NCBI GenBank assembly: GCA_017538895.1
Contig: JAFYHY010000060.1
Span: 1 to 64,000, forward strand
Direction of reading: 5' to 3'
DNA from: Aeriscardovia sp.
Lineage (GTDB): Bacteria > Actinomycetota > Actinomycetes > Actinomycetales > Bifidobacteriaceae
DNA length: 64,000 bases
Part shown: positions 1 through 64,000 of the stretch, piece after piece
How the letters are laid out: every line of letters begins with the position of its first letter
Position numbering within the stretch: the first letter of the stretch is position 1
Notes under the pieces: model-generated
Seen by the model: the letters and a program-made list of their open reading frames with translations, nothing else
Databases searched by the model: none
What the model was told of the DNA's origin: nothing
Program-made: the position numbers and the translations under genes

Positions 1-293
1 GTAAGAATATTCTTACTGTTCGTGATTCCATTCCTCATGATTTACGTGACGAGATTAATAAACTTGATAATGAATCTCTCAAAGAGGATCTTCTGAAGAC
101 ACGAGTGAATCTTGCTTACTTGTATGATCCTGAGAACATGCCTGCATCATTACGTGAGGCGCATCAACAGCTTGATGCATTAGTTGATCAGGCATTTGGT
201 GCAGAAAAGTATCTGAAAGAGGATGACACAGCACGACTCCAACTCCTCTTTAAGGACTATTTCCAGTTAACAACATCAGTACAAGAGGTATAG
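1..293 (+). CDS. C-terminal fragment of a type IIL (MmeI-like) restriction-modification enzyme
   Basis: The open frame enters from the left edge (codons in phase with base 3) and ends at a TAG at 291-293, so only about 96 C-terminal residues are visible. The segment with 'LYDPENMP', 'LREAHQQLD' and a final 'LFKDYFQLT' looks like the helical C-terminus of class I SAM-dependent DNA methyltransferases of the MmeI/YeeA type, which end with the pattern LYxPxxMPxxLxxAHxxLDxxVD. In such enzymes one chain carries nuclease, methyltransferase and target recognition. The catalytic parts lie outside the window, so activity cannot be judged. It lies directly upstream of tRNA-Arg, a common place for accessory genes. 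Recognition rests on recalled family patterns. Confidence 0.72.
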   Translation, partial: KNILTVRDSIPHDLRDEINKLDNESLKEDLLKTRVNLAYLYDPENMPASLREAHQQLDALVDQAFGAEKYLKEDDTARLQLLFKDYFQLTTSVQEV

Positions 294-302
294 ATATAGT
301 TT

Positions 303-351
303 GTTTATTAGTGCTTTTGCTAAAGAAATATTGGTAAAAGCACTAATAAAC
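303..351 (+). terminator. Terminator hairpin after the restriction-modification gene
   Basis: Arms 303-320 and 334-351 are 18 bases long and complementary apart from one position; the loop is 13 bases. It begins 10 bases after the stop codon. No long T-run follows. Confidence 0.65.
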
Positions 352-361
352 CGATTATTTG

Positions 362-399
362 GCGTGTCGTCTTGCATTATTTTTGTTTTGTTGTATATT
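362..399 (+). promoter_or_regulatory. Promoter of tRNA-Arg copy 1 with upstream GCGTGTCGT element
   Basis: GCGTGTCGT (362-370) abuts a -35 box CTTGCA (371-376), then a 17-base spacer and a -10 box TATATT (394-399). The same 9-mer precedes the -35 box of tRNA-Arg copy 2 and tRNA-Pro. Confidence 0.7.
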
Positions 400-423
400 T
401 GATGTTGTTGCTTCTAGCAATAT

Positions 424-497
424 GCGCCAGTAGCCCAACGGATTAGAGCATTTGACTACGGATCAAAAGGTTACAGGTTCGAATCCTGCCTGGCGCA
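424..497 (+). tRNA. tRNA-Arg(ACG), copy 1
   Basis: This is a 74-base cloverleaf. The acceptor stem GCGCCAG pairs with CTGGCGC, the anticodon stem TTTGA/TCAAA encloses the loop CTACGGA (anticodon ACG), and the T-arm holds TTCGAAT. Discriminator base is A and CCA is not encoded. ACG needs deamination to inosine (TadA) to read CGU, CGC and CGA. It is identical over all 74 bases to the copy at 2896-2969. Confidence 0.97.
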
Positions 498-506
498 CTT
501 CCTTCA

Positions 507-536
507 AATCCCGCAACAGTGTTGCGGGATTTTTTA
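507..536 (+). terminator. Intrinsic terminator of tRNA-Arg copy 1
   Basis: A perfect 11-bp stem (507-517 / 521-531) with loop AGT is followed by a T-run to 536. Confidence 0.9.
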
Positions 537-630
537 TTTATAAAAATTCAGTTTTATACGCAGAAATAATGAGTATTAAAATATTAAATCCTAAATTTTC
601 ATAGTCTAGAAGTTGAAGTAGTGATGTTAT

Positions 631-1959
631 ATGGTTGACAGCCGTTTTCTTGCCGAAGAACTTAATGATCCTGATGAAGAATCACTGCCAATACAAAGTG
701 AATTAGAAGAAATCGATCTAGAAGAGCATGTTAGTCCTGTACGTCGGTTTATTCATCATGTATCGTTTTCTGACCGGCTTTCAGGCATGTTTATGTTGGT
801 GTTCGCGGTTGCGGGTTTGGTGCTTGCGAACTTATCTGGAACATCACATTTTTTGACATGGTTAAGTCAATTCCAGGTTGGTTTACATGCTCCTGGTTTG
901 TTCATGTCAGTACATGACTGGTGTCAGAACGGCTTATTATCTCTTTTCTTCCTTGTTGTTGGATTAGAGCTAAAACAAGAATTAGCAACTGGTTCGCTTT
1001 CTGATCCTCGTAAAGCAATTGTTCCAATGTTAGGGGCAGCAGGAGGTATGGTAGCGCCATCCCTGATTTATATACTTATCTTGTGGATTAGTGTTAAAAC
1101 TGGATTGGTTGCCAGTCATGGTTTCCTCCCTGCTGACTTATCTCGAGGATGGGCTGTTCCTACAGCAACCGATATTGCCTTTTCGTTAGCTGTCTTTGCA
1201 TTATTTTCTAACGGATTACCGCGTGAGATTCGATCATTTTTGCTTACTCTTGCTACTGTTGATGATTTTCTTGGTATCTTACTGATCGCTTTACTTTTTA
1301 CGTCATTTAATCAATGGTATTGGTTTATTGGTATTGCGGTAACAGCGACCATGTGGTATTTCATTGCACGTATGAAAAAAATACCAAAAGTTTTAGCAGT
1401 GATTGTTTGTTTAGCAATGTGGTATTTCTTTGAACAGTCAGGTGTTCACTCGACATTAGCAGGCGTTTTAATTGGCCTGCTTGCGCCAGCTGATCTTCGT
1501 TATGATGAGAATGAGCCACGTGCGCAACGATGGCATGATGCCTTAACACCGTTATCTGTTCTAGTTGCATTACCACTTTTTGCTTTCTTCGCAACTGCTA
1601 TCAACGTGACTGACGACTCATGGACTGTACTTACTTCACCAATCATTCTTGGTATTGTCGCAGCATTAATTATTGGAAAACCACTAGGCGTGCTACTAAT
1701 GACATGGTTTTCTGTTCATTTAGCTCATCTTAAACTGGCTGATGGTTTGAAAGTGCGAGATCTGATTGGTATGGCCTGTACCTGTGGTATTGGATTTACT
1801 GTATCCTTCTTGATTGCTGCTTTAGCTTTTAATGGTGTGCATAATGTTGAGGAAGCACGATTGGCAGTTTTAATTGGATCCGTCTTATCTGCATGTATTG
1901 CTGGATTCGTTCTTCACCTACAAGCGAAGAATCCGAAATATCAGAACTTTGTTGACTAA
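631..1959 (+). CDS. nhaA: Na+/H+ antiporter NhaA
   Basis: Secondary antiporter of the inner membrane that expels Na+ in exchange for protons, giving sodium and alkaline-pH tolerance. The 442 residues carry a cytosolic N-terminal extension of about 45 acidic residues followed by many hydrophobic segments. NhaA hallmarks are present: 'TDIAFSL' with Asp181, the essential pair Asp211-Asp212 in 'TVDDFLG', and 'CGIGFTVSF' near the C-terminus. E. coli NhaA is 388 residues, so the extra length is mainly the N-terminal tail. No strong ribosome binding site precedes the ATG. The gene stands alone between the two tRNA-Arg copies and converges with the methyltransferase-fold gene across a shared terminator. 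Confidence 0.93.
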   Translation: MVDSRFLAEELNDPDEESLPIQSELEEIDLEEHVSPVRRFIHHVSFSDRLSGMFMLVFAVAGLVLANLSGTSHFLTWLSQFQVGLHAPGLFMSVHDWCQNGLLSLFFLVVGLELKQELATGSLSDPRKAIVPMLGAAGGMVAPSLIYILILWISVKTGLVASHGFLPADLSRGWAVPTATDIAFSLAVFALFSNGLPREIRSFLLTLATVDDFLGILLIALLFTSFNQWYWFIGIAVTATMWYFIARMKKIPKVLAVIVCLAMWYFFEQSGVHSTLAGVLIGLLAPADLRYDENEPRAQRWHDALTPLSVLVALPLFAFFATAINVTDDSWTVLTSPIILGIVAALIIGKPLGVLLMTWFSVHLAHLKLADGLKVRDLIGMACTCGIGFTVSFLIAALAFNGVHNVEEARLAVLIGSVLSACIAGFVLHLQAKNPKYQNFVD

Positions 1960-1995
1960 AAGAAAAGATGAAAAAAGAAATAAAATAAGAGAGGA

Positions 1996-2027
1996 GTGAG
2001 AGAAAGAAAAACTTTCCCTCACTTTTT
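1996..2027. terminator. Bidirectional terminator between nhaA and the methyltransferase-fold gene
   Basis: Arms 1996-2006 and 2012-2022 (11 bp, one mismatch) enclose an A-rich loop, with TTTTT on the plus side. The structure overlaps the stop codon of the convergent minus-strand gene. Confidence 0.75.
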
Positions 2028-2690
2028 AAAGGCGAGAGTAAGCCCATCGCTCACAGGAAGAGGTAGGCTTTCAAAGACAGTTGATTCACGTAAATCTTGC
2101 AACAAAGATCGTAAGAGAACTGTTTTCTCTGATCGGTCTGCTGGATTCAATAACCCCTCTTTTGCACTAGATTGCGCGAAAGAGTCAGTAAGAATCAGAA
2201 GACCATGTTTCTGTAAGAGATGTTGTGCTGCATTCCATGCGGCCTCATAATTAGCTGGTAATCCAGATACCACGATCATGTCGTATCCACCCGCATTCAA
2301 TTTTTTCAGATATTGATTTGGATCTGATGTCACAATACGTAATCTCAAGCGACCTGATTGTAACGAGTGGCAGAGGTTACGAGATAATTCTGCGCCACGC
2401 TCATTCGTATCAATAATAGTTAATAGGCCTGATGGTTCTATTGATTCGCATATAGCTTTTGCTTCAATAAGCGATGTATCGCCTAGAAGAATCACTGACT
2501 GTGCATGAATATAGCGAGTCATGAAAGAGATTAATCTCATTGCAGTATACGTAGGAATACCAAAAGCACTGTAATGTGCACAAACGGAGTATAACTGATC
2601 GTACATTTCAGTATTATCATCGTACTCACGATTGATATTTTCAGCGAGCTCAACAGAGCGTCCAGCATTTTTAAATTCAGAGATATTCAT
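2019..2690 (-). CDS. O-methyltransferase-fold protein (degenerate SAM motif)
   Basis: 223 residues with the layout of family-3 O-methyltransferases (COG4122): an N-terminal helix pair, then a Rossmann core with 'SVILLGDTSL', 'GLLTIIDTN' (acidic end of strand 2), 'GGYDMIVVSG' and 'HGLLILTDSF'. The usual glycine-rich SAM motif I (E-x-G-x-G-x-G) is reduced to LLGDTSL, so SAM binding may be weak or altered. A substrate cannot be predicted. The start is the ATG at 2690, preceded on the minus strand by GTGAGG. Actinobacteria carry similar small methyltransferase-fold genes near housekeeping loci. It may be a non-catalytic member. Confidence 0.6.
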   Translation of the reverse strand: MNISEFKNAGRSVELAENINREYDDNTEMYDQLYSVCAHYSAFGIPTYTAMRLISFMTRYIHAQSVILLGDTSLIEAKAICESIEPSGLLTIIDTNERGAELSRNLCHSLQSGRLRLRIVTSDPNQYLKKLNAGGYDMIVVSGLPANYEAAWNAAQHLLQKHGLLILTDSFAQSSAKEGLLNPADRSEKTVLLRSLLQDLRESTVFESLPLPVSDGLTLAFKK

Positions 2691-2833
2691 TATGCCTCAC
2701 ACGTTTATCAAACGGATAGCATATCAATAGTAGAGGAGAGAAGGGGAGAAAAGGATATTTTCCTCTCAATTTTTTTAATATCTTTATTTTTCACTACCTT
2801 ATGATGATTATTTTTCTTCTGAAAAATGTGTCA

Positions 2834-2871
2834 GCGTGTCGTTTTGCATTATATTTATTTTGATATATACT
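2834..2871 (+). promoter_or_regulatory. Promoter of tRNA-Arg copy 2 with upstream GCGTGTCGT element
   Basis: GCGTGTCGT (2834-2842) abuts -35 TTTGCA (2843-2848), then 17 bases and -10 TATACT (2866-2871). Confidence 0.75.
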
Positions 2872-2895
2872 TAATATTGTTGTTTCTAGCAATAT

Positions 2896-2969
2896 GCGCC
2901 AGTAGCCCAACGGATTAGAGCATTTGACTACGGATCAAAAGGTTACAGGTTCGAATCCTGCCTGGCGCA
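2896..2969 (+). tRNA. tRNA-Arg(ACG), copy 2
   Basis: Identical over 74 bases to copy 1 at 424-497, with the same anticodon loop CTACGGA. Flanks on both sides (promoter and terminator) are clearly related to those of copy 1 but have diverged, which points to an older duplication with the tRNA body held constant by selection or gene conversion. Confidence 0.97.
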
Positions 2970-2978
2970 CTTCTTTCA

Positions 2979-3008
2979 AATCCCGTAATAGTGTTGCGGG
3001 ATTTTTTT
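2979..3008 (+). terminator. Intrinsic terminator of tRNA-Arg copy 2
   Basis: An 11-bp stem containing G-U pairs (arms about 2979-2989 and 2993-3003) is followed by seven T residues. It is a diverged form of the copy-1 terminator. Confidence 0.85.
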
Positions 3009-3137
3009 ATTTCTGTTGATAACATATTTATTCAAAAAATTAAAATGTTTTTATAGTTCTCTAAGTCTACCTTTCTTACAATAAAAGAAGAACTGTTTTT
3101 CCAGCTAGCGTATTTAGAAGTATTAAGGATTACAAAA

Positions 3138-4763
3138 ATGCTCAGTGTGCTCGACATGTATTCTATCGGTATTGGACCATCATCTTCTCATACCGTTGGA
3201 CCAATGGAAGCAAGTAATACATTCATTACCATGCTGCAGCAGGAAAACCTACTTCGTGATGTTGCTCGTATCCATGTTGTTCTTTATGGTTCCTTAGCGT
3301 CCACTGGAGCAGGACACGGAACTGATCGAGCAGTTTTTGCTGGTCTTGAAGGACGACGACCGGCAACATGTAATACAGAAGAAGTCAAAACCGGTTTAGA
3401 CCATGCTTCTGAAATTCATACCATGTTTTTAGGACGCGACCATGTTATTCGCTTTAAACGATCTGACATCGAATTTAACATGAATCAGCAATTAAATCTG
3501 CATCCTAACGGTTTACTATATGAAGCATTCGACAGAGATAACAATCTTCTTGAACATGAAATCATTTATTCCATTGGCGGAGGATTTATTGCTACCCAAG
3601 AAGAACTTGAAGAACGTTTAGAAACTACTTCAAACACCATGGTACTTCCATCTAACGGGACGACCATCATCACTGCTGAGGAAGCGTATGCGCAAAATGC
3701 TGCCGAACGTCCGTTTGCTGAAAAAATTTTCCGACTGACAGGATTACAAGCAGCTCAGCAAGCACGCGAGATACATCAATTCCAACAAAAACTCGCGGTA
3801 TCACAACTGAACTATAAAGAAGAAAACCTCCTCCCATATCATTTCCCCTATGAATTTACGACCATGGATGAACTATTACAGATCGCTGAACAAACAGGAC
3901 TCTCCTTTGACCAAATTGTATGGGAAAACGAAACAGCACGACGTGACGAAGTGGTCTTAAATAAAGCGCTCCACCGTATCGTCGATGTCATGATTGATTG
4001 TGTTCAACGAGGACTCCAATCAACGGACGCTTACTTGCCAGGTGTTTTAAAAACAGCACGACGTGCTCCACTTGGTAAGAAGAAACTTCTTGGCACTCAT
4101 TATGATATTTTCACTGGGGATCCAGAAAAACTACGCTTACTGAACATTTGGGATGATCAACGATCCCACGCACGTGAATGGATTGACCTTTTCGCAATGG
4201 CAGTTAGCGAAGAAAACGCTGCAGGTGGGCGTATTGTCACTGCACCAACTAATGGTTCTGCAGGCATTATTCCAGCAGTTTTACATTATTACATGGCATT
4301 TGTTCCGCAAGCCTCCTGGTCTGGTATTAAAAAACTCTTACTAACCAGTACAGCAATTGGATACCTTTTCAAACGGAACGCTTCAATCTCTGGCGCTGAA
4401 AATGGGTGCCAGGCTGAAATTGGTAGCGCATGCTCTATGGCAGCAGGTGGATTATGTGCTGCTCTAGGTGGCACACCACGACAAGTAGAAAATGCAGCCG
4501 AAATTGGTATCGAACATAATCTTGGCTTGACCTGCGATCCAATTGCTGGACTCGTGCAAGTCCCGTGCATTGAACGCAATGCTGTCGCTGCCAATACCGC
4601 CATTGATGCAGCCCAACTCGCTTTGCTCGGAGACGGTAGTCATATCGTGTCATTAGATGCAGCAATCCGTACTATGAAGGAAACCGGTGACGATATGCTT
4701 ACGAAATATAAGGAAACGTCACGTGGAGGATTAGCCGTTAATGTCGGCATTCCTGAATGCTAA
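3138..4763 (+). CDS. sdaA: L-serine dehydratase, single-chain [4Fe-4S] type
   Basis: Converts L-serine to pyruvate and ammonia in the cytosol. The N-terminal beta domain opens with 'GPSSSHT' (residues 13-19), the family hallmark. The catalytic alpha domain holds Cys424, Cys466 and Cys477, spaced 42 and 11 residues apart exactly like the cluster ligands Cys343, Cys385 and Cys396 of the Legionella enzyme. The chain ends in Cys541, matching the C-terminal cysteine that plugs that enzyme's active site and is the fourth ligand. At 541 residues it is some 80 longer than typical family members; the extra sequence lies around residues 190-260, between the domains. Upstream AAGGA supports the start. 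A neighbouring peptidase may feed it amino acids. Confidence 0.93.
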
Positions 4764-4807
4764 CAACAGTCTCACATCATACTCATAGAAAAAGAAAGTA
4801 AGGAAAG

Positions 4808-6154
4808 ATGAGTAACGGATATTACATTCCAGGTCTTTATGTTGAAGACCATAAAGTGACAGTCCCATTAGACTGGCGAGGAATAGAACCACATGATTTT
4901 ACCGCGATTCACGAGCGCTGTGATCACGCTCATCTTACTATGTTCTACCGTGTTATTTGCGCTCCTGACAAAGTTCACAAAGAACTTCCACTTCTAGTCT
5001 TCCTTCAAGGAGGACCAGGAGGAAAATCACCACGTCCATTAAACCCACAATCAGATGGGTGGATTAACGAAGCTATTAAGCATTTCCGTGTAATTCTTCC
5101 AGACCAACGTGGTACAGGCCGATCAAGCCAAGTCACCGGCGCTGTCATTCAAGCACAAGGAACAGCACAACAACAAGCAGACTATCTCAAACGATTCCTT
5201 GCTGACTCCATCATTCGTGATTTCGAATATATTCGCTTAACTGACTTCCATGGAAAACAATGGGTGAGCGAAGGCCAAAGCTACGGTGGATTCCTTACTT
5301 TAACCTACCTATCACTTTATCCAGAAGCCTTATTAGCCTCCTTCACCACAGGAGGAATCCCAGCTATACCAGCAGATGATGACGAACTATATCGCCACAC
5401 CTATGATAAATGCCTCATGAAGAACCAGCAATATTTCGACCGATATCCTCATGACCAAGAAATCATCACACGCATTGCTGACGAACTCGCAGAAGGAACA
5501 ACACAACTACCAAACGGAGACCCCTTCACTGTCCACCGTTTACAAGCATTAGGACAAAGCTTTGGCATGAAACCAAGCTTTGAAAAAGTACATTGGATGC
5601 TTGACACTGCTTTCGACGGAAACGGTCATCTTTCCAACGGATTCTGCAACGACGTGTATACAGTCACCACCTCCTACGGAAACGAACTCTACTGGACCCT
5701 CCAAGAAGGTATCTACATGAACGGGGGAGATGCAGAACAATGCGCCGCACCAAACTGGGCAGCACAACGAGAACTCGACAAACGTCCAGAATTCTCAGAC
5801 ACTGCACGACCACTCCTCTTCACCGGAGAAATGAGCTACCCATGGCGCTTTAACGAAGACGCAGCACTACGCCCATTCCGCGACGCAGAAGAAATCTTCA
5901 TGCAATCCACCGACTGGGGAAAAATCTACGACCTCAACCAACTTCGACACAATGAAGTCCCACTCCAATCCGCCGTCTACTACAACGACATGTACGTACC
6001 ACGCGAACTATCCATGAGAACACTCAACCAAATACCACACTCACACCCATGGGTAACCACCGACTTCGAACACGATGGAGTCCACGGAGACACCGTATTC
6101 TCACACCTCTTCGAACTTGCCCTCAACCGAGGAGACCTCACATTCCTCCACTAA
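4808..6154 (+). CDS. pip: Prolyl aminopeptidase-like alpha/beta hydrolase (peptidase family S33)
   Basis: A cytosolic serine hydrolase predicted to release N-terminal proline or a related residue from peptides. Visible motifs are the oxyanion-hole segment GGPGG (residues 68-72), 'DQRGTGRSS', the nucleophile elbow 'GQSYGG' with Ser158, and a late histidine in 'HDGVHGD' (His422 or His426). At 448 residues it matches the larger prolyl aminopeptidase subgroup. AAGGAAAG lies just before the ATG, 44 bases after sdaA, so the two may be co-transcribed. From about base 5000 onward, third codon positions are nearly all C or A. Substrate specificity cannot be told from sequence alone. Confidence 0.8.
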   Translation: MSNGYYIPGLYVEDHKVTVPLDWRGIEPHDFTAIHERCDHAHLTMFYRVICAPDKVHKELPLLVFLQGGPGGKSPRPLNPQSDGWINEAIKHFRVILPDQRGTGRSSQVTGAVIQAQGTAQQQADYLKRFLADSIIRDFEYIRLTDFHGKQWVSEGQSYGGFLTLTYLSLYPEALLASFTTGGIPAIPADDDELYRHTYDKCLMKNQQYFDRYPHDQEIITRIADELAEGTTQLPNGDPFTVHRLQALGQSFGMKPSFEKVHWMLDTAFDGNGHLSNGFCNDVYTVTTSYGNELYWTLQEGIYMNGGDAEQCAAPNWAAQRELDKRPEFSDTARPLLFTGEMSYPWRFNEDAALRPFRDAEEIFMQSTDWGKIYDLNQLRHNEVPLQSAVYYNDMYVPRELSMRTLNQIPHSHPWVTTDFEHDGVHGDTVFSHLFELALNRGDLTFLH

Positions 6155-6162
6155 CACCACCA

Positions 6163-6203
6163 ACAAAAGGGAAAGACCAACACCGTCTTTCCCTTTTGTC
6201 ATG
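6163..6203 (+). terminator. Intrinsic terminator after the prolyl aminopeptidase gene
   Basis: A perfect 15-bp stem (6163-6177 / 6185-6199) with a 7-base loop. The descending arm carries the U-rich tail. Confidence 0.85.
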
Positions 6204-6216
6204 GCAATGATACCGA

Positions 6217-6222
6217 TACACT
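6217..6222 (+). promoter_or_regulatory. -10 box placing ychF as a possible leaderless mRNA
   Basis: TACACT lies exactly six bases before the ychF ATG, so transcription could start at or next to the start codon. The best -35 candidate is weak (TTTTGT at 6194-6199, spacer 17). An AGGAA also lies in the six-base gap and could instead serve as a ribosome binding site. Confidence 0.45.
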
Positions 6223-6228
6223 AGGAAC

Positions 6229-7320
6229 ATGGCTTTAACTATCGGAATCGTCGGATTACCAAATGTCGGTAAATCCACACTCTTTAACGCATTAACACGA
6301 AATAACGTTCTTGCAGAAAACTACCCATTCGCAACCATCGAACCAAACACCGGTGTCGTCCCACTCCCAGACCCACGATTAAAAGCACTCGCACCAATCG
6401 TCCATACTGAAAAACTAGTGCCAGCAACCGTCACCTTCGTCGATATCGCTGGTATCGTTCGCGGTGCATCAGAAGGAGAGGGATTAGGTAATCAATTCCT
6501 CGCAAACATTCGAGAAGCGGATGCTATTTGCGAAGTAGTTCGCGCTTTCAAAGACGATGACATCGTTCACGTTGACGGTAAGATTGACCCAGCAAGCGAC
6601 ATTGACACCATTAACACAGAACTTATGCTTGCTGATCTTCAAACTATTGAAAAAGCATTACCACGCATGGAAAAAGACCTTCGTGGTAAAAAAATCAAGC
6701 AAGCTGACTACGATGCAGTTATCACCGCAAAAAACATCCTCGAAGCAGGAGAGACCATCGATCACGCAGCTAAAAATGGTAAGATCAACCTCAAAGACAT
6801 TTACGATCTGCACCTCATGACTGCCAAACCATTTATTTACGTCTTCAATGTTGACGATAGTGAACTCTCTGATGAGGCTTTCAAAACACAACTCGCAGAA
6901 TCCGTTGCACCAGCACAAGCAATCTTCCTCAACGCACAATTCGAAGCTGAACTCACTGAACTTGATGAAGAAGACGCTAAAGAAATGCTTGAAGAAAGCG
7001 GACAAGAAGAATCTGGTCTTGACCAACTAGCACGTGTCGGCTTCGATACCCTCGGACTACAAACCTTCCTCACCGCTGGTGAAAAAGAAGTTCGCGCTTG
7101 GACCATCCACAAAGGATGGACCGCACCACAAGCAGCAGGCGTTATCCACTCTGACTTCGAACGTGGATTCATCAAAGCAGAAATTGTCTCCTATAATGAC
7201 CTCATGGCTGCAGGATCCTACGAAAAAGTACGTGAAGCAGGAAAAATGCGCATGGAAGGCAAAGACTACATCATGCAAGACGGCGACATTGTCGAATTCC
7301 GCTTCAACGTCAGCAAATAA
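6229..7320 (+). CDS. ychF: Redox-regulated ATPase YchF (OLA1 family)
   Basis: A ribosome-associated P-loop NTPase of the Obg group that prefers ATP and is linked to oxidative-stress responses. The P-loop GLPNVGKS is at residues 9-16. The base-specificity motif NKxD is replaced by an NVDD segment (residues 207-210), as expected for YchF. The C-terminal TGS-like domain ends 'KDYIMQDGDIVEFRFNV'. At 363 residues it matches the family length. Immediately downstream lies pth, a pairing seen in many bacteria. Confidence 0.95.
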   Translation: MALTIGIVGLPNVGKSTLFNALTRNNVLAENYPFATIEPNTGVVPLPDPRLKALAPIVHTEKLVPATVTFVDIAGIVRGASEGEGLGNQFLANIREADAICEVVRAFKDDDIVHVDGKIDPASDIDTINTELMLADLQTIEKALPRMEKDLRGKKIKQADYDAVITAKNILEAGETIDHAAKNGKINLKDIYDLHLMTAKPFIYVFNVDDSELSDEAFKTQLAESVAPAQAIFLNAQFEAELTELDEEDAKEMLEESGQEESGLDQLARVGFDTLGLQTFLTAGEKEVRAWTIHKGWTAPQAAGVIHSDFERGFIKAEIVSYNDLMAAGSYEKVREAGKMRMEGKDYIMQDGDIVEFRFNVSK

Positions 7321-7354
7321 CAGACCCCACGCATAAATAGACCAAAGGACACCT

Positions 7355-7954
7355 ATGACCTTACAATTTTGGCTCATTGCCGGACTCGGCAACCCAGGAA
7401 GCAAATACAATGGCACGCGTCACAACATGGGCTTCATGTGCATCGATGAGCTAGCAACACGATGGAATATTTCATTCCACGATCATAAAGGACTCACCTT
7501 ACTTGGCAATGGAACAATGATGCTGAACTCCACAGTACAAAAAATTTTCCTTGCCAAACCACTTACCTTCATGAACAGTTCTGGAGATGCCATCGCCTCA
7601 CTCAGCCAATATTATGATATTGATCCAGACCATATCATCATCATTCATGATGATATGGATCTTGACTTTGGACGCATTAAAGTCAAATCCGGCGGATCAG
7701 CTGGCGGTCATAACGGCATCAAATCCATTGATAAATCTCTTGGAACTAACAAATATGATCGTGTCCGCATCGGAACTGGACACTCCGCGCGTGGGGAAGC
7801 AGCCCACCAACACAGCATTGATTGGGTACTCGGCCAATTTCCACCAGTAGAACAAAAGGAACTCCCACGCGTTCTTGCTGATGCTGCAGACGCAGCCGAA
7901 TCATTAATATTCAACGGATTAAGCGCTACACAAGAAAAAGTCAACGCTCGCTAA
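7355..7954 (+). CDS. pth: Peptidyl-tRNA hydrolase
   Basis: Cleaves the ester bond of peptidyl-tRNAs released from stalled ribosomes. The N-terminal signature GLGNPGSKYNGTRHNMG is at residues 10-26, with Asn13 and the catalytic base His23. The second signature 'SGGSAGGHNG' and the Asp-rich 'HDDMDLDFG' are also present. 199 residues is the normal length. AAAGGA lies nine bases before the ATG. It lies 34 bases after ychF, probably in the same transcript, and is followed 28 bases later by mfd. Confidence 0.96.
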   Translation: MTLQFWLIAGLGNPGSKYNGTRHNMGFMCIDELATRWNISFHDHKGLTLLGNGTMMLNSTVQKIFLAKPLTFMNSSGDAIASLSQYYDIDPDHIIIIHDDMDLDFGRIKVKSGGSAGGHNGIKSIDKSLGTNKYDRVRIGTGHSARGEAAHQHSIDWVLGQFPPVEQKELPRVLADAADAAESLIFNGLSATQEKVNAR

Positions 7955-7982
7955 AAACAGTTTACAAGGTAAGAGACTATTT

Positions 7983-10900
7983 ATGCAGATGAATTATGAG
8001 CCATGGAGCACCACGCTTGCTCCATGGCTTACTGTCCTATCAGAGGATAAAGGATTAAGCGACATCAAACAGCATGCAACCGTCCATGCTTACGAACAAC
8101 TATCTATCGGAGCACCACAAGGCCTGTATCCTGCATTAACCGCATTAATTGCAGCACACCGACATGTTGCTGTCATCACTGCCTCATCCCGTGAAGCAGA
8201 AGAATTCACACATGCTGCTCAATCCTGGTGGCCAGGCAACCCAACACAAGTTGCTCTACTCCCAGCTTGGGAAACATTACCGCATGAACGTCTATCACCA
8301 CGCGCTGACACTGTCGCACAACGAATGACTATTTTCCGACGATTACGACATCCGGAACCTGATAATGAACTCTTAAGCGACATTTCTATCCTGGTCATGC
8401 CAATTCGCTCACTTTTGCAACCAATCTCACAAGGATTAGGGGAGATTACCCCTCTGATTTTTTCGCCAGGAAAGAAACTCGCTATCGATGAGGCAGAAAA
8501 AGTACTCCGAGAAAATGCGTACCAAAAAGTTGATTTAGTCATGGATCGTGGACAGTATGCACGACGATCACACATGATTGATCTTTTTGTACCAACCGCA
8601 GCACACGCAATTCGTATCCAGTTTAACGATACCTCAATTGTCTCATTACATGAGTTTCATGTGTCTGATCAACGTACCTATAATGATCCATTACATGCTT
8701 TATGGGCAACACCATGCCGTGAACTTGCCTTAACACAAGCAATCAAAGATCGTGCACGATCCCTCATCACGGTTCTTCCAAGCGCCAGTGATCTTTTACA
8801 ATCTATTGCCCAAGGTATTCCAGCAGAGGGAATGGAATCACTCCTCCCAGTTCTCGTTGACCATCTTGATACCGTCCCAGCATTACTTCCAGACGATACC
8901 CTCATTCTGATCATTAATGGAGAAAAAGTTCGTCAAGCAACTGCCGACTTAATCAAAACGTCTAACGAGTTCCTTTCCGCCAGTTGGCATGTTGCTGCCT
9001 CAGGAAAAGACCAATTAGTACCACTCGACTTTAAACGAGCAAACTTCCTTTCCTTAGAACAATGCGCACACAGCTTCCAACAGCATCACCATCCTGTCTG
9101 GACACTCACTGAGCCAAATGATACAGACGATGATTATATCTCCACCGCCCACAGCAGCATGGACATCCTCGAAACAAGAGACAAATCACTCTACACAATC
9201 AGTGACTCCGCATCACTCCACGAGCTTGTTCTCACCGCGCCAAATGAAACAGCTTTAACCCGCATCAAACAACTCATCCGCCTCCCAAATAACCTTCACG
9301 TAGAGTACGCGTGCTCAACCGCAAAAGATGGTTTCATCGAACACCAGTTCGCTCTCATCACCGAACATGATCTCACTGGACACAGTAGCGCGACAGCCAT
9401 CACCCATAAACGACTATCCTCACGTCGACGTCATGTCATTGATCTCCTTGACCTCAAACCAGGGGACTACGTAGTACATGAACAACACGGTATCGGCCGT
9501 TTCCTTCAACTCGAACAACGTGTCATCCCATCAAAAAAACAGCGTGACACAGCAACATACCGCGAGTATTTAGTGATTGAATACGCATCAAGCAAACGAG
9601 GCGCACCCGCCGACAAACTCTATGTTCCAACAGACCAAATGGATCAGATCAGTAAATACTTAGGATCTGATGAACCAAAACTCAACAAACTAGGTGGATC
9701 TGACTGGAATAACACCAAAGCAAAAGCAAAAAAACACGTTAAAGATATTGCACAAGACCTCGTCAACCTGTACTCAGTACGCAACACCATTACCGGATAC
9801 GCTTATCACCCTGATACGCCAGATCAACGTCGTCTTGAGGAATCCTTCCCGTACCAAGAAACACCTGATCAGTTACGCGCCATTGATGACGTGAAAGCCG
9901 ACATGGAGAAACAAATCCCAATGGACCGACTTATTTCTGGTGATGTTGGTTTCGGTAAAACAGAAATTGCAGTCAGAGCAGCCTTTAAAGCAGTTCAAGA
10001 TGGTAAACAGGTTGCTATTCTTGCACCAACCACGCTACTGGTACAACAACATGAAGAAACCTTCCGCGAACGATACGCGAACTTCCCAGTAACCATTGGT
10101 GTTCTCTCACGCTTCCAAAGCGCGAAAGAAACCACCAAAGTAATGAAAGGTCTCGCAGACGGTACGATCGACGTCGTGATTGGCACACATAAACTCCTCA
10201 ACCCTAAAGTCACCTTCCATGACTTAGGACTCATCATTATTGATGAAGAACAACGCTTCGGAGTAGAGCATAAAGAAAAACTCAAAGCCCTCCGCAGCAA
10301 CGTGGATGTCCTCAGCATGTCTGCAACACCAATTCCACGAACCCTTGAAATGGCTATAACAGGTATCCGTCAAATGTCCACCCTTACCACGCCACCAGAA
10401 GACCGTTTACCTGTCTTAACGTATGTTGGAGCTGAAGAAGACGCACTCATCACTGCAGCAATCCGCCGTGAGCTCTTACGCGGAGGACAAGTATTCTTCG
10501 TCCATAACCGAGTCAGTGATATCGCCTCCGTCGCAGAAAAATTACAAACACTTGTTCCTGAAGCACGTATCGGCATCGGACACGGTAAATTATCCGCCAA
10601 ACAACTAGACGCTGTCATTAACGATTTTTGGGAAAACTCTATCGACATTCTCCTCTGTACCACCATCATTGAAACAGGATTAGATATTTCAAACGCTAAT
10701 ACGTTAATTGTTGATCATGCTGACCGTTATGGGTTAGCCCAATTACATCAATTACGTGGGCGAGTAGGACGATCCCACGACCGCGCATACGCATACTTCC
10801 TGTATGATCCAACAAAAGTCATGACACAAGTAGCTCATGATCGATTAACCACCATCATGCAAAACACGGCTTTAGGATCAGGATATGACGTTGCTTTAAA

Positions 10901-11504
10901 AGATCTTGAATTACGTGGCACCGGTAACCTCCTCGGTGAAGAACAATCCGGTCATATAGCAGGTGTCGGTTTCGACCTATATATCAAAATGGTGTCTCAA
11001 GCAGTCACTGAATATAAAGATCCAGAGAATCAAGAACAGAATCCAATCACAATTGATCTCCCATTAGGAACCTCAATCCCTGAATCTTATATCGAATCCT
11101 CAAAACTACGTCTCGAAGCGTATAACAAGATTGCTGCAGCACACAATGAAGACGAATTATCAGACATTCAGGATGAATTTACGGACCGATATGGAACCAT
11201 CCCAGAATCCGTCCTCACCCTGTTTGATATCACACGACTTCGATGGAAAGCACATCAGTTAGGCATCACCGATATCACCACACTGGGAACAAAAGTTCGT
11301 TTTGCGCCGATCGTTTTACCAGAGTCTATCCGCATGCGACTCGCACGCATCTATAAAGGATACGTGTATCGTCCTCAGACGCATCTCGTGATTATCCCAT
11401 CACCATTTGAAGAATCCTGGGATCATCCAGCAATGACACCAGCAGAAATCCTCACGTGGGTACACCAAGTTCTTGATGATTTTTCATGGCATGTCTCACA
11501 CTGA
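7983..11504 (+). CDS. mfd: Transcription-repair coupling factor Mfd
   Basis: A DNA translocase that removes stalled RNA polymerase and recruits UvrA. Domains in order: an N-terminal UvrB-like region, an RNA polymerase-interaction (CarD-like/Tudor) domain around residue 495 ('GDYVVHEQHGIGRF'), a RecG-like helicase core with Walker A GDVGFGKT (residues 653-660) and Walker B DEEQ (residues 754-757), the 'GRVGRS' motif VI, the TRG region, and the C-terminal domain that covers the UvrA site. At 1173 residues it matches other Mfd proteins. The gene order pth, mfd, eno, ftsB, DUF501, ppx is conserved in Actinobacteria including Mycobacterium. Confidence 0.97.
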   Translation: MQMNYEPWSTTLAPWLTVLSEDKGLSDIKQHATVHAYEQLSIGAPQGLYPALTALIAAHRHVAVITASSREAEEFTHAAQSWWPGNPTQVALLPAWETLPHERLSPRADTVAQRMTIFRRLRHPEPDNELLSDISILVMPIRSLLQPISQGLGEITPLIFSPGKKLAIDEAEKVLRENAYQKVDLVMDRGQYARRSHMIDLFVPTAAHAIRIQFNDTSIVSLHEFHVSDQRTYNDPLHALWATPCRELALTQAIKDRARSLITVLPSASDLLQSIAQGIPAEGMESLLPVLVDHLDTVPALLPDDTLILIINGEKVRQATADLIKTSNEFLSASWHVAASGKDQLVPLDFKRANFLSLEQCAHSFQQHHHPVWTLTEPNDTDDDYISTAHSSMDILETRDKSLYTISDSASLHELVLTAPNETALTRIKQLIRLPNNLHVEYACSTAKDGFIEHQFALITEHDLTGHSSATAITHKRLSSRRRHVIDLLDLKPGDYVVHEQHGIGRFLQLEQRVIPSKKQRDTATYREYLVIEYASSKRGAPADKLYVPTDQMDQISKYLGSDEPKLNKLGGSDWNNTKAKAKKHVKDIAQDLVNLYSVRNTITGYAYHPDTPDQRRLEESFPYQETPDQLRAIDDVKADMEKQIPMDRLISGDVGFGKTEIAVRAAFKAVQDGKQVAILAPTTLLVQQHEETFRERYANFPVTIGVLSRFQSAKETTKVMKGLADGTIDVVIGTHKLLNPKVTFHDLGLIIIDEEQRFGVEHKEKLKALRSNVDVLSMSATPIPRTLEMAITGIRQMSTLTTPPEDRLPVLTYVGAEEDALITAAIRRELLRGGQVFFVHNRVSDIASVAEKLQTLVPEARIGIGHGKLSAKQLDAVINDFWENSIDILLCTTIIETGLDISNANTLIVDHADRYGLAQLHQLRGRVGRSHDRAYAYFLYDPTKVMTQVAHDRLTTIMQNTALGSGYDVALKDLELRGTGNLLGEEQSGHIAGVGFDLYIKMVSQAVTEYKDPENQEQNPITIDLPLGTSIPESYIESSKLRLEAYNKIAAAHNEDELSDIQDEFTDRYGTIPESVLTLFDITRLRWKAHQLGITDITTLGTKVRFAPIVLPESIRMRLARIYKGYVYRPQTHLVIIPSPFEESWDHPAMTPAEILTWVHQVLDDFSWHVSH

Positions 11505-11531
11505 CACTCAAAGGACCTAAAAAGGAACCTT

Positions 11532-11537
11532 TATAAT
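11532..11537 (+). promoter_or_regulatory. Candidate -10 box for eno
   Basis: A consensus TATAAT lies 80 bases before the chosen eno start. No good -35 is found at 16-18 bases, so it is tentative. Confidence 0.4.
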
Positions 11538-11587
11538 AAAACAAGGGGAGATAAGCACAGTAACCCACTGATACAAATTGTGTCTAA

Positions 11588-12907
<1,320 letters not shown>

Positions 12908-12920
12908 ATAAGAGAAACGG

Positions 12921-12953
12921 ATTGGATTACCGGCCCACCACCCCTAATCCAAT
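12921..12953 (+). terminator. Weak hairpin after eno
   Basis: A 9-bp stem (12921-12929 / 12945-12953) with a 15-base C-rich loop and no T-run. It may attenuate rather than end eno transcription before ftsB. Confidence 0.4.
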
Positions 12954-12992
12954 TCGCCCATCTATAAAGACAACACGCAAAGCATCGCCACA

Positions 12993-13436
12993 ATGAGAAA
13001 TAAAAACGTCACACAAAAGAAAAAAACCACCACCAGCGAAACATCACACAACAAAGTCAAACGATCCACCATCACTTTTGTTATCTCACTCATTGTCATC
13101 ATCATCGGCTGCATGCAATTCTTCGGAATCTTCCGCACTTACCTCAACAACGAAAAACAACTACACACCCTCGAAGCACAACAAAGCAGCCTCGAATCCC
13201 AAAAAACACAACTCGACCAACAAATAAACAAATGGTCCGATAAAGACTACATCATCGCCCAAGCACGCGAACAACTAGGATTCACCTTCCCAGACGAAAC
13301 CTACGTCGAACTCCAAGATATCCCAGCAAACGAACAAGCCCAAAACCCAGACAACACCATACCAACAAAACTAACCACAACCCCATGGTATAAACAACTC
13401 TTATCAGATATACACAACCTCGGAAAGATCAACTAA
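12993..13436 (+). CDS. ftsB: Septum formation initiator, FtsB/DivIC family
   Basis: A bitopic cell-division protein that joins the FtsQ-FtsL complex at the septum. The 147 residues show a basic cytosolic N-terminus (about 25 residues), one membrane segment near residues 27-47, a coiled coil rich in Gln, Leu and Lys (about residues 52-85), then the FtsB-typical 'AREQLGF' followed by 'PDETYVEL'. Its place between eno and DUF501 is the standard actinobacterial one. Its codons are extremely poor in T and G at third positions. The next gene begins three bases after its stop, so translation is probably coupled. Confidence 0.88.
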   Translation: MRNKNVTQKKKTTTSETSHNKVKRSTITFVISLIVIIIGCMQFFGIFRTYLNNEKQLHTLEAQQSSLESQKTQLDQQINKWSDKDYIIAQAREQLGFTFPDETYVELQDIPANEQAQNPDNTIPTKLTTTPWYKQLLSDIHNLGKIN

Positions 13437-13438
13437 AA

Positions 13439-14071
13439 ATGATAGAAAACAACAACCAATACCCACACCTCACCACGAAAGATAAACAACTCTGCATCAA
13501 CCTCGCACAACAAACCCTCACCAACAACAAAGTAACCCAAACAGACATCACCACTGTCACACAACAACTCGGACGCTACCCACGAGGCATCATCGGCATC
13601 GGCGCACGATGTACTCGCTGTCAGATACCACTCGTTGTTATCACCCGACCACTCATCAACGGAACACTACCATTCCCAACAACCTGCTATCTCACAAGTC
13701 GTGAAGCTACCAAAGCAGTATCAGGATTAGAATCAACAGGAGTGATGACACAACTGACTTCACAATTAGCAGACACGACTGATCACGCCAATCATCTTCG
13801 TGAACAGTACTATCGAGCTCACGAAATGTATTTATTCTTCCGCTCCTTACTCGCAGAACACCTAGGAGATAGTGAAGAACATATCGCTTCTATTAGTGCT
13901 GGCGGTATGCCAACACGCGTGAAATGTTTACATGCTCTTGTTGCGCAATCTCTTGTTTTTGGATCTGGAGTCAATCCTGTTGGGGACTGGGCATTAACAC
14001 AAATTAAAGATTCATTCGACCCGCACGTATGTCGTTGCTCTATTCATCTCACTGACAATCAGAAAGGCTGA
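13439..14071 (+). CDS. DUF501 family protein
   Basis: A 210-residue protein of the DUF501 family, which in Actinobacteria lies between ftsB and ppx. It contains a Cys-rich segment 'ARCTRCQIP' (near residue 58) and a 'GGMPTRVKCLHAL' core, typical for the family, plus two more Cys in 'HVCRCSIH' near the C-terminus, suggesting a possible metal site. Function is unknown. About the first 85 codons share the C/A-rich third-position pattern of ftsB; from roughly base 13700 the usage becomes ordinary. Start is the ATG three bases after ftsB. Confidence 0.85.
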   Translation: MIENNNQYPHLTTKDKQLCINLAQQTLTNNKVTQTDITTVTQQLGRYPRGIIGIGARCTRCQIPLVVITRPLINGTLPFPTTCYLTSREATKAVSGLESTGVMTQLTSQLADTTDHANHLREQYYRAHEMYLFFRSLLAEHLGDSEEHIASISAGGMPTRVKCLHALVAQSLVFGSGVNPVGDWALTQIKDSFDPHVCRCSIHLTDNQKG

Positions 14072-14079
14072 AAAGAATA

Positions 14080-15078
14080 ATGGTTGAAACATCACTCCGC
14101 GTTGCTGGTATTGATTGCGGTACCAACTCAATCCGATTAGTCATCGCTGATGTTGACAACACCGGTATGCATGTTGTTTACCCTAAACGACTGGATGTTG
14201 TACGCCTTGGCGAAGGTGTTGATAAGAACCATTATTTCTTACCAGAAGCATTAAACCGTACCTTTGCTGTTTGCCGTGAATACGCTGAAATCATTGCATC
14301 ATATCATACTGATGTTATTCGCTTCATTGCCACTTCCGCCTCACGTGATGCACAAAACCGTCAAGAGTTCGAACAAGGCATACACGACATTCTTGGTATT
14401 AAGCCAGAAATTATTTCTGGAGACCAGGAAGCACAATTGAGTTTCTTAGGAGCCACCAGTCTTCTAGAATCTAAGAAAGATCTTCATACACCATTATTAG
14501 TTGTTGATCTTGGTGGAGGATCAACAGAATTAGTTCTCAGTGGAACAGGCACACATCAACATGACGTCCAATCCGCTATTTCACTCAATATTGGATGCGT
14601 TCGTATGTCAGAACGATATCAATTATCATCAGCACCATCAGCACCATCAGCAGAACAACTTCATGATGCCATTAGTGATATTGATCAACAATTACAGTAT
14701 GCAGTTGAAAAACTCCCATTACATACTGTTCAAGGTATCATCGGCGTTTCAGGAACCGTGACTACAACAAGCCTTATTTCAATGGGGGAGCATGCATACT
14801 CGCGCGAGAAAGTTGATGGTATCACTGTTGACATCATGCAAGCTGAACGTGCCTGTTCACTGATTGAATCTTTCACACAGAAAGACATGGAAAACTATCC
14901 TGTAATTCATCCAGCTCGTCGCGATGTTGTTATTGGAGGCGTTGTCATCTGGTCACGCCTCCTTCATCTCATGACAGAACTAACTAAAAATAACGAGTAT
15001 CCCGTCACTTCATATGTCGCTTCTGAAAACGGTGTCGTTGAAGGAGCCATATTAGACACGGCCAATTTGCATTTTTAA
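14080..15078 (+). CDS. ppx: Exopolyphosphatase / guanosine pentaphosphatase (Ppx/GppA)
   Basis: Predicted to remove phosphate from polyphosphate ends or from pppGpp. The ASKHA-fold ATPase motifs are present: 'GIDCGTNSIRLVIAD' near the N-terminus (phosphate 1), 'ATSASRDA', and 'VVDLGGGSTELVL' (phosphate 2, about residue 145). At 332 residues it is the short two-domain form common in Actinobacteria (the E. coli enzymes are about 500). A 9-base tandem repeat gives Ser-Ala-Pro-Ser-Ala-Pro-Ser-Ala near residues 183-191. The promoter of the next tRNA overlaps its 3' end. Whether it acts on polyphosphate or pppGpp cannot be decided here. Confidence 0.9.
   Translation: MVETSLRVAGIDCGTNSIRLVIADVDNTGMHVVYPKRLDVVRLGEGVDKNHYFLPEALNRTFAVCREYAEIIASYHTDVIRFIATSASRDAQNRQEFEQGIHDILGIKPEIISGDQEAQLSFLGATSLLESKKDLHTPLLVVDLGGGSTELVLSGTGTHQHDVQSAISLNIGCVRMSERYQLSSAPSAPSAEQLHDAISDIDQQLQYAVEKLPLHTVQGIIGVSGTVTTTSLISMGEHAYSREKVDGITVDIMQAERACSLIESFTQKDMENYPVIHPARRDVVIGGVVIWSRLLHLMTELTKNNEYPVTSYVASENGVVEGAILDTANLHF
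14627..14653 (+). repeat. 9-bp tandem repeat in ppx
   Basis: Three units of CATCAGCAC/G in frame encode a Ser-Ala-Pro repeat; such runs can change in copy number by slippage without breaking the frame. Confidence 0.8.
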
Positions 15079-15095
15079 AATTTTTCTGGTTTAAT
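15067..15095 (+). promoter_or_regulatory. Candidate promoter of tRNA-Leu(TAA)
   Basis: -35 TTGCAT (15067-15072), 17-base spacer, -10 TTTAAT (15090-15095). It overlaps the ppx stop codon and lacks the GCGTGTCGT element of three other tRNA promoters in this window. Confidence 0.55.
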
Positions 15096-15116
15096 ATAAG
15101 AGTTCGTGAGAACAGT

Positions 15117-15199
15117 GCCTCTGTGGCGAAATTGGTATACGCAGTGGACTTAAAATCCACCGCTTCGGCTTGCGGGTTCGAGTCCCGCCGGAGGCACCA
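15117..15199 (+). tRNA. tRNA-Leu(TAA)
   Basis: An 83-base class II tRNA including an encoded CCA. Acceptor GCCTCTG pairs with CGGAGGC, anticodon stem GTGGA/TCCAC holds the loop CTTAAAA (anticodon TAA), a long variable arm with a TTCG loop follows, and the T-arm is GCGGG/CCCGC. Confidence 0.97.
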
Positions 15200-15205
15200 T
15201 TAATG

Positions 15206-15246
15206 ATTATAGGGTAAAGTTAAAGGCTTTACCCTATAATTTTTAT
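15206..15246. terminator. Bidirectional terminator between tRNA-Leu and the tail-anchored protein gene
   Basis: A perfect 14-bp stem (15206-15219 / 15227-15240) with a 7-base loop and TTTTTA on the plus side. It serves two convergent units. Confidence 0.9.
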
Positions 15247-16040
15247 CGTAAGGCTCTTGTGATCCACAAAATCAAAGCAGCAATAATCACCGCAATAATC
15301 ACAATAAAAATAAGCCACGTTAAAATTTTCTTTCGTATCTTCTTACTGTCATACGCTTTCACTAATTGATGAGGAGTCTGATTACGAACGTCTTGCAAAT
15401 GAGCCTGAGCTATCTGAATAGAAGACGTATCTTTTTTTACACTCGTTAAATATTCTTTCGCATGATCAATATCATGCGTATTATCAATAGCTTCCTGTAA
15501 AGCACATTGCAAAATATCAAGATTACGTTGATGCTGAGCTACTGTCTCAGGAGCAGCCTCCGAATAATCTAAAACTTTTTGCAAAAACGATTCTGCCTCC
15601 TTATACCGATCAGCAGTAATCGTCAAACAAATACGTGATCCAACCCCATAAATACTCAGATTCAATAATGACGGTTCATCAGTCTCATCATTATCAACAT
15701 CCTCAGTATTCTCTGCAGAAGAAATAGTCTGATTCTCTTGAGCTTGCTCAGTCAAATCAACCGTGACTGACGGATCAAGTGGAAGAGTATAACCCTGATA
15801 ATTTAAATGATCACAATACAAAACAATAGAATCAAAATCAGCAATCTCTTCTGCAAAATGATTCTTTTCAGCAGCTAACTTCTTCTGAGCATTATCAACA
15901 GCTTTATCATGAACCTTTTGAGTAGACTTGACAGCTTTTTCAGCAGTTTTAATACGAGACGCATAATTAGCTTTAGCATTATCTAATGCTTTTTGTGCAT
16001 CGTTAAGACGCGCATATTCAGCAGGATCTTTTCTTCCCAT
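15243..16040 (-). CDS. Tail-anchored coiled-coil membrane protein of unknown function
   Basis: I do not recognise a named family. The 265 residues start with a Lys/Ala-rich heptad-like region (about residues 10-70, coiled coil likely), then an acidic middle with 'ENTEDVDNDETDEPS', a helical region (about residues 150-225), and one C-terminal membrane segment (about 238-260) with a basic lead 'KKIRKKILTW' and a short 'TRALR' tail. There is no signal peptide, so the bulk should be cytosolic and anchored from the C-terminus. AAAAGGGA precedes the ATG. It is monocistronic, ending in a shared terminator. A scaffolding role is possible but unproven. Confidence 0.75.
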   Translation of the reverse strand: MGRKDPAEYARLNDAQKALDNAKANYASRIKTAEKAVKSTQKVHDKAVDNAQKKLAAEKNHFAEEIADFDSIVLYCDHLNYQGYTLPLDPSVTVDLTEQAQENQTISSAENTEDVDNDETDEPSLLNLSIYGVGSRICLTITADRYKEAESFLQKVLDYSEAAPETVAQHQRNLDILQCALQEAIDNTHDIDHAKEYLTSVKKDTSSIQIAQAHLQDVRNQTPHQLVKAYDSKKIRKKILTWLIFIVIIAVIIAALILWITRALR

Positions 16041-16222
16041 TCTATATATCCCTTTTTTAAATGAATATCTCCTCTAAGAATATAAAATATTTTGCTTTTA
16101 AGGTACTTTTATTAAAAACATAAAAAGAAGATGCGTATATTATTGTAATCATTGTACGATTGGACAGTTAGATCTTTTAACCTTAAGAATCGTATCTACC
16201 GTATCTTTTATAAGGAGGGGTT

Positions 16223-16636
16223 ATGGCCGAAGAAAATATGCCTACAACCAATGCAGAATTTGGCGCAATGCCTGTTATCAACTTCCCAACCGAAGAACCA
16301 CCAGCAGGCTTAAAGTGCGAAGAAGTTATCACTGGTGACGGTCCAGTTGTCCGCCAAGGCGATATGGTAACCGTTAACTATCATGGTGTTGTTTGGGGAT
16401 CCACCACACCATTCGATTCCAGCTTCATGCGCCACGAACCTGCAACATTCCCAATCGGTGTTGGACAATTAATCCAAGGTTGGGATAAGACTATCCCAGG
16501 TCACAATGCAGGCTCCCGTTTAATCATTTCTGTTCCTTCTGATTATGGTTACGGTTCCCGTGGTATCCCACAAGCAGGCATCAAAGGCGGAGACACTCTC
16601 GTCTTTGTTGTTGATATTCTTGCTACACGCCGCTAA
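16223..16636 (+). CDS. FKBP-type peptidyl-prolyl cis-trans isomerase
   Basis: 137 residues forming a single FKBP domain after a 30-residue N-terminal tail. Landmarks: 'GDMVTVNYHGVVWG', 'FDSSFMRHEPATFPIGVGQLIQGWDKTIPG' split across the flap, 'YGYGSRGIPQAGIKGGDTLVFVVDIL' at the end. It speeds proline isomerisation in protein folding, probably in the cytosol since no signal peptide is visible. A very strong ribosome binding site (AAGGAGGGG) precedes the ATG, suggesting high expression. It lies 20 bases before greA and is probably co-transcribed with it. Confidence 0.94.
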   Translation: MAEENMPTTNAEFGAMPVINFPTEEPPAGLKCEEVITGDGPVVRQGDMVTVNYHGVVWGSTTPFDSSFMRHEPATFPIGVGQLIQGWDKTIPGHNAGSRLIISVPSDYGYGSRGIPQAGIKGGDTLVFVVDILATRR

Positions 16637-16656
16637 TAACGATCTAAGGGATTTTT

Positions 16657-17142
16657 ATGGCAATAGATGAAAATACAGTCATCCTTTTAACTAAAGACGC
16701 TTATAACACCATGAAAAAAGAATTGGACGAGCGCCAAGGACCGATCCGAGAAGATATTATTCAAAAGATTGCGACTGCTCGTGCTGAAGGTGACCTCAGC
16801 GAAAATGGTGGTTATCAAGCAGCTAAAGATGCTCAGGCTAAAAATGAGGGTCGTATTAACGAGCTGATCATCAAGCTTCGTGCTGCAAAGATTTTAACTC
16901 CACCACCAGCAGGTGAAGTTGGTGTTGGTTCTATTGTCACATTGAATTTTGCTGGCATGAAAAACGAATATTTGATTGGACCTCACGAACTCTCTATCGC
17001 AACAGATAAACAAATCATCAGCCCCGAATCTCCAGTAGGCGCTGCAGTCATGGGACACCATAAAGGTGATTCTGTTTCTTATCAGACACCAAATGGACAT
17101 TCAATGACTGTTATCATCGATGATTCTGTCCCAATCGAATAA
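16657..17142 (+). CDS. greA: Transcription elongation factor GreA
   Basis: Rescues backtracked RNA polymerase by stimulating transcript cleavage. The N-terminal coiled coil (about residues 8-78) carries the acidic tip in 'ARAEGDLSENGGYQAAKD', a GreA signature, and the C-terminal domain holds 'VGSIVTLNFAGM' and 'SPVGAAVMGHHKGDSVSYQTPNG'. 161 residues is the family norm. The FKBP-greA pair and the nearby hemolysin-III family gene also occur together in other Actinobacteria. Confidence 0.95.
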   Translation: MAIDENTVILLTKDAYNTMKKELDERQGPIREDIIQKIATARAEGDLSENGGYQAAKDAQAKNEGRINELIIKLRAAKILTPPPAGEVGVGSIVTLNFAGMKNEYLIGPHELSIATDKQIISPESPVGAAVMGHHKGDSVSYQTPNGHSMTVIIDDSVPIE

Positions 17143-17156
17143 ATCGCAACTAAATA

Positions 17157-17195
17157 ATGGGGTACTCACAAGAGAAAGTGGATACCCCATTTTTA
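17157..17195. terminator. Terminator between greA and the hemolysin-III family gene
   Basis: An 8-bp perfect outer stem (17157-17164 / 17183-17190) with imperfect inner pairing and a plus-strand T-run. Confidence 0.75.
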
Positions 17196-17217
17196 GTAGT
17201 ATTCATTTATCTTATTT

Positions 17218-17934
17218 TTATCCACGTAATGCGAAAATAATAAGGAATACAGCAACCATCTGGCATGCATAACCAATAACTGTACACGTATGGAAAATTT
17301 CATGAAAGCCAAAAACATGAGGCCAGGGATCCGGTTTTTTTAATCCATACACAATAGCGCCACTAATATAAATAGCGCCTCCACCAAGAATTAAGAATGT
17401 AACTGCTGGACCAGCAAGGAGAGAAGCCCAGAATAATGTAATGAATGCAACACCATAAATACCAAAAACAATATAAACAATGGTATAAAGCCATCGTGGT
17501 GCTGTAATCCAAAAAACATGGATCAGTAAAGCAATGCAGGTAGCAGACCACATACTCATTAAAATGAAATTTCTCCAGAATGTATCTAAACCAAACGAAA
17601 TTGGAGTATATGTTCCTGCAATTAAAAGAAAAATATTGACATGATCGATACGGCGTAAAACATCGGTGACACGAGGGGACCAGTCGCCTAAGTGATATGC
17701 AGCTGAATTACCAAACAAGCATAACGAGCAAAGCATGTACACAACGCACGCCAGTTTCATACCATTACCTGGTGCTAAACAAACAGCAGTAATACATCCC
17801 GCTAATGCAAGAGGAGCAGAAACTGCATGAATCCAACCTCGTAAGAGAGGTTTTTCTCTGCCATGAACGTCATATCGTATTGGTCGCTGATGAGTCATCA
17901 TAGGGTGTGCTTTCAAAATTGGTTGTGCATTCAT
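17218..17934 (-). CDS. Hemolysin III / PAQR family membrane protein (TrhA-like)
   Basis: A seven-helix membrane protein of the PAQR (YqfA/hemolysin III) family, implicated in membrane homeostasis in other bacteria. The conserved pattern is present: 'RGWIHAVSAPLAL' (helix 1 His), 'SAAYHLGDWS' followed by 'RRIDHVNIFLLIAGTYTP' (His and Asp of the putative zinc hydrolase site), and 'HVFGFHEIFHTCTVIGY' near the end (paired His). 238 residues is typical. Start at 17934; the sequence before it lacks a ribosome binding site but has TATCGT (17942-17947) seven bases away, suggesting a leaderless transcript. Confidence 0.88.
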   Translation of the reverse strand: MNAQPILKAHPMMTHQRPIRYDVHGREKPLLRGWIHAVSAPLALAGCITAVCLAPGNGMKLACVVYMLCSLCLFGNSAAYHLGDWSPRVTDVLRRIDHVNIFLLIAGTYTPISFGLDTFWRNFILMSMWSATCIALLIHVFWITAPRWLYTIVYIVFGIYGVAFITLFWASLLAGPAVTFLILGGGAIYISGAIVYGLKKPDPWPHVFGFHEIFHTCTVIGYACQMVAVFLIIFALRG

Positions 17935-18060
17935 ATAACTTACGATACCGTAACTTAATGAAAAATATCTGAAAAAACAAAAAATTCATAGAAAAAAATA
18001 CTAAAGAAAGCAATCAGTAACACTTTTGGAGTATCGCATTAGCAACAACCAAAAACATTT

Positions 18061-18066
18061 TATATT
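18061..18066 (+). promoter_or_regulatory. -10 box placing the PdtaS-like kinase as a probable leaderless mRNA
   Basis: TATATT lies exactly six bases before the ATG at 18073, and there is no ribosome binding site. Confidence 0.55.
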
Positions 18067-18072
18067 AAAACT

Positions 18073-19578
18073 ATGACTGCTCTTTATGATTCATCATTAA
18101 CGGACATCAACAAAATTTTCTCTGCTTCTACCAAACTGAATGCATCAGACCAAGATTGGCTCCATCGCCTCATCGCAGACTGGTCCATCATTGCTGACCT
18201 TGGATACACAGACCTCGAACTCGTCATCTCCCTCGGAGACAAACACTACATTTACGTTGCTCAATGCCGACCATCAACAAAAGCATCCGCACACCCCAAT
18301 GACCTTGTTGGACAACCAGTAGCAGACTACCTCATCCCGGCAATCGACAAAGCTGTCACTGAAAACGGAGTCTTCTTTGTCCAAAACCCACAAACAGCCA
18401 CCACAAAAACGTCCATTGGACAAGCCATCGCCGCTGTCCGACATGGTAAAAAAGTTATTGGCGCTGTCATCTGGGAAGCAAACCTTACTGAACCAGAAAT
18501 AACAGGACGATATGAAGAATCAGGTATTAAAAGCGCCAGCCAACTCTTCTCTATGATTTCATACAGCAAATTCCCATACCCAAACCCTGTCAATAGCCAA
18601 CGACACAACCCACACGTCGCAGATGGATTCATTGTCCTCAACGATGAAGGAAAAATCGAAAACGCATCACCCAACGCCATCAGCTGTTTCAAACGACTCG
18701 GCTATATCGAATCACTCAAATACAAAAAACCAATCGATGTCGTTACAAGCCTCCAAGACATCAAATTAATGTCAAAAGACCTTCTCACTACGCTCCAAGG
18801 AAACATCTCCAAAGATGCTCTCTTTAGCGCAAGCAATGGTTCATCTGCCACCATGCGCACCTTGCCACTTCTAGACCACGATGACCATTATAAAGGCGCC
18901 GTCATCCTCTGCAGAGACGTCACGGAACTCCGCCGCAGAGACCAAGAACTACAACTCAAAGACGCCGCAATAACCGAAGTACACCACCGCGTCAAAAACA
19001 ACCTTCAAGCAGTATCCGCATTACTCCGTCTCCAAGCACGCAAAACCACCAGTGAAGAAGTAAAACGCGCATTAGCAGAAGCACAACGACGCGTTCAAAC
19101 AATCGCCATTCTTCATGAAGGACTCAGCAAAAGCGTAAACGAAATGCTCAACTTTGACACCGTTCTCGCCAACCTACTACGCATGAGCATTGATGTCGCC
19201 AGATCTAACAATCAAGAAATCACCATATCCTACATAGGACACTTCGGAAAAATCTCATCACAAGATGCTACACCACTTTCTCTTGTTCTCTCTGAACTGG
19301 TTACCAATGCTGTAGAACACGGATTCCAAGGCAGAACAACAGGACATATCATCGTCTCAGTCGAACGATTTACCGATAACCTTAACATCACCATTGAAGA
19401 CGACGGACGAGGAATCCAACACGCAAAAACTGGATCTGATAAACATTCAGGACTAGGAACACAAATCATAGACACCTTTATCAGATCTGATTTCGGGGGA
19501 GATGTTAAGTGGGAACCACGCTCAGGAGGAGGAACACGCGTCGCGATCAACCTCACCCTACGCACTATTCACGAATAA
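18073..19578 (+). CDS. pdtaS: Sensor histidine kinase, PdtaS-like (GAF/PAS plus HisKA_2)
   Basis: A soluble sensor kinase without membrane segments. Order: an N-terminal GAF-like sensor domain (about residues 10-150), a PAS domain (about 180-290), a dimerisation domain of the HisKA_2 class with 'EVHHRVKNNLQAVSALLRLQ' around His304-His305, then an HATPase domain with N-box 'LVTNAVEHGF', 'DDGRGI', 'GLGTQIID' and 'GGTRVAINL'. In Mycobacterium the orthologue lies next to whiB1, as here, and phosphorylates an unlinked ANTAR-domain regulator, encoded here at 33858. It probably senses a small intracellular ligand. Codons in the first 1.1 kb are very C/A-rich at third positions. Confidence 0.88.
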   Translation: MTALYDSSLTDINKIFSASTKLNASDQDWLHRLIADWSIIADLGYTDLELVISLGDKHYIYVAQCRPSTKASAHPNDLVGQPVADYLIPAIDKAVTENGVFFVQNPQTATTKTSIGQAIAAVRHGKKVIGAVIWEANLTEPEITGRYEESGIKSASQLFSMISYSKFPYPNPVNSQRHNPHVADGFIVLNDEGKIENASPNAISCFKRLGYIESLKYKKPIDVVTSLQDIKLMSKDLLTTLQGNISKDALFSASNGSSATMRTLPLLDHDDHYKGAVILCRDVTELRRRDQELQLKDAAITEVHHRVKNNLQAVSALLRLQARKTTSEEVKRALAEAQRRVQTIAILHEGLSKSVNEMLNFDTVLANLLRMSIDVARSNNQEITISYIGHFGKISSQDATPLSLVLSELVTNAVEHGFQGRTTGHIIVSVERFTDNLNITIEDDGRGIQHAKTGSDKHSGLGTQIIDTFIRSDFGGDVKWEPRSGGGTRVAINLTLRTIHE

Positions 19579-19616
19579 AAAATGGGGAATCAAGCTAAAC
19601 TTGATACCCCATTTTT
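19578..19616. terminator. Bidirectional terminator between pdtaS and whiB1
   Basis: Arms of about 16 bp (19578-19594 / 19600-19615) with one mismatch and a 5-base loop, flanked by A-run and T-run, so it works in both directions between convergent genes. Confidence 0.88.
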
Positions 19617-19648
19617 ATATATTTAAAATTTTAAAATCTATAAGACAT

Positions 19649-19930
19649 TCATTCGTAACGTCGGACGCCCATTGATGAAGATCGACGAGCACGCATCGCA
19701 CGACGCTTCAAAGCTCGACGCTCATCTTCTGATAAACCACCCCAAATACCTGAATCCTGATTGGTCTCTAAAGCCCACTTCAAGCATTGATCAGCAACAG
19801 GGCAAACACGGCAAATCGCCTTTGCCACGTCGATCTGCTTAACAGCTGCACCTGTGTTACCAACAGGGAAGAAAAGTTCTGGGTCTTTATCGCGACAAGC
19901 AGCTTGTGCTCGCCAGTCTGAATTACTCAT
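19649..19930 (-). CDS. whiB1: WhiB1-type [4Fe-4S] transcription factor
   Basis: 93 residues with four cluster-binding cysteines Cys12, Cys40, Cys43 and Cys49, the 'DSGIWGG' turn and a basic DNA-binding tail 'SEDERRALKRRAMRARR'. The N-terminal 'CRDKDPELFFPVGN' and position convergent with the PdtaS-like kinase gene both point to the WhiB1 subgroup, an essential, nitric-oxide-responsive regulator that binds the primary sigma factor in Mycobacterium. AAGGACAAC precedes the ATG. The cluster would come from the SUF system at the right end of the window. Confidence 0.93.
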   Translation of the reverse strand: MSNSDWRAQAACRDKDPELFFPVGNTGAAVKQIDVAKAICRVCPVADQCLKWALETNQDSGIWGGLSEDERRALKRRAMRARRSSSMGVRRYE

Positions 19931-20002
19931 GTTGTCCTTATCCTAAAAATTGATGAATCAACAAGCATGTTCTTAAAATATTTATTTTAGTAAAACAAAA
20001 AA

Positions 20003-20028
20003 AGCCGCACTTTTCAATAGTGACGGCT
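20003..20028 (-). terminator. Minus-strand terminator downstream of the first LCP gene
   Basis: A stem of about 9 bp (20003-20011 / 20019-20028, one bulge) is followed on the minus strand by seven T residues. It isolates whiB1 from the LCP genes. Confidence 0.8.
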
Positions 20029-20058
20029 GTTTTAGTACAACTTTATCTGATTATATAA

Positions 20059-20102
20059 GTAGTGGGATATGATTTCTATACGAGAAAATCATATCCCACT
20101 AC
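20059..20102 (-). terminator. Second, stronger hairpin after the first LCP gene
   Basis: A perfect 17-bp stem (20059-20075 / 20086-20102) with a 10-base loop, starting 14 bases after the LCP stop codon. Two hairpins in tandem end this unit. Confidence 0.85.
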
Positions 20103-20115
20103 GTTCTTTATTCTT

Positions 20116-21648
20116 TTATTGAATACCACCAACTGTTCCTGATGGTTCTGTTCCATTGAGAATCTTTTGGAACATTTCTTTTGTTTCGCTTGAATTCCAG
20201 AGAATACAGTCACCAACATATGGATCATTGTATCCAAGATCAGCAATATAAGGGATACCTGTAATACCACCTTTAGAGGTTGCTTTATGGAAGATATATG
20301 CCATCTTTAGTAGGGTAGAAGCGTGTGATGTATTATCAATTTTCACGTTCTTTAATCCCGCGAGAATTACATTACGTACCTTTGTGAGGTTTAAGAAGAA
20401 TGATGGTTTCATCATTTCTTTTGCTACGTCTTGAATCAGGATACGCTGTTGGTGTTCTCGTCCGATATCACCGAGTTTATCTGAGTGGCGTTCACGGGTG
20501 AAGGCTAGTGCTGTTTTACCATCCATGACGGCGCAACCGGATTGCCATTTAAATCCTGAGTATGGGTCGTCAATAGTGTGGTCGAAACACACGTTGACGC
20601 CGCCAACAGCGTTGACGACATCTTCTATGGTGTTGAAGTTTGCTCGGACAGCGTGATCGATTTTAACGCCGGTTAGTTCCTCAACTTTTTGAGCGAGGGC
20701 AGGCCAACCGTAGCTTTCTGCGATAGCGTTAATCTTCATGTGTGTGCCGTCTTCAACGACGAGGGTGTCTCGAGGTATGGAGATCAGGGCGTCAGGACCT
20801 TTCTTTGGTGCGATGAGGAGCATGATGGAATCTGTACGGAATCCTGGTACGGATCCTGCTGCACCTGTTCCTGCTGCACCGTCTCGCTGGTCAACACCTG
20901 TAATCAGCCATGTTTCTGCGTTATCATTCTTTGGCATGCTGGTTAAGGCTTTGTAGTGTTCGATATTGCTATCGACCCATGCGTAGGTGCCATAAACGGT
21001 TCCTGCTAATGCGAGAATGATAAAGGCGAGGAAGAGAGCAATGCCCCGTAAAATATGATGCCTTTTTTTGCGATGTGAGGTAATGGCAAGTGTGCCGCCA
21101 CGGTTGAGTTTTTTATTGTTTTTGCGTGGTGGTAGGTTGTTTTTTCCATGATGACGTATTGGAACTGTTTTATGTGGCAAAGCATGTGATGTTTTAGCTG
21201 ATGAAGTGTTCTTCTTTTGGCTGTTCATTAGTGTGGTGCGCGGTGTTTGAGTGCGTACTGGTGTTGTTTGTTGTGGCGAAACTTCTGCATATAGTGGTGC
21301 GGGATTGTCCGTGTAGGTGTTGTGGTGAGATAGCTCAGCTTTTTGGCGTGCAAGTTGTTCATACTGTTCGCGTTGTTCTTGATACAGTGCTTGTGCTTTT
21401 TGTTGTCGTGTTGCTGGATTAGATCCTGAGTGACGTGGTTCTCGTGGGAAGATTGGGTATGATCCGTGAATTGGTGTTTGTTCAACTGCTGGTATCATTT
21501 CCGGTTTATGACCAGAAGCGCCGTTACCGTTTGATGGGGTGAAGCTAGGCGGTATTTCTTGTTCCTCGCCAGTTTTCTGCCGTTGCTTTGATGTTGGGAC
21601 AAAGCTTGGAGGCGTTAAAAAATCATCATCGAAAGAATCGAATGCCAT
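20116..21648 (-). CDS. LytR-CpsA-Psr (LCP) family wall-polymer ligase
   Basis: Predicted to transfer polyprenyl-linked glycopolymers onto peptidoglycan. The 510 residues start with a long Gln/Pro/Ser/Thr-rich cytosolic region (about 200 residues, low complexity, containing basic stretches), one membrane segment near residues 202-226 ('LFLAFIILALAGTVYGTYAW'), then an external LCP domain with 'GFRTDSIMLLI', 'ISIPRDTLV', 'AVRANFNTIEDVVNAVGGV', 'LAFTRERHSDKLGDIGREHQQRIL', which supply the Asp and Arg residues that bind the pyrophosphate lipid. GGAAGGGAC precedes the ATG. It follows the second LCP gene on the same strand with an 82-base gap. Confidence 0.92.
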   Translation of the reverse strand: MAFDSFDDDFLTPPSFVPTSKQRQKTGEEQEIPPSFTPSNGNGASGHKPEMIPAVEQTPIHGSYPIFPREPRHSGSNPATRQQKAQALYQEQREQYEQLARQKAELSHHNTYTDNPAPLYAEVSPQQTTPVRTQTPRTTLMNSQKKNTSSAKTSHALPHKTVPIRHHGKNNLPPRKNNKKLNRGGTLAITSHRKKRHHILRGIALFLAFIILALAGTVYGTYAWVDSNIEHYKALTSMPKNDNAETWLITGVDQRDGAAGTGAAGSVPGFRTDSIMLLIAPKKGPDALISIPRDTLVVEDGTHMKINAIAESYGWPALAQKVEELTGVKIDHAVRANFNTIEDVVNAVGGVNVCFDHTIDDPYSGFKWQSGCAVMDGKTALAFTRERHSDKLGDIGREHQQRILIQDVAKEMMKPSFFLNLTKVRNVILAGLKNVKIDNTSHASTLLKMAYIFHKATSKGGITGIPYIADLGYNDPYVGDCILWNSSETKEMFQKILNGTEPSGTVGGIQ

Positions 21649-21730
21649 AAAGTCCCTTCCATTAGCCTTTCTAAATCACATGCATATTTTCCACTGTTAT
21701 TGATGAATGTGCATAAAATGCGAATGCTTG

Positions 21731-23218
21731 CTATTTCTCTTCTGAAATACCACACACGACATAGTTGAGATATTCAGAAGCAATACCCATTTGATATCCG
21801 GTATTCGGATCTGTGATCACTCCTGTCTCAGGATTGACGATGCCACCGTTCTTTGGATCAATGAGTTCGCCACTTGGCATGGTGACAAGACCTGTGTGAG
21901 GATTGTAGGTTCCTTTCGATAGGTTCTTGGTGGTTGTTGAGGTGGTAGAGGAGGTTGATAAGTTTTGTGTTGTTGTGCTTTGGGCACTGTTCGTTGTTGA
22001 GCTCGTTGTTGAACTGGATTGTGTTGCAGAACTAGAGGTGGTTGTTCCTGAGGTTTGCGAGTGAGCAGATGAGGTAGACGAGGATTGTTCAATGATTGGT
22101 TGATCATTTTTAATTTTTGCCCATAACTCGTTCGCATATGGTTGATCCCAAATAACGCGATTATTATTCGTTGGATCAGTAGTAATTGGTGTGGTTCGAG
22201 CATAAATATCAGATGTGTTTAATCTGCGAAGTGCATAGGCTAATCCTGTTAAGGTGGATAGTGAAGCGAGACCTTTACTGATGGTGAGCCATTGTAAGGT
22301 TGTACGTGCTAATTGATACAGATCGCTTGAATTCGTGAGGATTTTTTTCGTTTTAATTTCACGGAGAATCATCTTCACAAGATATTGTTGGCGTGCTTCA
22401 CGCATAATATCTGACCCGTCACCAACACCAATACCATGACGGACACGAGAATATTCTGTTGCTTGTAAACCGTTTAAATGATCCCATCCTTTCGGCAGAC
22501 TAAGGCTGGTGTAGGCGTCTTGAATATGCTCTGGGATACAGAGGTCAACGCCACCGATAGCGTTAATGATGGAATCTAAGCCAGCGAAATCAACCACGAT
22601 AAATTGTGTGATTTTAATACCTGTTAAGTATTCTAGATCTTGTGTTGCGCAGCTTGCTGCAGAAGCAACATCACCACCAATGTTGTATCCCATTTCGAAA
22701 AGGGAATTAATCATTACATCGTTTTGTGCTGGGATGACAGCACCATTGTCAGCTGTGCATGAGGGGACAGAGACAACGGAGTCTCGTGGCACAGAAACCA
22801 GGTTAATATATTTACGGTTGGCACTGATTTGCGCAATCATGATGGTGTCTGATTCATGTTCATCACTCATGGTGTCATGAGCAATAGCTTGATTTTGTGA
22901 GCCATTGCGTGTGTCTTGACCGAAAATAGCAATATTAATGGCTTTACCAGGATCAGGGTTCACATAAGCGTCTTTATCAGTTTCTCCAATCATTGACACA
23001 CTATGACTATGAAGTATGTTGTTAAAATCAACAACCATTGCGCCAGCAAAGGTAATAACGAAGACAAGCACAACGGTGATGAGAATTCCGATACCTGTTT
23101 TGAATGGGTTGCGTGTGGTGAAGAGACGCGCATGTAACGGTTGTTGCGAAGGAGATACTCGTATTGGTTGTTGAGCGGAAGAATGCTGTGACGCCGTGTT
23201 CTGATGTCGTTTATGCAC
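21731..23218 (-). CDS. LCP family ligase with Ser/Thr-rich linker and octad Pro-x-x-Gly tail
   Basis: The 495 residues have a short cytosolic region, one membrane segment (about residues 40-62), an LCP domain ('ESDTIMIAQI', 'VSVPRDSVV', 'DFAGLDSIINAIGGVDLCIP', 'EYSRVRHGIGVGDGSDIMREARQQYLV'), a linker of about 60 residues that is nearly all Ser, Thr, Gln and Asn (about 373-435), and a tail (438-478) with Pro at 440, 448, 455, 463 and 471, each followed by Gly two or three residues later. The start is GTG at 23218, preceded by AAAGAGA. The linker should span the wall; the tail has no function I recognise. Its neighbours are another LCP gene and a two-component pair. Confidence 0.88.
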   Translation of the reverse strand: MHKRHQNTASQHSSAQQPIRVSPSQQPLHARLFTTRNPFKTGIGILITVVLVFVITFAGAMVVDFNNILHSHSVSMIGETDKDAYVNPDPGKAINIAIFGQDTRNGSQNQAIAHDTMSDEHESDTIMIAQISANRKYINLVSVPRDSVVSVPSCTADNGAVIPAQNDVMINSLFEMGYNIGGDVASAASCATQDLEYLTGIKITQFIVVDFAGLDSIINAIGGVDLCIPEHIQDAYTSLSLPKGWDHLNGLQATEYSRVRHGIGVGDGSDIMREARQQYLVKMILREIKTKKILTNSSDLYQLARTTLQWLTISKGLASLSTLTGLAYALRRLNTSDIYARTTPITTDPTNNNRVIWDQPYANELWAKIKNDQPIIEQSSSTSSAHSQTSGTTTSSSATQSSSTTSSTTNSAQSTTTQNLSTSSTTSTTTKNLSKGTYNPHTGLVTMPSGELIDPKNGGIVNPETGVITDPNTGYQMGIASEYLNYVVCGISEEK

Positions 23219-23304
23219 GAGAATCTCTTTTCCATAAGAAAACTCATACTGGTTATCGTGATGACCGTATGAGCAGTTTGTATTACTATTTGCGTGATGT
23301 CTGT

Positions 23305-23709
23305 TTATTGGTGAAATGTAGGATCAATTTCTTCAGGACGAAGACCAGTGATTTCACTCAGACACACGACTAACTCTTCACGTATCAAGAGTTGAAGATC
23401 ATCTATATCGCGTGCTAACGCTTCTAAAGGACGTCGATATAAGATGATGCAGGTTGGCTCATTACGATGACGTGGAGAACGCACAGAGGAGTATTTGATA
23501 GTACGCTCTCTCCATGGGGTGGTATCCACGGTAGGGATTTCTTCGACTTCATATCGAATGGAGTCAATCAGATCTGGCCACCCTCGATGTAAGCGGCGCA
23601 GTTGATTCATAACGAAACGATCAAATATACCGCTTTTGGTTCGATATTGGGGAAGCCAAAATCCAAATGTTGGACGACGCTGTCCACGACCATGACTATC
23701 TCTATACAT
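23305..23709 (-). CDS. Metallopeptidase-fold (Zincin_1/COG3824) protein lacking HExxH
   Basis: About 134 residues with the actinobacterial 'metallopeptidase family' pattern: 'PQYRTKSGIFDRFVMNQL', 'VEEIPTVDTTPW', 'IILYRRPLEALARD', 'LLIREELVVCLSEITGLRPEEIDP'. Where proteobacterial relatives have HExxH there is 'VVCLSEI', so zinc peptidase activity is not expected; many actinobacterial members share this loss. In Mycobacterium a relative (Rv3259) lies next to whiB2. A start at GTG 23712 would add one residue. Stop and start with the kinase gene are adjacent, implying co-transcription. Confidence 0.75.
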   Translation of the reverse strand: MYRDSHGRGQRRPTFGFWLPQYRTKSGIFDRFVMNQLRRLHRGWPDLIDSIRYEVEEIPTVDTTPWRERTIKYSSVRSPRHRNEPTCIILYRRPLEALARDIDDLQLLIREELVVCLSEITGLRPEEIDPTFHQ

Positions 23710-23714
23710 CACTG

Positions 23715-24791
23715 TTACTTTACACTATCGATGGAATGATACTTTGGTAAGGTAATTTCAAAGTTGGCTCCACGTGTATCATCGACAACAGTTATGTCGC
23801 CACCGTGGAGACGTGCAGCCCATCGAGCAATTGGTAACCCTAAGCCAGTACCACCTGAGGTTGTTCCCATTTTTCTTTTTTCGCTGATAAACCGGCGGAA
23901 TATTTTTTCACGATCTTCAGGAGCGATCTGAGAACCATAATTAATCACATTAGTAATGATGGTGTTATTTTGACTGTCTTCATGGCATTCAATGAGCACA
24001 TTGGAGTTGTTTGCTGAATGCTTCAAAGCATTCGAAATGATATTAGTAAAGAGTTGGTTGAGTCGGTTACGATCTGCTTCAATGAGTAAATCGGAAGGGA
24101 CTTCCATTGAAATTTGGTGATTATGACCAGCATCAGCGATGCTTAATGGTTTTGTGACTTCTGATAAGAAATCTTTAATGTTAAAGGTAGAGACTTCCAG
24201 GCTTGCGGTACCAGCTTCCATACGAGACAAGTCCAGTAAGTAAGCAATCAGGTCTGTTAGTCGATGCATTTCTTTAACGATCATTTCAAGATTCGCTGAT
24301 GTTGGTTCTACGATACCGTCTGCCATATTTTCAGCTAATGCTTGCATCGCTGCTACTGGAGTACGTAACTCATGGCTCACGTTAGCGATTAACGCTTTTC
24401 GTGTTTGATCCGCGTTTTTTAGCTCATCAGAAATGATATTAAGACTATGTGTGAGTTGTCCGATTTCATCATTATGCGTCGAGATTTCAGGTGTTGCGTA
24501 TTTCCCTAATGTGATGTCATTAGCTACATGACAGACATGTTGCAGGGGAGAAAGAAATGAGTGAATAAAGAAAAAACATGCAATGATTGCAATAATCACG
24601 GCGGCGATGATATCACCTAAGAGTCCGACTTCAAAAATGGATAAGATCCAGACAATGCAGGCAATGACAACAGCTAAAAGAAGTATGAAGAAAATAAGAC
24701 GGCCTTTGAGCGACCGTGTTTGCTGTGTAGGTGTATCTGTCTCAAGTGGCTCAATACCAATTTCAGTATTCTCAGAAGATTTAGAAACCAT
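23715..24791 (-). CDS. Membrane sensor histidine kinase (OmpR-partner type)
   Basis: 358 residues: a cytosolic N-terminus, two closely spaced membrane segments (about residues 30-52 and 57-77) with almost no external loop, a HAMP linker, a HisKA domain with 'ALIANVSHELRTPVAAM' (phospho-acceptor His140), and an HATPase domain with 'LFTNIISNALKHS', 'GTGLGLPIARWAARLHGG'. The minimal outer loop suggests sensing within the membrane. Its partner regulator is encoded just upstream, but a strong terminator lies between them. No ribosome binding site is obvious before the ATG. Confidence 0.9.
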   Translation of the reverse strand: MVSKSSENTEIGIEPLETDTPTQQTRSLKGRLIFFILLLAVVIACIVWILSIFEVGLLGDIIAAVIIAIIACFFFIHSFLSPLQHVCHVANDITLGKYATPEISTHNDEIGQLTHSLNIISDELKNADQTRKALIANVSHELRTPVAAMQALAENMADGIVEPTSANLEMIVKEMHRLTDLIAYLLDLSRMEAGTASLEVSTFNIKDFLSEVTKPLSIADAGHNHQISMEVPSDLLIEADRNRLNQLFTNIISNALKHSANNSNVLIECHEDSQNNTIITNVINYGSQIAPEDREKIFRRFISEKRKMGTTSGGTGLGLPIARWAARLHGGDITVVDDTRGANFEITLPKYHSIDSVK

Positions 24792-24824
24792 ATTGCTATA
24801 TTTATCAAAAAAACTTATAAAAAA

Positions 24825-24874
24825 ATTAAATTGAGAGTTTTATATCGGTGAGGATATAAAACTCTCAATTTAAT
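24825..24874 (-). terminator. Perfect 21-bp terminator hairpin between response regulator and kinase
   Basis: Arms 24825-24845 and 24854-24874 are exact complements with loop 24846-24853. On the minus strand a T-rich tract with runs of six and seven T follows. The hairpin overlaps the regulator's stop codon. Confidence 0.92.
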
Positions 24875-25629
24875 TAATCTTCAGAATAGGTACTTTTTTC
24901 ACCAGTTTCTGGTGGTTCAAAAGCGTATCCGACACCATGAACAGTACGGATTGTTGATGAACCAAGCTTATGGCGCAAGGCTTTGACATGTGAATCAACA
25001 GTACGTGTGCCAGAAGCATCAGCCCAATCCCATACTTCTTCAAGAAGCTTTTCACGGGTTAATACTGCACGTGGACGTCGAGCTAATGTTGCTAAAAGAT
25101 CAAACTCTGTTGGAGTTAAATGGATTTCTTTATTATCCAAAGTGACGATGCGTTGTGATGGATCGATAATTAGAGAACCAAAGTTAAGGATCTTTTCTTT
25201 TTCAGAGTTTTTAACAATTGCCTTTGCGCGATCAACACGACGGAATAATGCCTTGCACCGTGCGATTAATTCACGCATGGAGAAAGGCTTTGTCATATAA
25301 TCGTCTGCACCAATACCAAGGCCAATAACCTTATCAGATTCATCATCACGCGCAGTAAGAATCATTACTGGTACTGGATGTTCGGCAACAATACGTTTTG
25401 TTGCTTCTAAACCATCCATAACAGGTAGCATGATATCCATAATGACTAAATCAGGACGCAATTGACGAGCGGCAGTAACAGCACTTGCTCCATCTCCTGC
25501 GACACGTGCTGCCCACCCTTCTGAGGCTAAACGTTGAGCAATAGCAGCAGCCAATGTAGGCTCATCTTCCACAATCAAAATAGTGTGAGGTTGCTTTTGC
25601 TTAGTTGCATTCCGCATATCGGCAATCAT
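24874..25629 (-). CDS. OmpR/PhoB-family response regulator
   Basis: 251 residues: receiver domain with acidic pocket 'EDEP' (residues 21-24), phospho-acceptor Asp65 in 'VIMDIMLP', conserved Thr in 'MILTARDDE' and Lys in 'MTKPFSM', then a winged-helix DNA-binding domain with 'LTPTEFDLLATLARRPRAVLTREKLLEEVWDW' in parts and 'RTVDSHVKALRHKLG'. I chose the ATG at 25629, twelve bases after AAAGGAG; an in-frame TTG one codon upstream, nine bases from it, is nearly as good. It starts the minus-strand run leading to the kinase, the metallopeptidase-fold gene and the LCP genes, so wall control is a fair guess. Confidence 0.92.
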   Translation of the reverse strand: MIADMRNATKQKQPHTILIVEDEPTLAAAIAQRLASEGWAARVAGDGASAVTAARQLRPDLVIMDIMLPVMDGLEATKRIVAEHPVPVMILTARDDESDKVIGLGIGADDYMTKPFSMRELIARCKALFRRVDRAKAIVKNSEKEKILNFGSLIIDPSQRIVTLDNKEIHLTPTEFDLLATLARRPRAVLTREKLLEEVWDWADASGTRTVDSHVKALRHKLGSSTIRTVHGVGYAFEPPETGEKSTYSED

Positions 25630-25874
25630 CAAGTATTCAACTCCTTTATTAATCAACCATCTCTTTTAAGGATATCGTGTTATGCGAAGAAAAACGATCT
25701 TTTTCAGACGATCTAGCCAGAATGCTCAGAAAAAACGCCTTTTATGTCATATAAAATATGCTTTTCTACTGACAATACATCTGCACCTCACTCATAATTG
25801 TGGTTTTTTTGTGTATTGTATGTCCTTTCGATATGGTTAAATGATTGTCTAAACACACTGTTCGTGGAGGAATA
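25630..25874. other. Divergent intergenic region, response regulator / carD
   Basis: This 245-base gap holds the promoters of two divergent units. I see ribosome binding sites at both ends, but no pair of -35 and -10 boxes that I can assign with confidence and no strong inverted repeat. Confidence 0.5.
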
Positions 25875-26480
25875 ATGAGATATCAAATAGGTGATACAGT
25901 GGTTTATCCACGGCATGGGGCTGCACGTATTATTGCTCAAGAAGATCGCTCTATCAAAGGTATTACTAAGTCATATATCAAGCTAGAAATTCTTTCTGCT
26001 GATGACCTCATTATTGCAATACCAGCCGATAACTTTGAAAAAGTTGGTATCCGTGACATTGTTGATACCCAAGCAGTATCCGAAGTCTTTGAAATCTTAA
26101 GAAAACCAATTGAAGAAGAAAAAATCAATTGGTCACGCCACTACAAAGCAAACGTAGAAAAAATCGCTACAGGTGATGTGAAAAATATTGCTGAAGTTGT
26201 CCGCGACCTCACCCAACGCGATACCGACATCCATGGATTAAGCGCAGGAGAAAAACGCATGCTCCTCAAAGCACGCACCGTCCTCGCTTCAGAAATCGCC
26301 TTATCCGAAAACGTTACAGAAGACGAAGCACAACACTTCCTCAACGTTAACCTCGGCATTGTTCCACCAACTGACGCTGATCTCACACACCACTCACAAG
26401 CACCAGAAGAACCAGCATCCCAAACACTCTTACGCTGCGAACGAGAACAAGCACAGAAAAAAGCAACAAAATCAAAATAA
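25875..26480 (+). CDS. carD: CarD family transcriptional regulator
   Basis: Binds the RNA polymerase beta subunit and stabilises open complexes at many promoters, including those of rRNA. I use the ATG at 25875, preceded by GTGGAGGAATA, giving 201 residues beginning 'MRYQIGDTVVYPRHGAARI'. The N-terminal Tudor-like domain (residues 1-55) is the polymerase-binding part and resembles that of Mfd; the helical C-terminal domain includes 'EVFEILRK', 'NWSRHYKANVEKI' and 'SAGEKRMLLKARTVLASEIAL'. The last 30 residues are a polar tail. A perfect palindrome follows the stop. Confidence 0.93.
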   Translation: MRYQIGDTVVYPRHGAARIIAQEDRSIKGITKSYIKLEILSADDLIIAIPADNFEKVGIRDIVDTQAVSEVFEILRKPIEEEKINWSRHYKANVEKIATGDVKNIAEVVRDLTQRDTDIHGLSAGEKRMLLKARTVLASEIALSENVTEDEAQHFLNVNLGIVPPTDADLTHHSQAPEEPASQTLLRCEREQAQKKATKSK

Positions 26481-26496
26481 TATAGAATATTCAGTT

Positions 26497-26544
26497 ATAT
26501 ATGATGGGGGGTTACCTGTATACAGGTAACCCCCCATCATATAT
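26497..26544. terminator. Perfect 24-bp palindrome between carD and the metal transporter
   Basis: 26497-26520 is followed directly by its exact reverse complement 26521-26544, with no unpaired centre. It separates convergent genes and should act in both directions. Confidence 0.85.
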
Positions 26545-26556
26545 ACACACGCATCA

Positions 26557-27393
26557 TTATCGCTTAGAACGCGTCACCACTTGAGTCACACACCAAATAA
26601 TCGTTGATACCGTCACAATAGCAAAGCTTGGTGGAGTAGGGAACATTGCACTAAATAACAACCCCAACATAATACTCACAAAACAAATCACTGTACTCAA
26701 CAAAATCGCCGAACGAGGAGAACGCGCAATCGCATTCGCACTTGCGCTTGGAGTAATCAACAACGCGAAAATCAGTAAGGTTCCAACCGCTTGTACTGCA
26801 ATCGTGACTGATCCTGCCAACAATGCCATAAACACAAGATTTAAAGCTTGAGTATGTAATCCTTTAGCTTGTGCTACTTGCTCATCAACAGACGTGAAAA
26901 GAAGAGGACGATAAATGACTGCTGTAATAATCAGAAGAAGCACATCAAAAATAAGGAATGTGATAAGTTGACTATTGGTGACAGTAAGAATCGATCCAAA
27001 CAAGATAGATTGCAATTGTTGTGAGGCAGCCGTTGATAAGCGGGCTAACATTAAACCTAAGCCTAATGCAAAAGCTAAGATCGTTCCGGTTGCCACTTCA
27101 CGTTTAGAAGCTTTTTTACCTAAAATACCAATGACAAGTGATCCAGCTAACGCGAAAACACCCATTCCTAAGGACACTGGTAAACCTAACAGTACTGCTC
27201 CTGTCGCACCAGGAATACCAATATGTGCAACTGCGTGCGCAGCAAAGGTTGATTTACGAGCAATCACAAAATAGCCAATGACTCCTGCCGACAATGAAAT
27301 CAGTACGCCTGCGATCATTGCTCGTACCATAAACGTTGATCCTAAAATAACCTGCCAATTTGGATCAAAAGTGAAAGCAACTGTACTATTCAT
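26557..27393 (-). CDS. Metal ABC transporter permease (ABC-3 family, Zn/Mn)
   Basis: 278 residues with about eight hydrophobic segments, typical of ZnuB/MntB-type permeases that move zinc or manganese inward. Characteristic segments are 'ARKSTFAAHAVAHIGIPGATGAVLLG' in two parts and 'VGTLLIFALLITPSASANAIARSP'. The gene start overlaps the end of the ATPase gene by eight bases, showing translational coupling. No substrate-binding lipoprotein is encoded in the window. Metal specificity cannot be decided from the permease alone. Confidence 0.88.
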   Translation of the reverse strand: MNSTVAFTFDPNWQVILGSTFMVRAMIAGVLISLSAGVIGYFVIARKSTFAAHAVAHIGIPGATGAVLLGLPVSLGMGVFALAGSLVIGILGKKASKREVATGTILAFALGLGLMLARLSTAASQQLQSILFGSILTVTNSQLITFLIFDVLLLIITAVIYRPLLFTSVDEQVAQAKGLHTQALNLVFMALLAGSVTIAVQAVGTLLIFALLITPSASANAIARSPRSAILLSTVICFVSIMLGLLFSAMFPTPPSFAIVTVSTIIWCVTQVVTRSKR

Positions 27394-28267
27394 TGTTATT
27401 CTTTCTAGCTGAAGTCATTACATATTCTGGATCTTGTTGTGAAGAGGGTACGTGGAAATGAGAGGCTGGCGCATGATGTCGGACCGCTGGATCAGGACGA
27501 ATAAACATCTCGCCTTGAGGCGTAGAAATAACTTCCACTTCTGTTCCATATAAGTGGGTAAGGAGATCATTATCCATCACATCCGATAAGGCAGAATAAT
27601 GCGGGTGTCGATCTAAAAGATAAATAGCTCCATCAAGAATTGGTAAAAGAACATTAATATCATGTGCCACAATTTGGATGGTGACATGAAGCTCACTATT
27701 GATCAGTGAAAGCGTATCAGCCAGATCACGCTGACCCGCAATATCAAGATTAGCCATCGGCTCATCAAGCAGAAGTAATGCTGGTTCAGCGACTAATGCT
27801 TGCGCAATAGCAACACGTTGTCGCATACCGCCAGACATTTCTGATAAACGATACTTAGCTTTATCAGCGATACCAGCATGCAATAACGCCCAATGGATTT
27901 TATCTTTATCTTTTTTTGTCAGACGATGCCAACCAAATCGGGAACCGTACAACCCTAATTCAACCGACTGTTCTGCCGTGATATTAGAATCAATATCCGA
28001 CGCATAATCTTGTGGAACATACCCAAGAGAATGATTCATCACTCCAGCAGGTTTACCAAGAACCATAACTTCTCCTTGTGTTAACGGGAGAAGACCTAGT
28101 TCTACATTCAAAAGTGTTGTTTTTCCAGCACCATTGGAACCAACAATGGCACTAATTGTTCCTGTTGGGATAGAAAATGTACCATTAGACCAGATTAAAT
28201 TTCCTCCGCGTCTAACAGCAGCATCATGAAAAACAACAATTGACGTATTGGAATCTAATAACGTCAT
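27386..28267 (-). CDS. Metal ABC transporter ATP-binding protein (Zn/Mn type)
   Basis: 293 residues: Walker A GSNGAGKTT (residues 43-51), Q-loop 'YVPQDYA', signature 'LSEMSGGMRQR', Walker B 'LLLLDEPMANLD', and the switch histidine in 'TIQIVAHDINVLLP'. Family resemblance is to ZnuC/MntA-type subunits. The C-terminal 55 residues extend past the domain, include several His ('RHHAPASHFHVPSS') and could bind metal. Transcribed with the permease; solute-binding protein missing nearby. Confidence 0.9.
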   Translation of the reverse strand: MTLLDSNTSIVVFHDAAVRRGGNLIWSNGTFSIPTGTISAIVGSNGAGKTTLLNVELGLLPLTQGEVMVLGKPAGVMNHSLGYVPQDYASDIDSNITAEQSVELGLYGSRFGWHRLTKKDKDKIHWALLHAGIADKAKYRLSEMSGGMRQRVAIAQALVAEPALLLLDEPMANLDIAGQRDLADTLSLINSELHVTIQIVAHDINVLLPILDGAIYLLDRHPHYSALSDVMDNDLLTHLYGTEVEVISTPQGEMFIRPDPAVRHHAPASHFHVPSSQQDPEYVMTSARKNNNE

Positions 28268-28388
28268 GAAAATCCGCTTCTACACTATAAGAATAAATAG
28301 CGTACCACTACTTATAAAAGTACTGGTCATATTATTAATGAGTTTACTAGATATACCGACAAAAGAAAATTGAGATAAGGATATTGGA

Positions 28389-29279
28389 ATGAGTCAAGCC
28401 CACAAAATAGATGGAAAAGCATGCGCTGCTGCTCTTAAAGAGACTCTCAAAGAACACGTCATCGCACTCAAAAAACAGGGAATCACACCTTGTCTCGGAA
28501 CCATCCTTGTTGGATCTGATCCAGGCTCTTTAAAATATGTTGGAAGCAAACAAAAAGATTGCCAAGAAATAGGAATCGATACCATCGATCTTCGCTTACC
28601 AGAAACAGCAACCTACCAAGACATTCAAAACGCTGTTCTGCAACTTAACCATAATGATTCTTGCACCGGATACATCGTGCAACTACCTTTACCGCAAGGA
28701 ATCAATAGTACAGGAATCCTTGAACTCATCGACCCTCGCAAAGATGCCGACGGATTACATCCGATGAATCTTGGACGTCTCGTTCTCTACGTCAACGGCG
28801 CCTCATTATTCCCAGAACCATGCACACCAGCTGGCATCATCCACCTCTTGAAATGGTCTGATATCCAACTCAATGGGAAAAACATCTGTGTTATCGGCCG
28901 CGGTATCACTGCAGGACGACCATTAGGCTTACTTCTCACACGACGCGACATCAACGCCACTGTCGATACATGTCATACCGGCACACACAATCTCATTGAA
29001 CACATCAAACGAGCAGACATCATTATCTCAGCAGTAGGGAAAGCACATTTCATCACTGCTGATATGATCAACGACCACGCTATTCTCGTTGATGTTGGCG
29101 TCTCCCGCGGACCAGTCAATAGTCAAACTGGAAAATCCCATATCATGGGAGACTTCGATCCATCATGCTACGATAGAGCACTCGCTTATACACCTAACCC
29201 TGGTGGAGTAGGACCAATGACACGTGTCATGCTTCTCAATAATATTGTTTCCATGGCAGCATCACAGCTTCCAAAATAG
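28389..29279 (+). CDS. folD: Methylenetetrahydrofolate dehydrogenase / cyclohydrolase FolD
   Basis: Interconverts 5,10-methylene-, methenyl- and 10-formyl-tetrahydrofolate using NADP. Visible signatures: 'YVGSKQKDCQEIGID' with the active-site Lys of the YxxxK motif, 'GYIVQLPLPQGI', 'DPRKDADGLHPMNLGRL', 'PCTPAGIIHLLK', 'VIGRGITAGRPLGLLLTRR', and 'PNPGGVGPMTRVMLLNN'. 296 residues is normal. AAGGATATTGG precedes the ATG. It may share a transcript with rpsA, although the 197-base gap argues for a separate rpsA promoter. Confidence 0.96.
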   Translation: MSQAHKIDGKACAAALKETLKEHVIALKKQGITPCLGTILVGSDPGSLKYVGSKQKDCQEIGIDTIDLRLPETATYQDIQNAVLQLNHNDSCTGYIVQLPLPQGINSTGILELIDPRKDADGLHPMNLGRLVLYVNGASLFPEPCTPAGIIHLLKWSDIQLNGKNICVIGRGITAGRPLGLLLTRRDINATVDTCHTGTHNLIEHIKRADIIISAVGKAHFITADMINDHAILVDVGVSRGPVNSQTGKSHIMGDFDPSCYDRALAYTPNPGGVGPMTRVMLLNNIVSMAASQLPK

Positions 29280-29356
29280 TCATCCTCGACGTATATATTT
29301 ATTAAAAGCTCATTAATGAGAAGAACATATCATAATTGGCAAGCTTCATGATGCTG

Positions 29357-29395
29357 GTACGTCAGTGGTCATTGAATGGCGTTGAGTGGACGTAC
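29357..29395 (+). promoter_or_regulatory. Stem-loop in the rpsA leader
   Basis: A 7-bp stem (29357-29363 / 29389-29395; GTACGTC / GACGTAC) encloses 25 bases with further partial pairing. It lies about 80 bases before the rpsA start and could be part of an S1 autoregulatory site. Confidence 0.4.
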
Positions 29396-29476
29396 AGTAC
29401 GCAGAGGATTGTTAGTTGTGGTATGTCAATAATTGAACATCGATTTTATTCAACTACTAAAAGAAACAACCACTCA

Positions 29477-30976
29477 ATGTCAAAAAATAATCAAGAGGTT
29501 CAGCAGGTTGCCATCAATGATATTGGCACCGAAGAAGACTTCATTAAAGCTGTAGACGCTACCATCAAGAACTTCAATGATGGCGATCTCGTTACTGGCA
29601 CCATCGTTCGTATCGATCATGACGAAGTACTTCTCGATATCGGATACAAGACTGAAGGTGTTATTCCAGCTCGTGAGCTCTCTATCAAGAAGGATATTGA
29701 TCCTGAAGATGTTGTTGATCTTGGTGATGAAGTTGAAGCACTTGTCGTGACCAAGGAAGATAAAGAAGGTCGTCTGATCCTCTCGAAGAAGCGCGCACAG
29801 TATGAGCGTGCATGGGGTGATGTCGAACAGATTAAGGAAGCTGACGGTATCGTTGAAGGTACTGTTATTGAAGCCGTTAAGGGTGGTCTCATCGTTGATA
29901 TCGGTCTTCGTGGATTCCTTCCTGCATCCCTCGTTGAAATGCGTCGCGTTCGCGATCTCACTCCTTATATTGGTCAGCAGATCAAGGCTAAGGTTCTCGA
30001 GCTCGACAAGAACCGCAACAATGTTGTTCTTTCTCGTCGTCAGTATCTTGAAGAAACTCAGTCTGAAGTTCGCGAAACCTTCATGGCACAGCTCCAGAAG
30101 GGTCAGATCCGTGAAGGTACCGTTAGCTCCATTGTTAACTTCGGTGCATTCATTGATCTTGGCGGTGTAGATGGTCTCATCCATGTTTCCGAATTGTCTT
30201 GGAAGCATATTGATCACCCATCTGAGGTTGTCAAGGTTGGTCAAAAGGTTACCGTTGAAGTTCTCGACGTTGACTTGGATCGTGAACGTATCAGCCTCTC
30301 TCTCAAGGCAACACAAGAAGATCCATGGCAGAAGTTTGCTCGCACCCACGTTCCTGGACAGATTGTCAAGGGCAAAGTCACCAAGATCGTTCAGTTTGGT
30401 GTCTTCGTTGCTGTTGATGACGGTATTGAAGGCCTCGTTCACATCTCTGAACTTGCTGATCGTCATGTCAACAACCCAGCAACTGTCGTTGCACAGGGTG
30501 AAGAAATCTTCGTCAAGGTTATTGACGTTGATCTCGATCGTCGTCGCATCAGCCTCTCTCTCAAGCAAGCTGATGATTCCATCGATCCAGCTTCTGAAGA
30601 TTTCGACCCAGCATTATACGGCATGCCAGCTGAGTACGATGAAAATGGAAACTACAAGTATCCTGAAGGCTTCGACCCATCCACCAACGAATGGATCGAA
30701 GGATACGAGGAGCAGCGTGAACAGTGGGAGTCTGAATACGCTACTGCTCATGATCTTTGGGAAGAACACAAGGCTTTCATTTCCAAGCAACGTGCTGCTG
30801 CTGAGAAGTCTGCTGCTGAAGATGGTCAAGATCAAGCTGAAGAAGAACCAGCAGAAGAACCAGCAGAAGAATCAACAGCTAACAGCTATCACTCTGAAAC
30901 AAAGTCCGAAGGAACTTTGGCTTCCGATGACCAGCTTGCAGCTTTACGCGAAAAGCTCATGGGAGAAAAGAACTGA
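29477..30976 (+). CDS. rpsA: 30S ribosomal protein S1
   Basis: Binds mRNA and helps load it on the ribosome. I chose the ATG at 29477 (499 residues, 'MSKNNQEV'), since upstream frames read sequence unlike any S1. Four S1 OB-fold repeats follow: about residues 35-105 ('GTIVRIDHDEVLLDIGYKTEGVIP'-like, in parts), 120-190, 210-280 and 295-370, the actinobacterial four-domain form. An acidic Glu/Ala/Pro tail ends the protein. Codons differ from the surrounding genes (many AAG, GGT, CGT, CTC), as expected for very high expression. The start has only a weak AAGAAA ribosome binding site, known for S1 genes elsewhere. Confidence 0.95.
   Translation: MSKNNQEVQQVAINDIGTEEDFIKAVDATIKNFNDGDLVTGTIVRIDHDEVLLDIGYKTEGVIPARELSIKKDIDPEDVVDLGDEVEALVVTKEDKEGRLILSKKRAQYERAWGDVEQIKEADGIVEGTVIEAVKGGLIVDIGLRGFLPASLVEMRRVRDLTPYIGQQIKAKVLELDKNRNNVVLSRRQYLEETQSEVRETFMAQLQKGQIREGTVSSIVNFGAFIDLGGVDGLIHVSELSWKHIDHPSEVVKVGQKVTVEVLDVDLDRERISLSLKATQEDPWQKFARTHVPGQIVKGKVTKIVQFGVFVAVDDGIEGLVHISELADRHVNNPATVVAQGEEIFVKVIDVDLDRRRISLSLKQADDSIDPASEDFDPALYGMPAEYDENGNYKYPEGFDPSTNEWIEGYEEQREQWESEYATAHDLWEEHKAFISKQRAAAEKSAAEDGQDQAEEEPAEEPAEESTANSYHSETKSEGTLASDDQLAALREKLMGEKN
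30842..30877 (+). repeat. 12-bp tandem repeat in the rpsA tail
   Basis: Two exact units GAAGAACCAGCA and a third with two changes encode Glu-Glu-Pro-Ala repeats; it is an in-frame, slippage-prone run. Confidence 0.8.
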
Positions 30977-31005
30977 TCTGATTAGTAATCGTAATCAGTA
31001 AAGTC

Positions 31006-31043
31006 AAAGGGTTAGGAATATGAATAATTCCTAACCCTTTTTC
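31006..31043 (+). terminator. Intrinsic terminator of rpsA
   Basis: A perfect 14-bp stem (31006-31019 / 31027-31040) with a 7-base loop and terminal T-run. Confidence 0.92.
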
Positions 31044-31112
31044 ATTATATTTATGATAAAAATCTGAAAACGATTTAAACAATAGATAAAAATTTTTAAA
31101 CAAGAGAATTTG

Positions 31113-31118
31113 TAAACT
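31113..31118 (+). promoter_or_regulatory. -10 box giving a probable leaderless terC-like mRNA
   Basis: TAAACT lies exactly six bases before the ATG at 31125; there is no ribosome binding site and no clear -35 box. Confidence 0.5.
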
Positions 31119-31124
31119 GTAATT

Positions 31125-32132
31125 ATGGGTACAATACCAGTCGCTTTTGAAGTTATTACTTTTATTGTAATTATCGCCTTCTTTATTTTTGATCTCATTA
31201 CTATGGCACGCAATCCGAAAATACCAACAGTTTATGATTGTGTGATCAAGATTAGTATTTTTGTTGTCGCAGCTCTGATTTTTGGTGCTTTACTCTGGGG
31301 CTTTGCTGGATCAACTACCGCCATCCAGTTCTATTCAGGATGGTTAACTGAATATTCTTTATCCTTGGATAATCTGTTTATTTTTGTTCTTATCATGTCC
31401 AGTTTTGCTGTCCCACGATCTATCCAAAAATATGTTCTTGGTGTTGGTATTACAATCGCACTCATTTTACGCGGCATTTTTATTAGCATTGGAGCTGTTA
31501 TTATTCAACGGTTCACCTGGGTCTTTATTCTTTTTGGTCTTTTCCTATTATTTACCGCCTGGAAAATGATTTTCGGAAATAAATCCTCTGACGACGAATA
31601 CAAAGAATCTGCTCTTATTTGCTTTGCTAAACATCATCTACATCTGACAAATACGTATCAAGGATCCTTAATACGAGTCGTTATTGATAATAAAAAGTAT
31701 TTTACCCCTCTTCTTATTGTCTTTATTTCATTAGGTACTACCGACGCATTATTCGCTTTAGATTCTATTCCAGCTATTTTCGGTTTAACCAAGAACCCAT
31801 TTGTCGTTTTTACAACCAATGTTTTTGCTCTTCTTGGTCTTGAACAACTCTATTTCCTCTTAGGTAATATGCTAAATAAACTAAAATACCTGCCAATTGG
31901 CCTTTCTATTGTCTTAGCATTTATTGGAGTAAAATTAATCCTAGAGGCATTGTCATCTAACTCTCTGCCATTTATTAATAGTGGACGACCAATACCAGGA
32001 ATTGTTGATGTCCCAAGTTGGGTTTCATTGCTTGTAATTGTTGTCTGCATAGGAGGAGCGGCAATTGCTAGTGTTTTATTAAATCGTAAGAAAAGTGGCA
32101 GTGAAGTAGATCAAAAAACTGATAAAGAATAG
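31125..32132 (+). CDS. TerC family integral membrane protein
   Basis: 335 residues with about nine hydrophobic segments. TerC family signs are 'YSLSLDNLFIFVLIMSSF' with the conserved Asp-Asn, and the internal copy 'TTDALFALDSIPAIFGLTKNPFVVFTTN' with conserved acidic residues. Family members include manganese exporters (MeeF/Alx group) that load secreted enzymes and membrane proteins of tellurite resistance operons; here, with no ter genes nearby, manganese handling is the more likely role. The C-terminus is a short charged tail. It lies 37 bases before pyk. Confidence 0.88.
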   Translation: MGTIPVAFEVITFIVIIAFFIFDLITMARNPKIPTVYDCVIKISIFVVAALIFGALLWGFAGSTTAIQFYSGWLTEYSLSLDNLFIFVLIMSSFAVPRSIQKYVLGVGITIALILRGIFISIGAVIIQRFTWVFILFGLFLLFTAWKMIFGNKSSDDEYKESALICFAKHHLHLTNTYQGSLIRVVIDNKKYFTPLLIVFISLGTTDALFALDSIPAIFGLTKNPFVVFTTNVFALLGLEQLYFLLGNMLNKLKYLPIGLSIVLAFIGVKLILEALSSNSLPFINSGRPIPGIVDVPSWVSLLVIVVCIGGAAIASVLLNRKKSGSEVDQKTDKE

Positions 32133-32169
32133 AACCTCAAATAAAGTTAAAGCGAAGGTGAGAATGCTC

Positions 32170-33600
32170 ATGCGCAGAGGAAAAATTGTTAACACGATCG
32201 GTCCTGCTAGCGAGTCATATGAAGGAATACTTGCTCTTGCTAATGCAGGTATGGATGTTGCTCGTATTAATCGTTCACACGGAACTACTGAACAGCATCT
32301 CAAGGTTGTTGAAAATATTCGTCGTGTTTCTCAAGAAACAGGCCGTAATATTGGTCTAATGGTTGACTTACAGGGTCCAAAGATTCGATGCGGTTGGTTT
32401 AAAAAGCAAGCCAATGGGTCTGATGAAGTCATTCTTTGTGCAGGAGATAAATTCTCTATTACCACTGATGATATTGAAGGTGACCAGTACACGACATCTT
32501 GCACCTATAAAGATTTACCAAAGGACTGCAAGCCAAACGATACTATTATGATGAACGACGGTAAGGTTCGCTTAAAGGTTCTTTCTGTTGATGATACGAC
32601 GGTATATACCACCGTTGTTTCTGGCGGTCCAGTCTCCTCGCATAAGGGTATTAATTTACCAGGAGTAAATGTTTCTGCTCCAGCACTCACCGAAAAAGAT
32701 GAGAAAGATCTCCGTTGGGGCATTGAAGTTGGTGCTGACATGATTGCCATGTCATTTGTTCGCCAAGCATCAGACATTGATCGAGTACATGAGATCATGG
32801 ATGAGATGGGTCGTCGTCTTCCAGTCATCGTCAAAATTGAAAAGCCTGAAGCCGTTGACAATATGGAAAGCATTGTCAAAGCTTTTGATGGTATCATGTC
32901 AGCTCGCGGTGATTTAGCTGTTGAAATGCCATTCTGGAAAGTCCCACTTATTGATAAACAATTGATCCAAATGTCACGCTACTATGCAAAGCCTGTCATT
33001 GTTGCTACTGATGTTTTAGGATCAATGGTTGCGAATCCAATTCCAACACGTGCTGAAGCTTCAGATTGCGCTAATGCAATTCTTGATGGTGCTGATTCCA
33101 CCATGACTTCAAATGAAACAGCTGTTGGTGTAAATCCTGCTTTAGCTGTTAAGTCCATGGCGTTAATCTCTGAATATGCCTCCGAATATGGCCTACAAAA
33201 CATTCCAAAGCTCACGGAATTTGATACCACGCAAGGTGGGGGATCAGCATACGCTGCAACTATTTTAGCAGAAAAGATCAATGCAAAAGCTTTAGTAACC
33301 TTCACAGAAACAGGTGTTGGCGCAAACCAAATTGCCCGTTTCCGTCCTGCAGTACCAATCTACGCATTTACTGCGAATGAACATACCTATCATTGGTTAT
33401 CAATGTCATGGGGAACAGAAGCATTCCATAGTGACAAGGCAGCTCAACAGTTTGCTAAGGATGAATTACTTCATTTTGTTGATACACAGTTGAAGGAAGC
33501 AGGCAAAGTTTCCGATGGCGACCATATTGTCATTTCTATCACTGAACCAGCTAATTTAGTGGATGATACTGAAGTCGTTATCGATCATATTGTGTGCTAA
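32170..33600 (+). CDS. pyk: Pyruvate kinase
   Basis: Converts phosphoenolpyruvate and ADP to pyruvate and ATP. I chose the ATG at 32170 (476 residues, 'MRRGKIVNTIGPASES'), seven bases after GAAGGTGAG; in-frame GTG 32158 and ATG 32164 overlap that site. Visible: 'NRSHGTTEQH' (the usual NxSHG), 'DLQGPKIR', the catalytic 'IVKIEKPEAVDNM' (Lys), 'MSARGDLAVEMP' (metal ligands), 'ATDVLGSMVANPIPTRAEASD'-type signature, and a C-terminal regulatory domain. The typical MLESM motif is altered to 'TDVLGSM'. The order rpsA, pyk, pdtaR, polA in one neighbourhood is shared with Mycobacterium. Confidence 0.95.
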   Translation: MRRGKIVNTIGPASESYEGILALANAGMDVARINRSHGTTEQHLKVVENIRRVSQETGRNIGLMVDLQGPKIRCGWFKKQANGSDEVILCAGDKFSITTDDIEGDQYTTSCTYKDLPKDCKPNDTIMMNDGKVRLKVLSVDDTTVYTTVVSGGPVSSHKGINLPGVNVSAPALTEKDEKDLRWGIEVGADMIAMSFVRQASDIDRVHEIMDEMGRRLPVIVKIEKPEAVDNMESIVKAFDGIMSARGDLAVEMPFWKVPLIDKQLIQMSRYYAKPVIVATDVLGSMVANPIPTRAEASDCANAILDGADSTMTSNETAVGVNPALAVKSMALISEYASEYGLQNIPKLTEFDTTQGGGSAYAATILAEKINAKALVTFTETGVGANQIARFRPAVPIYAFTANEHTYHWLSMSWGTEAFHSDKAAQQFAKDELLHFVDTQLKEAGKVSDGDHIVISITEPANLVDDTEVVIDHIVC

Positions 33601-33617
33601 GACACAGTAGCATGCAT

Positions 33618-33660
33618 ATCAAGTGGTGGGAGAAAAAAATTTTTTCTCCCACCACTTGAT
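33618..33660 (+). terminator. Terminator of pyk: perfect 21-bp inverted repeat
   Basis: Arms 33618-33638 and 33640-33660 are exact complements around one base. The stem centre is an A-run/T-run. Confidence 0.9.
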
Positions 33661-33684
33661 TTTCTTTTGAATTCCGTTTATACT
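33656..33684 (+). promoter_or_regulatory. Promoter of tRNA-Leu(CAA)
   Basis: -35 TTGATT (33656-33661) overlaps the end of the pyk terminator; 17-base spacer; -10 TATACT (33679-33684), 19 bases before the tRNA. Confidence 0.7.
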
Positions 33685-33703
33685 GTTAACTGTTCTATTC
33701 AAT

Positions 33704-33780
33704 GCCTTGGTATCCCAATTGGTAGAGGAAACAGCCTCAAAATCTGTGCAGTGTGGGTTCGAGTCCCTCCCAAGGCACCA
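33704..33780 (+). tRNA. tRNA-Leu(CAA), short variable-arm form
   Basis: Acceptor GCCTTGG pairs with CCAAGGC, discriminator A, CCA encoded. The anticodon arm ACAGC-CTCAAAA-TCTGT gives anticodon CAA, which reads UUG (Leu). The variable region is only about five bases, unlike the class II tRNA-Leu(TAA) at 15117. I recall actinobacterial tRNA-Leu(CAA) genes of this short form. The C-U at the top of the anticodon stem and a U-U in the T-stem weaken the fold slightly. Confidence 0.8.
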
Positions 33781-33857
33781 TATTTATTCGAAAGTATCTC
33801 TGATTTTTAAAATATATGCCTTTAGTTAGGAGTATTTTTGAGGAGGTCTTCTTTTCA

Positions 33858-34445
33858 GTGGATAAACCAGATTCTAATCGTCGAGTAGTTGTCGCAGAGG
33901 ATGAGGCCTTAATCCGCCTTGATATTGTTGAGTCTTTACAAGAAGCTGGATATGACATTGTTGGTCAAGCAGCTAATGGTGATGAAGCAGTAGAACAGGC
34001 TCGTACTAAAAAACCTGATGTCGTTATTATGGACGTTAAAATGCCTGGATGTGATGGCATTACAGCAGCGGAAATCATAACGAAGGAAGGTATTGCTCCT
34101 GTAGTTATGTTGACTGCTTTTTCACAGCAAAGCCTTGTTCGTGAGGCTGCAGATGCTGGCGCAATGGCTTATGTTGTGAAACCATTTGTTCCTGAGAAAC
34201 TTTTCCCATCAATTGAAGTTGCCATTGCACGTTTTAACCAAATGGTAATACTGAAGGAACAGATCAGCGATCTCAAACAACGTTTCATTGCACGTAAAAA
34301 AGTTGATCGCGCAAAGAGCCTTCTTATGGAGAACATGGGTCTTTCAGAACCAGAAGCATTCCGCTGGATTCAAAAAACTTCCATGGACCGTCGCTTAACA
34401 ATGGAAGAAGTAGCCAACGCTGTTATTGAACAGGTACAAAACTGA
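33858..34445 (+). CDS. pdtaR: ANTAR-domain response regulator, PdtaR-like
   Basis: 195 residues from the GTG at 33858, chosen because AGGAGG ends 11 bases before it; an ATG at 33816 in frame has no ribosome binding site. The receiver domain has 'VVVAEDEALIRLDIVESL', phospho-acceptor Asp59 in 'VVIMDVKMPG', and 'VVKPFVPEKL'. A helical linker leads to a C-terminal ANTAR domain ('KVDRAKSLLMENMGLSEPEAFRWIQKTS' in parts), which binds paired hairpins in mRNA. In Mycobacterium its orthologue (Rv1626) is the partner of PdtaS and lies near pykA and polA, as here. It should control translation or termination of target transcripts. Confidence 0.93.
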   Translation: MDKPDSNRRVVVAEDEALIRLDIVESLQEAGYDIVGQAANGDEAVEQARTKKPDVVIMDVKMPGCDGITAAEIITKEGIAPVVMLTAFSQQSLVREAADAGAMAYVVKPFVPEKLFPSIEVAIARFNQMVILKEQISDLKQRFIARKKVDRAKSLLMENMGLSEPEAFRWIQKTSMDRRLTMEEVANAVIEQVQN

Positions 34446-34481
34446 TTTAAACTCTTATTGTATTGTGTCTTTAGAATTACA

Positions 34482-34487
34482 TAGCCT
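34482..34487 (+). promoter_or_regulatory. -10 box giving a possible leaderless polA mRNA
   Basis: TAGCCT lies exactly six bases before the polA ATG, with TTGTAT (34458-34463) as -35 at 18 bases. Confidence 0.45.
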
Positions 34488-34493
34488 TATGGT

Positions 34494-37439
34494 ATGAACG
34501 AATCTAATGAACCAAGTACTACTTTTTCTGAAGATACAATACGTGCAGCAGTGCATAATGCTTTTATAGAACAAAGTACGAAGACATTGCAACAAGTTGA
34601 AACCATAGTTCATTACCCAAAAATTAAAGAACCAAATGGGCGTCTCCTTGTCGTTGATGGTCATTCATTAGCTTTTCGTGCTTTTTTCGCTTTACCAGTT
34701 GATAGCTTCACTAACCAAAACGGTCAAAGTACCAATGCTGTGTACGGTTTTATCAATATGCTGATGGAAACCATTCAAAAAGAACAGCCAACACATCTCG
34801 GTGTCGCGTTTGATATGCATGGTGGTACCTTCCGTAATGTCATGCTTACCGGATACAAAGGAACCAGAAACGCAGCACCATCAGAATTATTAACGCAGAT
34901 CCCACTCATCCAACAATTCCTCACGGCCTTAAACATCCCATACATTGAAATACCAGGATATGAAGGCGACGATGTTATCGCATCATTAGCAACCTACGCA
35001 GAAAAAAATTCGTATGAAACACTTGTTCTCTCAGGAGACCGTGATTCCTTCCAACTCATCGACGAAAATATCACCGTTCTTTATCCAGGACGCCACTTCA
35101 GTGATCTCCAACACATCACACCAAACGTTGTTCAAGAAAAATACAAAGTCACCCCAAACCAATATCCTGACATCGCCGCATTACGAGGAGAACAAGCAGA
35201 CAACATTCCAGGAGTTCCAGGAGTAGGAGACGGGTATGCTGCAAAATGGCTTGCCCAATTCGGATCACTCGAAAACCTCCTCAACAACGCGCAAAACATA
35301 CCAGGCAAAAAAGGACAAGCACTCCGCGACAACATTGAACAAGTCAAACTCAACCGACGTGTCAATGCAGTCGTCCGTAACCTTGACTGCGGTGTCGACT
35401 TCCAACAACTCCATATCGGACAACCACATATCCCAGACGTTGCACAACTACTTTCACAACTCCAATTCGGGAAACGCATGCGAGACAAAGTAGCCACCAT
35501 CTTCAACATCGACAGCAACTCACTCATACCACAACAATCACCATCAAACATACACAAAACAGAACAACAAGAATTCTCATACCCACTCGATAACTGTCAA
35601 CCAGCTGATCCACAAACTGATCAAATACACGACGATACCCACACCATCACCGATAACCAACACCTATCCCAATGGTTCACAGACACAACAAACCCCTACA
35701 TCATCTACTGCAACGGCACCTCTCATCCCGGACAATCCCATTGCACCACCATCAGTTTCTTACGAACTGACCAGCACCTCATCTCTCTCCAACACACAGA
35801 CTGCATCACCTATCACGATACAATCCAACATATCTTGCATACACGCACACTCATCGTCCACGGATACAAACAAACCATCCAATTAGCAGCAGAATTCCAC
35901 CTCACCATCCCACAACCTCTCTTTGACACAGAACTCGCAGCCTATCTCATCGACTCAGAATACACAGGAGAAACACTCACTGACCTGGCCTCACACTTCT
36001 TACGATATAAACCAGCACTCGCTCATCAAACCACAGCATACGCGATTCAAGATGGGTTTGATTTTGGTAGTGATGAAGAACTCATTGCTGATCAGCATAA
36101 TGAGCAAGAAAAAAATATTCTTTCCTGCAGTATTATCAATGCTTTATATATCAGTCTCGCTTCTGTTATTCATGATCGAAATCAAGATGATTTACTCACA
36201 CGCATTGAAATCCCAACTGCTGCTGTTCTCGCAGATATTGAAATGCATGGGTCAGCTGTTGATAGTTCACGATTAGATCAGTTACTTCAAGACTTTTCTC
36301 TTCAAGCGCAACAAGCGCACGATATCGCTTTAGAAGCTGCAGGACCAGGACATGATGATCTCAACTTGCAAAGCCCTAAACAACTTAGTCATGTTCTCTT
36401 CGACGAAATGAACTTAAAAGGCGGTAAAAAAACAAAAACAGGTGGATATTCAACCAATGCTTCTGCACTTCAAAAATTGTATCTTTGTTCCTATAACAAT
36501 GATCAAGCAAATACCTTTTTAGGGGCATTACTACGCTATCGTGAAGTCAATAAACTGAAACAGATCATGCAATCCTTAAAAGATGCTATTCATACTGATG
36601 ATCATTGTATTCATACAACCTTCTGTCAGAACATTACTGCAACAGGACGTTTAAGCTCAATGGATCCGAACCTTCAAAATATTCCTAACCGAAGTACTGA
36701 AGGACGGTTGATCCGTAGTATCTTTGTTCCACAATCACCATATATATCATTATTAAGTGCTGATTATTCTCAAATGGAACTCCGTATTATGGCGCATTTA
36801 TCTGGTGATAAAGCGCTTATTGAAGCATTTACTTCTGGGGTTGATTTTCATCGATATACTGCTTCCTTAGTGTACCAGACTCCTATGGAGCAAGTTACTG
36901 ATACACAACGCAATCATGTTAAAGCTATGAGTTATGGCCTTGCGTATGGTCTTAGTACCTATGGATTATCACAGCAATTGTCCATTAGTAACGATGATGC
37001 TAAGGAATTAAAATCAAAATACTTTAAGACCTTTGGAAGTGTTGAAGATTATTTGAAATCACTTGTTGATAAGGCAAAGAAGCTAGGGTATACCGAAACA
37101 ATGTTTGGGCGTCGTCGTTATTTTCCTAACTTACGTTCTAATAATCGAACAGCACGTATGGCAGCTGAACGTGCAGCATTAAATGCACCAATTCAAGGCT
37201 CATCTGCTGACATTATGAAAATAGCCATGGTACGTACGGCTCATGATCTTAAAGAAGCTCATTTACAATCAACCATTATTCTTCAAATTCATGATGAATT
37301 AGTTATCGAAGTTGCTTCTCATGAAGAAGAGCAAGTAACTAGCATTGTTAAAAATGCGATGGAACATGCTATTACCTTATCAGTTCCTCTTACCGTTTCT
37401 ATTGGTATGGGTACTAATTGGCAAACCGCAGCACACTGA
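34494..37439 (+). CDS. polA: DNA polymerase I
   Basis: 981 residues: an N-terminal 40-residue lead, a 5'-3' exonuclease domain (about 45-330; 'LLVVDGHSLAFRAFFALP', 'YEGDDVIASLA', 'SGDRDSFQLI', 'GVPGVGDGYAAKWLAQFG'), a 3'-5' exonuclease-like domain (about 390-580) without the DxE metal motif, so probably no proofreading, and the polymerase domain with motif A 'DYSQMELRIM' (Asp757), motif B 'RNHVKAMSYGLAYG', and motif C 'HDE' (933-935). It fills gaps in repair and removes Okazaki primers. Third-position usage flips sharply to C/A near base 34860 and back near 36048. The Nif3-like gene begins 12 bases after its stop. Confidence 0.95.
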   Translation: MNESNEPSTTFSEDTIRAAVHNAFIEQSTKTLQQVETIVHYPKIKEPNGRLLVVDGHSLAFRAFFALPVDSFTNQNGQSTNAVYGFINMLMETIQKEQPTHLGVAFDMHGGTFRNVMLTGYKGTRNAAPSELLTQIPLIQQFLTALNIPYIEIPGYEGDDVIASLATYAEKNSYETLVLSGDRDSFQLIDENITVLYPGRHFSDLQHITPNVVQEKYKVTPNQYPDIAALRGEQADNIPGVPGVGDGYAAKWLAQFGSLENLLNNAQNIPGKKGQALRDNIEQVKLNRRVNAVVRNLDCGVDFQQLHIGQPHIPDVAQLLSQLQFGKRMRDKVATIFNIDSNSLIPQQSPSNIHKTEQQEFSYPLDNCQPADPQTDQIHDDTHTITDNQHLSQWFTDTTNPYIIYCNGTSHPGQSHCTTISFLRTDQHLISLQHTDCITYHDTIQHILHTRTLIVHGYKQTIQLAAEFHLTIPQPLFDTELAAYLIDSEYTGETLTDLASHFLRYKPALAHQTTAYAIQDGFDFGSDEELIADQHNEQEKNILSCSIINALYISLASVIHDRNQDDLLTRIEIPTAAVLADIEMHGSAVDSSRLDQLLQDFSLQAQQAHDIALEAAGPGHDDLNLQSPKQLSHVLFDEMNLKGGKKTKTGGYSTNASALQKLYLCSYNNDQANTFLGALLRYREVNKLKQIMQSLKDAIHTDDHCIHTTFCQNITATGRLSSMDPNLQNIPNRSTEGRLIRSIFVPQSPYISLLSADYSQMELRIMAHLSGDKALIEAFTSGVDFHRYTASLVYQTPMEQVTDTQRNHVKAMSYGLAYGLSTYGLSQQLSISNDDAKELKSKYFKTFGSVEDYLKSLVDKAKKLGYTETMFGRRRYFPNLRSNNRTARMAAERAALNAPIQGSSADIMKIAMVRTAHDLKEAHLQSTIILQIHDELVIEVASHEEEQVTSIVKNAMEHAITLSVPLTVSIGMGTNWQTAAH

Positions 37440-37451
37440 GAAAGAAAAATT

Positions 37452-38399
37452 ATGAGTGAATTAACCTTAGCACAAGTTGTTACGCAGCTTGAAACACTAT
37501 ACCCATTACGATATGCGGAAAGTTGGGATTATCCTGGTCTTATTATCGGTGAACCGTCGGCATCTGTTAAAAAAATTTATTGTGCCGTTGACCCAAGTAT
37601 TGATATTGCTCGAGAAGCTGTAGCATGGGGTGCTGATCTGCTGATTACTCATCATCCTTTATGGTTCCGTTCGGTTCATACCATTTCTGGTGCTGGACAT
37701 CGTGGTTATGTGGCGCAAATGTTAATACAAAATCATTGTGCTTTATGGGTAGGGCATACAAATGCTGATGCAGCACATAGGGGAGTTAGTCATGTTTTAG
37801 CTGATGAACTTGGTCTTACTCATCAGGTACCTTTAGTTCCATTGTCAGATCCAACTTCACCATATCCTGTTGGTGAGGGGCGTGTAGGAGAGTTGAAATC
37901 TGCGATTTCATTGTATGATCTGGCTCAGCGAGTGAATGCGCTCATTCCACCAACAAAGCGTGGTATTGATGTTGCCGGTGACCTGGACATGCTTGTTCGT
38001 CATATTGCTATTGTGGGTGGATCAGGGGATTCGCTTTTAAATGAAGTTCGTCAGGCGCATGTTGATGTGTATATCACTAGTGATTTGCGTCATCACCCAA
38101 CATTAGATGCAATGCAGCAAGCACAACGTGAAGCTGATCTTCGTGCACAAGGAATTACTGTCAAAAATGAAATTATTCACGGTATAGCAGCTGATTATGA
38201 TGTTGATATTAAACCAGCATTAATTAATATTCCTCATTATGCTGCTGAAAAGAAGTGGTTTGATTATGCTATTCCTGACTTATTACAGGCATTGAAAGAG
38301 CATTATGATATTGTTCCTGAAATTTCTTTATCAGAGACGGATACAGATCCGTGGACTTTGCATTTGGATTCTCCTCAGGAGCCACATTTACCACGTTGA
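37452..38399 (+). CDS. Nif3-like dinuclear metal-centre protein (DUF34/NIF3)
   Basis: 315 residues of the NIF3/YbgI family, hexameric rings with a two-metal site; proposed roles include GTP cyclohydrolase-like or metal-handling activity, still unsettled. Key segments: 'YAESWDYPGLIIGEP' (the usual WDNxGL, here WDYPGL, losing the Asn), 'DLLITHHPLWFRSVHTI' with the His-His metal ligands, and 'VYITSDLRHHPTLDAM' late in the chain; the typical final 'HxxxE' metal site reads 'IIHGIAADYD'-like. It follows polA by 12 bases and is probably co-transcribed. tRNA-Pro lies downstream. Confidence 0.88.
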   Translation: MSELTLAQVVTQLETLYPLRYAESWDYPGLIIGEPSASVKKIYCAVDPSIDIAREAVAWGADLLITHHPLWFRSVHTISGAGHRGYVAQMLIQNHCALWVGHTNADAAHRGVSHVLADELGLTHQVPLVPLSDPTSPYPVGEGRVGELKSAISLYDLAQRVNALIPPTKRGIDVAGDLDMLVRHIAIVGGSGDSLLNEVRQAHVDVYITSDLRHHPTLDAMQQAQREADLRAQGITVKNEIIHGIAADYDVDIKPALINIPHYAAEKKWFDYAIPDLLQALKEHYDIVPEISLSETDTDPWTLHLDSPQEPHLPR

Positions 38400-38409
38400 T
38401 AATTCATCG

Positions 38410-38449
38410 GCGTGTCGTAATTTGCATATATTAAGTAATCCTATATACT
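38410..38449 (+). promoter_or_regulatory. Promoter of tRNA-Pro with upstream GCGTGTCGT element
   Basis: GCGTGTCGT (38410-38418), two bases, -35 TTTGCA (38421-38426), 17-base spacer, -10 TATACT (38444-38449). Confidence 0.78.
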
Positions 38450-38473
38450 TAAATAGTTGTTGTTAAACAATAT

Positions 38474-38547
38474 CGGGCCGTAGCGCAGCTTGGTAGCGCG
38501 CCTGCTTTGGGAGCAGGATGTCGCAGGTTCAAATCCTGTCGGCCCGA
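38474..38547 (+). tRNA. tRNA-Pro(TGG)
   Basis: 74 bases: acceptor CGGGCCG/CGGCCCG, anticodon stem CCTGC/GCAGG with loop TTTGGGA (anticodon TGG), T-arm with TTCAAAT, discriminator A, CCA not encoded. A run of T follows directly. Confidence 0.97.
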
Positions 38548-38564
38548 CTTTTTTGTATCTACCC

Positions 38565-38882
38565 TCATTTTTCTATTTTTTCCATTTCTTGATTCAACTT
38601 ATTAATTGTTTGAGTATTCGCATTAGTTGCTTTCTGTAATTCTGCTGTCGTTTGCTGAACTGAACATGATTGAACAGACACCATTACAGGCTTTTTTGCT
38701 AATTTTTCATAATACGCTTTATTAATTTGAACAGACTGCTGTGATTGTTGACATGCAAACAATGCAGAGGAATGCTGCTGCTTCTGCTCGTTCTGATAAT
38801 AAAAGACAAATCCAACAACACAGACAAGAACGATAACAACAGTTATAAAAATTTTTTTAAACGATATTCTTGCCATAATCAT
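38565..38882 (-). CDS. Small membrane-anchored protein of unknown function
   Basis: 105 residues: a basic start ('MIMARISFKK'), one hydrophobic segment (about residues 11-29) acting as signal anchor, then a Gln- and Lys-rich outer part with two cysteines ('ALFACQQSQQ' and 'SVQSCSVQQ'), which could form a disulfide, and a C-terminal helix likely to coil ('ANTQTINKLNQEMEKIEK'). I do not recognise a family. It lies downstream of ackA on the same strand but beyond the ackA terminator. The ATG has no clear ribosome binding site, so it may be weakly expressed. It could be an orphan lineage-specific gene. Confidence 0.6.
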   Translation of the reverse strand: MIMARISFKKIFITVVIVLVCVVGFVFYYQNEQKQQHSSALFACQQSQQSVQINKAYYEKLAKKPVMVSVQSCSVQQTTAELQKATNANTQTINKLNQEMEKIEK

Positions 38883-38897
38883 TAAACTTTTGTAAAA

Positions 38898-38939
38898 GAA
38901 GGTGGATACAGCTGAGATACCTCATCTATATCCACCTTC
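38898..38939 (-). terminator. Terminator of ackA
   Basis: 19-base arms (38898-38916 / 38921-38939) with two mismatches, loop of four; TTTTAC follows on the minus strand. Confidence 0.8.
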
Positions 38940-38962
38940 ACGAAGAACTTTATCAGTGATAA

Positions 38963-40186
38963 TTATTCAGCGGTGTTGCCATATGCGTCACCGTGAATAA
39001 CAATTTGCTCTGCCTTTTCAGCGATAGCTAATTCCTCATTGGTTGGGATAACACAGATAGCAACAGAGCTATCTGGTGTAGAAATAACACGTGGTTCCTT
39101 GCTACGTGTTTCATTCTTTATCTCATCCAACTTGATTCCAAATGGAGCTAACTTTTCGCAAACAAGCTTACGAACAACGTCATCATTTTCACCGACACCA
39201 GCAGTAAAGGTAATAGCGTCTAAGCCACCTAAGTGAGCCCAGTAAGAACCAATGTAGCTGACGATACGATGAATATACATATTAAGAGCTAACTGAGCAT
39301 CATGGTTTCCTTCTTCGATTAGCTTATGAACGATACGAAGATCACCATATCCAGTCATGCCAGCCATACCAGACTTATGATTGTATAAATCATCTAATTC
39401 GTCAACGGTCATATCTGTGTTACGAAGAAGATAGAAAATAGAAGCAGGATCAATATCACCTGTACGGCTTCCCATCATTAAACCTTCAAGTGGAGTTAAG
39501 CCCATAGAGGTTTCGATTGGAGTACCGGAAATTTGAGCGGAGACGGATGCGCCATTACCAATGTGAAGAACAATTTCCTTGAATCCTTCAAGAGGCTTAT
39601 GCAGTAATGCAGGAGTTTCTTTACCAATGAATTCGTGGCTGGTACCATGTGCACCATACTTCTTAATGTTGTACTTACGAGCAATTTCCTTATTCAATGG
39701 GTATGTCTTGACTTCTTCAGGCATCTCAGAGAAGAATGAAGAATCAAAAACCATGACTTGTGGAATAGATGGCAGTAAGTCACGCATTACTTCAACGCCA
39801 ATAGCTTCAGGACCATTGTGTAATGGAGCTAAAGTAGCGAGATCTTTTACAGACTGAATAGTCGCATCTGTTGCTAATGCTGGTGTAGGGAAGAGGGAAC
39901 CACCCTGAACAACACGGTGTCCGACAGCAATTAAACCAGCTTCAGATAATTCTGGTCCAAAAGTCTCAAAGAAGGTTAACACATGCTGTAATCCAGTACG
40001 GTGATCTGGGATTGGCTCAGTGAATTCATACTTTTCACCGTTAACTTCATGCCTATAATGACCATCAATTGGTTCACCAATAGATTCAACTAATCCTGAA
40101 GCAAGAGATTCAGAAGAATCAAGATCAATCAACTGATACTTAATAGAGCTGGATCCAGCATTAATCACAAGGACGGTTCGTGACAT
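38963..40186 (-). CDS. ackA: Acetate kinase
   Basis: Makes ATP and acetate from acetyl-phosphate, the main energy step of the bifid shunt. I chose the ATG at 40186 (407 residues, 'MSRTVLVINAGSSSIKYQ'), nine bases after GGAGG; the in-frame ATG three codons upstream touches the GGAGG. Motifs: 'NAGSSSIKYQL', 'VGHRVVQGG', 'VMVFDSSFF' (usual VxFDTAFH), 'YGAHGTSHEFI', 'LHIGNGASVSA', 'GLMMGSRTGDIDP', 'FTAGVGEND', 'IPTNEELAIA'. It starts 47 bases after pta with no terminator, so the two form an operon. Confidence 0.96.
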   Translation of the reverse strand: MSRTVLVINAGSSSIKYQLIDLDSSESLASGLVESIGEPIDGHYRHEVNGEKYEFTEPIPDHRTGLQHVLTFFETFGPELSEAGLIAVGHRVVQGGSLFPTPALATDATIQSVKDLATLAPLHNGPEAIGVEVMRDLLPSIPQVMVFDSSFFSEMPEEVKTYPLNKEIARKYNIKKYGAHGTSHEFIGKETPALLHKPLEGFKEIVLHIGNGASVSAQISGTPIETSMGLTPLEGLMMGSRTGDIDPASIFYLLRNTDMTVDELDDLYNHKSGMAGMTGYGDLRIVHKLIEEGNHDAQLALNMYIHRIVSYIGSYWAHLGGLDAITFTAGVGENDDVVRKLVCEKLAPFGIKLDEIKNETRSKEPRVISTPDSSVAICVIPTNEELAIAEKAEQIVIHGDAYGNTAE

Positions 40187-40233
40187 TATTATCATCCTCC
40201 ATTTATCGTAGTGTTATATGAGAAAATTATTTA

Positions 40234-41961
40234 TTATTTTTGAGCGGCAATTGCTGTCATAGCAATCGTATTGACAATATCCCAACTGGTTGATCCACGT
40301 GACAGATCATTAATTGGTTGCTTCAATCCTTGAAGGACGGGGCCAATTGCTACTGCTCCGCTGGTACGTTCAATTGCTTTATATAAAACATTACCTGTAT
40401 TTAAGTCAGGAGCAATAAACGTATTCACATGACCAGCATACGGATTATTCGGAGCTTTAATCTTTGCTACGGTTGGGTCAAAAGCTGCATCAAACTGGAT
40501 TGGTCCAATGATCTTTAAATCAGGATAACGTTGTTCTGTAATAGATACAGCTTCACGTACTAAGTCAACACTTGGACCATTCGCAGACGCAATAGTGGCA
40601 TATGAGAGGAAACCAATAATTGGATCAATACCAACCTGTCGCGCTGTGATTGCTGTCTGATAGGCGATTTCAGCTAGTTGGCTTGCAGTAGGATTAGGAA
40701 TTAACGCGATATCTGCGAAAATATCAATGCGCTTTGGAAGGCACATAAGCATGGATCCAGAGACGATTGTACTTTCCGGACGTGTTTTAATAATTTGTAA
40801 TGCAGGCCTGACGGTATTAGCAGTTGAATGAATTGCTCCTGAAACCATTCCATCAGCTAAACCAAGGTAAATCAGCATAGTACCAAAGTATGATGGGTCC
40901 TCAAGAAGACTTTCTGCTTCTTCCGTCGTGAGATGACGACTCTTCCGTGCTTGAAGAAGAGCAGGAAGCATTTTTTGACGTAATTCTGGATCTTCAAGTG
41001 ACCAAATAGTTGCATCTTTGATAAACGGTAAACCAAGATTAATTGCATGACGACGAATGCGATCTTCAGGACCAAGAAGAATGATATGCGCCATATGATG
41101 TTGTAAAACAAAATTCGCAGCGGTAAGGATACGATCATCCATACCTTCCGGAAGAACAATAGTTTTCTGATCACGTTTTGTTAAATGCATCAGCGTGTAT
41201 TGGAAGCATGCTGGTGTTATAGGAAGATCAGGAGAGTTCTTTCCTAAAATCTTTAATAGAGAATCATCAGTAACACCTTGATAATAGGCTTGTAAATAAT
41301 CATCTAAAGTAGGGTTCTCAGGATTCTGAAGTTGTGGAATAAACCAGACAGGAATTGCGAAATCTAAGAGTTCTAATTGTACATTATCATGCACGGTTTC
41401 AGGGCATGGTGATACAAAAGCACCAAGAACAGGAACTCCTTCTTCCTGAACAGTACGAATACACGCTTTAATTGTTTCTGCAATTTCATGAGCTGTACGA
41501 TGCTCGCCATTGACCGTGATAAGAACAGGCATCTGCAAATCACAAGCGAGGAGAGCATTCGTACGCATACTTGTTGGATGAATAATTGTTGAATAATCTG
41601 ACCCAATACCAACAACATAATCCGCATTTTTAATGCGTGATGTTTCATAGAATTTAGCAATGATCTCACGTCGCGATAGAGAATCATCAAGATAAAACTG
41701 GGAGGATTGCAATCCCACAGAATCAACAGCCGTTTCAAAGGATAGAGGCTGCTGAAGGGAACGATAAGCTTGCAACACTAAATCTATTATCATGCTATCC
41801 GCTGTTCCAATAGGTTGGAAAGCAGCAATAGTCGAGTACTGATGTGACAAGGTGTGCAATAAGCCAATCGCAACTGTATTACGGCCTTGATCTCCTTCAG
41901 GGCTATATACAAAGACACGATCATTATGGCCTACTGAATGACGAGGAAGCGGTAATATCAT
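40234..41961 (-). CDS. pta: Phosphate acetyltransferase, two-domain type
   Basis: Interconverts acetyl-CoA and acetyl-phosphate. 575 residues: an N-terminal domain resembling the P-loop (BioD-like) domain of long Pta proteins, but its Walker A is degenerate ('PEGDQGRNTVAIGL' in place of GxxxxGKS/T), then a linker without a recognisable DRTGG domain, and the catalytic PTA_PTB domain from about residue 255 ('TIVLPEGMDDRILTAANF', 'DGMVSGAIHSTANTVRPALQII', 'FADIALIPNPTASQLAEIA', 'GFLSYATIASANGP', 'FIAPDLNTGNVLYKA'). It is shorter than the E. coli protein (714). TAGTAT lies six bases before its ATG on the minus strand. Downstream is ackA. Confidence 0.94.
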   Translation of the reverse strand: MILPLPRHSVGHNDRVFVYSPEGDQGRNTVAIGLLHTLSHQYSTIAAFQPIGTADSMIIDLVLQAYRSLQQPLSFETAVDSVGLQSSQFYLDDSLSRREIIAKFYETSRIKNADYVVGIGSDYSTIIHPTSMRTNALLACDLQMPVLITVNGEHRTAHEIAETIKACIRTVQEEGVPVLGAFVSPCPETVHDNVQLELLDFAIPVWFIPQLQNPENPTLDDYLQAYYQGVTDDSLLKILGKNSPDLPITPACFQYTLMHLTKRDQKTIVLPEGMDDRILTAANFVLQHHMAHIILLGPEDRIRRHAINLGLPFIKDATIWSLEDPELRQKMLPALLQARKSRHLTTEEAESLLEDPSYFGTMLIYLGLADGMVSGAIHSTANTVRPALQIIKTRPESTIVSGSMLMCLPKRIDIFADIALIPNPTASQLAEIAYQTAITARQVGIDPIIGFLSYATIASANGPSVDLVREAVSITEQRYPDLKIIGPIQFDAAFDPTVAKIKAPNNPYAGHVNTFIAPDLNTGNVLYKAIERTSGAVAIGPVLQGLKQPINDLSRGSTSWDIVNTIAMTAIAAQK

Positions 41962-41967
41962 AAATTC

Positions 41968-41973
41968 ATACTA
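41968..41973 (-). promoter_or_regulatory. -10 box giving a probable leaderless pta mRNA
   Basis: Reading the minus strand, TAGTAT lies exactly six bases before the pta ATG (41961). There is no ribosome binding site. It sits just after the xfp terminator, so pta-ackA probably have their own promoter. Confidence 0.5.
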
Positions 41974-42006
41974 TCAATAAAACTAAGAAACATCTGAAAA
42001 AATGGG

Positions 42007-42037
42007 GGGGTGATGCAACAGAGTGTTGCATCACCCC
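42007..42037 (-). terminator. Terminator of xfp
   Basis: A perfect 14-bp stem (42007-42020 / 42024-42037) with loop GAG; TTTTTT follows a few bases later on the minus strand. Confidence 0.9.
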
Positions 42038-42067
42038 ATAATGGAAGAAGCGATTAATCGATTACTT

Positions 42068-44551
42068 TTATTCCTTTTCTTCAAGATTATCAGCACCGGT
42101 ATCTAATGTCATACGTGTACGATGATTAATATCAACATCAGGCCATTCCCAATTTGTGTAATCAGGATGATCATAACCATAATCAACAGACCATTGATAA
42201 GCGGTTAACCTGAATTTTTCAAGATCCTCAATTTGTTGAGCGAAATGATCTGCATCTACTAAACGTAAGGCTTCAGCGGTTAATGCATAACGATCTAGAT
42301 TGTTCACACGAACCATGTCATATGGTGTTGTTGTTGATCCTTGCTCCTCATAGCCGCGAATAGTCCAATTATCATGACCTGGACGATCCCAAATCAGTGA
42401 ATGTATTTCACGAGGATACGAGTGGTAGGCGAATAGAACAGGCTTATCTGCGGTGAAAAGTTGGGTGAACTCTTCATCGGTTAATGATTCATCATTCTCA
42501 GAATGGTTTTGCACACTCAAGAGACGCATAATGTTAACGACTTTGAAGCGAACACCAAGCTTGTTTAAGCGATCGGCAGCAGCCATTAATTCTTGTGTTG
42601 GAATATCTCCAACGCTGACTAACACAATCTGTGCTTCGTCATTGGAAGAAACGTTGCTTGCCCATGTCCATTCAGCAGCGCCTGCTTTCAATTCTTCACG
42701 TGCCTCATCAAGAGAAACCCATGTGGAGGATGGTTGCTTACCAGCGATCATGAGATTTATCTTATTTGTTGACATGAAGCATTGTTCTGCAATAGCTAAC
42801 AACTGATTTGGATCAGCAGCAAAATAAATATCCGTAACATGATCATTATTGAAATTCTTATTCAAGAGAATATCAATAATACCAGGATCCTGATGGCTAA
42901 ATCCATTATGATCTTGACGCCACACATGTGAGGTTACCAGTAAGTTCATTGAGGAGATTGGTTTTCTCCATGTAATATGGCGTACTGTTGCTTCAAGCCA
43001 CTTAGCATGCTGGTTTAGCATCGAGTCAATGACATGAGCGAAGGACTCGTAGGAACTCCATAATCCGTGATGTCCTGTTAAGAGATAACCTTCAAGAAAA
43101 CCTTCCATTTGATGTTCAGACAGTTGTTCGATCACTTGACCGGTAACAGCCAGATGTTCGTCTGTTTGGCTGCTTAAATAGCCTGCATCCCACTGCTTAT
43201 CAGTTACTTCATAGACAGAATTCAAACGGTTTGATGCTGTTTCATCAGGTCCAAATAGTCTGAAATCATGTGGATTATTTTTCATGATATCGCGAACATA
43301 ATATCCTAATTGACGTGTTGCAGATGTAGCACCCCAACCATGACCATAAGCTTCAACACCACGAACGCAATAATCATCTAATGTTGGTAACCGAAGATCA
43401 TGACGGATCAGACCTGCATTTGCATTCGGATTAGCACCTAAACGCAACTCACCTTTAGGCATGAAATCAGTGACTTCATGACGGAGAGTACCATTCTCAT
43501 CAAATAGTTCTTCTGGTTTATAGGATTCTAACCAGTTCTTGAAAATCTCAAAATGTTCCTCATTATCACGTGCAGATACAAGAGGAACTTGATGAGAACG
43601 CCAAGAGCCTTCTACCTTATGACCATCAATATACTTTGGTCCTGTCCATCCCTTTGGAGTACGGAAGATGATCATTGGATACATTGGAGAATGCATATCA
43701 TCGGTTTCAGCAATCGCTTTAATATCACAAATCTCATCAAAAACAGTTTCTAACAGTTCTGCGAAACGACGATGAATAGACATGTGATCTTCATCATCAA
43801 AACCTGCAATAAACTCGTATGGATGGTATCCCATACCTTCAAAGAATTCGTGTAATTCTTTATCAGGAATGCGGGAGAGGATGGTTGGGTTGGCAATCTT
43901 ATAACCATTCAGATGTAGGATCGGGAGAACAATACCATCTGTACGAGGATTAATAAGTTTATTGGACTGCCAGCTAGTTGCCAATGGTCCAGTTTCTGCT
44001 TCACCATCACCAACAACTGCAGGAACAAATAAACTTGGGTTATTCATTACTGCACCATAAGCATGTGATAAGGCGTACCCTAATTCACCGCCCTCATGAA
44101 TAGAACCTGGTGTTTCAGGAGCGAAATGTGATGGGACGCCACCAGGGTAGGAGAATTGACGGAAGAATTTCTGTAATCCCGCTTCATCGCGAGTAATTTC
44201 TGGATATACTTCTGTATAAGTTCCATCAATATAAGATTGGCTTGTTCCTGCAGGACCACCGTGACCTGGTCCCATAATAAAAACAGTATTCTGCTGATGA
44301 TCAGCAATCAGCCTATTAATATGACCTAATAAGAAGTTCAAGCCAAGAGTAGTACCAATATGCCCCACAACACGATATTTCAAATCATCTGTTGTAAATG
44401 GTGATCGCATCAAAGGATTACTGCGCAAATATACCTGTCCTACTGACATGTAATTTGCTGCCCTCCAATATTTATCAACTCCCATCAGCGAATCAGTGGA
44501 GACAGGACGTTGCAATTTCTTCCATGGAGTACCAAGAATAGGGCTTGTCAT
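42068..44551 (-). CDS. xfp: Xylulose-5-phosphate/fructose-6-phosphate phosphoketolase
   Basis: The thiamine-diphosphate enzyme that defines bifidobacterial sugar breakdown: it splits fructose-6-phosphate to erythrose-4-phosphate and xylulose-5-phosphate to glyceraldehyde-3-phosphate, each with acetyl-phosphate. 827 residues, the bifidobacterial size. Landmarks: '[16 protein letters not shown]', '[11 protein letters not shown]', 'GPGHGGPA', '[33 protein letters not shown]' (in parts), the cofactor motif '[11 protein letters not shown]' near residue 180 with '[11 protein letters not shown]', and 'SNRLNSVY' later. GGGAGAAC precedes the ATG. Two of its products feed the adjacent pta and ackA steps. 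Confidence 0.97.
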
Positions 44552-44786
44552 TTAGTTCTCCCGTAAAAAGACGTGGTATTTCATCTAAACAGGGTAGACA
44601 GCTTTGATCTCATCACTTCTATCCCTCTTTATGGTATCTCTATAAAAGCTTTTCATAATAATTCATTTAATTAATTAAATAGGGGTATATAAGAAAAAAG
44701 TATTATCAAAAACATGAAATACAGAAACAAGGAAGTATATTAAAAATAAAAAGAAATCAATCGTTTTTATCAAAAGGTAGAGTAGT
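44552..44786. other. Divergent promoter region, xfp / aldo-keto reductase
   Basis: A 235-base AT-rich gap with no gene. It must hold the xfp promoter, expected to be strong. Several TATA-like hexamers occur but I cannot assign a convincing -35/-10 pair or an operator. Confidence 0.5.
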
Positions 44787-45653
44787 ATGAACACTCACAC
44801 TCACTTCACATTACGTAATGGCATGAATCTCCCATCTATCGGATATGGCACCTGGCTTATTCCTAATGATCATGCATCATCCTGCGTTTTCAACGCCATT
44901 CAACAGGGATACCGTTTAATTGATACCGCTGAAGCATATGCCAATGAGCAAGGCGTTGGAGAGGGCATTCAACAAGCTATCAACCAAGACTTAGTCACCC
45001 GCCAGGATATCATTCTTACAACTAAATTAGCAGCAGAATTCAAAACCTATGATCGCGCATGCACAGCAATCGACCATAGCCTTGAAAAAGCACATGTTGA
45101 TCATTTCGATTTGATGCTTATTCACGCTCCACAACCATGGGATCATTTCCGTGAAGGCAAATACTATGAAGGCAACCGAGAAGCATGGAAAGCACTCGAA
45201 CAAGCATACAATGATGGGAAAATTTCTGCTATCGGCGTCGCGAACTTCGAAGAAGATGATCTCACCGACCTCATGGACCACTGCTCCATACAACCAATGG
45301 TGAACCAGATCCTCTGCCACATTGGTAATACACCACAAAATCTGATCGATTTCTGCCACCAAAACTCGATTTGCGTTGAAGGATACTCACCAATTGCACA
45401 TGGTGCCGCATTATCACACACAACCATTAGTCAGCTCGCAGAAAAATATCACGTTACACCTACCCAGCTATGCTTACGCTATGATATGCAACTAGGCATC
45501 ATCCCACTACCAAAAACAGAGAACGCTGACCATATGGCTGAAAACCTGAAAACCAATTTCACGATTACCGACGACGATATGAAACAACTTCATAATCTTC
45601 CAAAGTATGCCTATGACGTTGACGGGGAATGGGCCTGCTTCCAAAAAGCATAA
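44787..45653 (+). CDS. Aldo/keto reductase
   Basis: 288 residues of the AKR superfamily (AKR5-like), NADPH-dependent cytosolic reductase of aldehydes or ketones. The catalytic tetrad is visible: Asp and Tyr in 'LIDTAEAYANEQGVG', Lys in 'ILTTKLAAE', His in 'FDLMLIHAPQPW'. Further signs are 'AIGVANFEEDDL', 'NQILCHIGN' and 'GIIPLPKTENADHMAENL' (cofactor loop). Ribosome binding site AAAGGTAG. It is followed 33 bases later by the HAD phosphatase start. Substrate unknown; 2,5-diketogluconate-type or general detoxifying activity are both possible. Confidence 0.92.
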   Translation: MNTHTHFTLRNGMNLPSIGYGTWLIPNDHASSCVFNAIQQGYRLIDTAEAYANEQGVGEGIQQAINQDLVTRQDIILTTKLAAEFKTYDRACTAIDHSLEKAHVDHFDLMLIHAPQPWDHFREGKYYEGNREAWKALEQAYNDGKISAIGVANFEEDDLTDLMDHCSIQPMVNQILCHIGNTPQNLIDFCHQNSICVEGYSPIAHGAALSHTTISQLAEKYHVTPTQLCLRYDMQLGIIPLPKTENADHMAENLKTNFTITDDDMKQLHNLPKYAYDVDGEWACFQKA

Positions 45654-45686
45654 AATCCTATAACGAAAACTGTGTGATTGACACTT

Positions 45687-46460
45687 ATGACATATTTCTT
45701 TTTTGATATCGATGGCACACTCATTCCTGGAACAGGAAATCATGACATCCCATACGATACACGAGAAGCATTAAACCAGTTACAACACAATGGGCATTTC
45801 CTCGCACTCGCAACAGGCCGCGAGCATTGCTTAGCTGTCCCAGAAATGCAACAACTCGGATTTACCAACATGGTTTCTGATGGCGGATATGGCGTCACTA
45901 TTAACAATATGCTTCTGTCTATTGACCCACTAGATGATATTGAAGCCTGTTTCGCATTAGCTGACGAATGTGACCAGAAACATATCCCATGGGCCTATGA
46001 TTCTGAAGATATTCCTGAACGATTAACAAAATCAGTAGAATTCAAAGAATTAACTGATACACCATTCCAACAAAGTGTGGTGATACCTGACCTCGATATC
46101 AAAAAAGAAACACGCGTCAATCGCATGTTTGTTGCTCTTGACGAAGGCCATGAAGAAGAAGTACTCCCATCGCTCCGACACGTTCCATGGATGCGATACG
46201 ATCACGCAAATTACATCTACGTTGAACCACAAAATAAAGCACGCGGTATTAAAAAAATTCTCAATTACTTCCATGCCAATGATGCTGACGTAGTTGTCTT
46301 TGGTGATTCCTTAAATGATCTGTCCATGTTCATCCCAGAATGGACATGCATTGCTATGGGTAATGCCTGCACCGAACTGAAAGAAAAAGCAGATTACGTT
46401 ACCACAGCAGTCGACAACGGTGGTATCAGCCATGCTCTCCATCACTTTAGATGGATTTAA
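45687..46460 (+). CDS. HAD-IIB (Cof-type) phosphatase
   Basis: 257 residues from the ATG at 45687; a TTG three codons upstream is less likely. Motif I 'FFFDIDGTLIP' supplies the nucleophile and acid Asp, motif II Thr is in 'LALATGR', the C2B cap is in the middle, motif III Lys in 'NKARGIKKIL', motif IV 'VVFGDSLNDLSMF'. The family dephosphorylates sugar phosphates, pyridoxal phosphate or flavin nucleotides, often with overlapping specificity; none can be assigned here. Probably co-transcribed with the aldo/keto reductase gene. Confidence 0.93.
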   Translation: MTYFFFDIDGTLIPGTGNHDIPYDTREALNQLQHNGHFLALATGREHCLAVPEMQQLGFTNMVSDGGYGVTINNMLLSIDPLDDIEACFALADECDQKHIPWAYDSEDIPERLTKSVEFKELTDTPFQQSVVIPDLDIKKETRVNRMFVALDEGHEEEVLPSLRHVPWMRYDHANYIYVEPQNKARGIKKILNYFHANDADVVVFGDSLNDLSMFIPEWTCIAMGNACTELKEKADYVTTAVDNGGISHALHHFRWI

Positions 46461-46571
46461 AATACGGTGATTAAAAGAAAGAAAATTTCTACCATCATAA
46501 TAGAATATTCTTCATGCTATGTACGCCTATAATAACATACATATCAGGGACAAAGAGAAGGATATGTTGCT

Positions 46572-47150
46572 ATGGCACAGCCAAAGAAAAAGAAATCAAC
46601 GCAACAGATTGCACGACGTAACCTTAAAAAAGCTCGTAGAGCAGAAGCACATCAAGCCGCCGCACGCGCAGCAGCCATCGACAAGCGAGAAACGTATCCT
46701 TTCTGGCAATTATGCCTCTTAAACATTCTCGCTTTCTTTGTCATATGGGTAGTGGTGTTCTGGGGATTAGAATCAAAACACCCTGATTTCTGGAAAACTG
46801 TTATCATTATTGCCGCATTCACATTTGTTGTCTGGGCATATGTCATCAAAGTGATTCCACAAATTATTCGAGGCGTCAGCTTCTACAAAAATGAAGATGA
46901 AGACGAACACCGTAAGAAAGTCCTCCAACGTTTTTGGACCAACGCTTTAGCTTTCCTTTGTATGGGCTTATGCATGGAACTCATTAACACTGCCGCTATT
47001 AAAACAACTGAACCATTATGGGCCAACCTCATCCTCTACAGCATGAGCGGCGGCCTATACGGCTTGGTATTCTGGGTTCTTAACCAAAACATTGTCGTCA
47101 AACGCAACGTCATCAAACGTAATGGTGAAACCGCTATCGGAAAATGGTGA
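46572..47150 (+). CDS. Multi-pass membrane protein of unknown function
   Basis: 192 residues: a very basic, Ala-rich cytosolic N-terminus of about 40 residues ('QPKKKKSTQQIARRNLKKARR'-like), then four hydrophobic segments (about residues 46-65, 75-95, 120-138 and 148-170) with a charged loop 'KNEDEDEHRKK' between the second and third, and a basic tail. No enzyme motif is visible. It looks like a lineage-specific membrane protein; the basic tail might touch nucleic acid or ribosomes. AAGGATATG lies ahead of the ATG. It ends in a shared palindromic terminator. Confidence 0.75.
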   Translation: MAQPKKKKSTQQIARRNLKKARRAEAHQAAARAAAIDKRETYPFWQLCLLNILAFFVIWVVVFWGLESKHPDFWKTVIIIAAFTFVVWAYVIKVIPQIIRGVSFYKNEDEDEHRKKVLQRFWTNALAFLCMGLCMELINTAAIKTTEPLWANLILYSMSGGLYGLVFWVLNQNIVVKRNVIKRNGETAIGKW

Positions 47151-47173
47151 TCCAACACCAACAAAAATAAAGA

Positions 47174-47223
47174 ATGGGTGAGGAGTGGTATTCATAATAT
47201 TATGAATACCACTCCTCACCCAT
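47174..47223. terminator. Perfect 25-bp palindrome between convergent genes
   Basis: 47174-47198 is followed directly by its exact reverse complement 47199-47223; the longest perfect palindrome I found in the window. AAAAAAATTTTTTT follows. Confidence 0.88.
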
Positions 47224-47242
47224 ATATCAGAAAAAAATTTTT

Positions 47243-48208
47243 TTAACGAATCAGATTCGTTAACGGCTCATGAACAAACCATGCTCGCAAATTAGCACAC
47301 ACCAAATCAGTCGTCTTCTCAGCAGCCTCATACAAATGGAAATCACCACGAATATTACCAGCAATATGTGGCGTCACTATCAAATGAGGCACATCCCATA
47401 ATTCAGAATCCGCTGATAATGGTTCATGAACAAAAACATCCAACCCAGCGCCAGCAAGATGATGATCAATCAACGCACTCACTAAGTCATGGAGAACAAC
47501 GGAATTACCTCGTCCACCATTTAAGAAATAAGATCCATGTTTCATGGCAGTAAAGAAATCACTATTGAAAAGACCAGTTGTTTCCTCAGAATATGGGAGG
47601 AATGAGGCGACAACGTCTGCTTGTCCCACATATTCGTGAAGATGATCCAAGGTAGTGACTTTCTCAAATGGAGTTATATCATCTGGAATATGACGCCTAA
47701 AGCCAATACAATGTGCTCCTAATGCGGAACAAAGTTGAGCAAACGCGGTTCCAATACTGCCAGCACCAACAACCAATACAGTAGCATTTGTCAGCGTACG
47801 TACCATACCTTCATCATGCCATACATGCTTCGTTTGATTATCACGATAGATTTCAAGTTTCTTGAGCAAGCTTAAGAGCACCGCAAACATGTGTTCGGAC
47901 ACTTCTTGGCCAAAAGCACCACGAGCATTCGTAATCGTCGCTTGACGTGGGGTAATACCAGGAAGAATATACTTCTCAAACCCAACAACTGTTAACTGTA
48001 ACCATTGCAACCGGGGACATTGGCTCACTGCTTCTGGCGTAAAGAATCCAATAATAATATCCGCTTGCATGAGCAAATCCATATCAGGATTATTCTCATC
48101 TGTCGCATAGAAGGTCACATAATCTGGGCATTCCTTCTGCATGCGATTAATCTCTAATGGTGAAAAAGTATTACTAACAACAACTGTTATTTCTTTATTA
48201 TTAACCAT
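47243..48208 (-). CDS. D-2-hydroxyacid dehydrogenase, NAD(P)-dependent
   Basis: 321 residues of the D-isomer-specific 2-hydroxyacid dehydrogenase family. Cofactor motif 'VLVVGAGSIGTAFAQL' (Rossmann GxGxxG), 'FLPYSEETTGLFN', 'FLNGGRGNSVVLHDLV' (Arg of the catalytic set in GGRG), 'GAGLDVFVHEPLS' (Glu) and 'VTPHIAGN' (catalytic His, here with Ala-Gly after Ile). The basic residues 'FRRH' after strand 2 suggest NADP preference. Substrates may be small 2-keto acids or phosphoglycerate-like molecules; sequence does not decide. The next minus-strand gene upstream is the amidohydrolase-like one, 52 bases away. Confidence 0.9.
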   Translation of the reverse strand: MVNNKEITVVVSNTFSPLEINRMQKECPDYVTFYATDENNPDMDLLMQADIIIGFFTPEAVSQCPRLQWLQLTVVGFEKYILPGITPRQATITNARGAFGQEVSEHMFAVLLSLLKKLEIYRDNQTKHVWHDEGMVRTLTNATVLVVGAGSIGTAFAQLCSALGAHCIGFRRHIPDDITPFEKVTTLDHLHEYVGQADVVASFLPYSEETTGLFNSDFFTAMKHGSYFLNGGRGNSVVLHDLVSALIDHHLAGAGLDVFVHEPLSADSELWDVPHLIVTPHIAGNIRGDFHLYEAAEKTTDLVCANLRAWFVHEPLTNLIR

Positions 48209-48260
48209 GAAGACTTCTTTGTATTCTTTGTTTCATCCTACGTGTCATATCGTAACGCTT

Positions 48261-49151
48261 TTATTTTTCATCAGGAACACGTACTGGTAAATGGCTCATT
48301 AAATGATTCCAATTATCAGACAGAATTGATGCAACTTCAGTATCCTGAGAAACGCAATTTTTCACTTGGCTGATTGCGTGAGACAACATGTCATAAGGAT
48401 CATCAGATGCTGATAAGTGTGCTAATGGCAGGTGCGAAGAGAAAAGAATATTATCCGCACCATACGTAGAAACCACTGTCGTTAGTAGACGAGGATCCAT
48501 TAACGCAGTATCACAATATACATGTGTCAGATGATTCTGTTGAATACTTTCAAAAAGAGACAGCACTTTGTCAGATGCAAACACGCCATGCGCAATCACT
48601 ATGAGATGAGGATATTTCACAAAGTAGTCTTGACGAATACAGTTTAATAATACCTCGCAGATCTGATCAGCATCCGCATCAATCATCCATAACGGACGAC
48701 TAATATCAGAAGCTGTTTTAAAAAGAGATTCAAAACAAGCACTACTTAAAAGATCATGATGATACATACTTGGAATCTGACCGCCAAGCAATGAATCAGA
48801 AGATGCAATATCCTCCATCAAAACTTTTTCTGCCTGTTCACTATGACCTAACGGTAGGGTAGCAATCGCACCTTCAAAAATTTCAGGATTATCAGCTACC
48901 AATTTTTTTAAACCATTATTAATCTTTTTCAACGTACGTAGCGGCAATGATTCATCCAAACGACCCATACCAGGAAAAGCAATAATCTCCTGCGTCAAAG
49001 GAGGATTCGCAAGTAAACGATCATCCATATCAGTTAATAAATCATCATGAGGAAGACGAGGAAGAGACTTCGTTGACGGGGGAACAGCAAAAGTACACGT
49101 ATCAACCGTAATATTATTCATTTCAATCTCGTTTGTCATAACTGTTAGCAT
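48261..49151 (-). CDS. Amidohydrolase-2-like protein without recognisable metal ligands
   Basis: 296 residues with weak resemblance to the ACMSD-type amidohydrolase (TIM-barrel) family: 'NPEIFEGAIATLPLG' (like 'PDRFxGLAxLPL'), 'YPHLIVIAHGV' (like 'PxLKIVxxHxG') and 'YGADNILFSSHLPL' (like 'GADRVLFGSDYP'). The metal-binding N-terminal HxH is not visible and the late catalytic Asp is His or Ser here, so a dead enzyme or a new activity is possible. The start is uncertain: in-frame ATGs at 49139 and 49118 could also serve. It is divergent from uvrD (48 bases) and probably co-transcribed with the dehydrogenase gene. Confidence 0.55.
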   Translation of the reverse strand: MLTVMTNEIEMNNITVDTCTFAVPPSTKSLPRLPHDDLLTDMDDRLLANPPLTQEIIAFPGMGRLDESLPLRTLKKINNGLKKLVADNPEIFEGAIATLPLGHSEQAEKVLMEDIASSDSLLGGQIPSMYHHDLLSSACFESLFKTASDISRPLWMIDADADQICEVLLNCIRQDYFVKYPHLIVIAHGVFASDKVLSLFESIQQNHLTHVYCDTALMDPRLLTTVVSTYGADNILFSSHLPLAHLSASDDPYDMLSHAISQVKNCVSQDTEVASILSDNWNHLMSHLPVRVPDEK

Positions 49152-49198
49152 ATCAAGGAGAATGTATCCCCTCTATTAGTAATGAAAAGCGAAAAATA

Positions 49199-51565
49199 AT
49201 GAGCGAAGAATCCAATACGCAAGCAACCAGTACAATCGACACGTTACTCAGCGGCCTCAATAAAGAACAAGCTGAAGCAGTTACCAGCAACAGTCCAGCG
49301 TTACTTATCGCAGCTGGCGCAGGATCAGGAAAAACACGAGTCATTACCTACCGTATCGCATGGATTCTTAACCAAAAGAAAGCGAACCCCTCACAAATCC
49401 TCGCTATCACTTTCACCAACAAAGCGGCCACTGAAATGAAAGAACGCCTTCAAAAACTCATCGGTCCAGCAGCAAAAAACATGTGGATATCCACCTTCCA
49501 CTCCGCCTGCGTCCGCATCCTTCGACACTGGCATGAAGCAGCAGAACTAGACCGCAACTTCACCATCTACGATCAACAAGATTCAGAAAAACTCATCAAA
49601 AATATTGAAAACGACCTCAACATCGACAGTAAACAATACACACCACGATCTGTTCTCTCACAAATCTCACGATACAAAAACAAACTTCAAAACGCACAAG
49701 ACATTCTCCACGAATACAACCTCACCTATACACCAGGCGAATCACACGGATCACTCACCACCATCAACAAAGAACAAACCACCGCCTTCATCTACGCGGA
49801 ATACCAACATCGACTTCATACAGCTAATGCCATCGACTTCGACGACATCATCAACACCACCATCACCATCCTCCACAACAATCCCACTATCGCACACTAC
49901 TACCAACAAAAATTCACATACATCTTCGTCGACGAATACCAAGACACTAACTACGCACAATACACACTCATCCGAGAACTCGGAGGATACACCACAAACA
50001 CACCCACACCACACGCTAATATCACCGTTGTCGGCGACGCAGATCAATCAATCTACGCCTTCCGCGGAGCAGACATTAGCATCATCCGTAATTTCGAACA
50101 CGACTTCCCACAAGCACACACCGTCTTCCTTGAACAAAACTACCGATCAACCCAAAACATCCTCGACGCAGCAAACGCCGTCATCGCAGTAGACCACCAA
50201 GGAAAAATCAAAAAACTCAGAACCAACTTCTCAAAAGGCGACCGCATCACAGGCTACGTCGCCAACACTGCAAAAAGCGAAGCAAAATACATCATCACCG
50301 AAATAAAACACCTACACCAGGAACAACACATCCCATACAGTGACATCGCTATCATGTACCGCACCAACGCACAATCACGCTACCTCGAAGAAGCACTTAC
50401 CAAAGTACCAATCCCATACCAACTCATCGGAGGAACACGATTCTACGACAGACAAGAAATCAAAGACGCACTCGCATATTTACGTGTTATTGCAAATCCT
50501 AATGATGATATTAGTTTGCAACGAATTCTCAATGTGCCACATCGTGGTATTGGTAAGCAAACAGAACAAACAGTTATGGAGTATGCGCGTCAGAAGACGC
50601 TATCATTCTGGACTGCTTTACATCAGGTAGCAGATTTTCCTGTAGCATCACATAGTCAGAAAAAAATTGAGTCTTTCATTCACCTGATTGAAGGATTTAT
50701 CACTAGTAATCGTCAGGGTATACAACCATCAGCATTATTGGATACGATTCTTCATGATACTGGTTTGCTTGATGAATTACGTCAAGCGGCAACCGTTAAT
50801 GTTCAAGAGGAAAATCGTCTTGAGAACCTCGCGCAGTTACAGTCTATTGCTGAGGAATATGAAAAGTCAGCAGAAGAACCCGCTCTTAATGATTTCCTTG
50901 AATTAATATCTTTATCGAGTGAGTTAGATCAGCTGACTGATACAAGTGATGGTGCTGTTATTTTAATGACTCTGCATACAGCAAAGGGACTGGAATATCC
51001 TGTTGTTTTCCTTTGCGGTTTTGAAGAAGGATTGTTCCCTCATATTCGATCTCTTAATAATGAGAATGAGCTTGCTGAAGAACGACGTTTAGCCTATGTT
51101 GGTATTACGCGTGCAAAACAGAAACTGTATATTACGCGTGCACAACAACGATCACAGTGGGGAAGAGTAGAAGAATCGGAAGAAAGTCGTTTCTTAACAG
51201 ATATCAAAGATATGATTGATTGGAATTTTGAGGCTCCTCAACCGATGCATAAGTATCATTCCTATGATCAATCATCCTGGAACCATTCCTCATGGAATAA
51301 CCATGCGTCGTATTCTCATGAATCATCCTCTTCTATGCAAAAGAGTAAGCCAGTCATCTCACGACATATAGAGGTTTCTTATTCAGTATCACGACCTACA
51401 AAACCTGCAAATCAACAAAGTTTTGCTCCAGGGGATCGCGTGACACATGATTCATATGGTTTAGGTAAAGTCCTCGCAACTGATGGTAAAACCGTCACTG
51501 TTGATTTTGGATCTGATGGTGTCAAACGATTACTGATTCGATTAGCCCCATTAGAAAAGCTATAA
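49199..51565 (+). CDS. pcrA: ATP-dependent DNA helicase PcrA/UvrD
   Basis: A superfamily 1A 3'-5' helicase for nucleotide excision repair, mismatch repair and clearing replication conflicts. 788 residues: 'LNKEQAEAV' Q-motif, Walker A 'AGAGSGKTRVI', 'FTNKAATEMKER', Walker B 'FVDEYQDTNYAQ', 'VGDADQSIYAFRGAD', 'EQNYRSTQNIL', 'TLHTAKGLEYPVVFLCGFEEGLFPH' (in parts), 'VGITRAKQKLYI'. The C-terminal Tudor-like domain ('PGDRVTHDSYGLGKVLATDG') binds RNA polymerase in PcrA. Third codon positions change abruptly near base 50476. The rpsD leader follows. Confidence 0.96.
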   Translation: MSEESNTQATSTIDTLLSGLNKEQAEAVTSNSPALLIAAGAGSGKTRVITYRIAWILNQKKANPSQILAITFTNKAATEMKERLQKLIGPAAKNMWISTFHSACVRILRHWHEAAELDRNFTIYDQQDSEKLIKNIENDLNIDSKQYTPRSVLSQISRYKNKLQNAQDILHEYNLTYTPGESHGSLTTINKEQTTAFIYAEYQHRLHTANAIDFDDIINTTITILHNNPTIAHYYQQKFTYIFVDEYQDTNYAQYTLIRELGGYTTNTPTPHANITVVGDADQSIYAFRGADISIIRNFEHDFPQAHTVFLEQNYRSTQNILDAANAVIAVDHQGKIKKLRTNFSKGDRITGYVANTAKSEAKYIITEIKHLHQEQHIPYSDIAIMYRTNAQSRYLEEALTKVPIPYQLIGGTRFYDRQEIKDALAYLRVIANPNDDISLQRILNVPHRGIGKQTEQTVMEYARQKTLSFWTALHQVADFPVASHSQKKIESFIHLIEGFITSNRQGIQPSALLDTILHDTGLLDELRQAATVNVQEENRLENLAQLQSIAEEYEKSAEEPALNDFLELISLSSELDQLTDTSDGAVILMTLHTAKGLEYPVVFLCGFEEGLFPHIRSLNNENELAEERRLAYVGITRAKQKLYITRAQQRSQWGRVEESEESRFLTDIKDMIDWNFEAPQPMHKYHSYDQSSWNHSSWNNHASYSHESSSSMQKSKPVISRHIEVSYSVSRPTKPANQQSFAPGDRVTHDSYGLGKVLATDGKTVTVDFGSDGVKRLLIRLAPLEKL

Positions 51566-51587
51566 GTTGTACCGTCATGCTTTTAAA

Positions 51588-51730
51588 CTAAGACAGATTA
51601 CTAAAAAAATAGTAATCTCCTGGAGTCTTAGCCCATCAACGGTCCGATACTTCTGCATTGAGAAGTATTGAGTTCTAAGTAACTATATTGCGTTGGAGAG
51701 GCCTGACTCAAGTAAATAGAACTATTTACT
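51588..51730 (+). promoter_or_regulatory. Structured 5' leader of rpsD (candidate S4 autoregulatory RNA)
   Basis: Three clear hairpins precede rpsD: an outer stem CTAAGAC/GTCTTAG (51588-51594 / 51625-51631) enclosing a 9-bp stem (51595-51603 / 51610-51618); an 8-bp stem (51647-51654 / 51661-51668); and a 9-bp stem (51711-51719 / 51722-51730). The first might instead be the pcrA terminator, but it lacks a T-run. Confidence 0.6.
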
Positions 51731-51765
51731 TTCGTCCAAATAACGACAGATAGTAAGGAAAATAT

Positions 51766-52392
51766 ATGTCTAATGTACAACGTGCGCGCCGTCAGGTTCG
51801 TTTGTCCCGCGCATTGGGAATCGTATTAACTCCAAAGGCACAGCGCTTATTCGAAAAGCGTCCTTATGCTCCAGGTGAGCATGGTCGTAACCGTCGTCGT
51901 ACCGAGTCCGATTACGCAGTTCGTCTCCGTGAAAAGCAACGTCTTCGCGCTCAGTATGGTATTTCCGAGAAGCAGTTGCGTGCATCTTACGCACGTGCAA
52001 CTCGTGCTGCAGGCCAGACTGGTAACGCAATGATCGTTGATCTTGAGTGCCGTTTGGATGCTCTTGTTCTTCGTGCAGGCATCGCTCGCACCATCGCTCA
52101 GGCACGTCAGTTCGTTGTCCACCGTCACATCATGGTTGATGGCAACATCGTTGACCGCCCAAGCTTCAAGGTCAAGGTTGGACAGACCATTCAGGTCAAG
52201 CCAAAGAGCCAGACCATGGTCCCATTCCAGATTGCTGCTGAAGGAACACACCAAGATGTTCTCCCAACAGTTCCTGGATACTTGGATGTTGACATTGCCC
52301 AGTTGAAGGCTACCTTAACTCGTAAGCCAGAAGCTACTGAGGTCCCAATCCAGATCAATATTCAGTACGTTGTCGAATACTACGCACGCTGA
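51766..52392 (+). CDS. rpsD: 30S ribosomal protein S4
   Basis: A primary 16S rRNA-binding protein that nucleates the small subunit body. 208 residues with '[20 protein letters not shown]', '[29 protein letters not shown]' (in parts) and the S4 RNA-binding domain '[52 protein letters not shown]'-type region (about residues 95-155). The zinc-binding cysteines seen at the N-terminus of some S4 proteins are absent. AAGGAAAAT precedes the ATG. Codons are of the high-expression kind. It stands alone rather than in the alpha operon. Confidence 0.97.
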
Positions 52393-52418
52393 TAACTAAC
52401 TTTTCAATCAGTTACATG

Positions 52419-52460
52419 TATGGGGGGAAATATCTGTCAGATGTTTCCCCCCATATGTTT
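52419..52460 (+). terminator. Terminator of rpsD
   Basis: 18-base arms (52419-52436 / 52438-52455) pairing with a single G-U, followed by GTTTTG. Confidence 0.85.
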
Positions 52461-52477
52461 TGTGTCATAATCAAATT

Positions 52478-53158
52478 ATGCTTCTTCATCTTTTTCTTGT
52501 CCGTCACGGTCAAACCTACTTCAACCGATACAACCGCATGCAAGGATGGTCTAATTCACCACTAACTAATAAAGGTCAACAGGATGCGCTTCATGCTGCA
52601 CAAGCTCTCCATGCTATTCATTTCTCAGCAGCATACTCATCTGATATGACCCGAGCTGAACAAACCGCAAGCACTATCTTACGTAAAAATGAGACTGCTT
52701 CAGAAAACTTACTCTGTGTCAGCCCTTATTTCAGAGAACAATTCTACGGTTATTTCGAAGGGCAAGACATTAACATGAGTTGGTATGCTGTTGGCGCACC
52801 ACATGGAGCAAAAACATACCAAGATATTGTCAACCAATATGGTCTTGCCGCTACAAAAGACTTTATGAAAGAAGCTGACCCATTCCATGATGCAGAAAAT
52901 AATCATGAGTATTGGGAACGCATTCAACAAGGGTTTCGTCTCATTGCTCACGATGCACAATCATTCCAACAATCTGATAGCGAGCACAATATCTTGATTG
53001 TCACCCATAGCAATACATTGATGAATCTTATCCAACGGTTTAATTCCAAAAATGTTTCCATTCCAGGTAAACCGCAAAACGGGTCCGTTATTATCGCCAC
53101 TTTTGATACAGACAAAGATTTTGCTCACAGTATCGAAATTGATTCTTATACTGAGTAA
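52478..53158 (+). CDS. Histidine phosphatase superfamily protein (phosphoglycerate mutase-like)
   Basis: 226 residues from the ATG at 52478; a GTG at 52460 in frame lies in the rpsD terminator and is unlikely. The phospho-His motif 'LVRHGQTYFNRYNRMQG' is complete, 'YSSDMTRAEQTASTIL' supplies the second Arg, and 'LIVTHSNTLMNLIQRF' holds the late His. The family covers cofactor-dependent phosphoglycerate mutases and many broad phosphatases; the short length and lack of mutase-specific inserts favour a phosphatase. No ribosome binding site is present and CATAAT lies six bases before the ATG, so it may be leaderless. Confidence 0.9.
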   Translation: MLLHLFLVRHGQTYFNRYNRMQGWSNSPLTNKGQQDALHAAQALHAIHFSAAYSSDMTRAEQTASTILRKNETASENLLCVSPYFREQFYGYFEGQDINMSWYAVGAPHGAKTYQDIVNQYGLAATKDFMKEADPFHDAENNHEYWERIQQGFRLIAHDAQSFQQSDSEHNILIVTHSNTLMNLIQRFNSKNVSIPGKPQNGSVIIATFDTDKDFAHSIEIDSYTE

Positions 53159-53277
53159 ATTTCGTTACATCAGATGATCTGAGTTGAGTCTGTGTTGTAA
53201 AGTAGCATAAATCAGACTGTTTTATAAACAAATTACTATAACCATTTGTGAAAAGTGGTCCTAAAAGGGGAGAAGTC

Positions 53278-53670
53278 ATGAGTATTGGTGCAATCGCAGG
53301 ATTGATTGCTGCCATTGTGTTTGCTGTTCTTGCAGGTGTGATGATCTATCCTTTGATTCGTCTTGGAAAGCTTTTTGACACGATTGCTAACACCATTCAA
53401 GATGCCGGCAATCACGCAATCCCTGCACTCGACAAAGGAGTTGAAACAGTATCTCACATCAATAAAACCTTATCTGATGTCAATGAGATTTCTGATTCAG
53501 TTCAATACACTGCAAAGAACGTAAGTGCATTAGGCGATTTATATACATCCATATTAGGCAAACCGATCATTAAAATTGCTTCGTTCTTCTGGGCTTTAAA
53601 GCAAACGTTGGGATCTTTCATACATGGTACAAAAAAGACCTCAGCCAAACATGAGATGCCTGAGGAGTAA
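53278..53670 (+). CDS. DUF948 domain protein
   Basis: 130 residues from the ATG at 53278, preceded by AAGGGGAGAA; an in-frame GTG ten codons upstream would include this site. One N-terminal membrane segment ('IAGLIAAIVFAVLAGVMIYPLI', split) anchors a helical, possibly coiled region ('KLFDTIANTIQDAGNHAIPALDKGVETVSHINK' in parts) facing the cell interior. DUF948 resembles chemotaxis-like coiled coils; in Actinobacteria it lies just before DUF6167 and alaS. Role unknown. The next gene begins three bases after its stop. Confidence 0.85.
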   Translation: MSIGAIAGLIAAIVFAVLAGVMIYPLIRLGKLFDTIANTIQDAGNHAIPALDKGVETVSHINKTLSDVNEISDSVQYTAKNVSALGDLYTSILGKPIIKIASFFWALKQTLGSFIHGTKKTSAKHEMPEE

Positions 53671-53673
53671 GTT

Positions 53674-53910
53674 GTGAAACGAATTTTTTGGATCACTATT
53701 GGTATTGGAATCGGTGTCACGTCAGTAGTTAAAATTCAAAACTATGTGAAAAAGTATGCTGATACTTTAATCGAACACACTCCTCTAAACTCAAGTGATG
53801 ATTTGCTGCTTTTGCAAAAGACAGTTGAAACATTCTGTTCTGACTTCCAAAAGAATATGCATCAGCGTGAAACTGAACTTAATACAAAACTTATGGAAAA
53901 GCAAAAGTAA
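53674..53910 (+). CDS. DUF6167-like small membrane protein
   Basis: 78 residues with one N-terminal hydrophobic segment ('IFWITIGIGIGVTSVVKI', residues 4-21) and a helical, charged C-terminus. Its position between the DUF948 gene and alaS matches the actinobacterial DUF6167 family, whose members often contain an early GxGxGxxxxxK run as seen here. Start: the ATG is not present; the frame opens at a GTG (gtgaaacgaatt), the fourth base after the upstream stop, so translation is coupled. Function unknown. Confidence 0.75.
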   Translation: MKRIFWITIGIGIGVTSVVKIQNYVKKYADTLIEHTPLNSSDDLLLLQKTVETFCSDFQKNMHQRETELNTKLMEKQK

Positions 53911-53960
53911 TCTTTGCATTATAGTTTTGCTCATTCATAGTCTATAAAAGGATAAAATAT

Positions 53961-56645
53961 ATGCGTACATCAGAAGTTGCAAGGCGATTTCTCAAGTATT
54001 TTGAAGGCAAAGGACATCTTGTTGCTCCATCTGCTTCCTTGGTATCTCCAAATCCAACAACATTATTCACGATTGCTGGCATGGTTCCTTTCATTCCTTA
54101 CCTTCTTGGAGAACAGACACCTCCTTGCACACGAATGGCAAGTCAACAGAAATGTGTTCGTACCCTCGATATTGATGAAGTTGGTAAAACAACCCGTCAC
54201 GGTACCTTCTTCCAAATGCTTGGAAACTTCTCTTTTGGTGACTATTTCAAAGAAGAAGCTATTCATTACGCTTGGGAACTGTTAACCACATCACAGGATG
54301 ATGGAGGCTACGGTTTTGACCCATCTGTTCTTTGGATCACTGTTTTTGAAAATGATACTGAAACAAAAGATATTTGGGTAAAAGAAGGCGCTGATCCAAA
54401 CCACATTCAAAAGCTTGGCATGGAAGACAACTTCTGGACTACCGGTGGTCCTGGTCCTGGCGGCCCATGCTCAGAAATTTATGTTGATCGCGGTCCTCAA
54501 TACGGTAAAGACGGTGGCCCAATTGCTGACGACAACCGTTATATTGAAATTTGGGACCTTGTCTTTGAAAACTATGAAGTTGACAATGTTCGTTCCAAAA
54601 CTGATCTCCACATTGTTGGTGAATTAAAGAACAAGAACATTGATACCGGTATGGGACTCGAACGAGTTGCTTACCTCTTACAAAACAAAGAGAACATTTA
54701 CGAAACAGACGAAATATTCCCAGTCATTGAAGCGGCAGAAAAGTTATCAGGATGCCATTATGGTGATTCTGAAGAAAACGATATTCGCTTACGTATCGTC
54801 GCTGACCACGTTCGCTCTGCATTAATGATTATGAGCGATGGTGTTAAACCATCAAACTTGAGTCGTGGATACGTTCTTCGCCGTTTACTCCGTCGCGTTA
54901 TCCGCTCAATGCGCATGCTTGGCGTCAATGAACCAACCTTGCCAACCTTGTTAGAAGTCTCTAAAGACGTGATGAAGCTTAGCTATCCAGAACTGGAAGA
55001 AAAGTTCGACGATATCGCTCGCATCGCTGCTACTGAAGAAAATAACTTCCGCAAAACCCTCAATAAAGGTATTGAAATTTTCGATCTTGCAGCACAAAAA
55101 GCTAAAGCAGAAAACCGTACCGTCATCAGTGGTGAAGAGGCCTTCCAACTGCATGATACCTATGGTTTCCCAATCGAATTAACTATTGAAATGGCTCATG
55201 AACAGGAGCTCACTGTTGATGAAGATCGTTTCCATGAGTTAATGCAAGAACAAAAGAACCGTGCTCGTCAAGATGCCCGTAATAAGCGACATAACGTTGA
55301 CTTAAGCGTTTATGATGACTTCAAGAAAACGATGACCACATCACAAACATTCCTTGGATATACAGAACATTCTGCCCAAGGAACTGTTCTCGGCATTTTC
55401 ACTGATCAAGGATCAGTCAAACATGTCTCTGCGCCAGCAAGCGTTGAAGTTGTTCTTGATCGCACTCCTTTTTACGCTGAAAAAGGTGGACAGCTCGCAG
55501 ATAAAGGTCAATTAACAACGGTTGATGGCACCACTCTTGATGTTGATGATGTTCAAACAGTCATTAAAGATCTCGTTATCCATCGCTGCCAATTGACCGA
55601 TGGTGAATTAAATGTTGGTGATACAGTCACTGCAACAATCGATTCTGATCGTCGCGCTGCATTAGCACGTTCTCATACTGCTACCCATATGCTTCACCAG
55701 ACTTTACGTGATGTCCTTGGCCCACAAGCAGTACAACGTGGTTCTGTTGTCGCACCAGATTATTTGCATTTTGATTACCAAGCTGATCAAGCGCCATCAA
55801 AAGAGACCTTACGTCGTATCGAAGTACTCGTTAACCAACATATTTATGAAAATATGCCAGTGAGCGTTGAAGAAATGCCAATTGATCAAGCACTTGAAAT
55901 GGGTGCTATGCATCTCTTCGGCGATAAATACGGTGATATTGTGCGCGTCGTTACTATTGGTAATCACACTGCTTGGAGTCGTGAATTATGCGGAGGCACA
56001 CACCTAAAGAACTCTGTTCAAGTTGGTTCCTTCGTTATTCTTTCTGATAGCTCTAACGGTTCAGGTATCCGTCGTATTGACGCTTACTGTGGTGAAAAAG
56101 CATATGAGTTCTACGCACAACAACATGCTCTTGTTTCTGAATTATCTGAGAACCTTAACGTTTGTGCCGATGATTTGTCTTCTCGACTCAACCAATTGTT
56201 AGAAGAGAACAAGGATATTAAGAAACAATTAGCAAAACTACAAGTTCAGCAGTTGAATGCTCTTGTTCCAGAGATCATTGCGCAAGCTTCCACCTACTCA
56301 GACCAATACAACTATGCAATGAAGAATATTGGCAATATTAACGATGTAGATGCAATCCGTTCTATTGTCACGAATATTCGTGAACAATTAGGAAATGCTA
56401 AACCATCTATCGTGGCATTATCAGGCATAAGTGATAGCAACCGACCTCTCATTTTTGTTGCCATTAATAAGGCTGCACAATCTCAGGGTATTAAAGCTGG
56501 TGCACTGGTCAGTACTGCTTCCAAGATCCTTGGCGGCGGTGGCGGTGGTCGTCCTGATTTCGCTCAGGGGGGCGGTAAAGACCCAGAAAAAATCAATGAT
56601 GCATTACAGCAAATAGCTCAAGAAATCAGCAAGGTATTTGCATAA
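53961..56645 (+). CDS. alaS: Alanyl-tRNA synthetase
   Basis: Charges tRNA-Ala. 894 residues: class II catalytic core (residues 1-250; motif 2 '[19 protein letters not shown]' type, '[12 protein letters not shown]'), tRNA-recognition region, editing domain with '[16 protein letters not shown]' (metal-binding HxxxH) and '[17 protein letters not shown]' (Cys and His), a coiled C-terminal oligomerisation region and the '[15 protein letters not shown]' glycine-rich C-Ala motif. AAAGGAT precedes the ATG. Its stop overlaps the ruvX start by one base. The order with DUF948, DUF6167, ruvX and mltG is standard for Actinobacteria. Confidence 0.97.
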
Positions 56646-57136
56646 TGTCTATTTGGTTAGGTGTCGATTTAGGCAACGCGAGAGTTGGTCTCGCGTTGTC
56701 TGACCCTGAACTTAGCATGGCCTATCCTATAGGAAATATTAAAGTTCTTCATGACTATTTCGCTGCATTTGATCAAATATTAGAAACAATACGCGATTAT
56801 CATGTAGAACATGTTGTTATAGGATATCCATTGAATATGGATGGGTCCGTTGGAAAAGCAGCTAAAAAAGCTCAGCGGTGGGCCCATCAGCTAGAAGTTC
56901 GTTTCCAGCAATTTATTACGTATGGATATAACCTGGAAATGTGGGGAGTTAGTAATTCACCGGAGGATCTTGTGATCTCACTACAAGATGAACGTCTTAC
57001 CACCGTGAGCGCGCACCGTCAGCTACGCACCGCGGGTTATCTTGAAGAGAAACATCGTCCTATGGTAGATCAGCAATCCGCTGTTTTAATTTTGCAAACA
57101 GCATTAGAGAAGCATCAACGTCACATTAATGCGTAA
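56645..57136 (+). CDS. ruvX: RuvX/YqgF family Holliday junction resolvase-like nuclease
   Basis: 163 residues with RNase H-like fold. 'WLGVDLGNARVGLALSD' carries the first catalytic Asp, 'HVVIGYPLNMDGSVG' the middle signature, and 'SLQDERLTTVSAHRQLR' the late acid residues. The family has roles in 16S rRNA end processing (YqgF in E. coli) and junction resolution; which applies here is unknown. There is a small insertion ('FQQFITYGYNLEMWGVSNSPEDL') before the last motif. Translation is coupled to alaS by the ATGTC/TAATG overlap. Confidence 0.92.
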   Translation: MSIWLGVDLGNARVGLALSDPELSMAYPIGNIKVLHDYFAAFDQILETIRDYHVEHVVIGYPLNMDGSVGKAAKKAQRWAHQLEVRFQQFITYGYNLEMWGVSNSPEDLVISLQDERLTTVSAHRQLRTAGYLEEKHRPMVDQQSAVLILQTALEKHQRHINA

Positions 57137-57187
57137 ACAGTAGTTTTGTGCGGTAAATTTGCGGCAAGAGCGTTCGAAAGATAACAC

Positions 57188-58768
57188 ATGAGTAAAGAAG
57201 AGAAATCATACGATGAATCAGAATTGAGCACAACACGTTCAGAGTATGAAGATACAACAGACAGTACAAATGAAGATATCGTTGGTTTCTTTTCTGATGC
57301 GGAACGATTGCAACGAATGCGTCAACAAGCAGACGAGCAGTATATAAGACGTAAGCAAGAGGAAAAACAGTACAATCCTCCACAACCACCATCTTCACAC
57401 CATCTCGAAGAAGCTGTCCAAGCTGCATCAGAGTCTGCCCGTAAGAAAGAACTGCATGACAATACGCCAGCTGATTACGATGATTTAAGTACATCAACAG
57501 ATGAATTCGAGATGGTCAATTCATCTGATGAGCAATTGTATTCTGAATCAAAGATGTGGAATGAACAAGCTCCTGATGTTTTAAATCTTGATCAAGATGA
57601 CGATGATGATTTTGAATTACTTGAGCAGGAGACAGGCGACAATAAAACAGAAGAGAATGATATCCCATTAAGCCGTACCGAACGACAAAGAAAGTTACGT
57701 AAAAAGAAACATCACCGCTTAATCGTCACAATCATTATTATCGCTCTGGTTATTGTTATTGGCAGTGCAGGTCTTTTCGTGATGAATGACCTGAATAGTA
57801 CAGGACAATTATCATGGATTGATAGTCTGTTTATTAAAGATTATTCAGGACCAGGATATGGTTCAGTACAATTTACCGTCATGAACGGTGATACTGCTAC
57901 AGAAGTTGGTGAACGCTTAGTTAAGAAAAATATCATCGCTTCTAAGAACATCTTTGTGAATATGATCATTCAAGATCATGATCAATCAGCATTACAACCT
58001 GGAACTTTCATGCTGAAATATCATATGAGCTCTCAAGAAGTCATTAATATCATCACAAACCCAAGTAATGCAAAAGACTTGCTTGAAATGACTTCCAATA
58101 TGAGAGCATCGGATATTGTTTCTCAATTGACTGTTGATAATCCAACATGGACGAAGAGTGAGATTGAAGCCGCTCTTAATGATAAGGGCAAAGGTATTCT
58201 TCCGGCTTGTGCTCACGGTGATTATGAAGGTTGGTTACAGCCTGGTACCTATGATCCACGTAACTACAAGACACCATCTGATTTATTAGCGGCAATGGTC
58301 AAGGCACGTATCGCAAAGTTAGATGCTATGAAAGTCCCAACAGGGGATGATCGTGAAAAGATCTTAACGATCGCCTCCATTATTGGTAGCGAAGTGAACC
58401 AGCAACAGTATTACGGTCAAGTATCACGCGTTATTCAGAATCGATTAGCAGCAAATATGGTTCTTGGTATGGATAGTGTTATCGCATACGGTAATAACAC
58501 TCAAGCTTTGAACTTGACAAAAACAATGCTGACAGATGCGTCTAACCCATATAACGATCGTTTACATGTTGGTTTACCACCGTCACCAATTTGTCAGCCA
58601 AATGCAGCTATGATTGAAGCTGCAATGAATCCTACACCTGGCAATTGGCTATACTTTGTTACTGTTAACCTTGATACTGGTGAAACTCAATTCACGAATA
58701 GTGAGCAACAGTTCCAGCAGTATAAAGCACAATATGATGCATGGCTGAAAGCACATCCTAATTTTTAA
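57188..58768 (+). CDS. mltG: Endolytic transglycosylase MltG (YceG family)
   Basis: Cuts nascent glycan strands to end peptidoglycan polymerisation. 526 residues: an acidic, low-complexity cytosolic N-terminus of about 165 residues (Glu/Asp/Ser-rich with 'DQDDDDDFELLEQE'), a basic 'RKLRKKKHHRL' stop-transfer flank, one membrane segment (about 178-198), a LysM-like subdomain ('FTVMNGDTATEVGERLVKKNII'-type) and the YceG catalytic domain with Glu in 'TIASIIGSEVNQ', 'VIQNRLAANMVLGMDS' and 'PPSPICQPNAAMIEAAMNP'. The cytosolic part is longer than in E. coli MltG (340 in total) and typical for Actinobacteria. Confidence 0.92.
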   Translation: MSKEEKSYDESELSTTRSEYEDTTDSTNEDIVGFFSDAERLQRMRQQADEQYIRRKQEEKQYNPPQPPSSHHLEEAVQAASESARKKELHDNTPADYDDLSTSTDEFEMVNSSDEQLYSESKMWNEQAPDVLNLDQDDDDDFELLEQETGDNKTEENDIPLSRTERQRKLRKKKHHRLIVTIIIIALVIVIGSAGLFVMNDLNSTGQLSWIDSLFIKDYSGPGYGSVQFTVMNGDTATEVGERLVKKNIIASKNIFVNMIIQDHDQSALQPGTFMLKYHMSSQEVINIITNPSNAKDLLEMTSNMRASDIVSQLTVDNPTWTKSEIEAALNDKGKGILPACAHGDYEGWLQPGTYDPRNYKTPSDLLAAMVKARIAKLDAMKVPTGDDREKILTIASIIGSEVNQQQYYGQVSRVIQNRLAANMVLGMDSVIAYGNNTQALNLTKTMLTDASNPYNDRLHVGLPPSPICQPNAAMIEAAMNPTPGNWLYFVTVNLDTGETQFTNSEQQFQQYKAQYDAWLKAHPNF

Positions 58769-58801
58769 TGTAGTCGAGAGGATCCGATAATATAGAATTC
58801 C

Positions 58802-60460
58802 ATGGTTGAACATCATGGAAACACAGGAGAACACGTTACCAAACAGATTTTTGTTATTGGTGGTGTTGTATCTTCCTTAGGTAAAGGTATTACTTCTTCT
58901 TCTCTCGGTCGTTTGCTTCGTAGCCGCGGTATTCGCGTTTTACAGCAAAAGCTTGACCCATACATTAATGTTGATCCAGGAACAATGAACCCATTCCAGC
59001 ACGGTGAGGTTTTTGTTACTGATGATGGTGCTGAAACAGATCTTGATCTTGGACATTACGAGCGTTTCTTGGGTGTTCCATTATCCCAGCGTGCATCAGT
59101 CAGCTCCGGTCAAATTTATCAGAATGTTCTTCGTAAGGAACGTGCTGGTGAATACCTTGGACAGTGTGTTCAGGTCATCCCTCATGTGACCAATGAAATT
59201 AAAGAACGTATGCGTGCTCAGGCTGCTGATGACGTCGATGTTATCATTACCGAAATTGGTGGTACTGTCGGAGACATCGAATCACAAGCTTTCATGGAAG
59301 CTGCCCGTCAAATTCGACGTGAATTAGGACCTGAAAACTGCATCTTTGTTTTGGTTTCTCTTATTCCTTATCTTCGTGCACCTCACGAATTAAAGACCAA
59401 GCCAACACAGCAAGCAGTCATGCTACTCCGTCAAATGGGAATCATCCCAGATGCTATTGTCTTACGTTGCGAACAAGACATCCCAGAAGCAATCAAGGAA
59501 AAGATTGCTTTAATGTGTGATGTTGACGTTAACGGTGTTGTTAGCTGCCCAGATGCTTCCAGCATTTATGAAGTTCCACGCGTTCTTTACAACGAGGGAC
59601 TTGATAAGTATGCTATTAAGAAGCTTGGTATCTCATATCAAGATATTGAATGGGGTGAGTGGGGAGACCTTCTCAACCGTCTTGATAACTTGAACAAGAA
59701 CGTAACCATTGCTTTAGTCGGTAAGTATGTTGATTTACCAGACGCTTATCTTTCTGTCGTTGAAGCTTTGAAAGCAGGTGGATTCGCTCATCTTGCCAAG
59801 GTCAATATCAAGTGGGTTGATGCTGATCGTTGCACCACCGATGAATCTATCGAAGAACAATTAGAAGGCTGCGATGGCCTTGTTGTTCCTGGAGGATTCG
59901 GTTCCCGTGGTATTGAAGGCATGATTAACACCTTACGTTGGGCTCGTGAAAACAAGTTCCCAGTCCTCGGTATCTGCCTTGGTATGCAATGCGTTGTTAT
60001 CGAGTATGCACGCAACATTCTTGGATTAGCAGATGCTAACTCTACAGAATTCGAGCCAAACACCTCTAACCCTGTTATTGCAACAATGGAAGAACAAAAA
60101 TCTATTGTTGCCGGTAACGGTGACATGGGTCACACCATGCGTCTCGGATCTTATCCAGCTATTTTGAAAGAAAACAGCTTGGCATCACGCTTGTACGGTA
60201 CCACGAACGTTACTGAACGTCATCGTCACCGTTACGAAGTGAACATCAACTACAAGGATCGTTTAGAGAATGCTGGCCTTACCATCTCCGGTACCAGCCC
60301 AGATGGCGAATTAACAGAGTTTGTTGAGTTGGATCCAGAAACACATCCATACTACATTGCAACTCAGGGACATCCAGAGTTCAAGTCCCGCCCATATGCA
60401 GCACGCCCACTCTTTGATGGTTTAATCGATGCCGCATTAAAGCACCAAGAACAAAGATAA
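58802..60460 (+). CDS. pyrG: CTP synthase
   Basis: Makes CTP from UTP using glutamine. 552 residues: synthetase domain with '[20 protein letters not shown]' split around the P-loop-like GVVSSLGKG (Lys), '[22 protein letters not shown]'-type substrate segment and '[11 protein letters not shown]'; glutaminase domain with 'PGGFGSRG', nucleophile Cys in 'LGICLGMQ' and the late 'HPEFKSRP' His-Glu. It starts ATG 58802; no ribosome binding site is seen and TATAGA lies close to the start. A terminator follows. Confidence 0.97.
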
Positions 60461-60484
60461 GTTTGATCTTTAGTCTTGATCTTC

Positions 60485-60527
60485 ATGGTCGTTGACATTT
60501 ATGATGAATGTCAACGGCCATTTTATT
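60485..60527 (+). terminator. Terminator of pyrG
   Basis: Arms 60485-60500 and 60506-60521 pair with one G-U and one end mismatch; TTTTATTTTT follows. Confidence 0.88.
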
Positions 60528-60569
60528 TTTCTTATCCACTATGGTTAATCACTCAGAACGAGGTTACGA

Positions 60570-62084
60570 ATGCAGCATGCCGAAAATAATGATCATGTGA
60601 CACAAGACCAGAGAACAATCGATGTTGAGATGGATCAATATGTCCAAAATCGCATGCATACCAATGAAGAAAAAATAGAAGAAGACAACAAAATCCTTGC
60701 AGAATTCGGCGACTATAGTTACGGTTGGCATGATTCCGATGAAGCAGGACAAGCAGCACAAAAAGGAATAAACGAAGATATTGTCCGCGCTATCTCAGCA
60801 GATAAACACGAACCGCAATGGATGCTCGATTACCGCCTACAAGGATACAAAGCATTCGTAGCAAAAAGCCTTCCAAAATGGGGCGTCGACCTTAACGACT
60901 TCAATGAACAAGACTTCAAATACTACGTTAAACCAGTCGATAAACAAGCAACATCATGGGATGAACTCCCAACAGACATCAAAAACACATACGATCGTCT
61001 CGGCATCCCAGAAGCAGAAAAAAAACGACTTGTCTCCGGAGTCGCTGCACAATACGAGTCAGAAGTCATCTATAACTCCATCCAAAAAGAACTCGCCGAA
61101 CAAGGCGTCATCTTCACCGACACTGACACCGCCGTACAAAAATATCCAGAACTCGTCAAAAAATACTTCACCAAAGTCATCCCAGCCGATGACAACAAAT
61201 TCGCAGCACTTAACACCGCAGCATGGTCAGGCGGATCCTTCGTCTACGTACCAAAAGGCGTACACGTCACCATCCCACTACAAGCCTACTTCCGTATCAA
61301 CACCCCAAACATGGGACAATTCGAACGAACCCTCATCATCGCTGACGAAGGATCCTACGTTCATTACGTCGAAGGATGCACCGCACCACTCTACTCAACA
61401 GACTCACTCCACGCAGCCGTCGTCGAAATCGTCGTCGAAAAAAACGCGCGCGTCCGTTACACTACCATCCAAAACTGGTCCAACAACGTTTATAACCTCG
61501 TCACACAACGCGCCTACGTACGTGAAAACGGCATGATGGAATGGGTCGACGGCAACATCGGCTCAAAAGCCTCCATGAAATACCCAGCATGCATCCTCGC
61601 TGAACCATATGCAAAAGCAATGACCATGTCCCTTACCTTCGCAGCAAAAGGACAATACCAAGACACTGGCGCAAAAATGATTCATCTCGCACCACACACC
61701 AGCTCAACCATCATCGCTAAATCCATTTCTAAAGACGGAGGACGATCAGCATACCGAGGACTCGTCAAAATCATTAAAGGCGCAGAGCACTCGCAATCAT
61801 CAGTGTCCTGTGACGCGTTACTAGTTGATGATTTTTCACGGTCGGATACGTATCCTCATGTCGATGTTCGTGAGTCTGAAGTGAATATGTCTCATGAAGC
61901 GACTGTGTCCAAGATTTCTCAAGATCAGTTGTTTTACTTAATGAGCCGTGGTGTTGAAGAAAAAGAAGCAACTGGCATGATTGTACGAGGTTTCGTTGAG
62001 CCTATTTCTAAGCTTTTACCAATGGAATATGCGTTAGAGCTTAATCGTTTAGTTTCATTGCAAATGGAAGGATCAATTGGATGA
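60570..62084 (+). CDS. sufB: Fe-S cluster assembly protein SufB
   Basis: Scaffold subunit of the SufBCD complex. 504 residues with a right-handed beta-helix core: '[24 protein letters not shown]' (in parts), 'VEGCTAP' (Cys-containing), '[24 protein letters not shown]' (in parts), and late '[21 protein letters not shown]'. The Cys of '[14 protein letters not shown]' and the Glu of the beta-helix ('MSHE'-type) belong to the assembly site. Third positions are C/A-rich from about 60730 to 61786, then change abruptly. The gene overlaps sufD by four bases. No SufR-type repressor gene lies upstream; pyrG does. Confidence 0.96.
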
Positions 62085-63286
62085 GTAATTTGAATATGCA
62101 AACAGGATCTGTTGTACCAAAATATGATCCGCAGAATCCGTATGCTTATCCTGCGTTTATGCCATCTAGCGCTGATTCTTCACGTCGGTCTTTCCATGTT
62201 GATGATTTCCCTGTGCCGACAGTGAAGAGCGAAGAATGGAAATATGCTCCATTAGAAAAAATGGGGAGTTTCTTCATGCCATATGACGCTTCTGGAGAAA
62301 CTGCTATTAATATAGCCTATAGTGATGGATCAACATTAGATGACCACGTTCATCTTCATCGTGTGACTCGTCAAGAATTAGAGGATGATCCTGACAGTTC
62401 CTTTATTCCTGTTGACCGTGTCTCCGTATTGGGATGGAATGCAGCACCACAGTTATACAAGATTATAATTACAGGTACTTTGCCATCTGCTCTCGTTGTG
62501 ACAGTGACAAGCGCATCCTTATCACTTGACTCTCTGCACCTCTTCTTCACTATTGAAAAACGCAGCCAAGCGAACATTATCATTCAACATCACGGTCAAG
62601 GACGTCTCTCTGAAAGCATTGACATACGTGTCAAAGATTATTCGACCGCCTCATTCGCCTTCATTCAACAAGGTGACAAAGAATCACAGTATCTCTGCTC
62701 TCAACGATTAACAGTAGGAGAGAACGCGCGACTAAATCATTCCGTTATCACACTTTCTGGTGATATTGCACGCATTCGTATGGACGCAGATTTCTCTGGC
62801 GCAAACGGGTACCTCAATATGTTAGGCGTCTACTTCGCTGATCATGGAGAATACTTCGAACACCGCCCATATATTGTACATAACTACCCATCATGCACTT
62901 CACGCGTCATTTATAAAGGCGCCCTCAATGGTATTGATACCAAATCCGCCTGGGTAGGTAACGCACTTATCCTGCCACAAGCCGTTGGTACTGATTCCTA
63001 CGAACTTAACAGGAATCTTCTCCTTACCTCAGAAGCCAAAGCAGAATCAGAACCACAATTAGAAATCGAATGCGGCGATATTGTCGGTGCTGGCCACGCT
63101 AGTTCAATCGGACACTTCGATCAAGAACAGTTATATTACATGGAATCACGCGGCATCCCAGAAAATATCGCTAAGAAACTCATCATCCGCGGATTCTTCA
63201 AAGAACTCTTTGACGAAATTGGAATCCTTGACCTTGGTGATCAACTCTTACACATTATCGATACACGCTTAGAACATGAGGAGTAA
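62081..63286 (+). CDS. sufD: Fe-S cluster assembly protein SufD
   Basis: Pairs with SufB and two SufC. 401 residues: an N-terminal helical part with '[16 protein letters not shown]' (typical of SufD: RR-x-EEWRYT), a beta-helix core, and C-terminal '[42 protein letters not shown]' region (in parts) with the conserved His of 'CxHGxxxG' (here '[13 protein letters not shown]'). Start ATG overlaps the sufB stop (ATGA), so translation is coupled. The next gene, sufC, starts four bases after its stop. Confidence 0.94.
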
Positions 63287-63290
63287 AATA

Positions 63291-64000
63291 ATGTCTGTAT
63301 TAACCATCCGTGACCTACAAGCTGGCGTCAAAACCGATACAGGATACAAAGAAATTCTTAAACAAGTGAATCTCACCATCAAATCCGGTGAAATCCACGC
63401 CATCATGGGACCAAACGGCTCAGGAAAATCCACTTTAGCCTACACCTTAGCCGGACACCCTAAATACGAAGTACAAGCAGGCACAGCAACCATCGATGAT
63501 CAGGATATTCTTTCTATGACTCCTGATGAGCGTTCACTGGCAGGATTATTCCTCGCCATGCAGTATCCTGTTGAGATTCCTGGAGTTTCTGTTAGTAACT
63601 TCTTACGTACAGCAGTCACACAACATCAAGGTGAAGCACCAAAGTTACGTGAATGGGTAGGAACACTGAATGCTTCTATGAAGCGTTTAAAGATGGATCC
63701 TAAATTCGCACAACGTTCATTAAACGATGGCTTCTCAGGCGGTGAAAAGAAGCGAGCTGAAATTCTCCAGCTAGAAATGTTAAAGCCTAAATTCGTTATT
63801 CTTGATGAAACTGATTCCGGTTTGGATGTTGATGCATTACGCATTGTTTCGGAAGGCGTGAATCGTGCACATGAAGAAAACAATTGCGGTATTTTACTCA
63901 TTACTCATTACACGCGAATTTTGAAATATATTAAGCCAGATTTTGTTCATGTGTTTGCTGATGGACACATCATTAAAACTGGTGGCCCTGAATTAGCAGA
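63291..64000 (+). CDS. sufC: Fe-S cluster assembly ATPase SufC (cut by the window edge)
   Basis: The first 236 codons are visible. Walker A GPNGSGKST (residues 40-48), Q-loop 'LFLAMQYPVEIPGVSV', signature 'FSGGEKKRAEILQLEML', Walker B 'FVILDETDSGLDVDALR', and switch His in 'LLITHYTRIL'. Family members are about 250-260 residues, so only about 20 are missing. AGGAG ends nine bases before the ATG. sufS and sufU would be expected next, outside the window. SufC drives the SufBCD complex by ATP hydrolysis. Confidence 0.96.
   Translation, partial: MSVLTIRDLQAGVKTDTGYKEILKQVNLTIKSGEIHAIMGPNGSGKSTLAYTLAGHPKYEVQAGTATIDDQDILSMTPDERSLAGLFLAMQYPVEIPGVSVSNFLRTAVTQHQGEAPKLREWVGTLNASMKRLKMDPKFAQRSLNDGFSGGEKKRAEILQLEMLKPKFVILDETDSGLDVDALRIVSEGVNRAHEENNCGILLITHYTRILKYIKPDFVHVFADGHIIKTGGPELA

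Follow-up and report, generated by a model that had tools for sequence, protein, structure and literature searches.

An A/C-rich patch in the polA gene of Aeriscardovia sp. (Bifidobacteriaceae) is one of about a hundred mutational tracts in this genome, each of which starts at the same octamer, GCACTCGC, and runs for about a kilobase to one side of it, which looks like the long-term footprint of a Chi-like signal for the repair of DNA breaks. The strand carrying the octamer is A/C-rich for about 1.2 kb on its 5' side only, the changes are transitions only and their cause acts on DNA, not codons. Although the site-anchored mutational tract is shown, Chi function and the polymerase involved are inferred.

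The polA island and its boundaries

The window is the whole stretch of DNA that was analysed, i.e. bases 1-64,000 of contig C72 (100,913 bp) of a 1.41 Mb genome in 163 contigs (assembly GCA_017538895.1, hereafter G000). The first-pass annotation had described within polA a synonymous island of about 1.2 kb, extending from the end of the 5' nuclease domain to just before the polymerase domain, and this observation is confirmed. Its codon counts are exact, since the 39 codons in 35403-35519 have 17 C, 4 T, 16 A and 2 G at third positions, while 36123-36239 has 9 C and 22 T. Third-position A+C is 0.44 in 34494-34844, 0.82 in the tract and 0.44 in 36023-37436. A gradual slope in place of two edges had been named in advance as an outcome that would count against the island, but in polA a box with edges at about 34845 and 36015 fits better than an exponential slope (log-likelihood -261.7 vs -272.6). 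However, uvrD decays gradually and the sufB tract is about 1.05 kb. The near edge is fixed at the octamer while the far edge varies from site to site, and the genome-wide mean is a plateau of about 0.5 kb followed by a decay over 0.5-1.3 kb.

The accompanying interpretation is partly supported. The proposal that the polA, uvrD and sufB islands, which are close in length, share one cause is right, since the right edge of all three lies at GCACTCGC (Table 1), but the cause itself had not been identified. The coincidence with protein domains is incidental, and a domain-based explanation was rejected, because tracts are placed by the octamer, occur in both gene orientations and both polarities, and extend into intergenic DNA. 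The comparison of island edges across strains that had been suggested as a test was not made, the nearest genomes being two congeners (G001 and G002) with a median orthologue identity of about 66%, but the phenomenon recurs in them with a one-base variant of the octamer (see below).

Table 1. Position of the features discussed in the text (window coordinates unless a contig is given; G002, congener)
Position	Strand	Feature	Basis
34494..37439	+	polA (DNA polymerase I): 5' nuclease domain, degenerate exonuclease-like region, polymerase domain	Pfam PF02739, PF01367, PF00476
34845..36014	+	A/C-rich tract in polA, 5' side of the octamer, 1.17 kb	third-position A+C; box fit
36015..36022	+	GCACTCGC anchoring the polA tract, in frame (Ala-Leu-Ala, residues 508-510)	exact word
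48663..50467	+	A/C-rich tract covering the first half of uvrD and the 5' end of the preceding (-) gene	HMM segmentation; bins
50468..50475	+	GCACTCGC in uvrD/pcrA	exact word
60668..61786	+	A/C-rich tract in sufB	HMM segmentation; bins
61787..61794	+	GCACTCGC in sufB	exact word
5116..6384	+	A/C-rich tract 5' of the octamer at 6385	5' 600 bp A+C 0.86
6385..6392	+	GCACTCGC; GCGCTCGC sits at the homologous codons in G002	exact word; alignment
29178..29185	+	GCACTCGC with a weaker tract	0.68
45804..45811	+	GCACTCGC with a weak tract	0.62
11971-13741 and 18204-19563		Strong A/C-rich tracts without an exact GCACTCGC at the right edge	
15243-16040	-	Gene with G/T-rich third positions, no nearby octamer in the right orientation	
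37452-38399	+	Gene with G/T-rich third positions, no nearby octamer in the right orientation	
29336-30976		rpsA-like gene region with long antisense ORFs (e.g. 29480-30568, -)	
C72:70636-71586		era, third positions A.05 C.01 G.47 T.47	Pfam
C72:97751-98368		ruvA, third positions A.35 C.60 G.02 T.03	Pfam
C28:4797-8573 and 8629-12816		AdnAB, tandem genes	Pfam; solved AdnB and AdnA chains
C28:17055-18368		dinB	
C36:111694		dnaA	
C53:about 8281		dif-like core, GCCGATAATATATGTTATGTCAAAT	by eye from a core search; synteny
G002 C11:about 14499		Syntenic dif-like core, TTACCGATAATGCACGTTATGTCAGAA	by eye from a core search; synteny

A single octamer anchors tracts throughout the genome

The islands are genome-wide and polar. 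Third-position A+C in windows of 60 codons is strongly over-dispersed (SD 0.144 against a binomial 0.065), far beyond chance, while the corresponding values in E. coli are 0.072 and 0.064. Since initial gene calls by longest ORF were unreliable in G/T-rich strands, which have few stops, genes were called again with a score that ignores transitions at third positions; the long antisense ORFs in the rpsA-like region are probably shadow frames of a highly expressed gene. Tracts occur in both polarities, as illustrated by era and ruvA, which are both real genes by Pfam. In the segmentation, all 11 direct switches run from AC to GT left to right and none the other way, which suggested processes running outward from fixed points, and inspection of the sharp edges revealed the same word at nearly all of them.

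All 119 copies of GCACTCGC in 975 kb of this genome were tested. In the window the octamers are at 6385, 29178, 36015 (polA), 45804, 50468 (uvrD) and 61787 (sufB), all on the + strand. It has the highest score of all 8-mers for a one-sided step and is also the most over-represented 8-mer (119 observed vs 9.7 expected, i.e. 12x, and 119 vs 20 for the reversed control in the whole genome). On the site strand, A+C is 0.75, 0.73, 0.71, 0.66, 0.60 and 0.56 in successive 250 bp bins 5' of the site, reaching baseline by 2.5-3 kb, and 0.48-0.51 on the 3' side. The step is positive at 105 of 115 measurable sites (z = 23), and 20,000 random sets never exceeded 0.043 against 0.245 observed. Of the AC-to-GT steps of at least 0.45, 28 of 31 have the exact word within 100 bp, against 0 of 1 GT-to-AC step, and several of the other edges carry a one-base variant, as expected of decayed sites. 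However, about 29% of strongly skewed windows lack a correctly oriented site within 2.5 kb. In the window, two genes with G/T-rich third positions and no nearby octamer in the right orientation are an unexplained part of the pattern, while two strong A/C-rich tracts without an exact octamer at the right edge are possibly fossils of lost sites (Table 1). Replication-strand skew alone was rejected because the skew flips at kilobase scale.

The octamer is short, non-palindromic and strict. Among 24 one-base variants away from exact sites in G000, only GCGCTCGC has a clear effect (0.181, n = 9; the next best with n of 5 or more is 0.082). An unsupervised scan of G001 and G002 independently ranks GCGCTCGC first in both (z = 7.8 and 6.4), again with an unchanged purine/pyrimidine ratio, and the genus word is therefore GCRCTCGC. 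The congeners differ hugely from G000 in GC content (0.585 and 0.637 vs 0.41), and the difference between the two octamers is in line with this drift. Only 8 of 44 alignable G000 sites carry GCGCTCGC at the same codons in G002, so most sites turn over. In a sister genus (g4, genome G020, loci L180-L198), GCACTCGC is over-represented 3.4x, often in one orientation per contig, but there is no tract, which is possibly the same signal without the mutagenesis. Pooled polA-flank loci of Bifidobacterium (213 kb) gave no effect for either GCGCTCGC or GCACTCGC, although this is weak evidence since it represents one locus per species.

This pattern bears on the possibility that islands are fragments imported from donors with other codon usage, or assembly chimaeras. 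Although polA has two fairly sharp edges, such mosaicism can explain neither a fixed octamer at one edge, nor both polarities, nor an unchanged purine/pyrimidine ratio, nor recurrence in two congeners, and it was rejected as refuted by the octamer anchoring.

A transition-only process acting on DNA

At fourfold sites, the pyrimidine fraction is nearly unchanged (0.581 in the background, 0.573 and 0.541 in tracts), while C/(C+T), which goes from 0.281 to 0.635 or 0.133, and A/(A+G) move strongly in the direction set by the site strand. Short intergenic gaps follow the flanking third positions (A+C 0.27 to 0.68), although their response is weaker, and codon positions 1 and 2 move too. Amino-acid identity to congeners is lower on the 5' side of sites than on the 3' side (0.636 vs 0.677, paired p = 0.016). 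Codon usage or expression was rejected as a cause because genes in both orientations are affected in opposite ways and intergenic DNA follows. Selection on composition more generally, e.g. for unstructured A/C-rich single strands for RecA loading, mRNA structure or codon preference, would be consistent with tracts being strongest next to a functional-looking site and with the weaker intergenic than synonymous response. However, it is improbable in view of the unchanged purine/pyrimidine ratio, the opposite effects in era and ruvA, and the raised protein divergence in tracts.

On the G/T-gaining strand, A-to-G shifts exceed C-to-T shifts (logit about 1.5-1.7 vs 0.9-1.0, computed from the fourfold fractions), which fits copying errors better than cytosine deamination. 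Base damage of exposed single-stranded DNA at the same Chi-like site is thus an unlikely alternative. While C-to-T and A-to-G on one strand are both deamination outcomes, cytosine deamination is much faster than adenine deamination, and the strand exposed in a Chi model is the A/C-rich one, i.e. the wrong strand.

Chromosomal context

Outside the terminus zone, the octamer points from oriC to dif. All 10 sites on contig C36 lie to the left of dnaA on the strand pointing away from it, although C36 genes are evenly split between strands. Synteny with G002 orders contigs C28-C111-C72-C53, and a dif-like core on C53, just beyond the window's contig, has a syntenic counterpart in G002 and marks the probable terminus. 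An actinobacterial dif consensus gave no hit at the strict threshold; dif was picked by eye from core searches and is supported by synteny only. Along C28-C111-C72 (1-69 kb), 22 of 23 sites point to dif, whereas within about 40 kb of dif orientation is mixed, density is three-fold higher (0.36 per kb vs 0.12 overall) and tracts are strongest. Tract strength falls with distance from dif (rho -0.53, p = 0.001 for dif-pointing sites; -0.35, p = 0.014 for all sites). No octamer was found in the 38.9 kb phage contig C5 (locus L099, with major head, portal and terminase genes), where about 4.8 would be expected at the genome density, which leaves the rarity of the octamer in mobile DNA undecided.

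Leading-strand bias and a density that rises towards the terminus, both of which were observed, would also be consistent with a chromosome-organizing polar motif (KOPS/FtsK-type or AIMS-type), the tract coming from some other strand-specific process at the bound protein. This is unlikely, however, because FtsK needs strict polarity close to dif, which is not what was found (13 of 28 sites within 60 kb of dif; of these, 7 of 13 at 20-60 kb point away), and because no known DNA synthesis or damage is tied to KOPS.

A putative Chi-like site for AdnAB

The only end-processing pair found in searches for UvrD-like motors and PD-(D/E)XK nucleases is AdnAB, encoded by tandem genes that both have the two Pfam domains and whose best matches among solved structures are AdnA and AdnB chains. 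The dinB gene lies about 4 kb away, and is on the same contig as at least one of the pair in both congeners. MutS is absent and NucS present in all three genomes.

The explanation we favour, with a probability of roughly 0.6, is that GCACTCGC (GCGCTCGC in congeners) is a Chi-like recombination signal read by the AdnAB helicase-nuclease. In this view, when a chromosome end is processed from the 3' side of the site, the enzyme would switch at the octamer and leave the octamer-bearing strand as a 3' single-stranded tail on its 5' side, while the opposite strand would be removed for about 1 kb and later resynthesized. That resynthesis would be error-prone with a G.T-wobble spectrum (G placed opposite T, T opposite G), so that the new strand would gain G and T and the tail strand C and A, which are exactly the observed bases. 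Repeated at a persistent site, this would bring third positions close to saturation (94% G+T in era, 95% A+C in ruvA). What the analysis establishes is a one-sided, strand-specific and transition-only DNA change anchored at the octamer, together with its over-representation, its polarity outside the terminus zone, the strongest tracts near dif, the recurrence in congeners with a one-base variant and the presence of AdnAB. That AdnAB recognizes the octamer, that the 5'-ending strand is the one resynthesized and that a low-fidelity polymerase (possibly the neighbouring DinB) makes the errors are inferences, no binding, cleavage, change in enzyme activity or recombination having been measured. 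Furthermore, E. coli Chi shows no such tract (step -0.008, z = -0.9), so a Chi site alone does not cause this, and NucS, which is reported to act on G.T mismatches, should limit wobble errors.

An alternative in which a site-specific nickase or restriction-type enzyme nicks the GCGAGTGC strand, whose 3' end would be extended by strand-displacement synthesis for about 1 kb with wobble errors and become G/T-rich 3' of the nick, predicts the same one-sided, strand-specific tract and would agree with the strict sequence requirement. It seems unlikely, however, because it explains neither the over-representation, nor the oriC-to-dif polarity, nor the gradient from dif, a nick site should be avoided rather than accumulated, and no candidate enzyme was identified.

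A bolder reading, which we regard as about as likely as not, is that of a lineage-specific end-processing system in which each Chi-like octamer drives directional, strand-specific and saturating transition mutagenesis of the adjacent kilobase, so that the genome carries a readable record of where breaks were processed, and protein evolution is locally steered by octamer position. The tracts suggest that end repair in this organism is strongly mutagenic and leaves a strand-resolved record, so that the polarity, length and positional frequency of resection (highest near dif) can be read from one genome. The finding offers a sequence candidate for a Chi-like signal in an AdnAB organism, a question described as unresolved in 2026 (PMC13309787), and a way to find such sites in uncultured genomes from base composition alone, without genetics. 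It also warns that codon-usage islands or intragenic skew steps need not mean gene transfer or selection.

Comparison with known systems

Chi sites are known, but no report was found of a compositional tract at them or of a Chi-like word for an AdnAB organism, nor any paper mentioning GCACTCGC or its complement as a word, although absence from the open-access literature, to which the search was restricted, is weak evidence. Like the Chi sites of E. coli (GCTGGTGG, with RecBCD) and the AddAB Chi of Firmicutes, the octamer is non-palindromic, strongly over-represented and on the leading strand pointing to the terminus, with an effect on the 5' side only that decays over a kilobase scale, an effect seen here for the mutational tract and not for recombination frequency. 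It differs in sequence, in the enzyme present, which is AdnAB, for which Chi-like regulation is described as unclear (PMC13309787), and in its tract, which E. coli Chi lacks. As in AIMS (architecture imparting sequences) and KOPS (FtsK polar sequence), the octamers are strand-biased and denser towards dif, but their orientation is mixed close to dif and each copy carries a mutational tract, neither of which is to our knowledge a feature of KOPS or AIMS. Break-repair-associated (stress-induced) mutagenesis by DinB-type polymerases similarly links double-strand-break processing to local polymerase errors, but the E. coli zones are broad and not Chi-delimited, while here the signal is anchored at an octamer, strand-specific and saturated over evolutionary time. 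Finally, replication-associated GC skew shows the same base asymmetry (one strand G/T, the other A/C), but it is replichore-wide, in contrast to kilobase tracts that flip at the octamer.
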